Shown here piece after piece: positions 1 to 64,000 of a stretch of 64,000 nt of DNA (positions are counted from its first letter, which is position 1; every line of letters begins with the position of its first letter). This stretch comes from Janthinobacterium rivuli (GTDB lineage Bacteria; Pseudomonadota; Gammaproteobacteria; Burkholderiales; Burkholderiaceae_D). The DNA lies in the NCBI RefSeq assembly GCF_029690045.1, contig NZ_CP121464.1, positions 4,092,001 to 4,156,000 on the forward strand, given 5' to 3'. The position numbers were made by a program, and so were the translations under genes. The notes beneath the pieces were generated by a model. That model was not told the origin of the DNA. It worked only from the letters and a program-made list of their open reading frames with translations, and searched no databases.

Positions 1-404
1 ATCGCCTGCGCCTCGTCCAGGCACAGCAGCACGCGCTTGCCTTGCGCCGCTAAGTTGAGCAGGCGCAAGTTGAGGGACTTGAGCAATTGATGCTGATCCG
101 CATCTTTCTCCAGCAGCACATCGAGGTCGTCGGCCAGCGCCAGGATCAGCGAACGGGGCGGCAAGTTCGGATTCGGAATGTAGGCCGTGACGAAGTCCGG
201 TCCCAGCGACTGCATGAACTTGCGGCACAAAAAGGTTTTACCAGTGCCCACTTCGCCAGTGATCTTGATGAAGCCCTCGCCATTGCGCGCCGCCACCAGC
301 AAGGTGTTGAGCGCCTTTTGCGACTGCGGGCCGTTGAAGAAAAAACTGGTATCGGGCGTGAGGCCGAACGGCGCCTCGCGCAAGCCGAAATGGGCCTGGT
401 ACAT
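1..404 (-). CDS. mshM: MSHA biogenesis AAA ATPase MshM (C-terminus cut by window edge)
   Basis: ExeA/MshM-type AAA ATPase of the MSHA pilus machinery, thought to help assemble the secretin at the cell wall. The first 134 codons are visible. The protein opens MYQAHFGLREAPFGLTPD, the usual ExeA-family start (FGL..xPFxxTPD), with a Walker A motif GEVGTGKT near residue 45 and a Walker B-like stretch (VLLCLDEAQA) at the edge. The ATG directly follows the TAA of mshL with no spacer, so the genes are surely cotranscribed. A second ExeA-like ATPase lies at 12592-14094 in the divergent cluster. The C-terminus, where a membrane segment may lie, cannot be seen. Confidence 0.9.
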   Translation of the reverse strand, partial: MYQAHFGLREAPFGLTPDTSFFFNGPQSQKALNTLLVAARNGEGFIKITGEVGTGKTFLCRKFMQSLGPDFVTAYIPNPNLPPRSLILALADDLDVLLEKDADQHQLLKSLNLRLLNLAAQGKRVLLCLDEAQA

Positions 405-2222
405 TTAGCGCCGCTCCGACGGACGGCGCGGGTCGAGCGCCTCGATGCGCTTGCCCGAATCGAGCAAGTCCTCGTTCCAGCTATTGGCGCCGTCGACGAT
501 GGTCGGCTTGATCAGCACCACCAGCTCGCGCTTCTGGATCACCTGCCCCGTGTTGCGGAACAGCGCGCCCAGCACGGGAATATCGCCCGCGCCCGGCACT
601 TGCGAGCGGTCCGCCGTGGTGGCCTGGCGCATCAGCCCGCCGATGGCGACGATGCGGCCATCCTGGCTGCGCACCATGCTGTCCATTTCGGACGTGCTGG
701 ACGCGGCCAGCGGCAGTTTCAGCGAACCGGCGCTGCCCAGGTCGATTTCCTTGCTGATGGTCGACACCTGGCTGACGGACGGGTGCACGTGCAGGATGAT
801 GTTGCCGTCCGCATCGATCTGCGGCGTCACGTCCAGCACCACGCCGGAAAAGAACGGCTGCAAGGTCACGTTGGGGCTGGTCGTCGCGCCGCTGGCCGTC
901 GTATTCGTCGTGGTCGACACGCCCGTCACGTAAAACTCGTCCGTGCCGATCTTCAGCACGGCCTTCTGGTTGTTCATGGTGGCGATGCGCGGGCTCGACA
1001 GCACGTGCACGGAGCCTTGCGATTCCAGGAAGGAAATCATGGCCGCGAAATTGGCCGTCTGGAAAGCCAGGCCGAACATGGAACCGGCCGCGTTTGCCGC
1101 CGAACTGAGGCCAAAGCCGCTGCTGGCCGTCAAGCCATTACCATTCGTCATGTTGGGCGGCTGGCCGCCGTTGAACGGCAGCGGCGCCAGGCTGCCGCCC
1201 GGCTGGATGAAGCCCGTCGAGATGCGGTTCGTGTGGCCGCTCTTGATCGAGGCGAACGAGGCCCAGTTGATGCCCGTCTGCGTGTTGTTGTTGAGTTCGA
1301 CTTCGAGGATTTTCGCTTCCAGGATCACCTGGCGGTCGACGGACAGCTGCGTGGCCTTCAAATACATGTCGACATTACGCAACTCGTCCGGCATGGCGCG
1401 GATGACGATCACGCCCGACTGCGGGCTGAGCACCACTTGCCGGCCGCCTTCGGTGCTGCCGACGATGGCTTCCAGCGCCGCTTTCAATTCCGGCCAGAAA
1501 TCCGCCGTGGACGAGGTGGTCAGGTTGCTGCTGTCCAAGGTGCGGCCGCCCTGGCCGCTATTCGTTTGCTGGTTCTGCTCGTTATTCTGGTTATTGCCCT
1601 GATTGTTACTGCCGCTATTGCCCGAACCGCCCGAGTTGGTCGAGCCGACCGAGCCGACCGACGTCGACGACACGCGCAGGTTGGAACTGCCGCGGCGCGC
1701 GCCCGTCAGGTAATTGACGTGGAACAAACGCGTCTGCATGGTCAGGGGCTTGATGTAGATCTGCGTGCCCTCGACCTTGTAGTCGTAGCCGTACAGTTCG
1801 CGCACGGCGTCGAGCGCCTGGAACAGGGTCACGTCCTTCAGGTTGGCGGAAATCGTGCCGCCGATGTCGGGATGAACCAGCATGTTGTAGCGCGTGCCAG
1901 CCACGATGGAAGTGAAGAACTGGCGCGCCGGCACATTATTGAAAGCCACGTTGAAGCGCTCGTCGAGCGCGGCGCGGGCCTTCGGCAATTGCTGGGCCAG
2001 GGCCGCCACGGGCGGCAGCAGCGCCGCTTCCACGGCGTCCGGCTGGGCCGCTGGCGCCGTGGTGGCCGCCGCGCCCTTGACGGCATCGGTGATCGCATTA
2101 TAGGTGTCGCGCTTGACGGGCGCGACATTGCAGCCGCCCAGGCCCAGGCTGACGCTGATGACAGCCGCCATCGTACTGATCTTGAACATGCTCGCCTTGT
2201 GTTGATTGAGTTGCTTGGCCAC
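405..2222 (-). CDS. mshL: MSHA secretin MshL (outer-membrane lipoprotein)
   Basis: Secretin that forms the outer-membrane pore for the MSHA pilus. It has a lipoprotein signal ending in the lipobox LGLGGC. An N-terminal secretin/STN region (about 90-165) precedes a Ser/Asn/Gly/Gln-rich linker (about 185-230) and a secretin C-domain with the VLSSPRIATMNNQKAVLKIG signature and a GGLM motif near the end. The GTG start at 2222 has a GGAG site 8 nt upstream; an ATG at 2189 (MFKISTM) also gives a normal lipoprotein signal, so the exact start is uncertain. It lies between mshK and mshM in a tight operon. A paralogous secretin is at 14202-16145. Confidence 0.92.
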   Translation of the reverse strand: MAKQLNQHKASMFKISTMAAVISVSLGLGGCNVAPVKRDTYNAITDAVKGAAATTAPAAQPDAVEAALLPPVAALAQQLPKARAALDERFNVAFNNVPARQFFTSIVAGTRYNMLVHPDIGGTISANLKDVTLFQALDAVRELYGYDYKVEGTQIYIKPLTMQTRLFHVNYLTGARRGSSNLRVSSTSVGSVGSTNSGGSGNSGSNNQGNNQNNEQNQQTNSGQGGRTLDSSNLTTSSTADFWPELKAALEAIVGSTEGGRQVVLSPQSGVIVIRAMPDELRNVDMYLKATQLSVDRQVILEAKILEVELNNNTQTGINWASFASIKSGHTNRISTGFIQPGGSLAPLPFNGGQPPNMTNGNGLTASSGFGLSSAANAAGSMFGLAFQTANFAAMISFLESQGSVHVLSSPRIATMNNQKAVLKIGTDEFYVTGVSTTTNTTASGATTSPNVTLQPFFSGVVLDVTPQIDADGNIILHVHPSVSQVSTISKEIDLGSAGSLKLPLAASSTSEMDSMVRSQDGRIVAIGGLMRQATTADRSQVPGAGDIPVLGALFRNTGQVIQKRELVVLIKPTIVDGANSWNEDLLDSGKRIEALDPRRPSERR

Positions 2223-2227
2223 TTCTT

Positions 2228-2629
2228 CTACTCCTGCTTGCTGCCGGTCTTGCTATCGGTCTTGCGATCGGCCTTGTTATCGGTCTTGCTGCTCGGGTAC
2301 AGCTTGAAGGTTTCCAGTGATTTGCCACGCCGCAACAATACGGCCGTGTCGCGGATTTCCGTCACCACGGCGCCGCCCACCTTGCTGCCGACCTTGACCG
2401 TCTGGCCATCGATGACGGCCAGGCGGCGTCCGCCCGGCTGGGTGGAGATGAGCACCGACTGCAGCTGCGGCCGGGCCGCGACGGCGGGCGCGGTACTGGC
2501 GGGCGCCCACAGGGCCGCGGGCGGGCGCGTCGGATCATCGAGCGCTTGCGCCTGCGCGCCCGGCCATGCCAGGCTCAGCATCAGCAAAGGCGCCAGCAGC
2601 GCGGGACCAAAGGTCAGAGTGCGATCCAT
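2228..2629 (-). CDS. mshK: MSHA biogenesis protein MshK
   Basis: Small periplasmic pilus-assembly protein of 133 residues, the MSHA counterpart of PilP/GspC-like linkers that connect the inner-membrane complex with the secretin. It has an N-terminal signal peptide (cleavage probably after AQA near residue 28), then the family-typical DDPTRPP motif and a short beta-rich domain (LQSVLISTQPGGRRLAVIDG). It ends in a charged Lys/Thr/Asp/Ser tail written by four 12-bp DNA repeats. The start overlaps the 3' end of mshJ by 16 bp, and mshL follows after 5 bp. Confidence 0.85.
   Translation of the reverse strand: MDRTLTFGPALLAPLLMLSLAWPGAQAQALDDPTRPPAALWAPASTAPAVAARPQLQSVLISTQPGGRRLAVIDGQTVKVGSKVGGAVVTEIRDTAVLLRRGKSLETFKLYPSSKTDNKADRKTDSKTGSKQE
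2243..2290. repeat. Four 12-bp tandem repeats at the mshK 3' end
   Basis: Four consecutive imperfect 12-bp units (plus-strand consensus atcggtcttgct) lie inside the last codons of mshK. The unit length keeps the frame and encodes a repeated Lys-Thr/Ala-Asp-Ser/Arg/Asn tail, so a change in copy number would lengthen or shorten the charged C-terminus without a frameshift. Confidence 0.7.
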
Positions 2630-3294
2630 GTGTCGTCCATGCTGAGGGTGTGTAAGGTCAGGGTCAGGGTGGCGCTCGGGTAAGTAGCGGCATCAAGGTG
2701 GGCTGCGCCCCAGAACACGCGCGTCGGCATCGCTTGCAGCGCCTGCATGTATTGCACCATGTCGGCATAACTGCCTTGCAGCACCACTTCCACGCCATGC
2801 TGATGCAGCAGGGGCGCCGGCGCCGCCTTGGCCGCCGCATCGGCGTTCGCGGCATCGGTCTGGCGCGCACCCACGGCGCTGGCGGGCAAGGTTTTCAGCG
2901 ACACCACGCGCAGTCCGGCGTGCTGGCGCAGCAAGTGTTCCAGCAAGGTCACCATGCGCTCGGGCGCCACCAGGCCGTGCTGCTTCTGGCGCAGCGCCTG
3001 CGCCAGCGATGCCGTTTCCGCCTGCAGTGCCACCAGGCGCGCGCGCGCTTCCTGATCGGGATCGGTGGCGTGGGCCAGCATGGTCAGCTCGATTTCCTTG
3101 TCGGTGGCCGTCAACAGGCTTTGTTTTTGCGCAATGCTCGCCTCCAGCGCGGCGCGTTTCGCCAGCAGGGGATTAAAGCTCATGAAATAAAATACGAACA
3201 GCACGGCGGCCGCACCGGCGCCGAACACCATCAGCCGCTCGCGCAGGCTGAGGGCGTCGAAGGCCGTGGCCCATTTTTTCAGCAAGGGCAGCAT
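2614..3294 (-). CDS. mshJ: MSHA biogenesis protein MshJ (PilO/GspM-like)
   Basis: Inner-membrane assembly protein of 226 residues, the MSHA equivalent of PilO/GspM, forming the alignment complex with the PilN-like protein. A short cytoplasmic segment is followed by one membrane helix (about 23-42, LMVFGAGAAAVLFVFYFM), a coiled-coil stretch rich in Ala/Gln/Glu (about 50-105) and a C-terminal ferredoxin-like domain. The ATG overlaps the stop of the upstream pilN-like gene by one base (TGATG). Confidence 0.85.
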   Translation of the reverse strand: MLPLLKKWATAFDALSLRERLMVFGAGAAAVLFVFYFMSFNPLLAKRAALEASIAQKQSLLTATDKEIELTMLAHATDPDQEARARLVALQAETASLAQALRQKQHGLVAPERMVTLLEHLLRQHAGLRVVSLKTLPASAVGARQTDAANADAAAKAAPAPLLHQHGVEVVLQGSYADMVQYMQALQAMPTRVFWGAAHLDAATYPSATLTLTLHTLSMDDTWIAL

Positions 3295-3971
3295 CAGCGT
3301 GTTCCTCCGGCAACAGGTTTGGGCGGCGCGGCTGGCCCGGCGGCGCGGTCGGCCGACTGCAGGCTGAACGCGACATAAGGCAGGCTGGGCGCCTTGCCCT
3401 CGGCCACGGCCGGGGGCTGGGGCTGGGGCTGGCCGATGTCGAGGCTGGCGAAACTCTTGCCTTTCAATACTTCCTGCTGGCCCAGGCGCGTGATGTAGGC
3501 AGGCAGCAGCGACGCGTGCAAGGCGCGGCCCTGCAAGCCGAAGTCATTGCCGGCGCCGGTGATGTCCACGCCCGTCAGCCATACGCCCTCGACCCTGGCC
3601 TGCGCCAGCGCGCGGAAATAGCCGGCATAGCCGAGGGTATTGCCCAGCTTGCCGCTTGCCAGCACGCCAGACGCGTCCTGCAGCAACTGGCGCTGCGACT
3701 CGACGGCCGCCAGTTCCTGCGCCAGGGCCGGATCTTTCTTGCGTGGCGGAAAATCGCGCAAGATCTGGTCACGCTTCGCCTCGCCTTGCGCCAGCGCTGC
3801 CTTGACGCCCGCTTCGCGCTGCTCCAGGCTGGCCATTGCCTGCTGGGCCAGCACGCCCACGGCCAGCAAGACCAGCGCCAGGCCGCCCAGGCCCAGGCCG
3901 GCCGTGCGCGCCGACATATGGTGTTTTTTCAGTTCAAACTGGGGGTTGAACAGATTGATCTGCTGGCTCAT
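3294..3971 (-). CDS. PilN-like MSHA assembly protein
   Basis: PilN/GspL-C-type bitopic membrane protein of 225 residues. It begins MSQQINLFNPQF, the typical PilN opening (INLxP), and has one membrane helix at about residues 25-45 (GLGGLALVLLAVGVLAQQ). A coiled coil around residues 50-100 and a small alpha/beta domain with the PilN-type region VEGVWLTGVDITG follow, then a Pro/Ala-rich tail. It overlaps mshI by 4 bp (ATGA) and mshJ by 1 bp, so it sits where classical systems have pilN between pilM and pilO. A longer in-frame reading upstream (to 4979) is an artefact of the overlap with mshI. Vibrio annotations often call this gene mshI2. Confidence 0.85.
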   Translation of the reverse strand: MSQQINLFNPQFELKKHHMSARTAGLGLGGLALVLLAVGVLAQQAMASLEQREAGVKAALAQGEAKRDQILRDFPPRKKDPALAQELAAVESQRQLLQDASGVLASGKLGNTLGYAGYFRALAQARVEGVWLTGVDITGAGNDFGLQGRALHASLLPAYITRLGQQEVLKGKSFASLDIGQPQPQPPAVAEGKAPSLPYVAFSLQSADRAAGPAAPPKPVAGGTR

Positions 3972-4927
3972 GCGCCCTTCCCTTCGTGCTTGCCCGGGTG
4001 CTGGCCAACCTCGCGCAAGGCGGCGCCGATGGCCAGGAAGTAGCGCGCCTGCATGGCGGGGTCGCGCAGCTCGGCGGCCTGCGACAGGTCCAGCACCGTG
4101 GCCAGGTCCAGTTGCTCGACCGGCATGTAGAGATTGTCGGCCAGATACGCGTGCAAGCCATCGCTGGCGCCCGTCATCAGCATCAGACGGGCCAGCGAAA
4201 TGAAATGGAACTGGCGGTCGAAGTGGTCGAACGAGCGCTGCAGTTCCAGGGTGACGCGGTCGTAATACTGGCTGGCGTCGGGCGACTGCAATTGCGTCAG
4301 GGTCACGTCGATGCGGCGCGCCTGGTACAGCTCGCCATTGAAGCTCATGGTCAGCAAGCCGCCGTCGCCATCGAAAAACAGCACGGCGATACCGCGTCCC
4401 GGCGTTTCCAGCAAGGTGGCGATATTGCGTTGCGCCATCTCGGGGATATCGATCACGGACAGGCCGATCTTGCATTCGGCGTACTGCGCCTGGCGGCGCG
4501 ACACGGCGCTGTTGCGCGCCGCCACGGCAAACACGCTGCTGCCCCGCTGGGTGCCGTTCGGATCGCCGGGGATGTCGAACACGTCGATGGTGGCCTCGGC
4601 CAGGGGGAAATCCAGCATGTCCTTCAAGCGCCAGCCCACGGCCGTCTTCAGTTCCTCGCGCGGCACGGCCGGCGCTTCCAGCGACAGCAACTGGTATTCG
4701 CCGCCGGCCAGCACGCTGGTGCAGTGGCGCGCGGTCGCCTGCAGCTCCTTGCCCAGTTTTTCCAGCACCTCGGCCGGCGCCGGCCGCGCAGCCGCCTGGT
4801 AGCTGGCGCCCCGCACGCGCGGCATGCCGTCGGCGGGACGTTCGACAACGACAGCGCTGACGCCTTCGCGGCCAAACGCCGTGGCCAGCCATCCATCGTA
4901 CTTCTTTGCTCTTGCGAATAAACCCAT
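3968..4927 (-). CDS. mshI: MSHA biogenesis protein MshI (PilM-like)
   Basis: Cytoplasmic PilM/GspL-N-like protein with an actin-like fold (319 residues from the chosen start). It anchors the PilN/PilO-like proteins and the ATPase. Recognisable stretches are the opening MGLFARAKKYDGWL, the central LEAPAVPREELKTAVGWRLK (interaction with the membrane partners in this family) and IAVLFFDGDGGLL. The ATG at 4927 fits the family length; an in-frame extension to 4987 adds 20 residues unlike the family. First gene of the I-J-K-L-M block; a 131-bp AT-richer gap upstream separates it from mshP, so it may have its own promoter. Confidence 0.88.
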   Translation of the reverse strand: MGLFARAKKYDGWLATAFGREGVSAVVVERPADGMPRVRGASYQAAARPAPAEVLEKLGKELQATARHCTSVLAGGEYQLLSLEAPAVPREELKTAVGWRLKDMLDFPLAEATIDVFDIPGDPNGTQRGSSVFAVAARNSAVSRRQAQYAECKIGLSVIDIPEMAQRNIATLLETPGRGIAVLFFDGDGGLLTMSFNGELYQARRIDVTLTQLQSPDASQYYDRVTLELQRSFDHFDRQFHFISLARLMLMTGASDGLHAYLADNLYMPVEQLDLATVLDLSQAAELRDPAMQARYFLAIGAALREVGQHPGKHEGKGA

Positions 4928-5058
4928 GCGAACTATCCAGTGTAAGTGCCTGCCCGATCTTGTCGCGCAGATAATGCATCCAGCCAATTTTAATTCATGA
5001 AGCCAACTTTATTGTGTAAAAACAATAAATTAGCGATCTTTTTTTCATGCAGTTGACC
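4928..5058. other. Intergenic gap between mshP and mshI with an AT-rich hairpin
   Basis: 131 bp without a gene, clearly richer in A/T than its surroundings. It contains a perfect 8-bp inverted repeat, TTTATTGT (5008-5015) and ACAATAAA (5022-5029), with a 6-nt loop. It most likely holds the promoter of the mshI block, but no convincing -35/-10 pair could be assigned. Confidence 0.4.
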
Positions 5059-5517
5059 TTACTGCGACAGCACGGCTTGCAAACGGCGCTGGACGTAATC
5101 GGCGTTATTGCCCGCGTTCGGACAGCGCGGCTCGACCGAGGCCGGCTGATTGCACGCCGTGGCCGTGATGGTCCAGCTGGTCAAGGTAGCGGGCGCCGTG
5201 GCCGCGCTGCATTGCACGGTGACGCTGAACGCCGATAGTGTCGTGCCCGCCGGCAAGCTGAACGTGGTACCGCCGATGCATGCCGCGCCGGTGGTCAGGC
5301 CCGCACTGATCTGTTTCTGCAAACCCCATTCCAGGCCGGCGCGGGCAGCCTGCTCGGCGCGCACGCCCTGCACGTCCATCGCCGATTCCGTCTGCTGGAA
5401 GGTGGAAATATTCACCATCACGGCCGCCAGCGCGGCCAGCACCACCAGCAGGAAAATGGCCGTGACAAGGCTGAAACCGCGCATGCGGCGTGCACGGTAG
5501 CGCAACAAGCGCGTCAT
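5059..5517 (-). CDS. mshP: MSHA minor pilin-like protein MshP
   Basis: Prepilin-like protein of 152 residues with the leader MTRLLRYRARRMRG and cleavage before FSLVTAIFLLVVLAALAAV. Position 5 of the mature helix is Thr instead of the usual Glu, as in GspK/PilX/MshP-type minor pilins that cap the pilus tip. The rest is a short polar domain with two or three Cys pairs (AACIGG, TVQCSA, TACNQ, RCPN) likely to form disulfides. Last gene of the E-to-P block; its start overlaps mshO by 4 bp (ATGA). Confidence 0.85.
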   Translation of the reverse strand: MTRLLRYRARRMRGFSLVTAIFLLVVLAALAAVMVNISTFQQTESAMDVQGVRAEQAARAGLEWGLQKQISAGLTTGAACIGGTTFSLPAGTTLSAFSVTVQCSAATAPATLTSWTITATACNQPASVEPRCPNAGNNADYVQRRLQAVLSQ

Positions 5518-6416
5518 GGCGTATTCCTCGCCTGCACCTGTTGCACCAGGCGCAGCACGCCCGTATTGCTGTTCGCCGCACCCAGGCTCAGGTCGATATT
5601 CACCAGGCCCCGCTGCACGTTGGCCAAAATGCCATAGCTGAAACGGCAAGCCGTCACCTGGCGCGCCAGCTGGGCACCCTTCGTCGCCAACAATGGCTCG
5701 CTGCCAGCCACAACTGGCTGGATGGCCTGGATGGCATAGCCGGCGTAACGGGTCAGCGTGCCGGTTCCCAGATCGCACGCATAGGTGACGGGCGTCGACA
5801 CCACCTGGAAGCGGTTCGATGGCGACGGCAGCGGCGCCGGCGCCGTCGTGAAAGGATAGCTGCCGAGCGTGACGACACTACCGGACACGCCCGTCACGGC
5901 CGCGCGGTTGCAGCCATTCGCCGCGCTGCAGGCATAGGCATTGTTCGGCGCGTACTCCGTGCCCAGGTTGTAGACGACGATCTGGTCGCCCACGTTGATC
6001 GCCTGGCGCGCGCCCAGCGCATTGGCGGGCATGGCGCCGACGACGGTGAAGGTCAATGGAAGGCTGGGGTCGGGAGGGGTATCAAAGCTCAGCACATTGC
6101 CCGGCGCGGCCGCATCGCTGTCGCTCAGGTAGCGCCCGCCCGTCTTGGTCAGCAGCAATTCCAGGAACAGGCCGTCGTTCGACACGCGCACGCTGTTGGG
6201 CAGTGCCAGGCGCACGTCGCGCGTCAGGCGCCGCGCCGCCGTATCGGCCGTGTCGGCCAGTACCGCGCGCGCCGCGACGTCCATATAGCCTTGCACGGGC
6301 ACGCGGATGAAGACGGCGACCATGGCGCCGATGATGCCCGTGATGACGATCACGATGACCAGCTCGACAAGGGTAAAGCCGCGCGCAAGGCGCCGGGGAT
6401 TGAGGAATTTTTTCAT
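5514..6416 (-). CDS. mshO: MSHA minor pilin-like protein MshO
   Basis: Minor pseudopilin of 300 residues (PulJ/GspJ-like position). The N-terminal prepilin signal ARG/FTLVELVIVIVITGIIG has Glu at mature position 5, followed by a long hydrophobic helix and a large globular domain with Cys residues (YACSAANGCN, YACDLGTG, TACRFSYG). Comparable in size to Vibrio MshO. It overlaps mshD by 4 bp upstream and mshP by 4 bp downstream. Confidence 0.88.
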   Translation of the reverse strand: MKKFLNPRRLARGFTLVELVIVIVITGIIGAMVAVFIRVPVQGYMDVAARAVLADTADTAARRLTRDVRLALPNSVRVSNDGLFLELLLTKTGGRYLSDSDAAAPGNVLSFDTPPDPSLPLTFTVVGAMPANALGARQAINVGDQIVVYNLGTEYAPNNAYACSAANGCNRAAVTGVSGSVVTLGSYPFTTAPAPLPSPSNRFQVVSTPVTYACDLGTGTLTRYAGYAIQAIQPVVAGSEPLLATKGAQLARQVTACRFSYGILANVQRGLVNIDLSLGAANSNTGVLRLVQQVQARNTP

Positions 6417-6970
6417 GGGATACTGTTCGGCGCGTAGCGCACGCGGTAGCCGTCAAGCACGATCTGCTGGTCGGCATACGGCACCGTCACCTGGATACGC
6501 AGGCCCTCCGTGGCGGGCAAGCCGTTCAGGGCTGCCTGGGTGATCACCACAGAGACAACGTATGCCTTGGCGGAGCCTGCAGCCCAGACGGCGCCCTGCG
6601 CATCCGTCTTGTACTCCGTGGCCGCGCCATACGCGCTCACGTAATCGTTGACGTTGTCGAAAGGCCGGCCCGCGCCGTTCGCTTCTTCCCCCGGCCCTTC
6701 CGGGACGGTGCAGCCGGCCGGGCTGGTCGCCGTTTGCGCAGCAGGGTCTTGCGGGTCGCAATAGGTAAACCGCGCCAGCTGGATTTCTTCCAGCATGCCT
6801 TCGGCAATCGCCAGCGCCTGCTTGCGCAATTGCGGATCGGCGCTGTGCTTTGTCGTCAGGCTCATTACGCCGAGGATGGCGGCCGATGCCAGGCCGACGA
6901 TGACGATGAACAGCACCAGTTCGATCAGGGTCACGCCGCGCTCGCGCCGGCGATGCTGGCTAATGGACAT
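6413..6970 (-). CDS. mshD: MSHA minor pilin-like protein MshD
   Basis: Minor prepilin of about 185 residues (GspI-like). The leader MSISQHRRRERG precedes VTLIELVLFIVIVGLASAAI with Glu5. The Met at 6970 gives a leader of ordinary length; an in-frame Met at 6988 adds six residues. The conserved stretch QALAIAEGMLEEIQ after the helix is characteristic of MshD/GspI. The start overlaps mshC by 11 bp and the stop overlaps mshO by 4 bp. Confidence 0.87.
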   Translation of the reverse strand: MSISQHRRRERGVTLIELVLFIVIVGLASAAILGVMSLTTKHSADPQLRKQALAIAEGMLEEIQLARFTYCDPQDPAAQTATSPAGCTVPEGPGEEANGAGRPFDNVNDYVSAYGAATEYKTDAQGAVWAAGSAKAYVVSVVITQAALNGLPATEGLRIQVTVPYADQQIVLDGYRVRYAPNSIP

Positions 6971-7553
6971 AGCCCGTCTCCCCTTCAACCGTGACGGTGC
7001 GCGTCAGGCCGTTGCTCTGGATGCTGATTTGCAGCGGGCCAGGGAAGGTCGATGCGTCAGGAAACACATTGGTCAGCGCATATGGCTGGCCCAGCGCGTC
7101 GAAATAAAAACTTGCCGACTTGACGGGATCGGTGGACATGGTCACACCGGAAGGACGGCCTTCGCACAGCCAATTGTTACCCAGGCAATGCTGCAGCGTC
7201 TCCTTGCTGCCGCTGTTGCTGCCCGTGGGCGGCACCACCTTCTGCTCATCGCTGCAGCCGGTGTCGAAGCACAGGGCCACCTTGTTGGCGTCGATGAGGA
7301 CAAACACGGCACGGTTTTGCGCCACCGCCAGCTTTTGCCCGTAGCGCACGATATTAGTCACCTGGTCGGCAAAACCGCGCGCGTCAAACGTGTCGCGCTG
7401 GAAAAACCGGTTGACGGCAAAAGTCGCCAGCAAACCCGCCAGCACCAGCACGGCCACCAGTTCGATCAGGGTGAAGCCGCGCGCAGCCGTACGCGGCAGG
7501 GGGCGTGGCGGCCCTGCGTGGCGATGCGAAAAGACTGTCGGTGGCTGCTGCAA
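6960..7553 (-). CDS. mshC: MSHA minor pilin-like protein MshC (start uncertain)
   Basis: Minor prepilin (GspH-like) with the signal TAARG/FTLIELVAVLVLAGLLATFA and Glu5, then a globular domain with two Cys pairs (ALCFDTGCSD, HCLGNNWLCEG). No ATG exists in frame. The open frame extends to a TTG at 7613, but that start would place a rho-independent-type hairpin plus T-run (7566-7601) inside the coding region. The chosen TTG at 7553 lies just past the hairpin. A CTG at 7499 would give the most ordinary 8-residue leader (PRTAARG) but is a rare start codon. It follows mshA and overlaps mshD. Confidence 0.8.
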   Translation of the reverse strand: MQQPPTVFSHRHAGPPRPLPRTAARGFTLIELVAVLVLAGLLATFAVNRFFQRDTFDARGFADQVTNIVRYGQKLAVAQNRAVFVLIDANKVALCFDTGCSDEQKVVPPTGSNSGSKETLQHCLGNNWLCEGRPSGVTMSTDPVKSASFYFDALGQPYALTNVFPDASTFPGPLQISIQSNGLTRTVTVEGETGYVH

Positions 7554-7565
7554 TGGATGGCCCGT

Positions 7566-7601
7566 AAAAAAGCCCAACGGGCTGGCGCCTGGGGTTGGGC
7601 T
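7566..7601 (-). terminator. Rho-independent-type terminator between mshA and mshC
   Basis: Read on the minus strand: an 8-bp perfect stem (AGCCCAAC at 7601-7594 when transcribed, GTTGGGCT at 7578-7571) with a 15-nt GC-rich loop, followed at once by a run of T. A second hairpin (arms 7612-7622 and 7634-7644, 11 bp with one G-U pair in the minus-sense RNA) lies between mshA and this terminator. Partial termination here would give much mshA mRNA and little mRNA for the minor pilins. Confidence 0.75.
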
Positions 7602-7659
7602 GGTGGTGCGCAAGGAAGGCCAAGGACGTTACCTGGCCCTCCTTGCAGATCAGTGCAAC

Positions 7660-8133
7660 TTATTTACAATCTGCAGGGTCCAAAGCTACCGCCACTACCG
7701 GGGCGACAGTCGCCGTTGGGGCAGGGTACGTAACTTTGCATTTCGTGCGAGTTGCGTCAGGGGTCACGGAGAAACCTCCCGTGCTGCCAATCTCGTAGTC
7801 AGGAGCTGTGATACCCGCAGCCAGACCAATCCCGGCGGCGTCCGCCGTAGGGTAGCCACCTACGCCGGTAATCGCCTGGCCTTCCATCTTCACCGAGTTG
7901 CCATCGGCGGGCGAACCGCTCACCAGCCACTGCGCATGGTACAGCGCCGCGCCCGCCTTGAGGGCGCCAGCGGCCGCCTGCATCTTGGCCACGCGCGCAT
8001 CGGTCGACATGTCGATAAATTTAGGAATCGCCGTGGCGGCCAGGATGCCGAGGATCACGATGACGACGATCAGTTCGATCAGGGTGAAACCTGCCTGGGC
8101 GCCGCTTTTCATACTACGTAAAGACTTGTTCAT
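7660..8133 (-). CDS. mshA: MSHA major pilin MshA
   Basis: Type IV prepilin of 157 residues. The leader MNKSLRSMKSGAQAG is followed by FTLIELIVVIVILGILAATA with Glu5 and the classic FIDMSTDARVAKMQAAAGAL continuation of MSHA pilins. The C-terminus holds a Cys pair (KCKV and DCK at the end) forming a disulfide loop. ATG at 8133 has a GGAGAAAG ribosome site; an in-frame extension to 8154 is unlikely. Only one MshA/MshB-like gene is present, where Vibrio has two. It is followed by strong hairpins, consistent with a highly expressed single message. Confidence 0.9.
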   Translation of the reverse strand: MNKSLRSMKSGAQAGFTLIELIVVIVILGILAATAIPKFIDMSTDARVAKMQAAAGALKAGAALYHAQWLVSGSPADGNSVKMEGQAITGVGGYPTADAAGIGLAAGITAPDYEIGSTGGFSVTPDATRTKCKVTYPAPTATVAPVVAVALDPADCK

Positions 8134-8211
8134 TCTTGCTTTCTCCAAAATCAAATAAAAAATTCAAAACCAACGCCATGAAACTGTCGCCGCACCGGAC
8201 CAGAAAGCGCC

Positions 8212-8718
8212 TCAGTTTGCTACCGGGTCCGGCGATTTCCACACCACGATATCGGGTTCCTGGGCGAGCTTGTCAAGATCGGCGTCCGCACGTGGCAAGA
8301 TTACCTTAAATTTCACTGACTCAACCCCTTTAGCGGGAAAAATATTGCCATTACTAAACAAATAGATGATTTTTTGCTCTTTCTTATCGTACAACCAGTT
8401 CCCGGCTTGCAATTTTTCAAGGTCGGGCTGCGCGAACTCGCCCAGGTAGTTGGCCGGCTTGTCAGCCAGCCAGTCGAACGGGTTTTGCCGTGCCAGCGCC
8501 GGCAACTGGTCGCGCCGGTCGGCCAGGTACAAGTGCAGCACCTGCACCCGCAAGCTGGTGCGCAGGACGCCGAGCATCTGCGCCACGGCCACCTGCTGCG
8601 CCTGCTGCTGGTAATAGCTGACCCGGTTCAAGAAAACGGCCATCAGGATGGCGAACACGCCCGCCACCACCGCCAGCTCGAACAGGGTGAAACCGCGCTG
8701 GCGCAACGTTTTTGCCAT
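8212..8718 (-). CDS. mshF: MSHA pilin-like protein MshF
   Basis: Prepilin-like protein of 168 residues in the mshF position between mshG and the pilin. Short leader MAKTLRQRG, then FTLFELAVVAGVFAILMAVF with Glu5, a helix rich in Gln (YYQQQAQQVAVAQML) and a mixed domain with RRDQLPALARQNPFDWL, a stretch common in MshF/GspG-like proteins. The start overlaps mshG by one base (TGATG). Identity as MshF rests on position and the N-terminal helix more than on overall sequence. Confidence 0.8.
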   Translation of the reverse strand: MAKTLRQRGFTLFELAVVAGVFAILMAVFLNRVSYYQQQAQQVAVAQMLGVLRTSLRVQVLHLYLADRRDQLPALARQNPFDWLADKPANYLGEFAQPDLEKLQAGNWLYDKKEQKIIYLFSNGNIFPAKGVESVKFKVILPRADADLDKLAQEPDIVVWKSPDPVAN

Positions 8719-9953
8719 CAGTGCAGGGCCGCCCGGCCCAGGTCCCAGATCGGCAGGAAGATGCCCAGCGCCAGCACCAGCACCATGGCGCCGAGGAAGA
8801 CGATCAAAATCGGCTCGATCTGCGCCGACAGGGTTTTCAGCTCGTAATCGACTTCGCGCTCGTACATGTCGGCGATCTCGTCCATCAGGTCGTCCAGCGA
8901 ACCGGATTCCTCGCCCACGGCGATCATCTGCAGCACCACGGGCGTAAACACGTTGGCCGCCACCGAGGTGCGCAAGATGCTTTCGCCCCGCTCGACGCCG
9001 TCGCGCATCTGTTCCACGCGCGCGCTCAAATACGTGTTGTCGACCGTTTGCGACACCACCGTCAGCGCCTGCACGATGGGCACGCCGCTCGTGCTCGACA
9101 GGGCAAAGCTGCGCGCGAAGCGGGCCATCGTGCCTTTCAGGATGATCTTGCCGGCGATCGGCAGGCGCAGCTTGGCGCGGTCCCATTTGTACAAGCCCTC
9201 TTTCGTGCGCAGCCAGGCGCGCCAGCCGAAAAAGCCGCCCGCGCCCAGCAGCAGAAGAAGGGGCCAGTACGCCACCGTAAAGCGCGAGGTGCCGATCAGG
9301 ATGCGTGTCATCAGGGGCAGTTCCGCGTGGAAGCTGGCGAACACCTTCTCGAACTGGGGAATGACGAAGATATTCACCACCACCATGGCGGCCAGCATGG
9401 CGAAGACGACGAAGGTCGGGTAGCGCGTCGCCGTTTTCACGCGCGCGCGCATGTCGCGGTCGAATTCCAGGTGGTTGAACAGGCGCAAAAACACTTCATC
9501 GAGGCGCCCCGTCATTTCACCCACGCGCACCATCGACAAATAAAACGGCGTGAAGATGGCCGGGTGGCGCGCCATGGCGGCCGACAGTTCGCGGCCCGCG
9601 TCGAGCGACTCGCGCACATCCTTGATGATGCGCCCGAACGCGGGGCTGATGGCGGACTCCTGCAAGCCGGCCAGGCCGCGCATGATGGGCACGCCCGCCT
9701 TGAGCAGCGTGTACAGCTGGCGGCTGAACAGCTGCACGTCCATGGGCGTGACTTTTTTCTCGGTCAGCCTGGCCCACCAGCCCAGCTGATTGGCTCCGGC
9801 CTTCGTCACCGTCTGTTTGGTGGCGCTGATGTCGACGGGCGTGCTGCCGCCCGCCATCAACTGGTCGGCCACGGCGCCGCTGTCGGCCCCTTCCATCACG
9901 CCGGTCAGCAGTTCACCGCTGGCGCTGCGCGCCTTGTAAGAGAAAAACGGCAC
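8718..9953 (-). CDS. mshG: MSHA inner-membrane platform protein MshG (GspF/PilC family)
   Basis: Polytopic platform protein of 411 residues with two GspF domains (about 70-195 and 275-395), each preceding membrane helices (about 177-198, 226-246, 380-402). Motifs typical of the family include LFSRQLYTLLKAGVPI, MVRVGEMTGRLDEVF and MIAVGEESGSLDDLM. It couples the MshE ATPase to pilin insertion. GTG start one base after the mshE stop, with GAGGA upstream inside the end of mshE; translational coupling is likely. Confidence 0.92.
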   Translation of the reverse strand: MPFFSYKARSASGELLTGVMEGADSGAVADQLMAGGSTPVDISATKQTVTKAGANQLGWWARLTEKKVTPMDVQLFSRQLYTLLKAGVPIMRGLAGLQESAISPAFGRIIKDVRESLDAGRELSAAMARHPAIFTPFYLSMVRVGEMTGRLDEVFLRLFNHLEFDRDMRARVKTATRYPTFVVFAMLAAMVVVNIFVIPQFEKVFASFHAELPLMTRILIGTSRFTVAYWPLLLLLGAGGFFGWRAWLRTKEGLYKWDRAKLRLPIAGKIILKGTMARFARSFALSSTSGVPIVQALTVVSQTVDNTYLSARVEQMRDGVERGESILRTSVAANVFTPVVLQMIAVGEESGSLDDLMDEIADMYEREVDYELKTLSAQIEPILIVFLGAMVLVLALGIFLPIWDLGRAALH

Positions 9954-9954
9954 C

Positions 9955-11658
9955 TCAATCCTCGCTCTGGTTGCTGATACGCATCGCTTCCATCACCGTC
10001 GTGCGGCCTTGCACCACCAGCTGCACGGCGTGGCGGCGCAGGGTCTCGCCCGCCATCTGCGCCGTCGCCACCTTCATGAAGTGGGAAGGGTCCGCATGGT
10101 TGGCGGCGTCGGCCACGGCGCGCGTGATTTCCAGCAATTCGTACACGCCCGTGCGGCCCCGGTAACCCATGCCGTTGCAATGCGAACAGCCCTTGCCGTG
10201 GAAATACTGGTTGCGCTCGACCAGCTCGCCCAGTTCCAGGCGCAGCCATTCGTATTCATTCGGCGTGGGCTGGTACGGCGTGCTGCAGCTTTCGCAGATC
10301 ACGCGCACCAGGCGCTGCGCCAGCACGGCTTGCAGCGAACTGCCCACCATGTAGCGGGGCACGCCCATGTCCATCAGGCGCAGCGGCGTGCTGATGGCGT
10401 CGTTGGTATGCAGGGTCGACAGCACCAGGTGACCCGTCATGGCGGCACGCAGGCCGATCTGCGCCGTTTCCTGGTCGCGCATCTCGCCGACCAGCACGAT
10501 ATCGGGATCTTGCCGCAAGGCCGACCGCAACACGCGGGCAAAGTTCAGTTCGATCTTCTCGTTCACTTGCACCTGGTTAATGCCGGGCAAGCGGTACTCG
10601 ACCGGGTCTTCCACCGTGATGAGCTTTTTTTCCACGGAATTGAGCTCGGACAAGGCGCAGTACAAGGTCGTCGTCTTGCCGCTGCCGGTCGGCCCCGTCA
10701 CCAGCACGAGGCCGTTCGGACGGCTGACGATGGCGCGGAACTGCGCCACCAGCTTGGGCGGCATGCCGATGGCGTCCAGGCGCAAGGTCGTGCCGCCCTG
10801 GTTCAGCAAGCGCATCACCACCGATTCGCCGTACTGCGTTGGCATGGTGGAAATACGCACGTCGATGCGCTGGTTTTTCACGCGGATGGCGAAGCGGCCA
10901 TCCTGCGGCAAGCGTTTCTCGGAAATATCGAGGTCCGACATCAGTTTTAGGCGCAGCGCCAGCGAACTGGCGATCTTGCTGTCCGCTTCCGTCTGCAGGT
11001 GCAGCACGCCGTCGATGCGGAAGCGGATCTGCAGCCGGCCTTCCTGCGGCTCGATGTGGATGTCCGAGGCGCGCACCTGCGTGGCATCCTCGAACACGGA
11101 TTGCAGCAGCTTGACGATGGGCGCCTCTTCCAGGCCCGGGTTGGCGGCCAGCGCGCCAAAGTCGACGGACACGTCGCCCAGGTCCTGCTCCAGCTCGCGC
11201 GTCAGCGTGGAAATGTCTTCCGTGCGGCGGTAGATGCGGTCGATGGCGGACAGCACTTCCGTTTCATTGACAACGGCCAGCTCGATATGGCGCTTGACCA
11301 GGCGCGAAATTTCATCGTAAGCGAACAGGTCCGTCGGATCGGACATGCCGACCAGCAAGCCCTCGCGGCGGTCTTCCAGCACCAGCGCGCGGAAGCGCCG
11401 TGCCTGGGTTTCCGGCAGCAGCCGCACCAGTTCGGGATTGATGTTGAAAAACTTCAGATTGATGTAGGGAATGTCGAGCTGGCGCGCCAGCGCGCCCGAA
11501 ATCTGCTCTTCCGTGACGAAGCCGTGCTCGACAAAAACGCGGCCCAGCTTGCGCCCCGAACGCTTCTGTTCCGTCAAGGCCTGGCCCAATTGTTCTTCCG
11601 TCAGCAGTTTCTGCTGCACCAAAATTTCACCGAGCCGGACTTTCTCTGGCCTTGCCAT
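9955..11658 (-). CDS. mshE: MSHA pilus extension ATPase MshE with c-di-GMP-binding N-domain
   Basis: Hexameric type II/IV secretion ATPase of 567 residues that powers pilus polymerisation. The N-terminus carries two 24-residue MshEN motifs, RLGEILVQQKLLTEEQLGQA (from residue 8) and KLGRVFVEHGFVTEEQISGA (from 37), the known c-di-GMP-binding elements of MshE. Walker A TGPTGSGKTT is at 321-330, Walker B-type DPDIVLVGEMRD and the His box STLHTND follow, and a zinc tetracysteine (CESC and CSHC) is near residues 450-500. ATG with a strong AGGAG site. First gene of the MSHA operon, divergent from the second pilus-like cluster. Confidence 0.95.
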   Translation of the reverse strand: MARPEKVRLGEILVQQKLLTEEQLGQALTEQKRSGRKLGRVFVEHGFVTEEQISGALARQLDIPYINLKFFNINPELVRLLPETQARRFRALVLEDRREGLLVGMSDPTDLFAYDEISRLVKRHIELAVVNETEVLSAIDRIYRRTEDISTLTRELEQDLGDVSVDFGALAANPGLEEAPIVKLLQSVFEDATQVRASDIHIEPQEGRLQIRFRIDGVLHLQTEADSKIASSLALRLKLMSDLDISEKRLPQDGRFAIRVKNQRIDVRISTMPTQYGESVVMRLLNQGGTTLRLDAIGMPPKLVAQFRAIVSRPNGLVLVTGPTGSGKTTTLYCALSELNSVEKKLITVEDPVEYRLPGINQVQVNEKIELNFARVLRSALRQDPDIVLVGEMRDQETAQIGLRAAMTGHLVLSTLHTNDAISTPLRLMDMGVPRYMVGSSLQAVLAQRLVRVICESCSTPYQPTPNEYEWLRLELGELVERNQYFHGKGCSHCNGMGYRGRTGVYELLEITRAVADAANHADPSHFMKVATAQMAGETLRRHAVQLVVQGRTTVMEAMRISNQSED

Positions 11659-11866
11659 GCTTGCTCCTCGACAGATTCTTCAGACGATGCGCGCCAGCGG
11701 CGCGCGCAGGTATTTTATTCCAGAACCTGTTGTTTCTTAAAGAAAATACATTGCGTGGCTTGATTTTCGCGCATTTCGACACTCTGCAAGGAAACACTTG
11801 CCGCCCGCCAGCACCCATGGCAATAATGGCGGCCGTACCCCGCCTTGCCTGCCGCCCCTTGCCCCT

Positions 11867-12595
11867 ATGAACGCCTGCGCCATCGAGTTCCACAACGTGC
11901 ATCTGCAACTGGCGGGCAGCGCCGTGCTGCGCGGCGTCGACCTGCAGGTGCGCGCGGGAGAACTGTTCGGTCTGGTTGGCGTGAATGGCGCGGGCAAGAC
12001 ATCGCTGCTGAAATGCCTGCTCGACTTTTGCGCGCCCGAGCGGGGAAACATCACCATCTTCGGCCAGCCGCATCGCCACGGCGCGGCGCGCCAGCCCCTG
12101 TCGTTTCTGCCGGAACGCTTCCAGGCACCCCATTACCTGACGGGCGGCGACTTCCTGCGCTACCTGGCCCGCCTGCACAAGGCGCCCCCCGATGCGCAGG
12201 CGCAGCAACAAACCCTGGACGCGCTGGAACTGGCGCCAGACGCCCTGCTGCGCCCCGCGCGCGAGTATTCAAAAGGCATGATGCAAAAGCTGGGACTGGC
12301 CGCCTGCTTGCTGTCGGGCAAGCCGCAACTGGTGCTCGATGAACCGATGAGCGGACTCGACCCGAAGGCGCGCGCGCAATTCAAGCAAGTGCTGCGGCAA
12401 GCGCGCGCGCAAGGCCGCGGCGCCCTGCTCACTTCGCATGCGCTGGCCGACGTGGAAGAATTGTGCGACCGCATGGCCATCCTGCATGCGGGCCGCATCG
12501 TGTTTACAGGTACGCCCGCCGAATGCCGCGCGCGCCATGGCGGCGCCGAAGACGCCAGCCTGGAACAGGCTTTTCTCAATTGCATCGCGACATGA
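11867..12595 (+). CDS. ABC transporter ATPase at the head of the second pilus-like cluster
   Basis: ABC ATP-binding subunit of 242 residues: Walker A GVNGAGKTS near residue 38, an atypical signature region EYSKGMMQKLGLA (SKGM in place of LSGGQ, common in ABC-2-type export ATPases), Walker B LVLDEPMSGLDP and the switch His in TSHAL. Likely works with the ABC-2 permease at 24502-25275, 12 kb downstream in the same operon. The ATG at 11867 lacks a clear ribosome site; a TTG at 11798 with AAGGA upstream would add 23 residues and could be the true start. Stop overlaps the next gene (ATGA). Confidence 0.88.
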   Translation: MNACAIEFHNVHLQLAGSAVLRGVDLQVRAGELFGLVGVNGAGKTSLLKCLLDFCAPERGNITIFGQPHRHGAARQPLSFLPERFQAPHYLTGGDFLRYLARLHKAPPDAQAQQQTLDALELAPDALLRPAREYSKGMMQKLGLAACLLSGKPQLVLDEPMSGLDPKARAQFKQVLRQARAQGRGALLTSHALADVEELCDRMAILHAGRIVFTGTPAECRARHGGAEDASLEQAFLNCIAT

Positions 12596-14094
12596 ACGCC
12601 CCTGTCTCCGCGCCGCACGCCGCCAGCCCCTACGCGCCCGCGCCGCACGGCATGTATCTGCGCCATTTCGGCTTGCGCACGGCGCCGTTCGGCATCACGC
12701 CGGACCCGGCCTTCTTTTATCCCGGCAATACACGGGGCGAACTGCTCGATGCGCTGCTGTATGCCGTCACGCAAGGCGAAGGCATCATCAAGCTGACGGG
12801 CGAAGTGGGCAGCGGCAAGACCATGTTGTGCCGCATGCTGGCCGAGCGCCTGCCGCCCCATGTTGACGTGCTGTACCTGCTCAATCCCCGCCTGGAGCCG
12901 GACGACGTGCTGCACGCCATCGCCGCCGAACTGGGCCTGGAACTGGACGGATGCCGCGCCGATGCCGTGCTGCGCGTCCTGCACGGCGAGCTGATCACCC
13001 GGCATGCGGCGGGACGGCAGGTGGTGCTGCTGGCCGAAGAAGCGCAAGCCATGCCGGGCGCCACGCTGGAAGCGCTGCGCCTGCTGACGAATCTGGAAAC
13101 GGCCAGCCACAAGCTGCTGCAAATCGTCCTGTTTGGCCAGCCGGAATTGCAGCACACCCTGGACTTGCCGCAGTTTCGCCCATTGAAGGAACGCATCACC
13201 CACAGTTTTAGCGTGCCGCCCCTGCCGCCAGCCTTGCTGGGCGACTACCTGGCATGCCGCCTGAGCGCCGCCGGCCGCACGGCGCCGCTCGTCTTCACGC
13301 CGGCCGCACTGCGCAAGCTGGCGCGCGCCGCGCAAGGCATCGTGCGCAGGGTCAACATTTTGGCCGACAAGGCCTTGCTGGCCGCGTTTGCGGACGATGC
13401 ACAGGAAATCAGTGCGCGCCACATGCGCCTGGCCATTGCCGACAGCCCCTTTTACCGCGCGCCCTGGCATGCGGGCAAGCTGCTGGCGGGCGCCTTGAGC
13501 GCGCTGATGCTGCTGGCCACGGCGCTGCTGTGGCAATGGCTGGCGAACAGCCCGGGCAAGACAGCGGCGACCGTCAGGACGGCCCCGCCGGCAAGCCAGG
13601 CATTCCAGGCATCGCAGGCATCGCAGGGACATGCCACCACGCCCGCCGACGCGCACCCAGGCGCGCTGCAGGCAGCCGCGGCGCGCGCACCGCTGCCAGC
13701 GCCATCCACGCTGCTCGACAACAAGCTGGCCGAATCGCGCGACTGGCTGGCCCGCCAAGGGGCGCAGCAACTGGTGCTGCAAATCGCCAGCCTGCCCGCC
13801 ACCGAGACGGCTGCGGCGGAAACCTTCCTGCAGCAGGCGCAGCAAGCCACGGGCCTGCACGACCTCCACGTGTTTCGCCTGCCTGGCGGCGCGCCCGCAA
13901 AGACGCCGCGCAATACCTCCGCCGCGCGCCTGCTCATCGTCTACGGCAGCTTTGCCGACCAGGCCAGCGCCGAAGCCGTGCGGGCCAGGCTGGCCCCGGC
14001 ATCGCCACAGAAAATATTGCTGAGCGACATAGATAGTATCCGCACGGAAATGAAAGCCATGATCGCGGCAAAAACCGGGCGTGGCGCCCCCTGA
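12592..14094 (+). CDS. ExeA/MshM-like AAA ATPase with C-terminal membrane segment
   Basis: AAA ATPase of 500 residues. N-terminal FGLRTAPFGITPDPAFFYPG is the ExeA/MshM signature, Walker A GEVGSGKT is near residue 73 and Walker B QVVLLAEEAQAMPG near 140. The ATPase domain ends around residue 280, followed by one membrane helix (LLAGALSALMLLATALLW), an Ala/Gln/Ser-rich spacer and a C-terminal domain with SPOR-like look (LVLQIASL and LLIVYGSFADQASAEAV), which would bind peptidoglycan. Probably helps pass or assemble the secretin encoded next. Paralogue of the partial mshM at the left edge. Confidence 0.85.
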   Translation: MNAPVSAPHAASPYAPAPHGMYLRHFGLRTAPFGITPDPAFFYPGNTRGELLDALLYAVTQGEGIIKLTGEVGSGKTMLCRMLAERLPPHVDVLYLLNPRLEPDDVLHAIAAELGLELDGCRADAVLRVLHGELITRHAAGRQVVLLAEEAQAMPGATLEALRLLTNLETASHKLLQIVLFGQPELQHTLDLPQFRPLKERITHSFSVPPLPPALLGDYLACRLSAAGRTAPLVFTPAALRKLARAAQGIVRRVNILADKALLAAFADDAQEISARHMRLAIADSPFYRAPWHAGKLLAGALSALMLLATALLWQWLANSPGKTAATVRTAPPASQAFQASQASQGHATTPADAHPGALQAAAARAPLPAPSTLLDNKLAESRDWLARQGAQQLVLQIASLPATETAAAETFLQQAQQATGLHDLHVFRLPGGAPAKTPRNTSAARLLIVYGSFADQASAEAVRARLAPASPQKILLSDIDSIRTEMKAMIAAKTGRGAP

Positions 14095-14201
14095 CTTTAT
14101 TTCCGCATATTGCCTCCCGGGCCTGCACAGCTGATTGCTTTTAAGCGATCATGCTGGGTAAAATTACAAAAGCACAACACGACTTCAAGGGCGAACTTTT
14201 C

Positions 14202-16145
14202 ATGACTCAACACCCTATTCCTGTGCTGGCCTTTTGGGTCGCCCTCGCCTGCAGCACCATGCTGGCCGGCTGCGCCACGCATCAAACGCCGCTGTCGCCT
14301 GCCCACCTCAATGCCGCGCCCGTTCCCGCCGGCGTCATTCCCGAACCGGTGCAGCAAAGCAGCGCGCTGGCCGCGCCCTTGCCCGCGCCCAAAGTGGAAA
14401 CCTACAGCGTCACCGTGCACAAGGTGCCCGTGCAATCGCTGCTGTTTGCGCTGGCGCGCGACGCGGGCATGAATATCGACATCCACCCGCAGATCGAAGG
14501 CAGCGTCACCTTGAATGCGCTGAACCAGACCCTGCCGCAACTGCTGGCGCGTATCGGCAAGCAAGTCGATATGCGCTACGAAATCGAGGGCAAGAACCTG
14601 ACCGTGCTGCCCGACGCGCCCGTGTGGCGCAATTACAAGGTCGATTACGTCAACATGGCGCGCAGCACCAACAGCAGCGTGAATATCGCCACGCAAATCT
14701 CCACGGCGGGTGGCGGGTCGAACAACGCCAGCAACCCCGTGGGCGGTACGCAGGGCAGCGGCGGCAATGGCAATAACAATTCGACTACCCTGGTCGTGAA
14801 TCGTTCGGAAAATAATTTCTGGTACAGCCTGGAAAAGAATATCCGCGACCTGCTGCGCGAGACCACGCTCAACGATGTGCAGGTGGACCCGCTGGCGCAG
14901 CTGAACCAGCAATTGACGAGCATGCCCGGCCAGCAAGGACAGCAGGGACAGCAAGTCCAGCCCGGCCAGCAGCAGAATCAGGCCGGCAATCAATACGGCG
15001 GCCAGGCGCCGATGCAGACTGGCGGCCAGTATGCGCCAGGCCAGCAGCAGGGGCCCATCCAGAACGCGAATCCCGGCCAGCCGCTCGATGCGAACGGCAT
15101 GCCGCTGTTAAAGCTGGCCAACAAGGGCAGCCCCTCGTCCGTCGTCGTCAACGTGGAAGGCGGCCTGATCGCCGTGCGGGCCACGGGGCGCCAGCATGAA
15201 AAGATCGCCGAATTCCTCGACGCCGTGTTGCACAGCGCCAAGCGGCAAGTGCTGATCGAGGCGACCATCCTTGAAGTGCGCCTGAGCAATGAATACCAGC
15301 AAGGCATCAACTGGTCGCGCCTGACGGGCAGCCTGCAACTGCGCCAGGGGCAAGTGGGCACGGCGGGCCTGTCCAGCGGAGTCACGCCCGGCGCCACGCC
15401 CGGCATCTTCGTGCTCGATTACCTGAAGGACAGTTTCAAAACGACCATACAGCTGCTCGAATCGTTCGGCAAGGTGAAAGTGCTGTCCAGCCCGAAGATC
15501 AGCGTGCTGAACAACCAGACGGCCATGCTGAAGGTGGTCGACAACAATGTCTTCTTTACCATCAAGGTGACGCCCGCCGTGATCAGCTCGACGGGCACCA
15601 TCACCACGCCGGCCACGTATGAATCGAAACTGGAAACGGTGCCCGTCGGCTTCGTCATGAGCGTCACGCCGCAGATTTCCGACAGCGATGAAGTCACCCT
15701 CAACGTGCGTCCCACCATCACGCGCATCGTGGGCTATGTGCAAGACCCGAATCCGGCCCTGGCCACGGCCAACGTGCAAAGCCGCGTGCCCGTGATCCAG
15801 GCGCGCGAGCTGGAATCGATCATGAAAGTGGGCAATGGCCAGATCGCCGTGATGGGCGGCCTGATGCAGGACTCCATCGACAACGCCCGCGATGGCGTGC
15901 CGGGCCTGTCCAGCCTGCCCGTCGTGGGCAATTTGTTTACCTACCGCAATGAGGCAAGCAGCAAGACGGAGCTGGTGATCTTCATGCGCCCCGTCGTCGT
16001 CAAGGATGCCAGCGTCGAGGGCGATTACCGCGCTTACCGCTACCTGCTGCCAGGCCAGGCGCCGCTCAACAGCCAGCCCTACACGGATGGCCCGCCGGCG
16101 CCGGCCGTCCGGCCGCAGGCGCGCCTGCAGGGAGATTTTCCATGA
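14202..16145 (+). CDS. Second secretin lipoprotein (MshL/PulD-like)
   Basis: Outer-membrane secretin of 647 residues. Signal peptide ends in the lipobox LAGC near residue 24. An STN/secretin N-domain (about 70-145) is followed by an Asn/Gly/Ser linker, a striking Gln/Gly/Pro-rich segment (about 245-310) and the secretin domain with VKVLSSPKISVLNNQTAML, then IAVMGGLMQ and a C-terminal TELVIFMRPVVV. ATG at 14202 with AAGG upstream; the frame is open from 14151 but the earlier start lacks a signal peptide. Architecture matches mshL, but the glutamine-rich insert is its own. Confidence 0.9.
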   Translation: MTQHPIPVLAFWVALACSTMLAGCATHQTPLSPAHLNAAPVPAGVIPEPVQQSSALAAPLPAPKVETYSVTVHKVPVQSLLFALARDAGMNIDIHPQIEGSVTLNALNQTLPQLLARIGKQVDMRYEIEGKNLTVLPDAPVWRNYKVDYVNMARSTNSSVNIATQISTAGGGSNNASNPVGGTQGSGGNGNNNSTTLVVNRSENNFWYSLEKNIRDLLRETTLNDVQVDPLAQLNQQLTSMPGQQGQQGQQVQPGQQQNQAGNQYGGQAPMQTGGQYAPGQQQGPIQNANPGQPLDANGMPLLKLANKGSPSSVVVNVEGGLIAVRATGRQHEKIAEFLDAVLHSAKRQVLIEATILEVRLSNEYQQGINWSRLTGSLQLRQGQVGTAGLSSGVTPGATPGIFVLDYLKDSFKTTIQLLESFGKVKVLSSPKISVLNNQTAMLKVVDNNVFFTIKVTPAVISSTGTITTPATYESKLETVPVGFVMSVTPQISDSDEVTLNVRPTITRIVGYVQDPNPALATANVQSRVPVIQARELESIMKVGNGQIAVMGGLMQDSIDNARDGVPGLSSLPVVGNLFTYRNEASSKTELVIFMRPVVVKDASVEGDYRAYRYLLPGQAPLNSQPYTDGPPAPAVRPQARLQGDFP

Positions 16146-17512
16146 GCTTGCTGATGCAGGCGCTCAAGAAAGCCGAGCGCGCCAAACAGAACAGCCTTTC
16201 CGACGAGGAACTGGAAAAGCCGTCCGAAGCCTACGACCAGGTCCTGGAACTGGCGCCGGCCGACGCCCTGCCGCCCCGTCCCGTGCCGGCCACGCCAGCG
16301 CCCGTGCACCCGGCCAGCACCTTGCGCCTGGAACCGCTGGCGGACGCGCCCGCGCCGCAGCCCGAGTCGAGTAGCGCGCAGCCTGGTCCGCCTCCGGAAC
16401 CGCCACGCGCGCGCCCCGAACCGCCGCCCGCCCGGCCACGCGCCAGCCGCAGCAATCCGCCGCCGAAAGGTCCCACTGGCCCCATCAGCGTCGACCCGGC
16501 CACCGTGCGCCTGGCCGTGCTGCTGGCGATATTGCTGCTGGTGGCTGGCTCCATGGCGTACTGGTACTGGCGCGCCAGCACCAGCCCCGGCGCGGGCGCC
16601 AGCCTGCCCGGCGTGCCCATGCCGCTGACGGACGCTCCGGGCGCGGCCGGCGTTGCCGGCCCCGTGCTGGTGCTGCCGGCCACGGGTGCCGCGCCGACGG
16701 ACGCCATGACGCCTGCCGCACTGCCGCCCGACTATCCGCGCGACGCGCGCCAGCAGACAGCTGCGGCGGACCAGCAGGCGATGATCCAGGCCGCCGTGGC
16801 GGCGCAGCTGGCGCAGCTGGCCCCGCCTGCGCCACCGAGCCTGCCACCGGTGGCCGCGCCCGACAATAGCCAGATCCAGGTGCAGCGCAGCGTGGCCGCG
16901 CCGCAAATCAACCCCGGCGTGCAGCAAGCCTACCAGGCCTTCAACGGCGGCCAGCTGGGCCTGGCTCGTCAGCAATATGAAACCGTGCTGCGGCAGGATG
17001 CGAATAACCGCGACGCGCTGCTGGGCCTGGCGGCCGTGGCCCTGCGCGAGCAGCAAGGCGCGCAAGCGGCGGCCCTGTACGTGCGTTTGCTGGAAACCAA
17101 TCCCGACGATGGCGAAGCGCTGGCCGGCCTGATCGGCCTGCGCCAGGGCGACGTGGCGCAGAGCGAAGCAAGGCTGAAAGCCATCCTGGCGCGCAGCCCC
17201 GACAGCGCGCCCGTGCTGTTTGCACTGGGCAATGTGTATGCCAAGCAGCGCCGCTGGAACGAAGCGCAGCAGCAATTTTTCCGCGCCTATGGCGCCGCGC
17301 CCGGCAATCCCGACTATGCCTTCAACCTGGCCGTGGGCCTGGATCGGCTGAACCAGCCCCGGCTGGCCGCCACGTATTACCAGCGCGCCTTGACCCTGGC
17401 ACAAGCGGCGCCCGCCGCCTTCGACCAGGCCGTCGTGCAAACGCGTTTGCGCGAATTGACGGCACCTGTGGCCACGGCCGAGCCGGCCACCATCCCACCC
17501 CGTCAGGAATAA
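16142..17512 (+). CDS. TPR-containing membrane protein (MshN-like)
   Basis: Bitopic protein of 456 residues. It opens MSLLMQALKKAERAKQ, the standard start of MshN/GspB-like proteins of these clusters. A Pro-rich cytoplasmic region (about 40-115) is followed by one membrane helix (about 121-140, LAVLLAILLLVAGSMAYWYW), a Pro/Ala-rich periplasmic linker and TPR repeats from about residue 260 to 430. It probably bridges the inner-membrane machinery with the secretin. Start overlaps the secretin stop (ATGA) with GGGAG upstream. The first MSHA locus shows no mshN, so this may be the only copy nearby. Confidence 0.85.
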   Translation: MSLLMQALKKAERAKQNSLSDEELEKPSEAYDQVLELAPADALPPRPVPATPAPVHPASTLRLEPLADAPAPQPESSSAQPGPPPEPPRARPEPPPARPRASRSNPPPKGPTGPISVDPATVRLAVLLAILLLVAGSMAYWYWRASTSPGAGASLPGVPMPLTDAPGAAGVAGPVLVLPATGAAPTDAMTPAALPPDYPRDARQQTAAADQQAMIQAAVAAQLAQLAPPAPPSLPPVAAPDNSQIQVQRSVAAPQINPGVQQAYQAFNGGQLGLARQQYETVLRQDANNRDALLGLAAVALREQQGAQAAALYVRLLETNPDDGEALAGLIGLRQGDVAQSEARLKAILARSPDSAPVLFALGNVYAKQRRWNEAQQQFFRAYGAAPGNPDYAFNLAVGLDRLNQPRLAATYYQRALTLAQAAPAAFDQAVVQTRLRELTAPVATAEPATIPPRQE

Positions 17513-17519
17513 GCATCAC

Positions 17520-19223
17520 ATGGCAGAACAGGCAAAACTTCCCCTCGGCAAGCTGCTGATCCAGAAAGGTGTGATCAGCGAAGACCAGCTGCGCATCGCC
17601 CTGATCGAGCAGCGGCGCAGCAGCGAGCCGCTGGGCAAGCTCTTGATCACCCTGGGTTTTGTGACGGAAGCGACCGTGCGCGAGGCGCTCAGCGAAAACC
17701 TGAAACAGGTCAGCGCCGATCTGTCGAGCCTGGTGGTCGACGCCATTGCATTAAAACTGATCCCGAAGGACGTGGCCAAGCGCTACCGGGTGTTTCCTAT
17801 CGTCTACGAACGGCAGGCGGACAACCTGATCCTGGCCATGGCCGACACCAGCAACATCGTCGCGCTCGACCAGATCAGCGCCATGCTGGTCAAGGGCATC
17901 ACGATTTCCACCGTGCTGGTCAACGAATCGGACATTTCGCGCGCCATCGACCAGTACTATGGCTTTGAACTGTCGATCGACGGCATACTGCACGAAATCG
18001 AAACGGGCGAAGTCAGCTATCAAAGCATGGCCTCGCCGTCGGACGAGTACAGCCAGCCCATGGTGCGCCTGATCGATGCGCTGCTGGCCGATGCCGTGCA
18101 AAACGGCGCCTCGGACATCCATTTCGAGCCGGAACAGTCGTTCCTTCGCATCCGCTACCGCATCGACGGCATCCTGCGGCAAATCCGCAGCCTGCACAAA
18201 TCGTACTGGCCGGCCATGGCCGTACGCCTGAAGGTGATGTCGAACATGAATATCGCCGAGGCGCGCGCGCCGCAGGATGGGCGCATCAGCATCAAGTTTT
18301 CCGGGCGGCAAATCGACTTTCGCGCGTCGGCGCAGCCCACCACGCATGGCGAAAACGTCGTGCTGCGCGTGCTGGACCGGCAAAAAGGCATCGTCCCGCT
18401 CGATTCGCTGGGCCTGGCCGAAGCGGAGCTGAACTTGCTGAAACTGATGATCGCGCGCCCCGACGGCGTGATCCTCGTGACGGGCCCGACGGGCAGCGGC
18501 AAGACCACCACCCTGTATTCGATACTCAACCATATCAATACGGAAAGCGTCAACATCATGACCCTGGAGGATCCGGTCGAGTATCCGATGAACATGATAC
18601 GCCAGACTTCCGTCAACGAATCCGTCAAGCTGGGCTTTGCCGACGGCATCCGCTCGATGATGCGGCAAGACCCGGACATCATTTTAGTGGGCGAGATCCG
18701 CGACCGCGAAACGGCGGAAATGGCCTTTGCCGCCGCCATGACGGGCCACCAGGTGTATTCCACCCTGCATACGAGCTCGGCCATCGGTTCCGTGGCGCGC
18801 TTGCTCGACATCGGCATCCTGCCCGACATCATGGCTGGCAACATCATCGGCATCGTGGCGCAGCGCCTGGTGCGCCGTTTGTGTCCGCACTGCAAGGAAA
18901 CGGTGATCGCGGACGCCATCGAGCGCCGCCTGCTGGGCCTGGTCCCGGACGAGGCGCCCGTGTCCATCTGCCGCGCCGCCGGTTGCGAGCGCTGCGCCCA
19001 CCAGGGCTACAAGGGCCGCCTGGCCATCATGGAAATCCTCAAGATGACGGCCGAACTCGATGAATTGACGGCACGCCGCGCCAGTTCGCGCGAATTGAAG
19101 AATGCGGCGCGCGCAGCCGGCTTCAAGGGCATCGTCGACGACGGCATGCGCCGCGTGATGGAAGGCGTCACCACCCTGGAAGAAGTGGGCCGCGTGGTCG
19201 ACCTGACGGAAAGGCTGGCCTGA
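17520..19223 (+). CDS. Second type II/IV secretion ATPase with MshEN-type N-domain
   Basis: GspE/PilB/MshE-family ATPase, 567 residues, the same length as MshE and collinear with it (Walker A TGPTGSGKTT at 321-330 in both). Two MshEN-like motifs are present, PLGKLLIQKGVISEDQLRIA (from 8) and PLGKLLITLGFVTEATVREA (from 37), but the residue before each Leu-Gly is Pro, where MshE here has Arg and Lys. The Walker B-type DPDIILVGEIRD and the tetracysteine pairs CPHC and CERC are intact, so the enzyme should be active. c-di-GMP control is plausible but less certain than for MshE. Stop overlaps the next start (TGATG). Confidence 0.92.
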   Translation: MAEQAKLPLGKLLIQKGVISEDQLRIALIEQRRSSEPLGKLLITLGFVTEATVREALSENLKQVSADLSSLVVDAIALKLIPKDVAKRYRVFPIVYERQADNLILAMADTSNIVALDQISAMLVKGITISTVLVNESDISRAIDQYYGFELSIDGILHEIETGEVSYQSMASPSDEYSQPMVRLIDALLADAVQNGASDIHFEPEQSFLRIRYRIDGILRQIRSLHKSYWPAMAVRLKVMSNMNIAEARAPQDGRISIKFSGRQIDFRASAQPTTHGENVVLRVLDRQKGIVPLDSLGLAEAELNLLKLMIARPDGVILVTGPTGSGKTTTLYSILNHINTESVNIMTLEDPVEYPMNMIRQTSVNESVKLGFADGIRSMMRQDPDIILVGEIRDRETAEMAFAAAMTGHQVYSTLHTSSAIGSVARLLDIGILPDIMAGNIIGIVAQRLVRRLCPHCKETVIADAIERRLLGLVPDEAPVSICRAAGCERCAHQGYKGRLAIMEILKMTAELDELTARRASSRELKNAARAAGFKGIVDDGMRRVMEGVTTLEEVGRVVDLTERLA

Positions 19224-20428
19224 TGGCGCAATATGTCTACCGCGCCATGGATGCCGCCGGCGCGCTGATTCCCGGCAGCATGGAGGCGGCCAACGTGCCG
19301 GATCTGGAAGCGCGCTTGCACCGCATGCAGCTCGACTTGATCGACTGCAAGATCACGGGGCAGTACCTGGTACTGCTGGGCAAGCGGGTCATCCACCGGC
19401 GCGACCTGATCAATTTCTGTTTTCACATGGAGCAATTGACGGGTGCGGGTGTGCCCATCCTGGAAGGCTTGAATGACTTGCGCGAAAGCACGGACCACCC
19501 GCGCCTGCGCGAAGTCGTCACGGATCTGATCGAAAGCATCGAGGGCGGCCTGCCCCTGTCGGGCGCGCTGGCGCAGCATGGCGACATCTTCGACGCCACG
19601 TTCACCAGCCTGATACTGGCGGGCGAACAGAGCGGCAAAATCGCCGACGTCTTCAAGAATCTGTCCGAAAGTCTGAAATGGCAGGACGAGCTGGCCTCGC
19701 AGACGCGCAAGATCGTCATGTACCCCGTCATCGTCGCCATCGTCGTGGCGGCCGTGACGTTTTTCCTGATGATCTATCTGGTCCCCCAGCTGACGGCTTT
19801 TATTCGCAACATGGGCGGCGAACTGCCGCTGCACACGCGCGTGCTCATTGCCGTGTCGAATGTGTTCATCGACTACTGGTATCTGCTGCTGGCTTTGCCC
19901 GTGCTGCTGTTCTTCGGCCTGCGCGCGCTGATCCGCCGCAGCGAGGCGGCCCGCTATGCCTGGGATGGCTTGAAACTGCGGCTGTGGCTGATCGGCCCCG
20001 TGCTGCACAAGATCATCCTGGCCCGCTTCGCCACGTTTTTTGCCCTGATGTATGCCTCCGGCATCACGATACTCGAATGCATCCGCCTGTCCGAAGGCAT
20101 CGCCGGCAACCAGGTGGTGGCGGCCGGCCTGCGCCGCGCCGCCCAGCTGATCAGCGAAGGCTACGGCGTCACCGCCGCCTTCCAGCACACGGGCATCTTC
20201 CCGCCGCTGGTGATCCGCATGCTGAAGGTAGGCGAGGCCACGGGTTCGCTGGACACGGCCTTGCGCAATGTCAGCTACTTTTACAACCGCGAAGTGAAGG
20301 AATTGATTGAAAAAGTGCAAGCCATGATCGAGCCGGCCATGACGGTCATCCTGGGCTTGCTGCTGGGCTGGATCATGCTGTCGGTACTGGGGCCGATTTA
20401 CGACACCATCAGCACAATCAAAACCTGA
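19223..20428 (+). CDS. GspF/PilC-family platform protein of the second cluster
   Basis: Inner-membrane platform protein of 401 residues with two GspF domains (about 65-190 and 270-390) and membrane helices around 170-190, 210-232 and 370-392. Family motifs: FCFHMEQLTGAGVPILEGL, ILAGEQSGKIADVF and LKVGEATGSLDTALRNV. It pairs with the ATPase encoded immediately upstream. More divergent from MshG than expected for a recent duplication. Confidence 0.9.
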   Translation: MAQYVYRAMDAAGALIPGSMEAANVPDLEARLHRMQLDLIDCKITGQYLVLLGKRVIHRRDLINFCFHMEQLTGAGVPILEGLNDLRESTDHPRLREVVTDLIESIEGGLPLSGALAQHGDIFDATFTSLILAGEQSGKIADVFKNLSESLKWQDELASQTRKIVMYPVIVAIVVAAVTFFLMIYLVPQLTAFIRNMGGELPLHTRVLIAVSNVFIDYWYLLLALPVLLFFGLRALIRRSEAARYAWDGLKLRLWLIGPVLHKIILARFATFFALMYASGITILECIRLSEGIAGNQVVAAGLRRAAQLISEGYGVTAAFQHTGIFPPLVIRMLKVGEATGSLDTALRNVSYFYNREVKELIEKVQAMIEPAMTVILGLLLGWIMLSVLGPIYDTISTIKT

Positions 20429-20435
20429 GGCCGCC

Positions 20436-21998
20436 GTGTTCCGCAAACAATTACTTTACCTCACCAGCGACGCCCTGTGCGCCTACGACTGGGACCATGG
20501 CGTGCTGGGCCCGGGCCAGACCTTCGCCGCCAGCGCGGCCGGGCTGGACGGCTTCGCCGCGTGGCTGGAAGACCCGCAGGCGCACCGTCTGGACGTGCCC
20601 GCCTACCTGCTGACGGACTTGATCGAGGAAGATTTCCAGCATCAGCTCGTGCCCCACGTGCGCGGCAAGGCGGGCCGCGCCCTGCTGGAGCGGCGCCGCC
20701 AGCAGTTGCACCGCGACACGCCCTACCGGGGCAGCACCGTGCTGGGCCGCGAAAGCACGGGCCGCCACGATGACCAGGTACTGTTTTTCGCCCTGACCAA
20801 CCCGTCCTTGTTGCAGCCGTGGACGGAGGCGCTTGAACACTTGCGCGTGCCCGTGGCCGGCATTTATTCGACCAGCCTGCTCAGTATCGCGCTGGTCAAA
20901 AAGCTGTCGCTCGCGCATGAACACTTGCTGCTGGTGACGCAGCAATCGGGCGGCTTGCGGCAAAGTTACTATGAAAAGGGCCAGCTGCGCTTTTCGCGCC
21001 AGACGGCCACCATCGCGCTCGACGGCGTGGCCGTGAATATCGTCCTGGAAACGGAAAAGACGCGGCAATTTCTCACCAGCACGCGCATGCTGGCGCGCGG
21101 AGACCTGCTCAATACCGTCATCCTGGCGCCGGCCGCGCAGATCGCCAAGCTTGAACTGCTGTGCGACAACGGCGTCGAAGTGGCCTACCACTTCATCGAC
21201 CTGCAACGGGCCGGCGCACGGGTGGGCTTGCGCCAGACGCCGGCGCTGGCCGATGCATTGCTGCTGACCTTGCTGGGCAAGCATCCGCCGGCCAGTCACT
21301 ATCCGCCCGGCGCGCTGGCCCGCTACTACCACTTCCAGCGCGCGCGCAAGACGCTGTATGGCGCCAGCGCGCTGATCGGCGCGTCGGCCGCCCTGTGGTG
21401 CGTGATCAATTTGCTTGGCGGCATCGCCGATGGTGCCGCCACGCAACGGCTGGCGCAGGAAACGGCGTCCTACCAGGAACGCTACCGCAGCGTCATGTCG
21501 ACGCAGCCGCCGGCGCCGGCCAGGACGCAGAACATGAAAGTGGCCGTCACTCTGGGCCAGATGATCGCCAGCCAGGCGCCGGAACCGGGCCGCCTGCTGG
21601 GCCTGCTGAGCGCGGCGCTGGACCAGGCGCCGCAAATCCAGCTGGGCCAGCTGCACTGGAACGCGGGACCGCCCCCGGCGCGCACGAGCGGCAGCCAGCA
21701 AGCGCCGCAGACGGAAAGCGCTCGCCCGCTGGGCAGCAGCCTGGCCGGCATCCCTGTCGCGCCGCCGCAGGCGCTGCGCCTGGAAGCGGACGTGGCCATG
21801 CCGAACAATGACTACCGCACCGCGCTGGCCGCCATCACGGCGTTTGCGCAAACCCTGGCGCGCCAGCCGGGCATGCAGGTAAGGATAGAGGAAACGCCGC
21901 TCGACTTGCGTCCCAGCGTGGCCTTGTCCGGCAAGAGCGCCGCGCCGGCGCCGGACAGCCAGGCCCGCTTTACCCTCTTGCTGGAGTGGCAGCCATGA
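20436..21998 (+). CDS. Fused PilM/PilN-like (GspL-type) assembly protein
   Basis: Protein of 520 residues that looks like a fused PilM-PilN or GspL. The N-terminal half resembles a degenerate actin-like domain (MFRKQLLYLTSDALCAYDWD; LLLVTQQSGGLRQSYYEKG), one membrane helix lies at about 310-330 (GASALIGASAALWCVINLL), and the C-terminal part is a PilN-type coiled coil plus alpha/beta domain. GTG start with TGAGG upstream. It lies exactly between the platform protein and the PilO-like gene, as pilM/N do. Assignment rests on position, topology and weak motifs. Confidence 0.7.
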   Translation: MFRKQLLYLTSDALCAYDWDHGVLGPGQTFAASAAGLDGFAAWLEDPQAHRLDVPAYLLTDLIEEDFQHQLVPHVRGKAGRALLERRRQQLHRDTPYRGSTVLGRESTGRHDDQVLFFALTNPSLLQPWTEALEHLRVPVAGIYSTSLLSIALVKKLSLAHEHLLLVTQQSGGLRQSYYEKGQLRFSRQTATIALDGVAVNIVLETEKTRQFLTSTRMLARGDLLNTVILAPAAQIAKLELLCDNGVEVAYHFIDLQRAGARVGLRQTPALADALLLTLLGKHPPASHYPPGALARYYHFQRARKTLYGASALIGASAALWCVINLLGGIADGAATQRLAQETASYQERYRSVMSTQPPAPARTQNMKVAVTLGQMIASQAPEPGRLLGLLSAALDQAPQIQLGQLHWNAGPPPARTSGSQQAPQTESARPLGSSLAGIPVAPPQALRLEADVAMPNNDYRTALAAITAFAQTLARQPGMQVRIEETPLDLRPSVALSGKSAAPAPDSQARFTLLLEWQP

Positions 21999-22672
21999 GC
22001 GGCCCCGTCAAGCAGCCGCCCCTGCCCGGCATGCAGCGGGCAAGCACGCCCATGCGCACCCTGCCCGCCTGGCTGGGCGAACTGCGCCTGGTGCGCGGCG
22101 CCCTGCTCTGCTTTGCCCTGACCCTGCTGGCCGGCGTGGTACTGCTGAGCCTGAGCACCGCCTACCGCACGCGCGAAGCGCAACAGCTGTACCTGGCACA
22201 GCACACGCGCGCGGCGGCGGCCACCCTGTTCAACCACGCGGAAGCGGAAAAGCAGGAAATCCGCGCCTACGAACCGCAATTCCTGGCGCTGCGCCAGCGC
22301 GGCCTGATCGGCGAAGAAAACCGCCTGGCCTGGATCGACGCCATCCGCCGCAGCCAGGAACAGCGCAAGTTGCTGCCGATCAGCTATGACATCAGCCCGC
22401 AGCAAGGGCTGCAAGTGCCGTTACCGATGGTGATGGGGCAATATCATTTGCGCGGCAGCCGCATGCGCCTGCAGATGGATTTGCTGCACGAGATGGATTT
22501 GCTGAACCTGTTTGACGATTTGCGCCAGGCCGGCTATTTCGCAGTGCAGGAGTGCACACTCAAGCGCCATGGGGCAGCCGGGGCTGGCGGCGCGGCAGCA
22601 CCCACCTTGGGCGCCGAATGCGAACTGCTGTGGCTGACCGTCAACAGCCTGGCCGTGGCGGGGCCGCCATGA
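21995..22672 (+). CDS. PilO/MshJ-like membrane protein
   Basis: Bitopic protein of 225 residues: cytoplasmic N-terminus, one membrane helix at about 34-54 (LLCFALTLLAGVVLLSLS), a coiled-coil region (about 60-115, rich in Ala/Glu/Arg) and a C-terminal domain with a Gly/Ala spacer. Position after the PilM/N-like gene and before a PilP-like gene supports a PilO role. ATG overlaps the previous stop by 4 bp. Confidence 0.65.
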   Translation: MSGPVKQPPLPGMQRASTPMRTLPAWLGELRLVRGALLCFALTLLAGVVLLSLSTAYRTREAQQLYLAQHTRAAAATLFNHAEAEKQEIRAYEPQFLALRQRGLIGEENRLAWIDAIRRSQEQRKLLPISYDISPQQGLQVPLPMVMGQYHLRGSRMRLQMDLLHEMDLLNLFDDLRQAGYFAVQECTLKRHGAAGAGGAAAPTLGAECELLWLTVNSLAVAGPP

Positions 22673-23076
22673 GGTACGCTCTCGTCCTGTGCGCGCTGCT
22701 GGCCGGCGCCGCGCCCACTCTCCATGCACAGGCACAGCAACTGGGGCGCTTGTTCCTGTCGCCCCAGCAGCGCGCCCAGCTCGACGCGCAGCGCTACGGG
22801 CCGCCGCCCCCCGATCCGGCCCTGGCGGCGCCACCGCCCCCGCCACCGCCCGCCCCGCCTGTGGAATTGAATGGCGTGGTGGTGCGCAGCAGCGGCCGCT
22901 CCACCGTCTGGCTGAACCAGGAAGCGCAGAACGAGCCGCACAACCGCCTTGCCCGTGACAAACCCGGCACCTTGACCCTGCGCCTGTCGAACGGCCAGGT
23001 GGTACTGCTGAAACCTGGCCAGCGCTACGATCCGGCCAGCGGCACGGTCACCGAAGTGCAGGAGACCCCGCCATGA
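22669..23076 (+). CDS. PilP/MshK-like periplasmic protein with polyproline stretch
   Basis: Secreted protein of 135 residues with a signal peptide (MRYALVLCALLAGAAPTLHA), a run of prolines (about 42-64, PPPPDPALAAPPPPPPPAPP) and a small beta domain (VELNGVVVRSSGRSTVWLNQ) like the PilP/MshK/GspC homology region that docks on the secretin. ATG overlaps the PilO-like gene by 4 bp; the next gene overlaps its stop likewise. Confidence 0.65.
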   Translation: MRYALVLCALLAGAAPTLHAQAQQLGRLFLSPQQRAQLDAQRYGPPPPDPALAAPPPPPPPAPPVELNGVVVRSSGRSTVWLNQEAQNEPHNRLARDKPGTLTLRLSNGQVVLLKPGQRYDPASGTVTEVQETPP

Positions 23077-23795
23077 CGCCACGGAAAGCTCGTCGCCAGC
23101 GTGGCGCCGCCCTGCTCCTGCTGGTGGCCGTGCTGGGCCTGGGCGCGGCCAGCCTGCTGATCAGCGCTTTTGGCCGCAACACGGGCGAGGCCGAACGCCA
23201 GCAGCGCACCCTGGCCACCCTGGCGCAGGCGCGCGAGGCCTTGCTGGGCTTTGCGGCGGCCAATGGCCGCCTGCCCCGTCCGGCCGCCTCCGCCCTCGAC
23301 GGGCGCGAACGGGCCGCCGACTGCGCCGACGATGCCGCCTGCAGCGGCTTTTTGCCGTGGGTGGCGCTGGGCGTGGACGGCGTGGATGCCTGGGGCAAGC
23401 TGCTGCGCTACAGCGTCACGCCGGAAATGGCGCGCGCGCCCATCGTCTCTTTTTCCGCCATCGCCAACAGGGTCGTGCTTGAACGCGGTTCGCGCGGCGA
23501 ACTTGCCTTCGTGGCGGGCCAGGCGCTGTGCGACGTCAGCGCCCAATGCCTGCCCGTCGTGCTGTTCTCGCAAGGCAAGGATCATTACGGCACGGCCGCC
23601 AGCGGCGTGCCGCGGATCAATACGGCACGCGGCAATATCGATGAGGCGGCCAACGACCGCGCCAGCCGCGGTTTCATTGCCCGCCCCGCCACCGGGAATG
23701 CCGCGCTGCCCGGCGGCGCCTTTGACGACATGCTGACCTGGATTACCTTGCCCACCCTGTACCAACGCATGCGCGCCGCGCGCAATCTGCCATGA
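23073..23795 (+). CDS. Minor pseudopilin-like protein without Glu5
   Basis: Protein of 240 residues with an N-terminal prepilin-like signal RRQRG/AALLLLVAVLGLGAAS. The mature position 5 is Leu, not Glu, as in tip pseudopilins (GspK class). The globular domain contains DGRERAADCADDAACSGFLP and QALCDVSAQCLP, so two Cys pairs are likely. Residues after 105 (WGKLLRYSVTPEMARAP) closely parallel those of the next gene (WNNLLRYSVTPAFSDSG), so the two are paralogues from a local duplication. Confidence 0.75.
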   Translation: MTPRKARRQRGAALLLLVAVLGLGAASLLISAFGRNTGEAERQQRTLATLAQAREALLGFAAANGRLPRPAASALDGRERAADCADDAACSGFLPWVALGVDGVDAWGKLLRYSVTPEMARAPIVSFSAIANRVVLERGSRGELAFVAGQALCDVSAQCLPVVLFSQGKDHYGTAASGVPRINTARGNIDEAANDRASRGFIARPATGNAALPGGAFDDMLTWITLPTLYQRMRAARNLP

Positions 23796-24502
23796 GCGCC
23801 CGCCATCCGCGCCGTCATGGCGGCTTTTCCCTGATCGAGATCGCCATCGTGCTCGTCATCGTGGGCCTGATGATCGGCGGCCTGGTCACGCCCTTGACGG
23901 TGCAGCTGGAGCAGCGCAAGGTGGCCGAGACGCAACAGGCGCTGAATGAAGCGAAGGAAGCGCTGACGGGCTACGCGTTGCGCTACGGCTACCTGCCCTG
24001 TCCCGCCATCTCCGCCGCGAGCGGCCTGGAAGACCGGCGCGGCACGCGCTGCACGGGCGAAAAACGCGCCGGTTTCCTGCCATGGGCCACCTTGGGACTG
24101 CGCCAGGGCGACAGCTGGAACAATCTGCTGCGCTACAGCGTGACGCCGGCCTTCAGCGACAGCGGCCAGCTTTTCAGCCTGTCGACGCCGCGCGACATCA
24201 GCATCGTCACGCGCAATGGCGGCGCGCTGCTGCAGGCGACGGCCTTGAACGACATCCCCGCGATGATCATGTCGCACGGCAAGAACGGTTTCGGCGCCAC
24301 CAGCGCGCAGGGTCAACGCCAGGCTGTGCCTTTCGGCAACAATGTCGACGAACGCAACAATGCCTCGAACGCCACCACCTTCATCAGCCGCGCCGCCAGC
24401 GGCCCGCAGCAGCCGGGCGGCGAATTCGACGATATCGTCGCCTGGCTGTCGCCAAACATCCTGTTCAACCGCATGGTGGCCGCGCAAAGGCTGCCCCGCT
24501 GA
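23792..24502 (+). CDS. Prepilin-like protein (PulG/PilE-type helix)
   Basis: Prepilin of 236 residues with leader MSARHPRRHGG and mature start FSLIEIAIVLVIVGLMIGGL, Glu at position 5. The body is paralogous to the preceding gene (LRYGYLPCPA; GFLPWATLGL; LLRYSVTP; GGEFDDIVAWLSPN). A protease or prepilin peptidase for processing is not in this window. Start overlaps upstream stop by 4 bp; stop overlaps the ABC permease by one base. Confidence 0.8.
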   Translation: MSARHPRRHGGFSLIEIAIVLVIVGLMIGGLVTPLTVQLEQRKVAETQQALNEAKEALTGYALRYGYLPCPAISAASGLEDRRGTRCTGEKRAGFLPWATLGLRQGDSWNNLLRYSVTPAFSDSGQLFSLSTPRDISIVTRNGGALLQATALNDIPAMIMSHGKNGFGATSAQGQRQAVPFGNNVDERNNASNATTFISRAASGPQQPGGEFDDIVAWLSPNILFNRMVAAQRLPR

Positions 24503-25275
24503 TGCCCATGCTCCTGCCCTCGCTCACCATCGCCCGCTACACGCTGCTCGAAGCGCTGCGCAGCCGCCTGCCGTGGCTGTTCCTGCTGGCCGCCTGCGGC
24601 GCGGCCGCCCTGGCCGGCTTCCTGCAGCAACTGGCGCTGACGGAAAGCGGCGCCGTGCAGGCGGCCCTGCTGGCGGCCACCCTGCGCCTGGCCGGCGTCT
24701 TCCTGCTGGCTACCTTCATCATCACCAGCATGGCGCGCGAAGCGGCCGACCGGGGCCTGGAACTGCTGCTGGCGCTGCCGATGCCGCGCGCCGCCTACCT
24801 GCTGGGCAAACTGCTGGGCTATGGCACGCTGGCGGCCATTCCCGCCGCGCTGTCCGGACTGTTGATGGCGCCGTTCGCCGCGCCCGCGCAATGCGCGCTG
24901 TGGGCGCTGTCGCTGTTGGGAGAATTGTGGATCATCGCCGCCTTCAGCCTGCTGTGCGCGGCCAGCCTGCAGCAAGCACTGCCGGCGCTGGCCGCCACGG
25001 GCGGCTTTTACGTGCTGGCGCGCATGCTGGGCAGCCTGCAACTGCTGGCGCATGGCCCGCAGGCGGGCGATTCCCTGGCTCAACGGGCCACGGCCGGCGC
25101 CATCGATGTGCTGGCCTTGCTGCTGCCCCGCCTGGACGCGTTTACCCGTACGGAATGGCTGCTGTACGCCACCGGCGACTGGCAGGCGCTGCTCAACGTG
25201 GCGGCGCAAACCGGCATCTATGTGGCCTTGCTGGCCAGCTGCGCATTGTGCGACTTTTACCGCAGGAACATCTGA
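24502..25275 (+). CDS. ABC-2-type (NosY-like) permease
   Basis: Membrane protein of 257 residues with about six helices. The start LTIARYTLLEALRSRLPWLF and the segment FIITSMAREAADRGLELLLA are typical of ABC-2/NosY-type permeases. The only ABC ATPase in the operon is the first gene (11867-12595), so the two probably form one transporter even though the pilus-like genes lie between them. Coupled to both neighbours by 1-bp stop/start overlaps. Substrate unknown. Confidence 0.8.
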   Translation: MPMLLPSLTIARYTLLEALRSRLPWLFLLAACGAAALAGFLQQLALTESGAVQAALLAATLRLAGVFLLATFIITSMAREAADRGLELLLALPMPRAAYLLGKLLGYGTLAAIPAALSGLLMAPFAAPAQCALWALSLLGELWIIAAFSLLCAASLQQALPALAATGGFYVLARMLGSLQLLAHGPQAGDSLAQRATAGAIDVLALLLPRLDAFTRTEWLLYATGDWQALLNVAAQTGIYVALLASCALCDFYRRNI

Positions 25276-25997
25276 TGGCTGCCGCGCAACGTCCCTGGAC
25301 CAGCGTGCCGCGCCCCGTGTGCTGGGTGCTGGCGGCTTGCCTGTTATTGCAGCTGGGCTGGCGCCTGGCGCAGCAGCACGCTCCCGCCCAGGCACGCCCC
25401 CTGCCCGCCGCGCCGCCGGCTGGCGTGGCGCGCCTGGCCAGCCTGGGCGAACCGCTGGCCATGTCGAAAGCCATGCTGCTGTACCTGCAATCGTTCGAAG
25501 ACCAGGCCGGCGTCAGCCTGCCGTGGCGCGAACTCGACTATGACCGCCTGGCCGGCTGGCTGGAGACGGCGCAAACGCTCGATCCGCGCAGCCAGTACGC
25601 GCTGGTGGCCGCCGGCGAGGTGTATGCCGGCGTGGCCGATCCGCAACGCGCGCGCCGCATGCTCAACTTTGTCGCCGCCAGCTTCGCGGCCGACCCGCGG
25701 CGCCGCTGGCCCGCCATGGCGCAGGCCGTGCTGGTGGCGAAGCACCAGTTGCACGACTTGCCGCTGGCGCTCGGCTATGCCCGCATGCTGCGCCGGCTGG
25801 CGACGGGACCGCACGTGCCGCCTTGGGTGCGCGAGATGGAAGCGTTCATCCTGGAAGACATGGACCAGCTCGACGGCGCCCGCCTGGTGATCGGCGGCTT
25901 GCTCGCCAGCGGCCAGATCAATGACCCGCACGAACTGGCTTTCCTCGCGCGCCGGCTCGACGAACTGGCCAGGAAGAAAGCACAGGCCGCACCATGA
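25275..25997 (+). CDS. Membrane-anchored TPR-like protein of unknown function
   Basis: Protein of 240 residues with one N-terminal membrane helix (VCWVLAACLLLQLGWRLA, about 15-32) and an otherwise helical periplasmic part with repeats of TPR/SEL1 flavour (LETAQTLDPRSQYALVAAGE; QRARRMLNFVAASFAADPRR; LVAKHQLHDLPLALGYAR). Not recognised as a named family. Its start overlaps the permease stop (TGATG), so it may be a partner of the transporter or of the pilus-like machine. Confidence 0.7.
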   Translation: MAAAQRPWTSVPRPVCWVLAACLLLQLGWRLAQQHAPAQARPLPAAPPAGVARLASLGEPLAMSKAMLLYLQSFEDQAGVSLPWRELDYDRLAGWLETAQTLDPRSQYALVAAGEVYAGVADPQRARRMLNFVAASFAADPRRRWPAMAQAVLVAKHQLHDLPLALGYARMLRRLATGPHVPPWVREMEAFILEDMDQLDGARLVIGGLLASGQINDPHELAFLARRLDELARKKAQAAP

Positions 25998-26084
25998 CAG
26001 GCTGCCTGAAATGCCATGCGCATCGGGCACCAATTGCAGTAAACTGCCATCTCAAGCTGTAGCACTTTTTTCCAAGGAAATCCC

Positions 26085-26657
26085 ATGCCCCCACGCCGCC
26101 AGCACGGCTTTACGCTCGTAGAAATCGCCATCGTCCTGGTCATCATCGGCTTGCTGCTCGGTGGCGTGCTCAAGGGGCAAGGCTTGATCGACAGCGCCAA
26201 GGTAAAAAACATCATCCAGCAATCGAACGCGCTGACGGCCGCCGTCAACGCCTACCAGGACAAATTCCGCGCCCTGCCCGGCGACGATCTGCAGGGCACC
26301 GTGCACGTGCCCAATTCGGCCGGCAACGGCAATGGCGACGGCCAGATCGGCGACGGCCAGCCGCGCGAATTCACCCTGGCGCCGCAACACCTGGCGTTGG
26401 GCGGTTTTATTACCGGCTCGTTCAACGGCACCTCGCAATTCATGACCAGCGCCCAGGGCGGCGCCGTCTACCTGTACAACGATGAGGTGGGCGGCCGGGC
26501 CGGCAACGGCATCCGTTTCGACAACCTGCCCGAGAGCTACGCGGAGCAGATCGACAGCAAACTCGACGATGGTGTGGCCGGCACGGGCAGCGTCCGGGCG
26601 AACATGCCCTACGGTAATGCCGGTGCTATCATTGCCCGCACCGCCGTCTTTTTCTGA
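26085..26657 (+). CDS. Type IV prepilin-like protein, last gene of the second cluster
   Basis: Prepilin of 190 residues with a short leader MPPRRQHG and mature start FTLVEIAIVLVIIGLLLGGV (Glu5), followed by LKGQGLIDSAKVKNIIQQSN, a sequence typical of major pilin/pseudopilin helices, then a Gly/Asn-rich loop (NSAGNGNGDGQIGDG). Preceded by an 87-bp gap and a good AAGGAAA site, so it may have its own promoter and be made in excess. The best candidate for the main fibre subunit of this system. Confidence 0.8.
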   Translation: MPPRRQHGFTLVEIAIVLVIIGLLLGGVLKGQGLIDSAKVKNIIQQSNALTAAVNAYQDKFRALPGDDLQGTVHVPNSAGNGNGDGQIGDGQPREFTLAPQHLALGGFITGSFNGTSQFMTSAQGGAVYLYNDEVGGRAGNGIRFDNLPESYAEQIDSKLDDGVAGTGSVRANMPYGNAGAIIARTAVFF

Positions 26658-26684
26658 GCCTCCAGTCACTATCAAAGGAATACC

Positions 26685-27050
26685 ATGTCACTGCACCGCA
26701 AACTCATCGTCTCCCTGGCCGCCGCCTGCGCCTTGCTGGCCGGCAGCGCGCACGCCCAATACGTGGGCCCGACGGCCGGCCCGGCCGCGCCCAGCAATGT
26801 GGCCGCCATCCTGAAAAACCCCGTCGACGACCAGGCCGTCGTGCTGCGCGGCCATCTGCTGCGCAAAGTGGGCAACGAGAAATACACCTTCTCCGACGGC
26901 ACGGCGGAAATCCGCGTGGACATCGACGACAAGGTCTTCATGAATCGCAAGATCGACGCCAAGACCCGCGTGGAAATCCGCGGCGAAGTGGAAAAAGACT
27001 TCATGGAAAGCCCGGAAATCGATGTCGACGCGCTGACCGTGGTCCCGTAA
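26685..27050 (+). CDS. YgiW/YdeI-type OB-fold (BOF) periplasmic protein
   Basis: Small secreted protein of 121 residues. Signal peptide MSLHRKLIVSLAAACALLAG with cleavage after AHA, then the BOF domain with its usual marks: VVLRGHLLRKVGNEKYTFSD and IRVDIDD, ending VDALTVV. YgiW/YdeI proteins are linked to stress tolerance and bind ligands weakly known. ATG with AAAGGAA upstream; followed by a GC-rich hairpin. Confidence 0.85.
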   Translation: MSLHRKLIVSLAAACALLAGSAHAQYVGPTAGPAAPSNVAAILKNPVDDQAVVLRGHLLRKVGNEKYTFSDGTAEIRVDIDDKVFMNRKIDAKTRVEIRGEVEKDFMESPEIDVDALTVVP

Positions 27051-27059
27051 GCTGCATTG

Positions 27060-27084
27060 CCCTCCCGCCGCCACGGCGGGAGGG
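27060..27084 (+). terminator. GC-rich hairpin after the BOF gene
   Basis: Perfect 11-bp inverted repeat CCCTCCCGCCG / CGGCGGGAGGG with a 3-nt loop, 10 bp after the stop codon. No T-run follows, so it may be a weak terminator or an mRNA 3'-end stabiliser rather than a full rho-independent site. Confidence 0.55.
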
Positions 27085-27241
27085 GCATTCCCCCTCTTCT
27101 GTATGCCTTGCGCAACCTTTTTTCCATGCCGGAAACTAGGCTTGTCAGAACAATCAATTTCGTCTAGCATCTTTTCATTCAAGGTCAGCCAGCGCCAGCT
27201 TGAGCCTGCCTGTCGACTCATCCATTCTGGGAGCTTTCCGG

Positions 27242-30200
27242 GTGCAAGATTTGCCTTCGATACGCTCAAGAATTTCATGGCTGGTGCTCGCCTGGGTCAT
27301 TCCGACGGCGCTCGTGTTTCTCCTGCTCGTGGCGCAAAGCTACACGCGCGAACGCGACCATGTTGTCAGCGAAACGGCGCAAGCGGCGCGGGCCGTCGCG
27401 GCCGCCGTCGAACGCGACCTGAACGGCGCCCAGATGGCCGCGCGCATCCTGGCCGATTCGCCCGCCCTGCAAGCCGACGACATCGTCGCCCTGCGTGCCC
27501 TGGCCGCCAGCCTGCTGCAGCCGGGCCTGGCCGTCAGCGCCTTCATCGTTTCCGACGCCAAGGGCCGCCAGCTGATCAATACGACCTTGCCCGCCAGCCA
27601 GGCGCCGCCGCCCCTGCCGCAAAAATGGGCCGCCAGCATGGAGCGCACGCGCGACTACGGCAAGCCGCGGCTGACCAGCCTGGCCAGGGCACCTGACAGC
27701 GTGCCGCAGCTGGCCCTGAACCTGCCCTTGCCGCGCAAGCAGGGAGCCGCCTACGTGCTGACGGCACTGTACCCGCCCGACTACCTGTCCGTGTTGCTGC
27801 GCGAACTACACCTGCCCGCCTACCTGGGCGCGGCCATCATCAATGCCGACGGCATCAACGTGGCGCGCACCCTGGCGCCGCAGCGCTATGTGGGCCAGCG
27901 CACTGCGGCGCCCCTGCTGGAACAGATACGCCAGGCGCGCGAAGGCGTGCTGCGCCATGCCACCCTGGAAGGCATCGACGTGTACACGGGCTTTCGCCGC
28001 GCCCCCGACGCCGCCTGGACGGTGGCCGTCACCATGCGCACCAGCACGGTGGCAGAAGCGCTGCTGCGCTCGGTAGTCACGGGTTCCCTCATCCTGGCGC
28101 TGCTGCTGGGCGCCGGCTTTGCCCTGGCCTGGCGCGTGGGCGGCCGTCTGGCCAGCACCCTGCAGGAACTGACGCAGCAAATCCATGCGCTGGCGCAGGG
28201 CAAACCGCTGCTGTCGAACAAGCACGCGGACCGCGAATCGGCCGACATGGCCAGCGCCCTGGGCGCGCTGGAACGCGACCTGCGGCGCCACCGCACGCAG
28301 CTTGAAAGCCTGGTGGCCGAACGCACGCTGGCCCTGGAAAAGTCCACGCGCCTGCTGGAAACCGTGTATGCGACGGCGCCGATCGGCATGCTGTTCGTGG
28401 ACCTGGACTTGCGCATCGTCATGATCAACCACTACCTGGCCACCATCAACGGGGCCAGCGTGGCGCAGCACCTGGGCCGTCCCGTGGGCGCCATGCTGTT
28501 CGACGACGCCGTGCGCGCCGAGGTGGAACGCTGCGTGCGCCAGGTTCTCGGGACGGGGCAGCCCATCGTCGACATGGAATTGCAAGGCCATAGCGGCCAG
28601 CAGCGCGAGCAGATCAGTCACTGGATCGTCTCCTACCACCCGATTTTTGGCCCGGAACAGCAGTTGCTGGGCGTATCGGGCCTGTGGCTGGACATTACCG
28701 AGCGCAAGCGCAGCGAAGCGGAATTTCGCCGCTCGAAACACCTGTTTGGCACCATCATCGAAAACATCCCGGCCATGGTCTTCGTCAAGCGCGCCGACAA
28801 GCTGAGCTTTGAAATGGTCAACCGCCACGCGGAACTGACCCTGGGACGCTCGCGCGAGCAATTGCTGGGCAAGACGGACCACGATTTCTTCCCGCCGCAG
28901 CAAGCGTCCGCCTTCGTCAGCGCCGACCGCAAGCTGCTGGCCACGGGGCAGATGGTGGAAATCGAACAGGAAGCGATCAATACGGCCGATGGCACCACGC
29001 GCCACTTCACCACGCGCAAGGTGGTCTTGCGCGACGATGCGGGGCGCCCCAGCCATGTGCTGGGGGTCTCGATCGACATCACGGAACGCAAGCGCGCCAC
29101 CGAGGTGCTGCACGCCACCACCTGGCGCCTGGAACAGAACGAGCGCTTCATCCGCACCGTCACCGACAACCTGCCCGGCATGGTGTCGTACTGGGGCGCC
29201 GATTTACGTTGCCTATTTGCAAATAAGTTCTATAACGAATGGTTTGGCCGCAGCAGCGCCGAGCTGGCCGGCATCCACATGAGTGAATTGCTGGGGCAGG
29301 AACTGTTCGACGTGTATGCGCCCCACGTCGAGGGCGTGCTGGCGGGGCGGCCGCAAAGCTTCGAGCGCGACCTGCTCGATCCCGGCGGCCAGGTGTGCCA
29401 CACGTGGACCAATTACATCCCCGATTTCGACGACGGCGGCGGCGTGCGCGGCTTCTTCGTGCTGGCCTCGGACGTGTCCGAGCTCAAGCGCACGGAATTG
29501 CGCCTGCACGAACTCAACGAGCAGATGGTGCGCGCGCGCGACAAGGCCGAGGCGGCCAGTATCGCGAAGAGCGAATTCGTCGCCAACATGAGCCATGAAA
29601 TCCGCACGCCGATGAACGCCATCATCGGCCTGGCGCGCCTGCTGGAAGAGTCGCCGCTGGAACGGCGCGAGCGCAGCTATGTCGGCAAGATCCAGATGGC
29701 CACGCAGTCGCTGCTCAACATCGTCAACGACGTGCTCGATTTTTCCAAGATCGAGGCGGGACAGATGGTGCTGGAACAGCGCCGCTTCCAGCTCGAACGC
29801 ATGCTGGGCAGCGTGGGCGTCTTGCTGGCCAGCAGCGCCTGGGCGCGCGGCGTGGAGCCCGTGTTCGTGCTTGATCCCGGCGTGCCGGATGAACTGATCG
29901 GCGACGCCCTGCGCATGGAACAGATCCTCATCAACCTGGTGGGCAACGCCGTCAAGTTCACCGCGCATGGCGAAGTGGTGCTGAGCATCGGCATGGAGGC
30001 CGAGGATGCGGCCAGCGCCACCCTCGCGTTTTCCGTGCGCGACACGGGCATCGGCATAGGCGCGGCCGAGCAGGAACGCATCTTCGACGCGTTTTCCCAG
30101 GGCGACAGCGGCACCAGCCGCAAATACGGCGGCACGGGACTGGGGCTGGCCATCTGCCGGCGCATGGTGGAACTGATGGGCGGCACCCTCAGCGTGAAAA

Positions 30201-31783
30201 GCACGCTGGGCCAGGGTTCCGACTTCCGCTTCAGCTGCCGCTTCGAGAAGGTGGCGCCGCCGCCCGAGCCGTCCGGCAAGGGCGTGCCCAAGGCCCTGTC
30301 ACTGCTGATCATCGACGACAACGCCAGCGTGCGCGCCATGCTGGAAGACTGGTGCGCGGCGCAGGGCTGGCACAGCCGCAGCGCCGACAGCGGCGCGGCC
30401 GGCCTGTCCCTGCTGCGCAACCACGCCAGCGGCCTGGACGGCTTGCAGGCGGCCGCTCACGTGGATATGGTGCTGCTCGACGCGGCCATGCCCGGCATGG
30501 ATGGCATTTCCATGCTCACCGAGGCGCGCGCCGACGAACACCTGGCGCTGCCGCCCGTGATCATGCTGGTGGCCGACCAGGACAGCGAAAACCTCGAACG
30601 CCTGGCCGACAGCCTGATGCTGGCCGGCATCGTCTCGAAACCGGCCACTCCGGCGCGCCTGCTGGCGGCCGTCACCGCCGTGCGGGATGGCCGCAATGGC
30701 CGCAGCGCGCCATCCGTGCTGCCCGTGTCCACGCCCTTGTCGGGTTTGCTCACAGGCATGCGCGTGCTGCTGGTGGAAGACAATGAAATCAACCAGGAAG
30801 TGGCGCAGTACATCCTGCTGCACTCCGGCGCGCGCGTGGCCGTGGCCGCCAATGGCAGGCTGGCCGTTGACTTGCTCACCAGCACGCCGGACGCCTGGGA
30901 CGTGGTGCTGATGGATTTGCAGATGCCCGTCATGAATGGCTACGACGCCACCCTGGCCATCCGCGCTCTCGGCTTGCCGGACTTGCCCATCATCGCCATG
31001 ACGGCCAATGCCATGGACGAAGACCGTCTGCGCGCCATCGCCAGCGGCATGAACGCGCATGTGGCCAAGCCCATCGATGTCGACGAGCTGATCGAGACCT
31101 TGACCCGCCTGGTGCGCGCCCCCCTGGGCAGCGGTGAAGGCGCCGTCCAGGCGACCGATGCCGCCACCCAGACGCCGGACTTGCCGGCCACCGTGCCCGG
31201 CATCGACCTGGCGGCGGCCCTGCACCGCTTCGGCGGCGACTACGGCGCCTTCCTGGCCCTGCTCAAGCGCTTTGAGAATTCGCAAGGCGACGCCGTGGAA
31301 GAAACGCGGCGCCTGCTGGCCGCCGGCCAGGCGCAGCAGGCGGCGCAAATGCTGCACCGCGTGTGCGGCGTGGCCGCCAACCTGGGCGCCACGCAGATCG
31401 CCAGCCTGGCCGCCGAGACGGAAAAAACGCTGAAAACGGGGCAACCGCACGCCACGGCCACCTTGCTGGGCCGGCTGGAAATGGCGATGGCCGAAGTCAT
31501 CGAAGCGGCGCGCACCCTGCCCTCGCCCGTACGGCGCAGCCAGCCGGCAGCGGCCGCGCCCGGCGGCGCGCCCGTCGACCTGCACGCGGGGCTGTCCGAG
31601 CTGCTGGTCCTGATCCACAACAACAACCTGAAAGCGCTGGCGCAATTCCAGGCCCTGCACCCCGCCATACAACAGTCGGACCGGGAAGCGGCGCTGGCGA
31701 TGGCACATGCGATTGAAACGCTGAATTTTGCCGAGGCGGAAAAACTCGTGCTCGATCAGCTGAAACGAGAGGAAAACAAGTGA
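27242..31783 (+). CDS. Hybrid sensor histidine kinase with three PAS, two receiver and one Hpt domain
   Basis: Membrane hybrid kinase of about 1513 residues. Order: helix 1 (about 11-31), periplasmic sensor, helix 2 (about 277-298), HAMP, three PAS domains, HisKA with phosphorylated His785 in [11 protein letters not shown], HATPase, receiver 1 (Asp1080 in [11 protein letters not shown]), receiver 2 (Asp1225 in [11 protein letters not shown]) and an Hpt domain (His1372 in [12 protein letters not shown]). In the Hpt the Lys usual three residues after His is Cys. The GTG at 27242 has GGGAG 8 nt upstream; an in-frame TTG at 27200 is possible. The stop overlaps the diguanylate cyclase gene, making that protein a likely output. 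Confidence 0.9.
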
Positions 31784-32703
31784 GCTGGACCAACCTTGCC
31801 ATGAACGGGCGCATCCTCATCGTCGATGACGCCATGGAAAACATCCAGATCCTGCACCAGCTGCTGCGCGAGGAACACGACGTGCTGTTCGCCCTGAGCG
31901 GTGACAAGGCGCTGGAAATTGCGCATAATCAACTGCCGGACCTGATCCTGCTCGACGCCGTCATGCCCGGCATGGATGGCTATGCCGTCTGCAGCGCGCT
32001 GCGCGAATCGGCCCTCCTGAACGCCATTCCCGTCATTTTCGTCACGGCCCTGAACCAGCCCGAAGACGAAACGCGGGCGCTGGAAGCGGGTGCCGTCGAT
32101 TTCATCACGAAACCGTTCAACGCGGCCGTCGTGCGCGCCCGCGTGCGCAGCCAGCTGACCATCAAGCGGCAAGCCGACGCCATGCGCGAACTGTCGCTGA
32201 CGGATTCGCTCACGGGCGTGGCCAACCGGCGCAGCTTCAACGACACGATGGACAGCGAATGGCGGCGCTGCGCGCGCGACGGCGTGCCGATGGCCCTGAT
32301 CATGGCCGATATCGACCACTTCAAGGATTACAACGATACGTATGGCCACCAGGCGGGCGACCTGTGCCTGCAGCAGGTGAGCGCCGCCCTGCGCCGCTGC
32401 GCCGTGCGCCCGCCCGACCTGCTGGCGCGCTACGGCGGCGAGGAATTCATCATCCTGCTGCCGCAGGAAACGCGCGACGGCGCCGAAGTGGTGGCCCAGC
32501 GCATCCTCGACGAAGTGCGCGCGCTGCAAATTGCCCACGCCAGATCGAGCGTCGGCCCGCACGTCACCGTCAGCCTGGGCATGGCCAGCATCATGCCCAC
32601 GGAAGGCATGGACCCCAGCGCCCTGATCCGCGCCGCCGACGCCCTGCTGTACCGCGCCAAGCATACGGGGCGGGACAGGTATTGCGCGCCGGAGGGGGAG
32701 TGA
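31780..32703 (+). CDS. Response-regulator diguanylate cyclase (REC-GGDEF)
   Basis: Cytoplasmic protein of 307 residues that makes c-di-GMP from two GTP. The N-terminal receiver has the phosphorylated Asp59 in LLDAVMPGMDG; the GGDEF domain carries GGEEF at 219-223. Five residues before it is RPPD (210-213), the RxxD inhibitory site, so product feedback is expected. Architecture is like PleD/WspR-type regulators. The GTG start overlaps the kinase stop by 4 bp; an ATG at 31801 is a possible alternative. The stop abuts the convergent maoC gene stop (TGATCA). Confidence 0.93.
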   Translation: MSWTNLAMNGRILIVDDAMENIQILHQLLREEHDVLFALSGDKALEIAHNQLPDLILLDAVMPGMDGYAVCSALRESALLNAIPVIFVTALNQPEDETRALEAGAVDFITKPFNAAVVRARVRSQLTIKRQADAMRELSLTDSLTGVANRRSFNDTMDSEWRRCARDGVPMALIMADIDHFKDYNDTYGHQAGDLCLQQVSAALRRCAVRPPDLLARYGGEEFIILLPQETRDGAEVVAQRILDEVRALQIAHARSSVGPHVTVSLGMASIMPTEGMDPSALIRAADALLYRAKHTGRDRYCAPEGE

Positions 32704-33159
32704 TCAGGGATAACAACGCATCAAAAACTCCGCCACGCAGACGGGTTTCGGGTCGCCTTCGCGCTCCATGGTGACGGCCCAGTTCACTTGCGCCCCTTCC
32801 GGCAAGTTGTCGACGGAGAGGATATCGAGCCGCGCGCGCAATCGGCTGCCCACGGGCACGGGCGCGGGGAAGCGTACTTTATTCAGGCCATAATTGATGG
32901 CCATGCGGATGCCGGCCATGTGCAGCGCTCCCTGCAACATGGCCGGCAGCAGGGATAAGGTCAGGAAGCCGTGCGCCACGGTGCAACCGTATGGCGACTC
33001 GCGCGCGCAGCGTTCGGCGTCCACATGGATCCACTGATGGTCGTCCGTGGCGTCGGCAAAGGTGTCGATGCGCTGCTGCGTGATGGTCAGCCAGTCCGAA
33101 ACAGCCACGTGCTGTCCCGACAAGGCCTGGAAACCGGCGATGCCGGCGATATCACGCAT
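32704..33159 (-). CDS. MaoC-family (R)-specific enoyl-CoA hydratase
   Basis: Hot-dog-fold hydratase of 151 residues. The hydratase-2 signature is visible: FADATDDHQWIHVDAERC, with the catalytic Asp and His in D-x-x-x-x-H spacing, then YGCTVAHGFLTLSL. Resembles the NodN/MaoC-type protein found next to acyl-CoA dehydrogenases. The start overlaps the second MaoC gene by 8 bp. Last gene of a four-gene acyl-CoA operon; acts on an unsaturated acyl-CoA. Confidence 0.87.
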   Translation of the reverse strand: MRDIAGIAGFQALSGQHVAVSDWLTITQQRIDTFADATDDHQWIHVDAERCARESPYGCTVAHGFLTLSLLPAMLQGALHMAGIRMAINYGLNKVRFPAPVPVGSRLRARLDILSVDNLPEGAQVNWAVTMEREGDPKPVCVAEFLMRCYP

Positions 33160-33640
33160 GGTTTTCGCCTGCCGGACGGCGGCCGAACATGCCCATGCCC
33201 TCCACTGTCGTCACCACTTCGCCATGCTGGTTGCGCACGCTCCACACGGAAATGACGATGCCGCGGTCCGGCTTGCTGCTCGACGGGCGCACTTCCTTGA
33301 CCTGATAAGTCAGCTGCAGGGTATCGCCAGCGCGCACGGGTTTGAGCCAGCGGATGCTGTCCAGGCCGGGCGAACCCATGCTGGACGAATGCTTGAGCAG
33401 ATTGTCCACCACCAGGCGCATCATCATGCCGCACGTATGCCAGCCGCTGGCGATAACGCCCTTGAAGATGGTCTTTTCGGCGGCCGCATGGTCGACGTGG
33501 AATGGCTGCGGATCGAAATCCGTGGCAAAAGCGATGATTTCCTTTTCCGTTACGTGGCGCTGGCCCAGGTCGATTTCCAGGCCTTGCGTAAAGTCTTCGA
33601 AATACCAGTGTTTCGGGGTGGTGGCAGGCGATGCGGTCAT
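33152..33640 (-). CDS. Second MaoC-family dehydratase
   Basis: Hot-dog-fold protein of 162 residues. It opens HWYFEDFTQGLEIDLGQRHV, typical of MaoC dehydratases, and shows FATDFDPQPFHVDHAAAEKT, where Asp and His form the catalytic pair. ATG at 33640 overlaps the acyl-CoA dehydrogenase stop (ATGA). With the other MaoC gene it may form a heteromeric hydratase, as in steroid side-chain operons, but this is only suggested by pairing. Confidence 0.85.
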   Translation of the reverse strand: MTASPATTPKHWYFEDFTQGLEIDLGQRHVTEKEIIAFATDFDPQPFHVDHAAAEKTIFKGVIASGWHTCGMMMRLVVDNLLKHSSSMGSPGLDSIRWLKPVRAGDTLQLTYQVKEVRPSSSKPDRGIVISVWSVRNQHGEVVTTVEGMGMFGRRPAGENHA

Positions 33641-34782
33641 GCGGTCTCCGTCGGCAAAAAGCCCGGCTGGGCGATAAAGCGCTCGATATGATGGTCCACG
33701 TCGCCCAGGGTCAGGGCGATCATGGAGAGGCGCTTGAAATGGTGGGCGGCGGGCAATTCGTCGGTGACGCCCATGCCGCCATGCAATTGCACGGCTTGCT
33801 GGCCGACAAAGGTGGCAGCCAGTCCCACTCGCGCCTTGGCGGCCGAGACCGTGCGGCGCCGCTCGGACGCGTCGTCGCTGTCGACCTTGGCGGCGGCCAG
33901 CATGGCCATCGAACGCGCCTGCTCCAGGTGGATGAACATGTCGGCCATGCGGTGCTGCAAGGCCTGGAATTTGCCGATCGGCGCGCCGAACTGCTGACGC
34001 GTCTTCAGGTATTCCAGGGTGGCGGCGAAGATGGCGTCCATGGCGCCCACGGCTTCCGCGCACAGCAAGGAGGCGCCGTAATCCACGGCCGCGTCGAGCA
34101 CGGGCCAGCCCTGCCCCGCCTGGCCGATCAAGGCGTCGTGGCCCAGCACCACTTGCACGAGGGTCACGGTGGCGGCGCGCTGGCCGTCGATGGTGCGGTA
34201 GTCGCGCACGGAAACGCCAGGCGCGTCGACAGGCACGAGGAACAGCGAAATGCCGTCCGTATCGCTTTGGCTACCGCCGTTGCGCGCCGACACGATCAAG
34301 GCGCCCGCCTGGGCGCCGTGGATGACGACGGTTTTCTCGCCGTCGAGCACGAAGCCGCCGCCGCTGGCGGTGGCGGTCGTGGCAATATCATTGAGTTCGT
34401 GGCGCGACTGGCGTTCACCGAGCGCGCAGGCCAGTTTCAGGCTGCCGCTGGCGACCTGTTCCAGCACGCCATCGTGGCCGCCCGCCAGGCTCAAAAAGCG
34501 CGCCCCGAGTACGGTGGCGAAATACGGTTCGACCACCAGGCCACGGCCCAGTTCCTGCATCACCAGCAGCATGTCGACGGCCGTGCCGTCGAAGCCGCCC
34601 GCGCCGGCCGGCAGCGGCAAGGCCGTCATGCCCAGCTCGGCCAGGGTGGCCCAGGCCGCATCGGACGTGCCCGTGGCGGAATGGATAATTTTTTGCCGCG
34701 TTTCAAAGCGGTAATCCTTGTCGACCCAGCGCCTGAGCGCATCGGCGAATTGCTGCTGTTCCTGATTAAAATGAAAGTCCAT
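33637..34782 (-). CDS. Acyl-CoA dehydrogenase (second of a pair)
   Basis: Flavin acyl-CoA dehydrogenase of 381 residues with N-terminal helical domain, central beta domain (GGGFVLDGEKTVVIHG) and C-terminal domain with YLKTRQQFGAPIGKFQALQH and QLHGGMGVTDELPAAHHFKR (FAD contacts). No Glu is found at the place where medium-chain enzymes have their base, which fits the non-catalytic or helix-G-type subunit of alpha2beta2 dehydrogenases. Lies 16 bp after the partner gene and shares its operon with two MaoC hydratases. Confidence 0.88.
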   Translation of the reverse strand: MDFHFNQEQQQFADALRRWVDKDYRFETRQKIIHSATGTSDAAWATLAELGMTALPLPAGAGGFDGTAVDMLLVMQELGRGLVVEPYFATVLGARFLSLAGGHDGVLEQVASGSLKLACALGERQSRHELNDIATTATASGGGFVLDGEKTVVIHGAQAGALIVSARNGGSQSDTDGISLFLVPVDAPGVSVRDYRTIDGQRAATVTLVQVVLGHDALIGQAGQGWPVLDAAVDYGASLLCAEAVGAMDAIFAATLEYLKTRQQFGAPIGKFQALQHRMADMFIHLEQARSMAMLAAAKVDSDDASERRRTVSAAKARVGLAATFVGQQAVQLHGGMGVTDELPAAHHFKRLSMIALTLGDVDHHIERFIAQPGFLPTETA

Positions 34783-34798
34783 GTCGTCTCCTTCTGGC

Positions 34799-35989
34799 TT
34801 ACAGGCCCAGGATCATCTGCGTGATGATGTTTTTCTGGATTTCATTCGAGCCGCCATAGATCGATGTCTTGCGGTAATTGAAGTAATACGCGGCCAGCGG
34901 CGCGGCCAGGTCGTCGCCGCCAGCGCCGTGCGGCGCGCCGCCATCGAGGAATGCCGGGTCGAACGGCAAGGCTTGCGGGCCGATGGCTTCGACCATCAGT
35001 TCCGTCAGTTGCTGCTGCAATTCCGAACCGCGCACCTTCAGCATCGACGCCTGCGGTCCCGGCCCCTTGCCTTCGTCGCTGATGACGCGCAAGACCGTCA
35101 TTTCCAGCGCCATCAATTCAATTTCCAGGGTGGCGACCTTGGCCGCAAAGGCGGGATCGTGCAGCAGCGGCGCACCGCGCTTGGTTTGTTGCATGGCCAG
35201 CTGCTTGAGGAAAGTCAGCTCGCGCTTCGAGCGGCCGACGGCGGCGATGCCCGTGCGCTCGTGGCCCAGCAGATACTTGGCGTAGGTCCAGCCCTTATTT
35301 TCCTGGCCCACCAGATTGCTGACGGGCACGCTCACGTTGTCGAAGAAGACTTCGTTCACTTCGTGTTCTTCATCGAGCATGATGATGGGGCGCACGGTGA
35401 TACCCGGCGTTTTCATGTCGATCAGCAAGAAACTGATGCCTTCTTGCTTGCGCACCGTGCTATCCGTGCGCACCAGGCAAAAGATCATGTCCGCGTGCTG
35501 GCCCAGCGTCGTCCAGGTTTTCTGGCCGTTGACGATGTAATGGTCGCCGTCGCGCTGGGCCGTGGTTTTCAGCGAAGCGAGGTCGGACCCGGCGCCCGGC
35601 TCGGAGTAACCCTGGCTCCACCAGTCGTCGCAGTTCAAAATGCGCGGCAGATAATATGCTTTTTGTTCGGCGCTGGCGAAGGCCATGATGACGGGCGCCA
35701 CCATGTTGACGCCGAAGGGCAGGATCGGTGGCGTGGCGGCGCGCGCGCACTCGTCTTCCCAGATGTGGCGCTGCACGGCCGTCCAGCCCGTGCCGCCATG
35801 TTCGACTGGCCAGGCCGGCGCGGCCCAGCCTTGCTGCGCGACAATCTTGTGCCAGCGCACGTAATCGTCGCGGTTCAGGCGCAGATGCTGGCGCACCTTG
35901 CGCTGCAAGTCCGCCGGCAGATGGGCGTCGAGGAAGGCGCGCACCGTGTCGCGGAAGGCGCTCTCCTCGGCCGTGTAATGCAGGTCCAT
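34799..35989 (-). CDS. Acyl-CoA dehydrogenase (first of a pair)
   Basis: Flavin acyl-CoA dehydrogenase of 396 residues. Marks: WWSQGYSEPGAGSDLASLKT (flavin/substrate binding), YIVNGQKTWTTLGQHADMIF and the end TSIYGGSNEIQKNIITQMIL. The YGGSNEI motif has Gly where medium-chain enzymes have the catalytic Glu (YEGT), as in steroid/long-chain FadE-type enzymes whose base lies on another helix. ATG at 35989 with AAGGAGACAGAC upstream; the frame remains open to 36034. First gene of the four-gene operon. Confidence 0.9.
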   Translation of the reverse strand: MDLHYTAEESAFRDTVRAFLDAHLPADLQRKVRQHLRLNRDDYVRWHKIVAQQGWAAPAWPVEHGGTGWTAVQRHIWEDECARAATPPILPFGVNMVAPVIMAFASAEQKAYYLPRILNCDDWWSQGYSEPGAGSDLASLKTTAQRDGDHYIVNGQKTWTTLGQHADMIFCLVRTDSTVRKQEGISFLLIDMKTPGITVRPIIMLDEEHEVNEVFFDNVSVPVSNLVGQENKGWTYAKYLLGHERTGIAAVGRSKRELTFLKQLAMQQTKRGAPLLHDPAFAAKVATLEIELMALEMTVLRVISDEGKGPGPQASMLKVRGSELQQQLTELMVEAIGPQALPFDPAFLDGGAPHGAGGDDLAAPLAAYYFNYRKTSIYGGSNEIQKNIITQMILGL

Positions 35990-36153
35990 GTCTGTCTCCT
36001 TGTTCTTATCGGTTGCCGTGATGACTGCACGCAAGGAAGCTCAGCGCACAAAAAAGCACGACCGTTCTCAAGGATTGTACAACAGATTGGGAGCGGCGCC
36101 AGGGGTTTTACATGGGCTCAAGGTTCATCGCGAGGCCATGCCACTTTTCGCCA

Positions 36154-36741
36154 TTACCGTTGAAGCAGCAGCCCACATAGCAGCAATTCCAATGCCGCAA
36201 CTGCTTTTATCAAGCGTGCATTGCCTTCGTCGCCGTCTGCGATCCAGAACGCCGCTTCCGCCAGGCTGCCGTAGATCAGCGCAGCCAGTGCCTGTGGACA
36301 AGCGTCGGCCACGATGCCCTGCTGAATCAGCTGCTGGATCAGCCCTTGCATCGAGTCAAGGCAATGGCGCTGCGAATCCGGTGAAGCGCCACCCAGGACC
36401 GCCCTCGCGTCGCGCAAGACGATGCGCTGAATTTCCGGTTCCAGGGCCATCTCCAGATAGGCACGGCAGCGGCTGCGAAAGCCTTCCCACAAGTCTGCGG
36501 CGCCGTCGGAGATGGCTTGCAGGCGGCCATCCATTTCCGCGTCGATCTGCTCGACCACCGCCAGCAGCAAGCCCTTCTTGTCGCCGAAGTGATGGTACAG
36601 CGCACCCCGCGTCAGCCCTGCCTGGGCGGTGAGGTCGTCCATTGACGTATCGGCATAACCGCGCTCGCTGAACACTTTGCGGGCCGTGGCCAGCAACGAG
36701 GCGCGGGTTTCTTCCTTTTCCACACGGGTGCGGCGAACCAT
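36154..36741 (-). CDS. TetR-family repressor (AcrR/TtgR-like)
   Basis: TetR-family regulator of 195 residues. HTH region near residues 25-60: SMDDLTAQAGLTRGALYHHF, then GDKKGLLLAVVEQID. The ligand-binding half resembles AcrR/SmeT/TtgR repressors of drug pumps (YGSLAEAAFWIADGDE). ATG at 36741 with GGAGAGAG site; the frame is open further up. Divergent from an MFS pump gene with a long perfect inverted repeat between them, so it most likely represses that pump and itself. Confidence 0.88.
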   Translation of the reverse strand: MVRRTRVEKEETRASLLATARKVFSERGYADTSMDDLTAQAGLTRGALYHHFGDKKGLLLAVVEQIDAEMDGRLQAISDGAADLWEGFRSRCRAYLEMALEPEIQRIVLRDARAVLGGASPDSQRHCLDSMQGLIQQLIQQGIVADACPQALAALIYGSLAEAAFWIADGDEGNARLIKAVAALELLLCGLLLQR

Positions 36742-36776
36742 TTCTCTCTCCTTACATACGTAGCGCATGATTGTTT

Positions 36777-36822
36777 ACATACATCGCGTATGTATATATA
36801 CTTGTTCATACGCGATGTATGT
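36777..36822. promoter_or_regulatory. Inverted-repeat operator between tetR and MFS genes
   Basis: Perfect 16-bp inverted repeat: ACATACATCGCGTATG at 36777-36792 and CATACGCGATGTATGT at 36807-36822, separated by a 14-bp AT-rich spacer that includes TATATATAC. The half-sites resemble the ATACATxxx...ATGTAT boxes bound by AcrR-type repressors. A partial extra copy (ACATACGTAGCGCATG) is seen just left of it. It overlaps the region expected to hold both divergent promoters. Confidence 0.82.
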
Positions 36823-36896
36823 ATTATCACTGCGACGTATCTCCATTGCAAGCAGGGCTGCGCCGTTTATCAAATGATCAATGAAGGATATGCACC

Positions 36897-38105
36897 ATGA
36901 GTACGTCTCCCTGCGCTGCCGCAGAACCCGCGGCTCCTCACCCGTGGCTGGCGGTCACCGCTGTCGGCATGGCCACCTTTTCCGTCGTGACGACGGAAAT
37001 GCTGCCGGTCGGCCTGTTGACGCCGATTGCCGACACCCTGGACACCTCCACGGGAACGGCCGGCCTGATGATCTCGCTGCCAGCACTATTAGCGGCCATG
37101 TTTGCGCCGCTGGTCGTGCTCGCATCGGGGAGCCTGGACAGGCGCAAAATACTCTGCGGTTTGCTGACACTATTAGTGATCGCGAACATTGCCTCGGCCC
37201 TGGCGCAGAACATGGCGTGGATGCTGGCGGCGCGTGTACTCGTCGGTTTTTGCATGGGCGGCATCTGGGCCATCGCCGGCGGCCTCGCTTCCCGCCTGGT
37301 TCCTGCCCGCTCGGTTGGGCTGGCAACGTCGGTCATCTTCGGTGGCGTGGCGGCCGCTTCCGTGCTGGGGGTGCCGCTAGGCGCACACATCGGCGACCTT
37401 GCGGGATGGCGCTGGGCTTTCGGCGTCATGGCACTGTTCAGCGGCCTGGTACTGGCGCTGCACCTGGCCGTCATTCCCGCCCTGCCCGCTGCCGCTTCGA
37501 CGACCTTGCGACAATTCGGCCAACAGCTGCGCAACAGGCGGTTGCAAGCAGGGCTGCTTCTGACCCTGCTGCTGGTGAGCAGCCATTTCATGGCCTTTAC
37601 CTTCGTGCGCCCGCTGCTGCTGTCCGTGTCGGGGTTCGATGCGCAATGGCTGGGCGCACTGCTGTTTGCCTATGGCTTCGCTGGCATCCTTGGAAACTTC
37701 CTGGCCGGTGTCATGGCCGCGCGGCGCACGGCGACGACCATCATCGCCATCTCGGGCGGCCTGCTGCTCACGCCGCTGCTGTTCCTGGCTGTCGGCGACT
37801 CCGGCATCGGCGGCGGCGTGGTGTTGCTGGCCTGGGGACTGGCTTACGGTGGCGTATCGGTCGGCCTGATGACTTTGATGCTGAAGGCGGCGCCCGGCGC
37901 CGTGGAGATCGTCGCCGCGCTGTATGTGGGCGTCTTCAATATCGGCATTGCGCTCGGGGCGTGGACCGGTGGCCAGGCCGTGGACAGGCTGGGCCTGTCC
38001 GCCAACCTGTGGCTTGCCGCAGGATGCGCCGCTGCCGCCTTGCTGCTGTCGTTTGGCATCCGCTTTATGGAAGCCAGCAAGCAGCCTGGTGCTGCAAGCG
38101 ATTGA
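36897..38105 (+). CDS. MFS drug/metabolite exporter (DHA1-like)
   Basis: Major facilitator of 402 residues with about 12 helices. Opening FSVVTTEMLPVGLLTPIAD is the typical start of the NepI/AraJ/YdhP-like DHA1 group; the loop 2/3 motif is SGSLDRRKIL, and LVGFCMGGIWAIAGGLASRL is the motif-C-like helix region. Start ATG with AAGGA site; controlled by the divergent TetR-type gene. Likely extrudes a hydrophobic drug or a purine/sugar-like metabolite; the substrate is not deducible. Confidence 0.88.
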   Translation: MSTSPCAAAEPAAPHPWLAVTAVGMATFSVVTTEMLPVGLLTPIADTLDTSTGTAGLMISLPALLAAMFAPLVVLASGSLDRRKILCGLLTLLVIANIASALAQNMAWMLAARVLVGFCMGGIWAIAGGLASRLVPARSVGLATSVIFGGVAAASVLGVPLGAHIGDLAGWRWAFGVMALFSGLVLALHLAVIPALPAAASTTLRQFGQQLRNRRLQAGLLLTLLLVSSHFMAFTFVRPLLLSVSGFDAQWLGALLFAYGFAGILGNFLAGVMAARRTATTIIAISGGLLLTPLLFLAVGDSGIGGGVVLLAWGLAYGGVSVGLMTLMLKAAPGAVEIVAALYVGVFNIGIALGAWTGGQAVDRLGLSANLWLAAGCAAAALLLSFGIRFMEASKQPGAASD

Positions 38106-38117
38106 CGCTGGCCGCCA

Positions 38118-39707
38118 TCACCCATACAAATGCAGCAACACTTGCACGGCAACGATCTTGACGATGGTCATGCTGGGGAAAATCATGGCGTAACCGAGGT
38201 TCGGGCGGTCCGACTTGGCCAGGCGGTTGGCGAATACCAGCACGGCCGGGTTGCCCGTGGCGCCGGCCGCGATCCCGAGCAACTCGGGAAACGGCAGGCG
38301 CAGGAAGACCTTGCCCAAGATCACGACGAGGGCCACCACCACCAGCACCGTCACGGCGCCGAGCGCCAGCATGGGCAAGCCATCGGCGCCCACTTGCTGC
38401 ACGAAGGGCAAGCCGGACGCCATGCCGACGGAGGCGAGGAAAATCGTCAAGCCATAGTTGCGCATGACCAAGTTGGCCGACAGGGGCAAGCGCCAGCTGA
38501 TCTTGCCCACCCTGCCCAGGCGTCCCAAAATCAGCGCCATCACCAGCGGGCCGCCGGCCAGGCCCAGGCTGAACGAGCCTATCCATGGCAAGGGAATCGG
38601 CACCAGGCCCAGCAGCACACCCAGGACCATGCCCATGCCCAGCGAGACATAGCTGAACTCGGCCGTGGCCGTGATGGAATTGCCGAACAGCTTGCGCACG
38701 TCGGCCGCATGTTTGGCTGGCGCGATGGCCATCACCCGGTCGCCAAACTCCAGGGTCAGGAACGGGTGCGGCAGAATCATGGCGTCGCCACGGCGGATGA
38801 AGGCGATCTGCAGGGGGAAATCCTTGGCCAGGTTCAGCTCGCCCAGGGGCACGCCGACGATTTCCGCGTCCGACACGAACACTTCCGTGCCGTCGAACGC
38901 GCTGCGGTCCTTCATCAGCCGGCCCGGATCCAGGTGGCCCAGCGCCGTGCGCGCCGCTTCCACGCCCGCCACCGTGCCCGACACCATCAGCGCGTCGCCC
39001 ACGCCAAGCACGAGGCCCGGATCGGGCAAGCGGTTCTGGTGGCCCTGGCGCACGCCGATGACTTGCACGCCCGCCAGCGGGCCGTCGGCCAGTTCGGACA
39101 GGGCCGCGCCCGCCAATGTGGCTTCGTCGATGGTAATTTCGGACACGACGATGGGTGCCGGCGGCGGCGTCAGCACGGGTTTTAGTATCCGCCCGGCCAG
39201 GTACAGGCCCAGCATGGGGCCGACCACGCCGAACGGATACGCGACGGCATAGCCGACGGCTGCGTCGCCATTGCCGTGCGACGCTTCCAGCGCCGCCTGC
39301 AAGGCGGCCGTGCTGGTCATGGCGCCGGCAAACACGCCGCTGGCCATGCGCAGCGAGATATCGATCCACTGCCCGCCCCAGACGGACACGGCCAGGCCGC
39401 CCATGACGGCGACAAAGGCGATCAGATTGTGTTTCTGCCCCGCACCGCGCAAGCCGGCGAAAAACTGCACGCCATACTGCACGCCGATGCCATACAGGAA
39501 CAGCAGCAAGCCGATGGAGCCGACCATCGGCGGCGGCACGGAACCGGGAGCAAAGGCGCCCAGCGCCAGCCCCGCGAACAGCACGCCGCCCACGCCCAGC
39601 GAAAAGCCGAACACGCTGATGCGCCCCAGCGCATAACCGGCGCCGATGACGAGAAACAGGGCGAGGATCGGCGTGGACTCCAGCGTGTGGCGAAATAATT
39701 GAAGCAT
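38118..39707 (-). CDS. AspT/YidE-family transporter with RCK_C domains
   Basis: Polytopic transporter of about 529 residues from ATG 39707 (MLQLFRHTLESTPILALFLV). Two YidE/AspT repeat halves, each with five or six helices, flank two cytosolic TrkA-C/RCK_C domains (about 170-330: DGPLAGVQVIGVRQGHQNR; DAEIVGVPLGELNLAKDFP; LEFGDRVMAIAPAKHAADVR). The repeat-typical motif GNPAVLVFANRLAKSDRPNL lies near the C-terminus. Family members include aspartate-alanine antiporters; most are uncharacterised. The frame extends to 39812, but those residues are atypical. Convergent with the MFS gene, 12 bp apart. Confidence 0.85.
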   Translation of the reverse strand: MLQLFRHTLESTPILALFLVIGAGYALGRISVFGFSLGVGGVLFAGLALGAFAPGSVPPPMVGSIGLLLFLYGIGVQYGVQFFAGLRGAGQKHNLIAFVAVMGGLAVSVWGGQWIDISLRMASGVFAGAMTSTAALQAALEASHGNGDAAVGYAVAYPFGVVGPMLGLYLAGRILKPVLTPPPAPIVVSEITIDEATLAGAALSELADGPLAGVQVIGVRQGHQNRLPDPGLVLGVGDALMVSGTVAGVEAARTALGHLDPGRLMKDRSAFDGTEVFVSDAEIVGVPLGELNLAKDFPLQIAFIRRGDAMILPHPFLTLEFGDRVMAIAPAKHAADVRKLFGNSITATAEFSYVSLGMGMVLGVLLGLVPIPLPWIGSFSLGLAGGPLVMALILGRLGRVGKISWRLPLSANLVMRNYGLTIFLASVGMASGLPFVQQVGADGLPMLALGAVTVLVVVALVVILGKVFLRLPFPELLGIAAGATGNPAVLVFANRLAKSDRPNLGYAMIFPSMTIVKIVAVQVLLHLYG

Positions 39708-39810
39708 CAGAAACCTTGGTCTGGGGAAGGCCCAGTTTAGCATGCACAAAAGCAACACGATGGCGATGATGACAAGCAAGCGTGCGCAGCTTTGCACCTT
39801 AAAAATGGGC

Positions 39811-39949
39811 AAAAAAAAGCCCGCTGCGGGAGCGGGCTGAATCTAATTCCTGTGAGGAAGTAGAGGAGACAGATGAATGATGCCGCATCGCAGCATATTC
39901 ATCCAATTCTATGTTGCGATGATAGAAATATGTTTTATCAATATCTGCA
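39811..39949. repeat. Structured intergenic repeat, copy 1 (downstream of gst)
   Basis: First of three near-identical elements of about 138 bp. In plus-strand order: A-run; 8-bp stem AGCCCGCT/AGCGGGCT (39818-39825, 39831-39838); small hairpin TTCCT-GTG-AGGAA; GAGGAGACAGATG; 11-bp stem CATCGCAGCAT (39886-39896) / ATGTTGCGATG (39911-39921) with a 14-nt loop. On the minus strand the first stem plus T-run forms a rho-independent terminator for the aceE-like/gst operon. The element overlaps the last codons of gst and supplies its stop codon. Confidence 0.88.
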
Positions 39950-40558
39950 CTCCTCTTCGCGCAACGCCTGCTGCACGGCGGGACGCTCGCCGACGCGCTC
40001 GATCAAGCGCCTCACTTGCGGGAAGGCCGACAAGTCCACCTTGGTGTGCGCCGACCAGCTGAGGATGGTGTACAGATAGGCATCCGCGATGGAGTAACGC
40101 TCGCCCAGCAGATATGGCCCGCCGGCCGCCAGTTGCCGCTCCACATAGTCGAGGCGTGCGGCCAGACGCGAGCGGGCCACGTCCTGCGCCTGCGTGCCGT
40201 ATTCCGGGTGGAACAGCCAGGGGCTGAACACCTTGTGCAGCTCGGTGGCAATAAAACCCAGCCACGATTGCAGCTGCACACGCGCCAGGGAACCGGGCGG
40301 CGGCGCCAGGCCGCTGGCCGGCGCCAGGTCGGCCAGGTATTGCACGATGGCCGTGCCTTCCAGCAAGATGGTGCCATCGTCCAGCGCCAGCGCCGGCACG
40401 TACAGGTTCGGATTCACCTGCGCGTAATCGGCGCCCGTTTCCGTGACGCGCGGGATCTTGCGAATATCAACTCTTTCCAGTTCCAGCGCAATGCCCGCCT
40501 CGATGGCCACGATGTGCGGCGACAAAGAACACGTTCCCGTTGCGTAATACAGTTTCAT
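39938..40558 (-). CDS. Glutathione S-transferase (beta-class, GstA-like)
   Basis: Protein of 206 residues with thioredoxin-like N-domain MKLYYATGTCSLSPHI (Cys and Ser of the beta-class active site), the cis-Pro turn VNPNLYVPAL and GSH-binding EGTAIVQYLADL, then an all-helical C-domain with LLGERYSIADAYLYTIL. Detoxifies electrophiles with glutathione. ATG at 40558 has GAGGAG 5 nt upstream; GTG at 40564 is an alternative. It follows the aceE-like gene by 17 bp, so likely one operon. The last three codons and stop lie in the repeat copy 1. Confidence 0.88.
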   Translation of the reverse strand: MKLYYATGTCSLSPHIVAIEAGIALELERVDIRKIPRVTETGADYAQVNPNLYVPALALDDGTILLEGTAIVQYLADLAPASGLAPPPGSLARVQLQSWLGFIATELHKVFSPWLFHPEYGTQAQDVARSRLAARLDYVERQLAAGGPYLLGERYSIADAYLYTILSWSAHTKVDLSAFPQVRRLIERVGERPAVQQALREEECRY

Positions 40559-40575
40559 GATCACTCCTCGAAAAG

Positions 40576-43251
40576 TTACACGGACGCGGGATCGAGTTTT
40601 TCCACGTCGATGCCGTATCTGGCGATGGCTACGCCAATCTTGCTGCGCGGCAGCTGGCCCCCATCGGCCAGCGCCGTCAGGGCGGCCAGCACGATGAAAT
40701 GACGGTCCACTTCAAAAAAGGTGCGCAAGGATTCGCGCGTATCGGAGCGGCCGAAGCCATCCGTGCCCAGGGCAACGAAACGCCGGTCGTGCACGAACGG
40801 GCGCACCTGGTCGGCCACGATCTTCATGTAATCGGTGGCGATCACCACCGGGCCTTGCCGGCCAGCCAGGCATTGCGCGATATACGGCACGCGCGGCTCA
40901 CTGTCCGGGTGCAGCATGTTCCAGCGCTGCACGGCCAGGCCGTCGCGCCGCACTTGCGTCAGGCTGGTGGCGCTCCACACGTCGGCCGCCACGCCGAAAT
41001 CCTGCTGCAGCAGCACGCTGGCGGCCTGCACTTCGCGCAGGATGGAGCCGCTGCCCATCAGCTGCACGCGCGGCGTGGTTGCCGTGAGTGCTGCCGGGCT
41101 TTCCTGCAGCAGATACAGGCCCTGCAAGATGCCCGCCTCGGCGCCTGCCGGCATGGCCGGGTGCGAATAGTTTTCGTTGAGCAAGGTGATGTAATAGAAA
41201 ATATCCTCTTGCTCGGCAAACATGCGGCGCATGCCGTCGTGGATGATGACGGCCAGCTCGTAGGCATAGGTAGGATCGTAGGAAATACAGTTGGGAATCA
41301 CGGACGACAGCACATGGCTGTGGCCATCGTCGTGCTGGAGTCCCTCCCCCATCAGTGTCGTGCGGCCCGACGTGGCGCCCAGCAAGAAGCCGCGCGTGCG
41401 GGCATCGGCCGCCGCCCACGCCAGGTCGCCCACGCGCTGCAAGCCGAACATCGAATAGAAGATGTAGAACGGAATGGTGGCCAGGCCATGGTTGCTGTAC
41501 GACGTGCCAGCGGCGATCCAGGAGGAAATGGCGCCCGATTCGTTGATGCCTTCCTGCAATATTTGCCCATCCTTGGCTTCCTTGTAATAGCTGAGCTGGC
41601 CCGCATCCTGCGGCGTGTACAGCTGGCCCAGGTAGGAATGGATGCCGATCTGGCGGAACAGGCCTTCCATGCCAAACGTGCGCGATTCATCGGGCACGAT
41701 GGGCACGATGATCTTGCTCAAGGCGGGATCTTTCAGCAGGGTACCGAGGATGCGCACAAAGGCCATGGTGGTGGACGCGCCCCGCTCGCCACTATCCTTG
41801 AGCTGGGTAGCGAAGGCGGACAGCGGCGGTATGGGCAAGGGCGCCACCTTGCTGATGCGGGCGGGAATGTAGCCGCCCAGCTGTGCCCGGCGCGCGGCGA
41901 AATAGCGCGCTTCCTCGCTGTCCGGCGCCGGTTTCAGGTAGGGCATTTCTTCCAGCTGGGCATCGCTGACGGGCAGCGCGAAGCGGTCGCGGAACGCGCG
42001 CACGGCGTCGACGCTCATCTTTTTCAGCTGATGGTTGATGTTCTGCCCTTCGCCTGCCTCGCCCATGCCGAAGCCCTTGACGGTCTTGGCCAGGATCACG
42101 GTGGGACGGCCCGGCGTGCGCATGGCCTCGGCATACGCGGCGTGCACTTTCTCCGGGTCGTGGCCGCCGCGCGTGAGCTTCCAGATGTCGTCGTCCGACA
42201 TGTGCGCCACCAGCGCCAGCAGTTCCGGATACTTGCCAAAGAAATGCTCGCGCACGTACGCGCCATTCTGCGATTTGAAGGTCTGGTAATCGCCGTCCAC
42301 GCATTCCATCATGCGCTGGCGCAACAAGCCGCTCGTGTCGCTCTGCAATAAAGCATCCCAGCCGCTGCCCCAGATGACCTTGATGACATGCCAGCCCGCC
42401 GCGCGGAAGGTGCCCTCCAGTTCCTGGATGACCTTGCTGTTGCCGCGCACGGGACCATCCAGACGCTGCAGGTTGCAGTTGACGACAAAGATCAGGTTAT
42501 CGAGGCGCTCGCGACCGCCCAGGGAAATGGCGGCCAGCGATTCCGGCTGGTCCATCTCGCCGTCGCCAAGGAAAGCCCACACCTTGCGGCCCTGGTGCGG
42601 CTTCAAGTCGCGGTACTCGAGGTAGCGCATGAAACGGGCCTGGTAGGCGGCCGTCAGCGGTCCCAGTCCCATGGAGACGGTGGGAAATTGCCAGAAGTCG
42701 GGCATCAGCCGGGGATGCGGATACGACGACAAACCCTCGCGCCCCGCTTCGCGGCGGTAATTGTCCAGCTGCGCTTCCGTGATGCGGCCTTCCAGATAGG
42801 CGCGGCCATAGATGCCGGGCGCGGAATGGCCCTGGATGTAGACCAGGTCGCCGGCAAACTGATCCGTATGGCCACGGAAGAAATGGCTGAAGCCGACGTC
42901 ATACAGCACGGCCGCCGACTGGTAAGTCGCAATGTGGCCGCCCACGTTCGAGTGTTTGGCCGCGCGCAGCACCATCACCATCGCATTCCAGCGGATGTAG
43001 GCATTCAGGCGGCGCTCGATGGCCAGGTCGCCCGGATAAGCGGGCTGGCGCGCCGTGGCGATGCTGTTGGCATAGGCGGTGGTGACGCGGCCGTGCATGC
43101 CGCCGTGCTGCGCGGCATCAATATCGACGAGCTGGTCGATCAGGTAATGGGCGCGCGGGCGCCCTTCCACGGCGACGACGGCCTGCATCGCCTCCAGCCA
43201 TTCTTTGGTTTCTTGCGGATCGATATCGGGTACGGCGAGGGATGGGGTCAT
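40576..43251 (-). CDS. aceE: Pyruvate dehydrogenase E1 (AceE) paralogue, not linked to E2/E3 genes
   Basis: Homodimeric-type pyruvate dehydrogenase E1 of 891 residues, which decarboxylates pyruvate with thiamine diphosphate and passes acetyl to E2 lipoate. TPP motif GDGEMDQPES begins near residue 229 and ends with NCNLQRLDGPV; the regions SYYKEAKDGQILQEGINESG and TSGRTTLMGEGLQHDDGHSH are AceE hallmarks. No aceF or lpd gene is nearby, so this may be a second, conditionally used E1. ATG at 43251 with AGGAGAC site. A promoter (TTGCAA, 17 bp, TACAAT) and MarR-type boxes lie upstream. Confidence 0.92.
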   Translation of the reverse strand: MTPSLAVPDIDPQETKEWLEAMQAVVAVEGRPRAHYLIDQLVDIDAAQHGGMHGRVTTAYANSIATARQPAYPGDLAIERRLNAYIRWNAMVMVLRAAKHSNVGGHIATYQSAAVLYDVGFSHFFRGHTDQFAGDLVYIQGHSAPGIYGRAYLEGRITEAQLDNYRREAGREGLSSYPHPRLMPDFWQFPTVSMGLGPLTAAYQARFMRYLEYRDLKPHQGRKVWAFLGDGEMDQPESLAAISLGGRERLDNLIFVVNCNLQRLDGPVRGNSKVIQELEGTFRAAGWHVIKVIWGSGWDALLQSDTSGLLRQRMMECVDGDYQTFKSQNGAYVREHFFGKYPELLALVAHMSDDDIWKLTRGGHDPEKVHAAYAEAMRTPGRPTVILAKTVKGFGMGEAGEGQNINHQLKKMSVDAVRAFRDRFALPVSDAQLEEMPYLKPAPDSEEARYFAARRAQLGGYIPARISKVAPLPIPPLSAFATQLKDSGERGASTTMAFVRILGTLLKDPALSKIIVPIVPDESRTFGMEGLFRQIGIHSYLGQLYTPQDAGQLSYYKEAKDGQILQEGINESGAISSWIAAGTSYSNHGLATIPFYIFYSMFGLQRVGDLAWAAADARTRGFLLGATSGRTTLMGEGLQHDDGHSHVLSSVIPNCISYDPTYAYELAVIIHDGMRRMFAEQEDIFYYITLLNENYSHPAMPAGAEAGILQGLYLLQESPAALTATTPRVQLMGSGSILREVQAASVLLQQDFGVAADVWSATSLTQVRRDGLAVQRWNMLHPDSEPRVPYIAQCLAGRQGPVVIATDYMKIVADQVRPFVHDRRFVALGTDGFGRSDTRESLRTFFEVDRHFIVLAALTALADGGQLPRSKIGVAIARYGIDVEKLDPASV

Positions 43252-43289
43252 GGCAGTCTCCTGAGGGTGGGCATACATCGTCATGATCG

Positions 43290-43361
43290 ATTGCTACTGC
43301 AATCATTGCATTTGCAATCGTTATGCCGGCCATTGTATAGCGCTATAATTGCATTTGCAAC
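43290..43361. promoter_or_regulatory. Divergent aceE/marR promoters with three MarR-type boxes
   Basis: Three palindromic boxes of the form ATTGCnnnTGCAAT are visible: 43290-43303 (ATTGCTACTGCAAT), 43305-43318 (ATTGCATTTGCAAT) and 43348-43361 (ATTGCATTTGCAAC). For aceE (minus): -35 TTGCAA (43360-43355) and -10 TACAAT (43337-43332), 17-bp spacing. For marR (plus): TTATGC (43321-43326), 17 bp, TATAAT (43344-43349). The two -10 elements overlap in the palindrome TATAGCGCTATA. The third box covers one promoter's -35 and the edge of the other's -10. Confidence 0.75.
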
Positions 43362-43385
43362 TGTGATTGATCTGGAGGAATACCG

Positions 43386-43865
43386 ATGTCTGAAACTGCG
43401 CCTGAAATTGGCTCGCCCCCCGCGCCCGACCTGTGGTTTTCATTCGTGCGTACGCACCGTTTGATGATCCGCGAGATCGAACGCCGCCTGGCGGCGGCCA
43501 AGCTGCCCGTCTATGCGTGGTATGACGTGCTGTGGGGACTCGAAAGCGGCCCCGACGGTTCGCGCCGCATGCACGAACTGGCCGACGCGCTGGCCATCGA
43601 ACGCTACAACCTGACGCGTCTGGTGGACAAGCTGGAAACGGACCGGCTGGTGACGCGCACGCGGTCGATGGAAGACGGGCGCGCCGCCTTCGTTTCCATC
43701 ACGGAAGAAGGAAAAATCCTGCGCAAGCAAATGTGGGCCGTCTACCAGGCCACGGTGGCCGACCTGTTCCTGGCGCAATTTGACAACGGCGGTCAGCAAG
43801 ACTTCAGCGCCGCCCTCGTGCGCGCCGCCGAGGCGGCACGCAACGCAGGCCAGGGCAAGGTTTAG
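43386..43865 (+). CDS. MarR-family transcriptional regulator
   Basis: Winged-helix regulator of 159 residues: helical dimerisation N-terminus (FSFVRTHRLMIREIERRLA), recognition region MHELADALAIERYNLTRLVD, wing VTRTRSMEDGRAAFVSITEEG, and a C-terminal dimer helix. Divergent from the aceE paralogue and convergent with the AceE-C-like gene, whose stop codons overlap. Palindromic boxes before both neighbours suggest it controls both and itself. Ligand unknown. Confidence 0.88.
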   Translation: MSETAPEIGSPPAPDLWFSFVRTHRLMIREIERRLAAAKLPVYAWYDVLWGLESGPDGSRRMHELADALAIERYNLTRLVDKLETDRLVTRTRSMEDGRAAFVSITEEGKILRKQMWAVYQATVADLFLAQFDNGGQQDFSAALVRAAEAARNAGQGKV

Positions 43866-44932
43866 ACCAAGGCGTAGCGCCGCAGCGCGTACTCGACGAA
43901 CTGCAGGGGCAGCGCGCCGTCGTCGGCCAGGGCTTTCAAGGCGGTGACGGCCAGCCATGGCGCGCTGACCTCCATCATGGCGTCAGCGCCGACGGCGATG
44001 AAACGCCCGCGCACATGGCCGCCGATCTGGCCCGCGATGTGCTGCCCATAGCCGGTAACGGCGATGACGGGCGCGGCGCTGTCATCGAGGCAGCGCCGCA
44101 CATGGGCCAGTCTTGGAATGGCGCGCGGGTGACACAGGTTCCACTGCTCCGCCGCCTGCGCATCGCGCGCCAGGCGGGTGTAGCTGGGGCAACTCCACAC
44201 TTGCGCGGCAATATCCCAGTCCTCCTGCAGCAAGCGGGCGGCATCAGCAACGACGGCCAGCATCGTTCCCGCCCCGCACAGACGCACCCGGCATGGCTCA
44301 GGGCTCAGCGGCGACACGCGGTACATGCCCAGGCTGGCCGCTGCCGCATCGGCATCCGACAAGGGCGCCGCCACCGCATCCGCATCATGTATGGCCAGGT
44401 AGTAATAACCTGGCTGCTGTTCCACATACAGCGTTTCCAGTGCCGCGCGCAGGATGGCGCGTACTTCCTCGCCCGTCGCCGGGTCGAAGGGCATGCAATT
44501 GTGCTGCGCGGCCAGCCAGGCGGGCAGCGCCGGCTGCACGCCTTTCGGCCAGCGAGAAGATTGCGTTTCCGCATCGCTGCAAACGATGCCACGCTCGCGC
44601 GCATCGACCAGCACGCCACTCAGTGCCTGAACCGAAGCGGGACGGCACAGATACAGCAACGGTTTGTCGGCGCCATAGCGCAGCGGCCAGGCACTGGCGG
44701 ACGCCGTCACATTCCAGGCATCATCATGCCGGTGCGTCACTTCCGCGCGCACGACGCGGATGGCATTCGCCGCACCCGGGCCCGTCTGCAAGCTGCCCGC
44801 CATGGCGCCCAGAGCGCGGCGCGGCGAAACCTGCCGCAACGGCAACGCCGGCGCTGCCGCCAGCGCGGCCAGGCAGGCTTGAGCGGCGTCGCGCGCGGCG
44901 TCCAACGGCGGAGAAGAAGGGGAAGAATGCAT
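43862..44932 (-). CDS. Free-standing AceE C-terminal-like protein
   Basis: Protein of 356 residues homologous to the C-terminal third of AceE. Matching stretches with the aceE paralogue nearby: ILRAALETLYVEQQPGYYYL vs the IFYYITL region; RVRLCGAGTMLAVVADAARL vs RVQLMGSGSILREVQAAS; WDIAAQVWSCPSYTRLARD vs VAADVWSATSLTQVRRD; and ALKALADDGALPLQFVEYAL vs ALTALADGGQLPRSKIGVAI. The TPP-binding and catalytic parts are absent, so it cannot be an E1 by itself. It may be a regulator or partner of E1. Two MarR boxes lie upstream of its start. Confidence 0.75.
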   Translation of the reverse strand: MHSSPSSPPLDAARDAAQACLAALAAAPALPLRQVSPRRALGAMAGSLQTGPGAANAIRVVRAEVTHRHDDAWNVTASASAWPLRYGADKPLLYLCRPASVQALSGVLVDARERGIVCSDAETQSSRWPKGVQPALPAWLAAQHNCMPFDPATGEEVRAILRAALETLYVEQQPGYYYLAIHDADAVAAPLSDADAAAASLGMYRVSPLSPEPCRVRLCGAGTMLAVVADAARLLQEDWDIAAQVWSCPSYTRLARDAQAAEQWNLCHPRAIPRLAHVRRCLDDSAAPVIAVTGYGQHIAGQIGGHVRGRFIAVGADAMMEVSAPWLAVTALKALADDGALPLQFVEYALRRYALV

Positions 44933-44982
44933 GAAGGCTCCTGTTTCAACAACGCTTGCGCAAGGCAGACATAGCCTATACG

Positions 44983-45011
44983 ATTGCAAATGCAACGATT
45001 GTAGTTGCAAT
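44983..45011. promoter_or_regulatory. Pair of MarR-type boxes before the AceE-C-like gene
   Basis: Two boxes, ATTGCAAATGCAAC (44983-44996) and ATTGTAGTTGCAAT (44998-45011), 15 bp centre to centre, the same sequence type and spacing as the pair at 43290-43318 before aceE. They lie about 50 bp upstream of the AceE-C-like start codon. Confidence 0.75.
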
Positions 45012-45067
45012 CCTTTGCGCGAGCAAGGGACGCGGGCCAACCGACATTCCTGTCTTCGAGGTGAAAA

Positions 45068-45256
45068 ATGACGCTGAACAATCCTGAAACCGTGCGCATG
45101 GCCTACGCCGTGAAACTGACGAACGCGCAAGTCGAGGCGGCCAAGCGCCTGTATGCCGCGCATTTCGGCACCACCGACAACCCGCAGGCGATGGCCGCCA
45201 TCATCGCGGCACTGGCGCGCAACTACAGTTCGGCCGTCGCGGCGAATGTGCTGTAG
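45068..45256 (+). CDS. Small protein of unknown function (62 aa)
   Basis: Short frame with ATG at 45068 and GAGGTG upstream, encoding a helical protein without a signal peptide: VRMAYAVKLTNAQVEAAKRL then TDNPQAMAAIIAALARNYSS. Codon use fits the surrounding genes and the frame starts just past the MarR boxes of the divergent gene, so it could be coregulated. It ends 21 bp before repeat copy 2. No family recognised; expression is unproven. Confidence 0.55.
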   Translation: MTLNNPETVRMAYAVKLTNAQVEAAKRLYAAHFGTTDNPQAMAAIIAALARNYSSAVAANVL

Positions 45257-45277
45257 CGGACCACGTACGACGCGGGC

Positions 45278-45417
45278 AAAAAAAAGCCCGCTACGGAAGC
45301 GGGCTGAATCTAATTCCTGTGAGGAAGTAGAGGAGACAGATGCATGATGCCGCATCGCAGCATCATTATCCAATTGCATGTTGTGATGACAGAAATACGA
45401 TTGTTCTATATCTCAGC
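45278..45417. repeat. Structured intergenic repeat, copy 2 (downstream of metE)
   Basis: Second copy of the element described at 39811. Stem AGCCCGCT/AGCGGGCT at 45285-45292 and 45298-45305, the same TTCCT-GTG-AGGAA hairpin and GGAGACAGATG, and the 11-bp stem CATCGCAGCAT/ATGTTGTGATG with a different 14-nt loop. Differences from copy 1 in the stem (C to T) keep pairing as G-U in a plus-strand RNA. In the minus direction it is a terminator 30 bp after the metE stop. Confidence 0.88.
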
Positions 45418-45446
45418 CATAGCGGCCTCCCCTGCCCCTGCCATCC

Positions 45447-47735
45447 TTATGCCACGGCGTCGCCGCGCAAGGTTTTCGCGGCCGCCACCATGTTGGCCAG
45501 CGCGGGTATGACTTCTTTCCAGCCGCGCGTTTTCAAGCCGCAATCGGGGTTGACCCACAGGCGCTGGGCGGGGATGCGCTCGGCCGCCTTGCGCATCAGT
45601 TTTACCATTTGTTCCTGGGCAGGAATATTCGGCGAGTGGATATCGTAGACGCCAGGGCCGATGTCGTTCGGATAGTTGAAATCATCGAAGGCGTCCAGCA
45701 ATTCCATGTCGGAGCGCGACGTTTCGATCGTGATCACGTCCGCATCCATGCCGGCGATCTGCGCGATGATGTCGTTGAATTCCGAATAGCACATGTGCGT
45801 GTGGATCTGCGTTTCATCGGCCACGCCATTGGCCGTGATGCGGAACGATTCCACGGCCCAGCGCAGGTACTCGGCCCATTGCGATTTGCGCAGCGGCAAG
45901 CCTTCGCGCAATGCCGCCTCGTCGATCTGGATCACGCGGATGCCGGCCTGTTCCAGATCCTGCACTTCGGCGCGGATGGCCAGCGCCAGCTGGTAGCACG
46001 ACACGGAACGGGGCTGATCGTCGCGCACGAAGGACCAGTTCAGGATAGTGACGGGGCCCGTCAGCATGCCTTTCATCGGCTTGTCCGTCAGCGACTGGGC
46101 GTAGGTGCTCCACTCGACCGTCATGGCGCGCGGACGGCTGATGTCGCCGAACAAAATGGGCGGCTTCACGCAGCGCGAACCGTACGATTGCACCCAGCCA
46201 AACTGGCTGAAGGCGTAGCCGTCGAGCTGTTCGCCGAAGTATTCCACCATGTCGTTGCGTTCCGCTTCGCCGTGCACGAAGACGTCCAGGCCCAGGGTTT
46301 CCTGTTCCTGGACGCAATGGGCGATTTCCGCCTGCATCAGTTTTTTGTAGCTGGCTGCATCGAGCTGGCCGCTGCGGAACTGGCTGCGGGCCTGGCGGAT
46401 TTCCGCCGTCTGCGGGAAGGAGCCGATGGTTGTCGTTGGGTACGCGGGCAGTTGCAGCAGCGCAGCTTGCTTGGCGGCACGTTCGGCATAGCTGCCGGCG
46501 CGCTGGCCCAGGCTGGCGTCGATGCGGGCCACGGCCGCTTTCACGTCGGGATTATGCACGCGCGGCGACTGGCGGCGTGCTTGCACGGCCGCATGATTGG
46601 CATCGAGTGCCGCCTGCACGGAGGCGCGGCCCTGGTTCAGCGCGCCAGCCAGGGTGTGCACTTCATCGAGCTTTTGACGGGCAAAGGCCAGCCAGGATTT
46701 GATATCTGTATCGAGCTTTTGTTCACTGTCCAGGTCGACGGGCACGTGCAGCAAGGAGCACGACGGGGCGATCCACAGCCGCGATTGCAGGCTGGCGTGC
46801 ACGGGTTCCAGCCATGCCAGCACCTCATTCAAATCCGTCTTCCAGATATTGCGGCCATTTACGACGCCCAGCGACAGCACGCTGCTGGCGGGCAATTGGG
46901 CCATCACCTGCGCCACTTCCTCGCGGGCGTTGATGGCGTCAAGATGCAAGCCTTGCACGGGCAATTTGCACGCCAGTGCCAGATTGTCTTGCAGCTTGCC
47001 GAAATACGTGGCCAGCAGCAGCTTGACGTTCTTGACCTTGCTCAAGGCATCGTAGGCCGTGACCAGCGCCTGCTGCCAGGCGCCGTCCAGTTCCGTGACG
47101 AGGATGGGTTCATCAATCTGCACCCATTCCACGCCCTGGGCCGCCAGTTCCTGCAACAGTTGCACGTAGATGGGCAGCAAGCCTTGCAGCAGCGCCAGCT
47201 TGTCGGAATCATCCTTGGCCTTGCCCAGCCACAGATAGGTGACGGGGCCGATCAGCACGGGCTTGGCCTTGACGCTCAATTGACGCGCTTGAGCCAGTTG
47301 CCGCAGCAAACGGCTGCTGTCGAGCTTGAACTGCGTCCCGGCCGAAAATTCCGGCACGATGTAGTGATAATTGGTGTCGAACCATTTCGTCATTTCGCCG
47401 GCGTGGACGCAGCTGCAATCGCTGTCGCTGGCCGAGCGGCCGCGGGCCACGCGGAAATAGTTGTCGAGCGCCGCGCCTTCCCGGCCGCGCACGCGCTGCG
47501 GCAAGTTACCCAGGGTAAAACTCAGGTCCAGCACCTGGTCGTAAAAGGAAAAGTCACCGACGGGCGCCAGGTCCAGCCCGCTCTGGTCTTGCCAGTGGCG
47601 CTGGCGCAAGTCCGCGCCATGGCCTTCCAGCGCGTCCAGGCTGCTTTGGCCCTTCCAGTAGTCTTCCAGGGCGAATTTCAATTCCCGTTTGGCGCCGATG
47701 CGCGGATAGCCCAAGTTATGTGTCGTGACGGTCAT
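45447..47735 (-). CDS. metE: Cobalamin-independent methionine synthase MetE
   Basis: 5-methyltetrahydropteroyltri-L-glutamate:homocysteine methyltransferase of 762 residues, the last step of methionine synthesis. The N-terminal half starts [20 protein letters not shown]; the C-terminal catalytic barrel has [20 protein letters not shown] and the zinc ligands in [12 protein letters not shown] and [13 protein letters not shown]. Full family length. ATG preceded by AGGAGG. The 119 bp before it hold no adjacent metR gene and no clear cobalamin riboswitch; TGAA/TTCA half-sites are present but not at the usual MetR spacing. Confidence 0.96.
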
Positions 47736-47854
47736 GGCGGTAGTTCCTCCTGATGAAGTATGGAGACATCATAGAGGCTTTCATCCATGAAAAATAATGG
47801 TAAAACTTCATACATCCATTAGCAATATTCATAGAAGCGCAGACGGGCACAGGC

Positions 47855-47992
47855 AAAAAAAAAGCCCGCTACGGGAGCGGGCTGAATCTAATTCCTGTGA
47901 GGAAGTAGAGGAGACAAGTGCATGATGCCGCATCGCAGCATATCCATCCAATTGCATGTTGTGATGATGGAAATATGATTCATCAATATCTG
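47855..47992. repeat. Structured intergenic repeat, copy 3 (downstream of lacI-type gene)
   Basis: Third copy: A-run, stem AGCCCGCT (47863-47870) / AGCGGGCT (47876-47883), TTCCT-GTG-AGGAA hairpin, GAGGAGACAAGTG and the stem CATCGCAGCAT/ATGTTGTGATG with its own 14-nt loop. It ends 16 bp after the stop of the LacI-type gene (minus strand), for which the first stem and T-run would be the terminator, and precedes the metE promoter region. Confidence 0.88.
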
Positions 47993-48008
47993 CCCCTGAC
48001 AGTGGCCG

Positions 48009-49043
48009 TCAGGCGCTGGCCCGAGCGATCAGCTCGTAGGACAGCGGCGCCAAGGCCGGTGACGCGGCGCCCTCGTCCACTTCGCCCAGGCGCTGCAGGA
48101 TGGCTTGCGCGGCCAGGCGGCCGATGTCATAGCGCGGCACGCGTATCGTCGTCAGCGCCGGCATGAGTTTTTCCGAGAACGGGAAGTCGCCAAAGCCGGC
48201 CACCGCGCATTGCTCGGGGATACGGATGCCCAGGCGCGCCGCTTCATAGATGGCGCCGGCAGCCATGTTGTCGTTGGCAAAAAACAGGGCGTCGGGTCGT
48301 TCGGCGCGCGTCATTTGCTCGCTGAACACTTGCCCGCCCGCATCGAGCGGCGCCGTCACCGACGCTTGCACGATGTCCACACGCAAACCAAGCTGCCGCA
48401 TGGTTTCTTCATAGCCCTGGGCCCGCTTGCGGGCGCGGAAATCGCTGCCGATGCCGCTGTCCACATACACGATGCGCCGGTAGCCTTGCGCGTGCAGGTA
48501 CAAGGTCATGTCGCGCCCCGTGGCGATGTGCGAAAAGCCGATCTGCGGATACGGCCGCTCGGGGCGGATATCCCACGTTTCGATGACGGGAATCTGCAAG
48601 CCCGCCAGCAGGGTTTCCGTGGCGGCGCTGTGGTCGGCGCCCGTCAGCACCAGCGCGCGCGGCGACCAGCCGAGAAAGGCGCGCACGACTTTTTCTTCCG
48701 TCTCGATCGAGTAATCGTGGGTGGCCAGCAGCAATTGGTAATTGTGCTGCGACAAGGTGGTCGACAAGCCCTGGATGGTTTCCGCAAAGATGGAGTTCGA
48801 CACGCTGGGCACGATGGCGCCCACGATGCGGCCCTGGGTCGAGGCCAGGCCGCCGGCCGCCTCGTTGCGGATATAGCCGAGCTGGTCGATGGCGCTCTTG
48901 ATGCGCTCGCGTGTTTCCTGCGACACGCGGTCCGGCTCCTTGAAATAGCGCGACACGGAAATGGCCGAGGTCTGTGCCAATTTGGCCACATCGAACACGG
49001 TGCTGCGGCCGAGGCCACGCCGCTTGCGTACTGGGTCGTTCAT
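48009..49043 (-). CDS. LacI-family repressor of the sulfoquinovose-type operon
   Basis: LacI/GntR-type regulator of 344 residues: HTH in RSTVFDVAKLAQTSAISVSR with hinge YIRNEAAGGLASTQG, then a periplasmic-binding-protein-like sensor domain (IVGAIVPSVSNSIFAETIQG; DALFFANDNMAAGAIYEAAR). Divergent from the catabolic operon. A perfect operator TGTTAGCGCTAACA lies between them right after a strong promoter, so it most likely represses the operon until a pathway sugar is present. Confidence 0.9.
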   Translation of the reverse strand: MNDPVRKRRGLGRSTVFDVAKLAQTSAISVSRYFKEPDRVSQETRERIKSAIDQLGYIRNEAAGGLASTQGRIVGAIVPSVSNSIFAETIQGLSTTLSQHNYQLLLATHDYSIETEEKVVRAFLGWSPRALVLTGADHSAATETLLAGLQIPVIETWDIRPERPYPQIGFSHIATGRDMTLYLHAQGYRRIVYVDSGIGSDFRARKRAQGYEETMRQLGLRVDIVQASVTAPLDAGGQVFSEQMTRAERPDALFFANDNMAAGAIYEAARLGIRIPEQCAVAGFGDFPFSEKLMPALTTIRVPRYDIGRLAAQAILQRLGEVDEGAASPALAPLSYELIARASA

Positions 49044-49234
49044 GGGTACTGCCTTCTCAAAAATCGGTGATCACCACGCATCATGCCATGGCCGGGCGCA
49101 CGGGGGACGCCAGCGTAACGCCGGTGCTTTACGGCTCTTCGGCTGGGCCGCATAAATTCCACCCTGGAAATTGGCGTCAATGAAATCATGCCGATAGTGT
49201 AAGGGCTGCGCGCCTGCACCCTGCATTAAATCTG

Positions 49235-49293
49235 TTGACAGCCCCCCGCGATTCAAATTATATTTCGCTGTACTTGCAATGTTAGCGCTAACA
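49235..49293 (+). promoter_or_regulatory. Promoter and LacI-type operator of the catabolic operon
   Basis: The 327-bp gap between lacI and the dehydratase gene holds a near-consensus promoter: TTGACA at 49235-49240, 17 bp, TTATAT at 49258-49263. The perfect 14-bp palindrome TGTTAGCGCTAACA (49280-49293) lies just past the expected start of transcription, a usual place for repression. The rest of the gap has no other clear feature. Confidence 0.85.
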
Positions 49294-49370
49294 AAGGCCA
49301 AGAGCAAGACCCGAGACAGCAGCACTGGAACGCCATACGCAGCGCGCCAGGCAACCAAAAAGGACACACA

Positions 49371-51107
49371 TTGAGCTCCGCTACCTCCCGCCGCACGCTG
49401 GAATCCCTGCGCAGCCAGCGCTGGCTGGCCCCAGACGACATGCGCTCGTTCGCCCACCGCCAGCGCCTGCAGCAGATGGGCTTGCGCCGCGAGGAATTCC
49501 TCGACCGCCCCGTCATCGCCATCATCAATACCTGGAGCGACCTGTCGCCGTGCCACTCGCACCTGCGCGAACGGGCCGAAGCCGTCAAGCGCGGCATCCT
49601 GCTGGCCGGCGGCTTCCCCGTCGAGCTGCCAGCCCTGTCCTTGGGCGAAGTGATGGTCAAGCCCACGACCATGATCTACCGCAACTTCCTTGCCATGGAA
49701 ACGGAAGAACTGCTGCGCTCGCTGCCGATCGACGGCGCCGTGCTGCTCGGCGGCTGCGACAAGACGACACCCGGCATGCTGATGGGCGCCATCAGCATGG
49801 ACATCCCCGCCATTTTCTGCCCTGCCGGCCCCATGCTCAACGACCGCTACCGCGGCCAGAGCGTGGGCGCGGGTACGCACACCAAGAAATTCTGGGACGA
49901 CTACGTGGCCGGCGACATCGCCAAGCCCGAGTGGATCAAGCTCGAAGCGAAGATGACGCGCTCGCCCGGCACCTGCAACACCATGGGCACGGCCTCGACC
50001 ATGACGTCCATCGTCGAAGCGATGGGTTTTACCTTGCCGGGCGCCACCAGCATTCCCGCCATGGACGCCAACCACGTGCGCATGGCCTCGCAATGCGGCG
50101 AGCGCATCGTCGGCATGGTGTGGGAAGACTTGAAGCCGTCGCGCTTCTTCACCCGCGCCGCGCTGTCGAACGGTGTGGCCGCCTACATGGCGCTCGGCGG
50201 CTCGACCAATGCGGCCATCCACCTGGTCGCCATCGCCGGGCGCGCCGGCCTGGCCCTGTCGCTCGATGAAATGGATGCGATGGCGCAAAAAGTACCGGTC
50301 ATCGCCAACCTCTTCCCGTCCGGCGACAAGCTGATGGAAGATTTCTTCTATGCGGGCGGCATGCCGGCCCTGCTCAAGGAAATCGCGCCGCAGCTGGACT
50401 TGACGGCCTTGACGGTCACGGGCCGCAGCCTGGGCGAAAACATCGCCGACGCCGTCTGCCTCGACGACAGCGTCATCCGCAAGGTGTCGCAGCCGGTGGC
50501 CGACGGCGCGGCGCTGGCCGTGCTGCGCGGCAACCTGTGCCCTGGCGGCGCCGTCATCAAGCCGTCGGCCGCCAATCCGAAGTTCGCCAAACACCGGGGA
50601 CGCGCCCTCGTGTTCGACTCGAACGCGGAGATGCTGGCGCAAATCCATGCGCCCGACCTCGACATCGATGAAAACACGGTGCTGATCCTGCGCAATGGCG
50701 GCCCCATCGGCGCGCCCGGCATGCCGGAATGGGGCAATCTGCCCGTGCCGAAAAAACTGCTGCAGCAGGGCATCCGCGACATGGTGCGCATCTCCGACGC
50801 GCGCATGAGCGGCACCCACTACGGCACCTGCGTATTGCACGTGACGCCGGAAGCGGCCGTGGGCGGCCCGCTGGCCCTGGTGCGCAATGGCGACATGATC
50901 GAGCTGGACATCGCCGCGCGCACCCTGAACATGGATGTGACGGACGAGGAACTGGCGCGCCGCCGCGCCGAGTGGCAGGCGCCCGCGCAAAAATATGCGC
51001 GCGGCTACACCAAGCTGTACATGGAACACGTGACCCAGGCCGACCAGGGCTGCGACCTCGACTTCTTGCTGGGCAACGCCGCCACGCCCGAGCCGCCGAT
51101 CTTCTGA
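49371..51107 (+). CDS. IlvD/Edd-family sugar-acid dehydratase, likely sulfogluconate dehydratase
   Basis: Iron-sulfur dehydratase of 578 residues. Cluster and Mg motifs: LLGGCDKTTPGMLMGAISMD, SPGTCNTMGTASTMTSIVEA, and the C-terminal DARMSGTHYGTCVLHVTPEA. Removes water from an aldonate to give a 2-keto-3-deoxy acid. With the SDR, lactonase, aldolase and sulfoquinovosidase of this operon, the probable substrate is 6-deoxy-6-sulfogluconate; arabonate or galactonate are the alternatives for the family. Start is TTG (49371) with AAGGACA upstream; the next Met would remove conserved residues. Confidence 0.82.
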   Translation: MSSATSRRTLESLRSQRWLAPDDMRSFAHRQRLQQMGLRREEFLDRPVIAIINTWSDLSPCHSHLRERAEAVKRGILLAGGFPVELPALSLGEVMVKPTTMIYRNFLAMETEELLRSLPIDGAVLLGGCDKTTPGMLMGAISMDIPAIFCPAGPMLNDRYRGQSVGAGTHTKKFWDDYVAGDIAKPEWIKLEAKMTRSPGTCNTMGTASTMTSIVEAMGFTLPGATSIPAMDANHVRMASQCGERIVGMVWEDLKPSRFFTRAALSNGVAAYMALGGSTNAAIHLVAIAGRAGLALSLDEMDAMAQKVPVIANLFPSGDKLMEDFFYAGGMPALLKEIAPQLDLTALTVTGRSLGENIADAVCLDDSVIRKVSQPVADGAALAVLRGNLCPGGAVIKPSAANPKFAKHRGRALVFDSNAEMLAQIHAPDLDIDENTVLILRNGGPIGAPGMPEWGNLPVPKKLLQQGIRDMVRISDARMSGTHYGTCVLHVTPEAAVGGPLALVRNGDMIELDIAARTLNMDVTDEELARRRAEWQAPAQKYARGYTKLYMEHVTQADQGCDLDFLLGNAATPEPPIF

Positions 51108-51148
51108 CGCCGCCATCTTCCGACATATATAGAGAGCACAGGATCAAC

Positions 51149-51961
51149 ATGGATATCTTGAACAACCCTTTCCGCGCCTTGCTGGCGGACAAAGCAGTAC
51201 CGCTGGGCAGCTGGCTGATGGCCGGCACGCCCGTCACGGCCGAAGCCATGGGCTGCGCCGGCTTCGACTGGCTGGTGCTGGACATGGAACACGTGCCCAT
51301 CGACTACCAGGACGCCTACCAGATCCTGCAAGCCGTGGGCGGCACGCCGGCCTGCCCCGTCGTGCGCCTGGCCTGGAACGACCTGGTGCAGATCAAGCGC
51401 GCGCTCGACATCGGCGCGCAAACGCTGATGTTCCCGTTCGTGGAAAACGCGGCGGAAGCGCGCAGCGCCGTGGCCGCCACGCGCTATCCGCAGCCGGGCC
51501 AGGCCATTCCCGGCACACGCGGTTTTGCCGCCATGCACCGCGCCAGCCGCTATGGCACCGTGCCCGACTACGCCACGCGCGCCAACGGCGCCGTCTTCTC
51601 GATTATCCAGCTGGAAACGCCGGCCGCCCTGGCGCAGCTGGAAGAGATCGCCGCCATCGATGGCGTCGACGCCCTGTTCGTCGGTCCCGGCGACTTGTCG
51701 GCCGCGATGGGCCATATCGGCAATATCGGCCATCCCGACGTGCAGGCGGCGATTGCCGACGCTGCCCGCCGCGCCCGCGCCATAGGCAAACCGATCGGCA
51801 TTGTCGGCCCTTCGCCGGAAATGGTGCACACTTTCATCCATTACGGCTATGACTACGTGGCCATCGCCTCGGACATGGGCATGATGATGCGCCAGGCCAA
51901 CGCCTTCATCACGGCCCTGAAACCGTCGCTGGCGAAAGCCCTCGACACGGGTGCCTACTAA
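51149..51961 (+). CDS. HpcH/HpaI-type aldolase, likely KDSG aldolase
   Basis: Class II pyruvate aldolase of 270 residues. Signature WLVLDMEHVPIDYQDAYQIL with the catalytic His, LMFPFVENAAEARSAVAATR and the metal-binding Glu in SIIQLETPAALAQLEEIAA, then FVGPGDLSAAMGH. In sulfo-ED pathways this family splits 2-keto-3,6-dideoxy-6-sulfogluconate to pyruvate and sulfolactaldehyde; related enzymes act on KDG-like acids or 2-keto-3-deoxy-L-rhamnonate. ATG 41 bp after the dehydratase. Confidence 0.82.
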   Translation: MDILNNPFRALLADKAVPLGSWLMAGTPVTAEAMGCAGFDWLVLDMEHVPIDYQDAYQILQAVGGTPACPVVRLAWNDLVQIKRALDIGAQTLMFPFVENAAEARSAVAATRYPQPGQAIPGTRGFAAMHRASRYGTVPDYATRANGAVFSIIQLETPAALAQLEEIAAIDGVDALFVGPGDLSAAMGHIGNIGHPDVQAAIADAARRARAIGKPIGIVGPSPEMVHTFIHYGYDYVAIASDMGMMMRQANAFITALKPSLAKALDTGAY

Positions 51962-52023
51962 TTATTTTGTTGCAACGCACGTAGCGCGCTCAGACGCGTC
52001 ATTCGCATCTTTTGGAGACAAGC

Positions 52024-53127
52024 ATGTCAGGTGTAAAACTGGAAAAGGTCGTCAAGAAGTACGACAACGGCGTCGAAGTCATTCATGGCATCGACCTGGA
52101 AATCAAGCAAGGCGAGTTCGTCGTCTTCGTCGGCCCATCGGGCTGCGGCAAGTCCACCCTGATGCGCATGGTCGCTGGGCTCGAATCCATCACGGGCGGC
52201 ACCATCTCCATCGAGGGGCAGGTCGTCAACGACCTGCCGCCGCGCGAGCGCGACATCGCCATGGTGTTCCAGGACTATGCGCTGTACCCGCACAAGTCCG
52301 TGTTCGACAACCTGGGCTTTGGCTTGAAGCTGCGCAAGTTCCCCAAGGCGGAAATCGAACAGCGCGTGCGCGCCGCCGCCACCATCCTGAAAATCGACCA
52401 CTTGCTCGACCGCAAGCCGCGCGCCCTGTCCGGCGGCCAGCGCCAGCGCGTGGCCATGGGCCGCGCCATCGTGCGCCAGGCCAAGCTGTTCCTGTTCGAT
52501 GAACCGCTGTCGAACCTGGACGCCCTGCTGCGCTCGGAAATGCGCACGGAAATCAAGAAGCTGCACCACCGCATCGGCGCCACCACGATTTACGTCACGC
52601 ATGACCAGGTCGAAGCGATGACCCTGGCCGAGCGCATCGTCGTGCTGTCCGGCGGCAACATCATGCAAGTCGGCACGCCGGACCAGATCTACAACGAACC
52701 CGTGTCGAAATTTGTCGCCGGCTTCACCGGCTCGCCGCCGATGAACTTCCTCGGTGCCAAGGTGGCGCGCAATGGCGCCGGCCAGACCGAGATCGTGCTG
52801 GGCGCAGCCCGCCTGGCCCTGCCGGCCGAGCGCCAGGCTGCCTGCGGCAAGCTCGACGGCCGCGCCGTGGAATTCGGCATTCGCCCGGAAGACATCACCC
52901 TGGAAGCGGCCAGTCCCGCCAGCGCCGCGCTGGCCGCGACCGTCGTGGTGGTCGAGCCGCTGGGCGCGGAAACCCTCGTCATCTTCCAGTGCGAAGGCGG
53001 CGAATTGACGGCGCGCCTGCCGCCCACGTTTGCCCTGGCGCCAGGGCAGCAAGTCACGGTACAGCTGGACATGGAGAAATTCCATCTGTTCGATCCGCAG
53101 GGCGGCGCGGTTCTGCCATCCCGATAA
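52024..53127 (+). CDS. ABC sugar importer ATPase (UgpC/MalK type)
   Basis: ATP-binding subunit of 367 residues: Walker [20 protein letters not shown]-loop, signature [17 protein letters not shown], Walker [17 protein letters not shown] and switch His [13 protein letters not shown], followed by the regulatory TOBE domain of the MalK/UgpC class (ELGIRPED-like [12 protein letters not shown]). ATG 52024 with GGAGACA upstream. Energises the importer whose binding protein and permeases follow. Confidence 0.92.
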
Positions 53128-53173
53128 GCCGCGCACAAGCGGCATTTCCATACCAAAACAGGAGACAAACATC

Positions 53174-54424
53174 ATGCGCATCAAATCCCTCGTCCTGGCG
53201 CTCGGCGCCACTTTCGTCCTCGCTACCGGCGCGCAAGCGCAAACGGTCAAGGTTTTCGTCGGCGGCCAGGAGCGCCCCGAAGTCATGCGCGAACTGTTCG
53301 CCAAATTCATGGCCGCCAATCCCGGCGTCAAGATCGACCTGGAAACGGGCGGCGCCACGTCCGAATTGCAGCAGAAATACCTGAACACGGTGCTGTCGGC
53401 CGGCGACACCACCCTGGACGTCTTCCTGATCGACATCATCCGCCCGGCGCAATATGCCTCGGCTGGCTGGATTGAAAGCCTGGACAAATACCTGGGCGCC
53501 GACCGCGACAAGATCATGGGCCAGTACCTGCCCGCCTACAAGCAAGCGAATATGGTCGACAACAAGGTCGTGGCCCTGCCCGCCTTTGCCGACGCCATGT
53601 TCCTCTACTACCGCAAGGACTTGCTGGCCAAGTACAAGCTGGCGGCACCGAAAACCTGGGATGAGCTGGCCACCGTGGCGCGCACCATCCAGGCCGGCGA
53701 AAAGAATCCGGAATTGCAAGGCATCAGCTTCCAGGGCAAGGCCATCGAAGGCGCCGTCTGCACTTTCCTGTTGCCGTACTGGAGCCAGGGCGGCGAACTG
53801 GTCACCAATGGCAAGCTGACCCTGGACAAGCCCAAGGCGGAAGCGGGCCTGGCCATGTGGCGCAAGCTGGTCGACCAGGGCGTGGCGAAAAAGAACATTG
53901 CCGAAGTGGCTACCGACGACACGCGCAAGGAATTCCAGGCGGGTAATGTCTTGTTTGCCGTCAACTGGGGCTATGCCTGGAACCACTTCCAGGATGGCGC
54001 CGACAGCAGCGTGAAGGATAAAGTCGGCGTCGTCAGCCTGCCGGCCATGGCGGGCGGCAAACCTGCCTCGTGCATCGGCGGCTGGCAGTGGGCCGTGTCC
54101 TCGTTCTCGAAGAACAAGGAAGCGTCGGCCAAGCTGGTGCGCTGGCTGTCGAGTCCGGAAGTGTCGAAGCAGCTGGCCATCAAGGCCTCCAACCTGCCCG
54201 TCTACCCATCCGTCTACCAGGACAAGGAAGTGCTGGCCGTCAATGGCTGGTTCGCCGACGCCCTGCCGGTGGTGCAAAGCGCCCGTTCGCGCCCCGTCAC
54301 GCCGCGCTACAGCGAAGTGTCCGAAGCCGTGCGCGTGAATACGAATGCCGTGATGGCGGGCGTGAAGACGCCGGCGGCCGGCGTGGCCGAGATCGAAAAC
54401 CGGGTCAAGCGCATCCTGCGCTAA
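53174..54424 (+). CDS. Sugar-binding periplasmic protein of the ABC importer
   Basis: Extracellular-solute-binding protein family 1, 416 residues. Signal peptide MRIKSLVLALGATFVLATGAQA, then FMAANPGVKIDLETGGA and WIESLDKYLGADRDKIMGQY, and the ENRVKRILR C-terminus. By context it should capture sulfoquinovose or its glycerol glycoside. It is followed by a GC-rich hairpin before the permease genes, as is common for binding-protein genes that need more mRNA. Confidence 0.88.
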   Translation: MRIKSLVLALGATFVLATGAQAQTVKVFVGGQERPEVMRELFAKFMAANPGVKIDLETGGATSELQQKYLNTVLSAGDTTLDVFLIDIIRPAQYASAGWIESLDKYLGADRDKIMGQYLPAYKQANMVDNKVVALPAFADAMFLYYRKDLLAKYKLAAPKTWDELATVARTIQAGEKNPELQGISFQGKAIEGAVCTFLLPYWSQGGELVTNGKLTLDKPKAEAGLAMWRKLVDQGVAKKNIAEVATDDTRKEFQAGNVLFAVNWGYAWNHFQDGADSSVKDKVGVVSLPAMAGGKPASCIGGWQWAVSSFSKNKEASAKLVRWLSSPEVSKQLAIKASNLPVYPSVYQDKEVLAVNGWFADALPVVQSARSRPVTPRYSEVSEAVRVNTNAVMAGVKTPAAGVAEIENRVKRILR

Positions 54425-54437
54425 CCGGCATGCGCCC

Positions 54438-54467
54438 GTGCCGCCACGACGGCGGCCCGGGCGGCAC
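54438..54467 (+). other. Intercistronic hairpin after the binding-protein gene
   Basis: Perfect 8-bp stem GTGCCGCC (54438-54445) and GGCGGCAC (54460-54467), with a tighter alternative CCGCC/GGCGG inside. No T-run. Likely protects the upstream part of the transcript from 3' decay and raises binding-protein levels relative to permeases. Confidence 0.6.
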
Positions 54468-54500
54468 ACGCATACGCACACCGCAACAGACGAGGAAATC

Positions 54501-55415
54501 ATGAGGCAACGCACCCTGAAAAGCCGCATCACGGACCCCAGCGAAACGACGCTGGCCTGGGTCCTGCTGACGCCGGCGATTCTGTTTTTACTGCTGATCG
54601 TGGCCTACCCGGTCAGCAAACTGATCTACAACAGCTTTTTCGACATCCGCCTGTCCGGCGGCGGCCTGCCCAGTTTCGTGGGCCTGGACAATTACAAAAT
54701 GGCGCTGGAAGACAGCCTGTTCTGGAAGTCCTTGAAAAACACCATCATCATCACCGTCGTCACCGTGCCTGGCGCGCTGGTGGCGGGCCTGGGCCTGGCC
54801 ATGCTGGCCAACATGCCGTTCAAATACCGCTGGCCCGTGCGCCTGGCGCTGCTGCTGCCGTGGGCCTTGCCGCTGGCCTTCGTCGGCCTGATCTTCGCCT
54901 GGTTCTTCCACAGCGAATACGGCCTGGTGAACGACATCATCCGCCGCATCGACCTGCTGATCCCCGGCCTGGGCTGGGAACCGCAAATCTGGTTCAACTC
55001 GCCCGCGCTGACCATGGCCGCCATCTGCATCACGACCATCTGGAAAACCTCGTCGTTCATGGCCCTGATTTTGCTGGCCGGCCTGCAAACCATCCCCGCC
55101 TCGCTGTATGAAGCGGCCGAAGTGGACGGCGCCAGCAAGTGGAAGCAATTTACGGAAGTGACCCTGCCGCTCTTGGTGCCATCGATGCTGGTGGCGCTGA
55201 TCTTCCGCACCTTGACGGCCATCCAGTCCTTCGATATTCCGTACAACATGCCCGGCCCTGGCGATGAAACCAAGACCCTGGCCATGTACATCCAGTCCAA
55301 TACGGTGGACTACCTTGACGTGGGCTACGGCTCGACCCTGGCGGTGTTCATGTTCCTGCTGTCGATGGCCACCACGTTTGTGTATCTGAAATATGTAAGA
55401 GGAGACAAAGAATGA
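54501..55415 (+). CDS. ABC sugar permease 1
   Basis: MalF/UgpA-type permease of 304 residues with six helices; first helix WVLLTPAILFLLLIVAYPVS. The coupling EAA loop is YEAAEVDGASKWKQFTEVTL. ATG at 54501 with CGAGGAA upstream. The stop overlaps the second permease start by 4 bp. Confidence 0.92.
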   Translation: MRQRTLKSRITDPSETTLAWVLLTPAILFLLLIVAYPVSKLIYNSFFDIRLSGGGLPSFVGLDNYKMALEDSLFWKSLKNTIIITVVTVPGALVAGLGLAMLANMPFKYRWPVRLALLLPWALPLAFVGLIFAWFFHSEYGLVNDIIRRIDLLIPGLGWEPQIWFNSPALTMAAICITTIWKTSSFMALILLAGLQTIPASLYEAAEVDGASKWKQFTEVTLPLLVPSMLVALIFRTLTAIQSFDIPYNMPGPGDETKTLAMYIQSNTVDYLDVGYGSTLAVFMFLLSMATTFVYLKYVRGDKE

Positions 55416-56242
55416 GCGGCCTGTTTTCATCGAAGCGCCTGCGCTGGTTCGCCGCCGCGATCGTCATCCTCAACGGCGTCTTTCCCGCCCTGTGGATTCT
55501 TTTCACCTCGCTGAAGACCGAGAGCGAACTGACGCAAAAGCCGATCACCTACTGGCCGCACGAACCGACCATCGGCAATTTCATCTCGGCCTTCCAGGAC
55601 CAGCCGCTGCTGACGTTCCTGACCAACAGCCTGATCGTGGCCGGCCTGTCGACCCTGCTCAGCCTGTTCATCAGCGCGCTGGCCGCGTACGCGATCGCCC
55701 GCTTGCGCCTGCGTTTCCGTGGCCTGATCCTGACGGCCATCATCGGCGTGTCGATGTTCCCGCTGGTGACCCTGATGGTGCCGCTGTTCGAAATCATGCG
55801 CAGCCTGGGCTTGCTGAACTCCTACTGGGCGCTCGTGCTGCCGTACACGGTGCTGAACCTGCCGATTTGCACCCTGATGATGGTGAGCTTTTTCCAGGAT
55901 ATTCCGCGCGACATCGAGAATGCGGCCATGCTCGACGGCTGCACCCGCCTGAGCGCCCTGTGGCGCATCGTGCTGCCGCTGGCCGCGCCGGGCGTGGCGA
56001 CGGCCGCCATCCTCGCGTTCGTCAATTCCTGGGATGAGTTCCTGCTGGCGCTGTCGATGAATTCGGCCGTGGCTTACCGCACCCTGCCCGTCGGCATCCA
56101 GCTGTACCAGGGCGAGTTCGCCTTCCCGTGGCCGATCATTTCGGCGGCGCTGGTGGTGGCCATCGTGCCCATCGTCGTGCTGATCGTGATCTTCCAGGAA
56201 AAGGTCGTCAGCGGCCTGACCTCGGGCGGCTTGAAGGGCTAA
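55412..56242 (+). CDS. ABC sugar permease 2
   Basis: MalG/UgpE-type permease of 276 residues with six helices. The N-terminus ILNGVFPALWILFTSLKTES and the EAA loop ENAAMLDGCTRLSALWRIVL are family marks. Partner of permease 1; AGAGGAGACA before the start lies within the upstream gene. Confidence 0.92.
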   Translation: MSGLFSSKRLRWFAAAIVILNGVFPALWILFTSLKTESELTQKPITYWPHEPTIGNFISAFQDQPLLTFLTNSLIVAGLSTLLSLFISALAAYAIARLRLRFRGLILTAIIGVSMFPLVTLMVPLFEIMRSLGLLNSYWALVLPYTVLNLPICTLMMVSFFQDIPRDIENAAMLDGCTRLSALWRIVLPLAAPGVATAAILAFVNSWDEFLLALSMNSAVAYRTLPVGIQLYQGEFAFPWPIISAALVVAIVPIVVLIVIFQEKVVSGLTSGGLKG

Positions 56243-56251
56243 GGCGAAGAC

Positions 56252-57148
56252 ATGGACCACCAGTCTCCCTTCACCCTGGCGCACGGCGACTGCCGCGCCG
56301 ACGTCCACCCGGCCACGGGTGGCGCGCTGGCGGCGCTGCGCTGGCGCGGACGCGACATCCTGCGCGCCGCGCCGGCCGCTGCCGACGTGCGGCAGATGGC
56401 CTGCTATCCTTTGGTGCCGTATTCGAACCGCATCGGCAACGCCGTGCTGCAGGCGTCGGAACAGACGTATGCGCTGCGCGCCAATTTCCCGCCCGAGCCG
56501 CACAGCATCCACGGCTTTGGCTGGCAGCGCGCCTGGCACGTGGCGGCGCGCACAAGCGACAGCGCCGAACTGCTGCTCGTGCATGGCGGCGACGCGGACT
56601 GGCCATTTGCCTGCACGGTGCAGCAAACCGTGCTGCTCGACGATGCCGGTCTGCGCCTGACTTTATCGGTGCGCAATGACGACACGCGCGCCATGCCCGC
56701 CGGCCTGGGATTTCACCCCTACTTCCCGCTGGCGCCTGGCCTGCGCCTGCAAACGCAATGGGATGGCGTGTGGAGCATGGGCGACGACCGCTTGCCGGCC
56801 GGCCTCGCACCAGTGGCGCAAGCGTCGCCATTCGCCACGCCGCAGCCGGTGGCCGGCTGGCAGGCGGACAATTGCTACAGCGGCTGGACGGGCCGCGCCA
56901 GCCTCGATTACGGAGATTATGCCGTGCAGCTGTCGGCCAGCGACAATTGCCGCCACCTGGTCTGCTTCGCGCCCAACGACGAGCGCGGCTTCATTGCGCT
57001 GGAACCCGTCACGCACGCGAATAACGCGTTCGCGCTGGCCGCGCGCGGCGCGCACGCCACGGGCATGCGCCTGCTGGCGCCCGGCGAGAGCCTGCACATC
57101 GCCATGCGCCTGGCCATGGAAGACACTGCGGAGAAACAGCATGCGTGA
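56252..57148 (+). CDS. Aldose 1-epimerase-like mutarotase (probable sulfoquinovose mutarotase)
   Basis: Galactose mutarotase-fold protein of 298 residues. Conserved pieces: CYPLVPYSNRIGNAVL, HSIHGFGWQRAW, the catalytic-His region PAGLGFHPYFPL and the Glu of RGFIALEPVTHANNAF. Converts the alpha anomer freed by the sulfoquinovosidase to the beta form used by the dehydrogenase; a mutarotase is a regular member of sulfoquinovose clusters. Substrate is inferred from context. Confidence 0.85.
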   Translation: MDHQSPFTLAHGDCRADVHPATGGALAALRWRGRDILRAAPAAADVRQMACYPLVPYSNRIGNAVLQASEQTYALRANFPPEPHSIHGFGWQRAWHVAARTSDSAELLLVHGGDADWPFACTVQQTVLLDDAGLRLTLSVRNDDTRAMPAGLGFHPYFPLAPGLRLQTQWDGVWSMGDDRLPAGLAPVAQASPFATPQPVAGWQADNCYSGWTGRASLDYGDYAVQLSASDNCRHLVCFAPNDERGFIALEPVTHANNAFALAARGAHATGMRLLAPGESLHIAMRLAMEDTAEKQHA

Positions 57149-58049
57149 ATGGCAAGCCGAACTCGTGCTCGACACGCGCGCCCAGCTGGGCGAATGTCCG
57201 CTGTGGAGCGTGGCCGAACAATGCCTGTACTGGATCGACATCGCCGGGCGACGTCTGCACCGCTACGATCCGGCGACAAACCTCGACCGCGTCTGGTGGG
57301 TGCCGTGCGAGCCGGGCTGCATCGCCCTGGCTGAAAAGGGCGGCCTGGTGGCGGCCCTGCGCGACGGCTTCTACCGTTTCTATCCGCAGGAAGGCTTGCT
57401 CGACAAGCTGGCCGATGCACCGTACGACAGCGGCAACATGCGCTTCAACGATGGCCGCTGCGACAGCGCCGGGCGTTTCTGGGCCGGCGCCATGTATGAG
57501 CCGCGCACGGCGGAACTGGCTGCCATGTTTTGCCTGGAACGGGGTGCCACGCGCCTGGGCTGGGGACCGCAACACGATCTTGGCGTGAAAGTCAGCAATG
57601 GTCTCGCCTTCGCGGAAGATGGAAAATCCCTGTTCCAGTCCGATACGCCAAACCACGTGATCTACCGTTTCGCATTTGACGCGGCCAGCGGCCAGGTGGG
57701 CGAGCGCCAGGTGTTTGCCCGCCTCCCCGTCAAAGGCGAAGAGGCCGTGTATGGCGGCCGCCCCGATGGCGCGGCTTTGGATGCGGAAGGCTGCTACTGG
57801 AGCGCGCAGTACGAAGGCGGCCGGGTGCTGCGCTTTTCGCCGCAGGGCGAGATCATCGGCATCGTGCGCGTGCCCGTCGCGCGCCCCACCATGATCGCCT
57901 TTGGCGGCGCCGACCTGCGCACCCTGTACATCACCAGCGCGCGCGAAGGCGCAAGCGACGATGAACTGGCGCGCCAGCCGCAGGCCGGCGGCCTGTTTGC
58001 CGTGCGCTTGGACGTGGCAGGCCGCGCCGAACCCCTTTACCGGGATTGA
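57141..58049 (+). CDS. SMP-30/gluconolactonase family lactonase (probable sulfogluconolactonase)
   Basis: Six-bladed propeller lactonase of 302 residues: ELVLDTRAQLGECPLWSVAE (metal Glu), CLYWIDIAGRRLHRYDP, NMRFNDGRCDSAGRFWAGAM with metal-binding Asn/Asp, SNGLAFAEDGKSLFQSDTPN, and a late Asp in GGRPDGAALDAEG. Opens the sugar lactone made by the dehydrogenase to the aldonate. It overlaps the mutarotase gene by 8 bp. Confidence 0.88.
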   Translation: MREWQAELVLDTRAQLGECPLWSVAEQCLYWIDIAGRRLHRYDPATNLDRVWWVPCEPGCIALAEKGGLVAALRDGFYRFYPQEGLLDKLADAPYDSGNMRFNDGRCDSAGRFWAGAMYEPRTAELAAMFCLERGATRLGWGPQHDLGVKVSNGLAFAEDGKSLFQSDTPNHVIYRFAFDAASGQVGERQVFARLPVKGEEAVYGGRPDGAALDAEGCYWSAQYEGGRVLRFSPQGEIIGIVRVPVARPTMIAFGGADLRTLYITSAREGASDDELARQPQAGGLFAVRLDVAGRAEPLYRD

Positions 58050-58077
58050 TACCCCACACAACCCTCCCGAGGACAGC

Positions 58078-58866
58078 ATGAACGCCAACATCACTCTTTA
58101 CCCCAGCCTGCAGGACCGCGTGGTCTTCGTCTCCGGCGGCGGCTCCGGCATCGGTGCTTCCATGGTCGAACACTTCGCCCTGCAAGGCGCGCAAGTGGCT
58201 TTTTGCGATATCGACCGCGACGCCAGCGCCGCCCTGGCCGCGCGCCTGGCGCCCCTGTGCCGCCATGCGCCGCATTTCGTGTACAGCGACATCCGCGACA
58301 TCGCCGCCTACCAGGCCAGTCTGGCCGACGTCGAGGCGCGCTTTGGCGCCATCCGCGTGCTGCTCAATAACGCGGGCCGCGACGACCGCCATTCGCTGGC
58401 CGAACTGACGCCCGAGTACTGGGACAACTGCCTGGCCCTGAACCTGAAACACCACGTGTTCGCCATCCAGCAGGTGGCGCCCGGCATGGCGGCCGCCGGC
58501 GGCGGCTCCATCATCAACCTCGGCTCCATTTCATGGATGCGCGGGCGCCCCAACCTGGTCGGCTACACCACGTCCAAGGCGGGCATCGCGGGCCTGTCGC
58601 GCACCCTGGCGCGCGAGCTGGGCGAAAAGAATATCCGCGTCAACGCCATCGCGCCGGGCGCCATCGCCACGGACCGCCAGGCCGCGCTGTGGCGCGATCC
58701 GGAAGAAGACCGGCGTTTCATCGAACTGCAATGCCTGAAATACCGGCTCGATGCGGGCCACGTGGCACGCACGGCCCTGTTCCTCGCGGCCGACGATTCG
58801 GACGGCATCACGGGCCAGAACATCATCGTCGACGCGGGACTGGCCCAAGTTTCCGTCGCGGGTTAA
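58078..58866 (+). CDS. SDR-family sugar dehydrogenase (probable sulfoquinovose dehydrogenase)
   Basis: Short-chain dehydrogenase of 262 residues: NAD-binding FVSGGGSGIGASMVEHFALQ, LLNNAGRDDRHSL, catalytic Ser in IINLGSISWMRG and the YTTSKAG Tyr-Lys pair, PGAIATDRQ after it. Oxidises the C1 of an aldose to a lactone. Sulfo-ED strains use an SDR for sulfoquinovose; SDRs acting on xylose, arabinose or galactose are the alternative reading. ATG with GAGGACA upstream. Confidence 0.85.
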   Translation: MNANITLYPSLQDRVVFVSGGGSGIGASMVEHFALQGAQVAFCDIDRDASAALAARLAPLCRHAPHFVYSDIRDIAAYQASLADVEARFGAIRVLLNNAGRDDRHSLAELTPEYWDNCLALNLKHHVFAIQQVAPGMAAAGGGSIINLGSISWMRGRPNLVGYTTSKAGIAGLSRTLARELGEKNIRVNAIAPGAIATDRQAALWRDPEEDRRFIELQCLKYRLDAGHVARTALFLAADDSDGITGQNIIVDAGLAQVSVAG

Positions 58867-58896
58867 GCCGCATCCCCCCATTCAAGGAGAACCCTC

Positions 58897-60351
58897 ATGT
58901 TGAACCTGCAAGACGCAAGCCTGTTGAAACAGCAATGCCTGATCGACGGCGCCTGGTGCGACGCCGATGACGGCGCCACCATCGATGTCACCAACCCGGC
59001 CACGGGCGACGTGATCGCCACCGTGCCGCGCATGGGCGCGGCCGAAACGCGGCGCGCCATCGCCGCCTCGCACGCGGCCTTCCGGCTGTGGCGCAAGCAG
59101 ACCGTGAAGGCGCGCGCCACGGTGCTGCGCGCCTGGCATGCCTTGATTTTGCAGCACGCCGACGACCTGGCGCTGATCCTCACCAGCGAGCAAGGCAAGT
59201 CGCTGGCCGAAGCGAAGGGCGAGATCGTCTCGAACGCGGCCTACCTGGAATGGTTTGCCGAGGAAGGCAAGCGCGCGTATGGCGACGTCATCGCGCCGCC
59301 GTCGAACGACAAGCGCATCGTGGTCATCAAGCAGCCGATCGGCGTGTGCGCGGCCATCACGCCGTGGAATTTCCCGAACGGCATGATCACGCGCAAGGCC
59401 GGCCCCGCCCTGGCGGCCGGCTGCAGCATGGTCCTGAAACCGGCGTCGCAAACGCCGCTGTCGGCCCTGGCCCTGGGCGAACTGGCGCTGCGCGCCGGCG
59501 TGCCGCCCGGCGTCTTCAATGTGGTGACGGGCGCCGCGCAGGCGATCGGCACGGAACTGTGCCACAACGACCTGGTACGCAAGATCACGTTTACGGGATC
59601 GACGGAAGTGGGCGCCTGGCTGTCGCGCGAGGCGGCCGGCACCATCAAGAAGCTGTCGCTGGAACTGGGCGGCAACGCGCCCTTCATCGTTTTCGACGAT
59701 GCCGACATCGACGCGGCCGTCGAAGGCGTGCTGATGTCGAAATACCGCAACAGCGGCCAGACCTGCGTGTGCGCCAACCGCATCTACGTGCAGGACAGCA
59801 TCTACGATGACTTCGCCGCCCGCCTCGTGGCCAAGGTGGCCGAGCTGAAACTGGGCAATGGCCTGGACGCTGGCGTCACGCAAGGCCCGCTGATCGATGA
59901 AAACGCCGTGCGCAAGATCGAGCAGCATATCGCCGACGCGCTGGCCAAGGGCGGCAAGCTGGCCATCGGCGGCAAGCGCCACGCGCTGGGCGGCAGCTTT
60001 TTCGAGCCCAGCGTGGTACTGGAAGCGAACAGCGACATGCTGGTGGCCACCGAGGAAACCTTCGCCCCGCTGGCGCCGCTGTTCCGCTTCCACAGTGAAG
60101 ACGAAGTCGTCGCCATGGCCAACGCCACGCAATTCGGCCTGGCCGGTTATTTCTACAGCCGCGACCTGGGCAGGGTCTGGCGCGTGGCCGAAGAACTGGA
60201 AGTGGGCATGGTCGGCATCAACACGGGCATGATCGCCAACGAAATGGCGCCATTCGGCGGCGTCAAGCATTCGGGCATGGGCCGCGAAGGCTCGCATTAC
60301 GGCATGGACGACTTTCTCGATATCAAATATTTGTGCATGGGAGGGATTTGA
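58897..60351 (+). CDS. Aldehyde dehydrogenase (probable sulfolactaldehyde dehydrogenase, GabD-like)
   Basis: NAD(P) aldehyde dehydrogenase of 484 residues: TPWNFPNGMITRKAGPALAA, KLSLELGGNAPFIVFDDADI with the general-base Glu, and the catalytic Cys in YRNSGQTCVCANRIYV. Closest in look to succinate-semialdehyde dehydrogenase (GabD), the family used for sulfolactaldehyde oxidation to sulfolactate in sulfo-ED bacteria. Good AAGGAGA site. Last enzyme of the central pathway in the gene order. Confidence 0.85.
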   Translation: MLNLQDASLLKQQCLIDGAWCDADDGATIDVTNPATGDVIATVPRMGAAETRRAIAASHAAFRLWRKQTVKARATVLRAWHALILQHADDLALILTSEQGKSLAEAKGEIVSNAAYLEWFAEEGKRAYGDVIAPPSNDKRIVVIKQPIGVCAAITPWNFPNGMITRKAGPALAAGCSMVLKPASQTPLSALALGELALRAGVPPGVFNVVTGAAQAIGTELCHNDLVRKITFTGSTEVGAWLSREAAGTIKKLSLELGGNAPFIVFDDADIDAAVEGVLMSKYRNSGQTCVCANRIYVQDSIYDDFAARLVAKVAELKLGNGLDAGVTQGPLIDENAVRKIEQHIADALAKGGKLAIGGKRHALGGSFFEPSVVLEANSDMLVATEETFAPLAPLFRFHSEDEVVAMANATQFGLAGYFYSRDLGRVWRVAEELEVGMVGINTGMIANEMAPFGGVKHSGMGREGSHYGMDDFLDIKYLCMGGI

Positions 60352-60415
60352 TTATTTAATGTAGGCAAGGCAGGGATCAGCAAGCATACTCATAAAAAAC
60401 ACAGGAGACAAGATC

Positions 60416-61819
60416 ATGCAAACGACATTGCGCAAGACCACATTGGCCGCGGCCATCACCGGCGTGCTTCTCGCGTCGCCATTTGTTAGCGCTAACGCGC
60501 GCGCCGACGAACTGAGCGACATGAAGGCCATGCTGGCCCAGCTGCAGGAAAGAGTGGCGCAGATGGAAGCGAAAGCGGCTCAGCCGGCACCTGCCGCGGC
60601 ACCTGCCGCAGCGATGGCGGCCGCACCGGCGGCGGCCCCCGTGAAACCCGTCACCGGCTTCAACTGGAAGCTGTACGGCCGTGGCGACATCGGCTACACG
60701 GTTTCGCGCGGCAAGGATGCCAGCGGGCGCCAGCTGACGAACCACCGCCTGAACCAGGGCGAGATGGCCAGCCGCCTGGGCCTCACGGGCGCCTGGGTTT
60801 TCAGCGATGAATACAAGGCCATCTTCGGCGTCGAGACAGGCTTGAACCTGTTCAACGGCAACGCGGGCGGCGGCACGCAAAACAACACCACCTCGTCCGT
60901 GCTGTTCAACCGCGGCTCCACCGTCGGCTTTGCGTCGACCACCTGGGGTTCGATCGAAGGCGGCACCATGTACATGGCGCCGTTCTGGGTCTCGCTGGGC
61001 GCCGACCTGGCCTCGGCGCACAACTACGGCGCCAATGACTTCAGCGCCCTGTTCTCGCTCACGCGCCCCGAGTCCCTGGGCCGCTACCTGAAAGACCCCG
61101 TGACGGGCAACGCCAGCAAGACGACGAGTTTGGCCGGCAACAACTCGGGCACGGCGCTGTTCTACGGCAATGCGCTGCGCTACCGCAGCCCCACCTGGAA
61201 CAACGTCTCGGCCGAGGTGTCGTATTCGGCCGGCCAGCAGGCGTCTTCCGCAACCGACCTGGAAAACGATGGCCGCAGCTGGGCCGCCAACGTGCTGTAC
61301 AAAAAGGGCGACCTGTTCCTCGGCTATGCGCACATGGATTACCAGCAGAGCAACGACATCAGCACGGCCGGCACGCCGAATTTCATCAAGCGCAACCAGG
61401 TCACCGATATCGTCGGCGCGCGCTACAAGTGGAACGACTTTACCTTGGGCGGCTCCTACACGTCCTACCGCGTGTCGAACGCGGGCGGCTATGCGGCCGA
61501 CGCCTTTGGCGTCTCGGGCGCGTATGACCTTGGCAAGCACCGCATCGAGGGCAGCCTGGCGCACATCAGCTATGACGGCGTCAACGCCAAAGGCGCGTTC
61601 GGCACGAACACGGGCGATGGCGTGGGCAAGCCAAAATCGACGGCCTACTCGCTGGGCTATCTGTACAACTTCCAGCCTACCCTGTCGTTCTACGCGTACG
61701 CCACGCGCATCGCCAACAACAGTCACGCCAAGCTGGGCGTCTTGCAGTTCCGGGGGGACAATAACTACTTCGGCTACAGCCCCGTCGAGCTGACCGCCGG
61801 CATGTTCCTCGTCTTTTAA
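60416..61819 (+). CDS. Outer-membrane porin with N-terminal coiled coil
   Basis: Beta-barrel porin of 467 residues. Signal peptide MQTTLRKTTLAAAITGVLLA with cleavage after ARA, a short coiled coil DELSDMKAMLAQLQERVAQM and an Ala/Pro spacer, then a 16-strand-type barrel (GFNWKLYGRGDIGYTVSRG; RLGLTGAWVFSDEYKAIFGV) ending in Phe (LTAGMFLVF), as porins of Burkholderiales do. ATG with CAGGAGACA upstream. Probably admits the sulfosugar or its glycoside. A LacI-type operator lies within its signal-peptide codons. Confidence 0.87.
   Translation: MQTTLRKTTLAAAITGVLLASPFVSANARADELSDMKAMLAQLQERVAQMEAKAAQPAPAAAPAAAMAAAPAAAPVKPVTGFNWKLYGRGDIGYTVSRGKDASGRQLTNHRLNQGEMASRLGLTGAWVFSDEYKAIFGVETGLNLFNGNAGGGTQNNTTSSVLFNRGSTVGFASTTWGSIEGGTMYMAPFWVSLGADLASAHNYGANDFSALFSLTRPESLGRYLKDPVTGNASKTTSLAGNNSGTALFYGNALRYRSPTWNNVSAEVSYSAGQQASSATDLENDGRSWAANVLYKKGDLFLGYAHMDYQQSNDISTAGTPNFIKRNQVTDIVGARYKWNDFTLGGSYTSYRVSNAGGYAADAFGVSGAYDLGKHRIEGSLAHISYDGVNAKGAFGTNTGDGVGKPKSTAYSLGYLYNFQPTLSFYAYATRIANNSHAKLGVLQFRGDNNYFGYSPVELTAGMFLVF
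60484..60497. promoter_or_regulatory. LacI-type operator inside the porin coding region
   Basis: TGTTAGCGCTAACG, sharing the palindromic 12-bp core GTTAGCGCTAAC with the operator at 49280-49293. It lies 69 bp after the porin start codon, in the codons for the end of the signal peptide (FVSANAR). Could act as a roadblock or as a second operator for looping. Confidence 0.75.
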
Positions 61820-61844
61820 TTAGTGCTTAATTGTTGATGCACCG

Positions 61845-61884
61845 CCGGCCCGCCCGCATGCCCCGCCATGCGGCGGCCGGTTTT
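61845..61884 (+). terminator. Hairpin with T-run between porin and sulfoquinovosidase genes
   Basis: Inverted repeat CCGGCCCGCCCGCATG (61845-61860) and CATGCGGCGGCCGG (61867-61880) with two unpaired bases in the left arm, then TTTT. Looks like a partial terminator that would let only some transcripts continue into the GH31 gene. Confidence 0.6.
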
Positions 61885-61901
61885 CACAGGAGTTGATCGC
61901 C

Positions 61902-63923
61902 ATGCAGTACACACTACACCAGGAAAATGACAGCGTCGCCCTGCGCTGCGCCGGCCGCTTGCTGCTGCGCCACAGCGCCGCTGCGCCATGCGTGTTCGTC
62001 GGCCAGGGCCGCGAAAGCATGGAAATGTACCGCGGTAACTTCGAGATCGAGGATTACGTCGAGGAGCGCAGCGCCCTGCGCGCGCTGGCCGTCACCGAGG
62101 CCGATGGCGCCACTACCCTGAGCTTCGCGCGCCATGCGGGCGATGCACCGCAACTGGTGCTGGCCGTGCAGGCAACGCCGCATGGCCTGCACCTGGTGGT
62201 GCGCTATGCGGCGCCGGGCTGGAACCGGCTGTGGCTGCGCCTGCCGGCGGAACAGGATGAACACGTCTGGGGCTGCGGCGAGCAGATGTCGTACTTCGAC
62301 CTGCGCGGACGCCACTTCCCCCTGTGGACGTCGGAGCCGGGCGTGGGCCGCGACAAGTCGACGCACCTGACGTGGCAGGCGGACGTGACGTCCAAGTCGG
62401 GAGGCGACTACTATCACACGAATTACCCGCAGCCGAGCTTCATCTCGTCGCAGCGCTACTGCCTGCACGCGGAAACGACGGCGTATGCGGACTTCGATTT
62501 CCGCCAGCCCGATTTCCACGAGCTGCAATTCTGGGCCATGCCCGAGCGCCTGGAATTCATGCTGGCCGAGACCTTCGCCGACCTGGTCGGCGTCGTCTCG
62601 CAGCGCTTCGGCCGCCAGCCGCAATTGCCGGCATGGCTACAGAATGGCGCCATGCTGGGCCTGAAAGGCGGCGAGGAGCACGCGCGTACCATCCTGGCGC
62701 AGGCGCAGGAGCACGGCTTGCCCGTCAGCGCCCTGTGGTGCGAAGACTGGGTCGGCTTGCGCCAGACCTCGTTCGGCAAGCGTTTATTCTGGGACTGGCG
62801 CTGGCAGCCGCAGCGCTACCCTGACCTGAAGAACTGGATCGCCGACCTGGCGAAACAAGACATCCGCTTCCTCGGCTACGTCAACCCTTACCTGTGCAAC
62901 GACGGCACCCTGTACCAGGAAGCGCTGCAACAGGGCTTTTTGGCGACCGCCATCGATGGCGGCGCCTACCTGGTCGACTTCGGCGAATTCGATTGCGGCG
63001 TCGTCGACTTCACCAATCCGGCCGCCGCGCTGTGGTTCGAGGAACGCATCCTGCGCCAGGAAATGCTCGATTTCGGCCTGTCCGGCTGGATGGCCGATTT
63101 CGGCGAGTACCTGCCAATCGACCTGCGCCTGCACAATGGCGCCGACGCGCGCCTAATGCACAACGCCTGGCCGACCCTGTGGGCCGAAGTCAATGCGCGC
63201 GCCATCGAACGGGCCGGCAAGACGGGCGACGCCACCTTCTTCATGCGCGCCGGCTACACGGGCGTGCAGGCGCACTGCCCGCTGCTGTGGGCGGGCGACC
63301 AGTCGGTCGACTTCAGCCGCCACGACGGCTTGCAGACGGTGATCTGCGGCGCCCTGTCGTCCGGCCTATTGGGCAACGCCTACCACCACAGCGACATCGG
63401 CGGCTATACGAGCTTGTTCGGCAACCTGCGCACGGCCGAACTGTTCCAGCGCTGGACGGAAATGGCCGTGTTTACGTCGATGATGCGCACGCACGAAGGC
63501 AACCGTCCCGACGAGAACTTCCAGTTCTACCAGGATGAAGACGTGTTCCGCCACTTCGCCCGCATGACGCGGCTGCACGTGGCGCTGGCGCCCACCATCC
63601 GCGCCCTGGCCGAAGACGCCGTGGCGCGCGGCCTGCCGCTGCAGCGCCCGCTGTTCCTGCACTATGAACACGACCGCGCCACCTACGCCATCCAGGACCA
63701 GTACCTGTTCGGCCCCGACCTGCTGGTGGCGCCCGTGCATGCGGCCGGCGCTGCGCGCTGGAGCGCCTACCTGCCGCAGGGCGACGCCTGGATCCACCTG
63801 TGGAGCGGCGCCGCCTTCGAAGGCGGCCAGCGCGTGGAAGTCGATGCGCCTTTGGGCCAGCCGCCCGTCTTCGTGCGGCGCGGCTGCGCGCAGCAGGACT
63901 TCTTCCTGTCGCTGGCGAAATGA
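61902..63923 (+). CDS. GH31 sulfoquinovosidase (YihQ-like, K-E-R-W-Y type)
   Basis: Glycoside hydrolase family 31 protein of 673 residues that aligns along its length with E. coli YihQ as remembered: YRGNFEIED, WGCGEQMSYFDLRG, FPLWTSEPGVGR, WMADFGEYLP, WAGDQSVD, HHSDIGGYTSLF. Nucleophile Asp399 and acid/base Asp466 are present. Sulfonate-recognition residues appear as Lys255 (GLKGG), Glu281 (CEDW), Arg294 and Trp297 (FGKRLFW) and Tyr502 (GGYT): the Agrobacterium-type set instead of the Gln-Gln-Arg-Trp-Tyr of YihQ. Releases sulfoquinovose from its glycosides; no signal peptide, so cytoplasmic. ATG 61902 with CAGGAG. Confidence 0.92.
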   Translation: MQYTLHQENDSVALRCAGRLLLRHSAAAPCVFVGQGRESMEMYRGNFEIEDYVEERSALRALAVTEADGATTLSFARHAGDAPQLVLAVQATPHGLHLVVRYAAPGWNRLWLRLPAEQDEHVWGCGEQMSYFDLRGRHFPLWTSEPGVGRDKSTHLTWQADVTSKSGGDYYHTNYPQPSFISSQRYCLHAETTAYADFDFRQPDFHELQFWAMPERLEFMLAETFADLVGVVSQRFGRQPQLPAWLQNGAMLGLKGGEEHARTILAQAQEHGLPVSALWCEDWVGLRQTSFGKRLFWDWRWQPQRYPDLKNWIADLAKQDIRFLGYVNPYLCNDGTLYQEALQQGFLATAIDGGAYLVDFGEFDCGVVDFTNPAAALWFEERILRQEMLDFGLSGWMADFGEYLPIDLRLHNGADARLMHNAWPTLWAEVNARAIERAGKTGDATFFMRAGYTGVQAHCPLLWAGDQSVDFSRHDGLQTVICGALSSGLLGNAYHHSDIGGYTSLFGNLRTAELFQRWTEMAVFTSMMRTHEGNRPDENFQFYQDEDVFRHFARMTRLHVALAPTIRALAEDAVARGLPLQRPLFLHYEHDRATYAIQDQYLFGPDLLVAPVHAAGAARWSAYLPQGDAWIHLWSGAAFEGGQRVEVDAPLGQPPVFVRRGCAQQDFFLSLAK

Positions 63924-63930
63924 GCCTGGC

Positions 63931-64000
63931 ATGAGCGTGGCGTCGCACCTGCTGTTCCTGGCCTGCGTGGCGCTGGCCAGCGTGGCGCAGAACCTGACGG
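63931..64000 (+). CDS. Start of a membrane protein, possibly a TauE/SafE-type exporter (cut by window edge)
   Basis: ATG at 63931, 7 bp after the sulfoquinovosidase stop, opens MSVASHLLFLACVALASVAQ followed by NLT at the edge. It is a hydrophobic helix of the kind seen at the start of TauE/SafE sulfonate/sulfite exporters (helix then Q-x-L/T-G). Sulfo-ED operons often hold such an exporter for sulfolactate. Too little is visible for more than a suggestion. Confidence 0.45.
   Translation, partial: MSVASHLLFLACVALASVAQNLT

Follow-up and report, generated by a model that had tools for sequence, protein, structure and literature searches.

An ABC ATPase and permease co-inherited with an MSHA-type filament locus in Janthinobacterium rivuli: a candidate accessory machine

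What might an ABC transporter be doing in a gene cluster for an MSHA-type filament? The question is raised by a run of 14 genes, all on the plus strand, at 11867-26657 of the window, the whole stretch of 64,000 nucleotides of Janthinobacterium rivuli DNA analysed here, in which an ABC ATPase gene (A) comes first, an MSHA-type filament set follows, and an ABC-2 permease gene (L), a gene of a conserved family (M) and a pilin gene (N) close the run (Table 1). We consider it fairly probable that the products of A and L make up an ABC machine dedicated to the MSHA-type filament, of which it would be an optional, co-inherited accessory; M would be the partner of this machine in the periplasm, and the pilins or the assembly platform would be its target.

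Table 1. Genes of the filament-plus-ABC run in the window
Gene	Assignment	Position	Strand	Basis or remark
A	ABC ATPase, 242 aa	11867..12595	+	ABC_tran 77 bits
B	ExeA/MshM-like AAA ATPase, 500 aa	12592..14094	+	AAA_22 92.7 bits
C	MshL-like secretin	14202..16145, alternative start 14151	+	Secretin 129 bits
D	TPR protein, occupies the place of MshN	16142..17512	+	TPR families
E	MshE-like extension ATPase	17520..19223	+	c-di-GMP motif NF053729
F	GspF/MshG-like platform protein	19223..20428	+	TIGR02120 280 bits, under cut-off 424
G	PilM/N-like, core marker in genome surveys	20436..21998	+	conserved across surveys
H	PilO-like	21995..22672	+	position and size; syntenic homologues
I	PilP/MshK-like	22669..23076	+	position and size; syntenic homologues
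J	pilin-like	23073..23795	+	syntenic homologues
K	prepilin	23792..24502	+	TIGR02532 18.7 bits, cut-off 16.3
L	ABC-2 permease, NosY-like fold	24502..25275	+	ABC2_membrane_2 33.9, cut-off 27.2
M	unnamed conserved family, 240 aa	25275..25997	+	nearly constant L neighbour
N	prepilin, often behind M	26085..26657	+	TIGR02532 26.7 bits

An earlier note on this DNA had described a filament-plus-ABC gene run here, and we found its coordinates and strand to be correct, with the ATPase gene in first position (possible ATG at 11867) and the permease gene third from last. The tight overlaps that it reported are present at most junctions, measuring 4 bp at A/B, C/D, G/H (with the start of H at 21995), H/I, I/J and J/K and 1 bp at E/F, K/L and L/M, but there are gaps between B and C (107 bp, or 56 bp with the alternative start of C), D and E (7 bp), F and G (7 bp) and M and N (87 bp). 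The 12-gene order from C to N was intact in 41 of 180 fetched loci, which is above chance; 18 of these came from loci L009-L108 and 23 from loci L109-L188, their genomes being partly shared, and the latter series, chosen by M, was included in this count and excluded from the counts over 76 and 44 loci given below. Pattern scans were uninformative: they marked five sites as promoter-like, against 2.2 (sd 1.6) in shuffled sequence, including one at 11798-11827 just 5' of A, and 18 as terminator-like, against 14.3 (sd 3.9).

That the run encodes a whole type IV filament set holds for most of the families, which were matched, and is weaker for G, H, I and J. Protein C scored 249.4 bits against the MshL model TIGR02519 (cut-off 250.2), its best score among the secretin models listed, and E carries the MshE-type c-di-GMP motif (66.2 bits, cut-off 38) and fell under the equivalog cut-offs of the PilB/GspE models. 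Protein B matched no model specific to MshM, and its assignment as an XrtA/PEP-CTERM ATPase was rejected, as its score against TIGR03015 (205.9 bits) lay under the cut-off of 324.5. Pfam gave no informative match for G, H or I and detected no prepilin motif in J; the profile of G met a PilN chain at E 1.1 only, ranked after three unrelated entries.

The ABC assignments are based on both motifs and fold. Protein A contains the motifs GVNGAGKT, YSKGM and LVLDEP and a histidine, which we take to be the Walker A, signature, Walker B and switch His, respectively, and these positions are invariant in its homologues. Against the PDB its profile scored 228 bits with ABCA3 and 175 bits with NosF, the ABCA lipid transporters scoring highest. 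In the family of L, ABC2_membrane_3 was matched in 19 of 21 members. The predicted structure of L (pLDDT 91.3) gave ten PDB matches at E<=0.001, all of them NosDFY/NosFY chains (best 3.1e-5, TM 0.62-0.68), the next matches including the exporters ABCG25 and PmtD, whereas the sequence of L met PmtD only (E 0.016). A search with a distant L as query retrieved only 12 proteins; the source annotation of one reads multi-copper enzyme maturation permease, and another belongs to Magnetococcales. The two proteins probably associate as A2L2.

Glycolipids, peptides and drugs are common substrates of ABC-2 permeases, and the pair might therefore be a true exporter, of a lipid, glycan or small peptide that decorates or anchors the filament. 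The link of the pair to the cluster would fit such an exporter equally well, and the ABCG25 and PmtD matches of L and the ABCA matches of A point the same way; however, the 14 genes gave no match to a glycosyltransferase or a modifying enzyme, none was noted, by eye only, among the unassigned open reading frames of four other loci, and M resembles a protein-binding TPR fold, so that we regard export as rather unlikely. Since no gene for lipid or glycan synthesis or modification was matched among the 14 genes (Pfam, NCBIfam), the suggestion that the pump feeds or extracts a lipid-linked part gains no direct support. Nor was a copper enzyme or NosD matched among the same genes.

Gene M was not singled out when the ABC pair was earlier placed in the filament machine, a placement that stands for the pair itself. 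Of 76 loci not selected by M, 72 have M directly after L; in the other four (L055, L060, L066 and L077) L has no M behind it, which counts against the accessory reading, and in L055, L066 and L077 the other cluster profiles also gave no match. Protein M is predicted to be helical apart from short strands, with one N-terminal helix (residues 13-33) that we regard as a membrane anchor and a solenoid of TPR-like type, and would lie on the periplasmic side. A Pfam scan of M yielded no useful family, and among the 120 relatives listed no Pfam domain appeared, the named ones being called hypothetical protein. Its relatives form at least 1710 clusters at 90% identity and occur also in two metagenome-assembled genomes labelled Desulfobulbaceae and Deltaproteobacteria; the family merits a name.

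The genomic distribution of A and L supports the view that they belong together and to the filament machine. Among 329 Burkholderiales genomes, A and L were both present in 63, L alone in two, A alone in two and neither in 262, so that 63 of the 67 genomes with either gene had both. Outside Burkholderiales, 58 of 62 L-bearing genomes contained A and 61 of 62 contained an MSHA-type PilM/N gene, and overall this marker was present in 122 of 127 L-bearing genomes. No A orthologue was found in any of 11 genomes that have the cluster without L; three genomes of the same genus as the window, rated 100% complete, lacked A, L and G together; and in genera of mixed state (g34, g94 and g43) A and L switch jointly. 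Counting against the accessory reading are the five L-bearing genomes in which no PilM/N gene was found (G117, G141, G245, G281 and G695), C to I being absent between B and J on one contig in G117, and one genome, 86% complete, with A and without L (G059). The thresholds for orthology were our own choice, namely E<1e-40 for L in the order scan, with a clear gap to the next best match (9.2e-18), and E<1e-55 or 1e-50 for A, by survey; at 1e-50, weaker second A-like matches appeared near 1e-51 to 1e-54, the counted best matches being at or below 8.6e-74. In one survey 29 of 94 matched genomes were dropped as weak, the tallies of 100, 329, 323 and 299 genomes count the window's own genome, and the genome counts are not independent, because the genomes are related.

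The filament core is widespread without the module: both A and L were absent from 79 of 142 core-bearing Burkholderiales genomes, and the A-L module is thus an optional accessory. To this extent, the absence of the ABC genes from most otherwise conserved clusters, which the earlier note had named as evidence against joint function, is in part observed. It would also suit an unrelated exporter that hitchhikes in the operon, as would the lone copies of L apart from pilus genes in two of the loci without M (L055 and L077), but the near-perfect co-occurrence of A, L and the core, the persistence of the pair when split and the nearly fixed third gene make hitchhiking very unlikely.

The positions of A and L relative to each other differ between lineages. 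In Burkholderiales, A lies within 25 kb upstream of L in 32 of 33 genomes with both on the same contig, the bracketing by ATPase and permease for which a genome search had been proposed; elsewhere A is found downstream of L, no more than 10 kb away, in 36 of 41 such genomes, and bracketing, being only one of two layouts, was ruled out as the conserved feature itself. In four genomes (G225, G151, G109 and G187) A and L are in separate places, yet both are kept. Within the window, the gene next to A in divergent orientation is the ATPase gene of a second machine, encoded on the minus strand, and in genome G040 the A orthologue adjoins E/F genes far from the MSHA cluster, as might be expected if A regulated or served the second machine and not the MSHA-type set. 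The downstream position of A outside Burkholderiales and its co-occurrence with L argue otherwise, and we give this possibility hardly any credence.

Co-divergence was compared by a mirror-tree analysis of 22 of the 28 loci with all six genes, near-identical loci having been dropped. Beyond the core, the partial distance correlation between A and L was 0.80, with none of 2000 permutations as high; with three core regressors it was 0.73. In comparison, the core pair F-G reached 0.68 given E, and A-G reached 0.36 given E and F; these controls omit locus L030. For M there was no clear co-divergence beyond the core, as 155 (with A) and 135 (with L) of 2000 permutations were as high. Co-occurrence, linkage and co-divergence thus rule out A and L as unrelated neighbours, and the joint function proposed earlier for the pair and the filament draws support from co-occurrence, retention when unlinked, co-divergence and the PilM/N marker. 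Comparison of sequences shows that the genes are inherited with one another and with the filament core, and that A and L co-diverge; such association in genomes does not prove a single assembled machine.

Three loci (L081, L061 and L087) with L-M and few or no pilus genes led us to consider A-L-M as a free-standing transporter, which was rejected when an MSHA-like core was found elsewhere in the genomes concerned, G475, G755 and G436. In G475, a genome of 1.5 Mb, the core is about 15 kb from the A-L-M module, and in the other two it is weak in the G and H genes. In genome G414, neither of two fetched E regions was a clear MSHA core, and the PilM/N marker was present in the genome.

A more specific role would be that which PilGHI of Myxococcus xanthus reportedly has, in that the pair would be needed for translocation of pilins across or into the inner membrane. 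Consistent with such a role, 36 of 44 loci have an N-type pilin gene no more than 7 kb downstream of L; however, prepilins generally take the SRP/Sec route, and an N-like pilin is kept in some clusters without the module (L011, L015, L018, L020 and L108), which makes this role unlikely. For the accessory machine that we favour, the following steps may be envisaged: ATP hydrolysis by A would drive a motion of L, which L would relay, on the periplasmic side, to the TPR-like domain of M; with this motion M would act on the assembly platform or on pilins, N, J and K being the likeliest candidates, and filaments would thereby form or become primed.

Among known systems, GldAFG is an ABC-2 transporter tied to the gliding motility machinery at the cell surface, and the module resembles it in this link to surface machinery, but GldA and GldF themselves were rejected, the scores being far under the equivalog cut-offs (92.9 vs 402.6 and 13.9 vs 288.5). 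NosDFY is an ABC machine for assembly of the copper site of nitrous oxide reductase, in which NosD is a periplasmic beta-helix partner. The present module shares with it a NosY-type permease fold, a NosF-similar ATPase and a third partner protein, whereas M is a predicted TPR-like solenoid and not a beta-helix, a difference that counts against the accessory reading. The MSHA systems are resembled in the MshE-type motif, an ExeA/MshM-like ATPase, a TPR protein and a GspF-like platform, together with a secretin whose MshL score falls narrowly under the cut-off, although the gene order of Vibrio MSHA differs from that found here and the A-L-M module is an addition. A further likeness, by a criterion from PMC6668835 in the part drawn on here, is that no prepilin peptidase was matched among the 14 proteins (A-D, G-J, L and M by Pfam; E, F, K and N by NCBIfam).

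The earlier statement that no standard type II secretion or MSHA operon includes an ABC exporter agrees with Denise et al. (2019; PMC6668835), whose sections considered here name no ABC transporter as part of MSH systems, and among the matches listed from the open-licence literature no title placed one in an MSHA cluster; it does not extend to type IV pili, for which PilGHI is a precedent, and the closest functional one to the present module. In the portions of PMC3724824 and PMC3924187 drawn on here, PilGHI (MXAN_5782-5780) is the ABC transporter of the M. xanthus type IVa pilus cluster, is described as necessary for pilus assembly and, in a table of the latter, consists of the ATPase and the membrane protein of an ABC transporter plus an extracytoplasmic protein; a survey (PMC6060248, in the section consulted) states that experimental support for its transported substrate is lacking. 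The likeness lies in gene content: in both cases an ABC ATPase and a permease are co-inherited with type IV pilus genes, but the cluster is type IVa pil in one and MSHA-like in the other, and the third protein is extracytoplasmic there and here is M, with its predicted helix and TPR-like domain. PilGHI has so far been discussed mainly in Myxococcus. The present, comparable module is linked with filaments of the MSHA type across many families of Pseudomonadota, and environmental bacteria, Janthinobacterium and Duganella among them, offer hosts for studying the contribution of an ABC motor to a type IV filament. The module may represent an overlooked second source of energy or control for such filaments. 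It is conceivable, although on balance doubtful, that MSHA filaments in many lineages receive a second energy input independent of the extension ATPase, from a non-transporting NosFY-type motor whose push on M would prime or gate the assembly of pilins, and that PilGHI follows the same principle. By analogy, the module would be PilGHI-like in its role and NosFY-like in its motor, and not a pump for an independent small molecule.

Genes A to N form the filament cluster of a 6.33-Mb, single-contig genome, with overlaps of 1 or 4 bp at nine junctions and no overlap at B-C, D-E, F-G and M-N. The full 12-gene order from C to N was found in 41 of 180 fetched loci. The whole genome contains nine secretin domains, two of them inside the window.

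Features of the window and of three fetched loci (L025, L055, L066)
Feature	Position	Strand	Remarks
Second machine, resembling a type II secretion or filament system	405-11658	-	includes three ORFs with prepilin motifs
Secretin	405-2222	-	second machine
T2SSM-like	2614-3294	-	second machine
PilM_2-like	3968-4987	-	second machine
T2SSF	8718-9953	-	second machine
T2SSE with MshEN domain	9955-11658	-	second machine
Cluster A-N	11867-26657	+	14 genes: A, ABC ATPase; B, ExeA/MshM-like ATPase; C, MshL-like secretin; D, TPR protein; E, MshE-like ATPase; F, GspF-like platform; G, PilM/N-like, H, PilO-like and I, PilP-like (G, H, I named by position and size); J and K, pilin-like; L, ABC-2 permease; M, 240 aa, no family; N, prepilin
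BOF (bacterial OB-fold) protein gene	26685-27050		next after the cluster, 27 bp past N; profile match at the same site beyond the cluster in close relatives only
Betaproteobacteria toxic small RNA (Rfam RF02278), three copies	39811-39871, 45278-45338, 47856-47916	-	56-57 bits each
Permease copies without M	L055:9530-10321, L066:2077-3009		each convergent with a gene presumed RecN-like from its N-terminal sequence
Response regulator-like and kinase-like ORFs	L025:16498-18376		separate M from pilin N in genome G072; assigned by eye

We found that the two ABC genes, A and L, are nearly always present or absent together. Of 100 relatives, including the own genome, 49 have L and 60 have G, the core marker. 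When 25 genomes were checked for A, an orthologue (51-58% identity) was present in nine of 11 bearing L, in none of 11 that have the filament cluster without L, and in none of three same-genus genomes without the cluster. A was missed in G065 (68% complete) and G093 (99% complete), the cluster contig of the latter beginning at the secretin; G059 of the set of 100 (86% complete) had A but no L, its cluster contig stopping inside the gene set. Among 329 genomes assigned by inference to Burkholderiales, 63 had both genes, two only L, two only A and 262 neither, the corresponding numbers for 142 G-bearing genomes being 59, 2, 2 and 79; Fisher values for these counts ignore relatedness and are not to be taken as probabilities. 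Within three genera, the pair was present or absent jointly: g34 (present in G072; neither gene in G120, G193, G282, G309 and G380), g94 (G161, G225 and G359 versus G254 and G335) and g43 (G169 versus G081, G128 and G201).

The two genes have also diverged together. In 22 loci holding all of A, L, M, E, F and G, the A-L distance correlation was 0.91, and 0.80 once the core signal was removed, a value reached in 0 of 2000 permutations; with three separate core regressors it was 0.73 (0.68-0.76 on leaving out any one locus). Controls with two or one regressors gave 0.36 for A-G, 0.41 for L-G, 0.42 for A-F, 0.41 for L-F and 0.68 for the core pair F-G. The partial correlations of M were unremarkable, at 0.25 with A (155 of 2000 permutations as high) and 0.27 with L (135 of 2000).

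The link to the filament extends beyond the order. A class sample of 323 genomes added 45 with L, and a phylum sample of 299 added 17; of these 62, 61 carry an MSHA-type PilM/N gene (not found in G695) and 58 carry A (not found in G648, G745, G753 and G796). Within Burkholderiales, PilM/N was not found in G117, G141, G245 and G281. Two L copies each occur in G723, G726, G736, G745, G783, G786, G796 and G573, all outside Burkholderiales. M lies immediately downstream of L in 72 of 76 L loci that have 1 kb downstream and were not selected by M, the exceptions being L055, L060, L066 and L077, and no M without L was seen among loci L009-L108. An N-type pilin occurs downstream in 36 of 44 L loci that have 7 kb there and were likewise not selected by M, and at least three of genes C-I lie upstream in 96 of 117 having 9 kb upstream, a count of all loci, M-selected ones included. 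G475, a 1.5-Mb genome at first apparently without pilus genes, was found to have a C-I core roughly 15 kb away from the A and L genes, and the G117 contig (L096) keeps A, B, J, K, L, M and N but has no C-I between B and J, representing either decay or an assembly fault. At the level of sequence, the distribution establishes an association of A-L-M with the filament.

The earlier note had read the first-placed ATPase and the third-from-last permease as bracketing a filament gene set. Where A and L share a contig, A lies upstream of L, no more than 25 kb away, in 32 of 33 Burkholderiales genomes, whereas outside the order it lies downstream of L, at most 10 kb away, in 36 of 41 (for the remaining 21 of 62, the two are on separate contigs or A was not found); the bracket is therefore the layout of one order, and elsewhere the genes commonly run L-M-N-A towards the end of the filament genes. 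Several genomes have dispersed the parts but retain them all, with L-M-N, core and A at three separate places (G225), A and core on one contig and L-M-N on another (G151), or A and core sharing a contig (L095) and L on another (G187). In G040, A is 0.8 Mb from the cluster, adjoining E/F genes of another machine. Since 79 of the 142 core-bearing Burkholderiales genomes sampled do not have the module, it is an accessory and not a core filament part, and the joint function proposed earlier, against which absence from most conserved clusters was to count, is weakened to that extent. Also counting against the reading are the L copies lacking M (L055, L060, L066 and L077), the G117 contig devoid of C-I, and the position of A in the window, where it adjoins the second, minus-strand machine, whose T2SSE gene is divergent from A with 208 bp between.

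The ATPase motifs of A are intact, and its profile matched ABCA transporters best in PDB (228 bits), with NosF (175 bits) the highest-scoring of the listed bacterial entries. By family match, L is an ABC-2 permease; its predicted model (pLDDT 91.3) had ten PDB matches with E 0.001 or better, all to NosDFY/NosFY chains (best E 3.1e-5, TM 0.62-0.68) assigned to NosY by length and fold, followed by ABCG25 and PmtD. None of the 21 M family members scanned matched a Pfam family; the predicted model of M (pLDDT 89.0), in which residues 13-33 form a helix besides a helical solenoid, had no PDB match at E 0.001 or better, the weak matches including designed TPR proteins, PilW and PilF. A profile search scored 7997 candidates for M and gave at least 1710 relatives; among the 120 listed, any named ones were hypothetical proteins. 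The closest relatives of M with an organism name are from Janthinobacterium, so the host is taken to be Janthinobacterium-like, in the order Burkholderiales. Transport by A-L is a less likely alternative, in keeping with the similarity to ABCG, ABCA and PmtD. The NosY-like fold and the near-constant partner with a TPR-like domain make a motor acting on a protein partner seem more likely than free export.

The available part of Denise et al. 2019 (PMC6668835) names no ABC transporter in MSH systems, the word 'ABC' is absent from a pilus-assembly review (PMC11656802) and a type IV filament review (PMC4471445), and among the matches listed from open-licence PMC literature, none was titled as dealing with an ABC module of this kind in an MSHA locus. 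The nearest precedent for an ABC module with a pilus gene set is PilGHI of Myxococcus xanthus. According to excerpts of PMC6060248, homology-based PilGHI matches occur in almost all bacteria studied and no experimental data supporting a transport role are available; in the excerpted PMC3724824, PilGHI is described as essential for pilin translocation over the inner membrane, and PMC3924187 lists its three components, a receptor, an ATPase and a membrane protein, as 'Necessary for social motility, pilus assembly and pilus subunit (PilA) export'.
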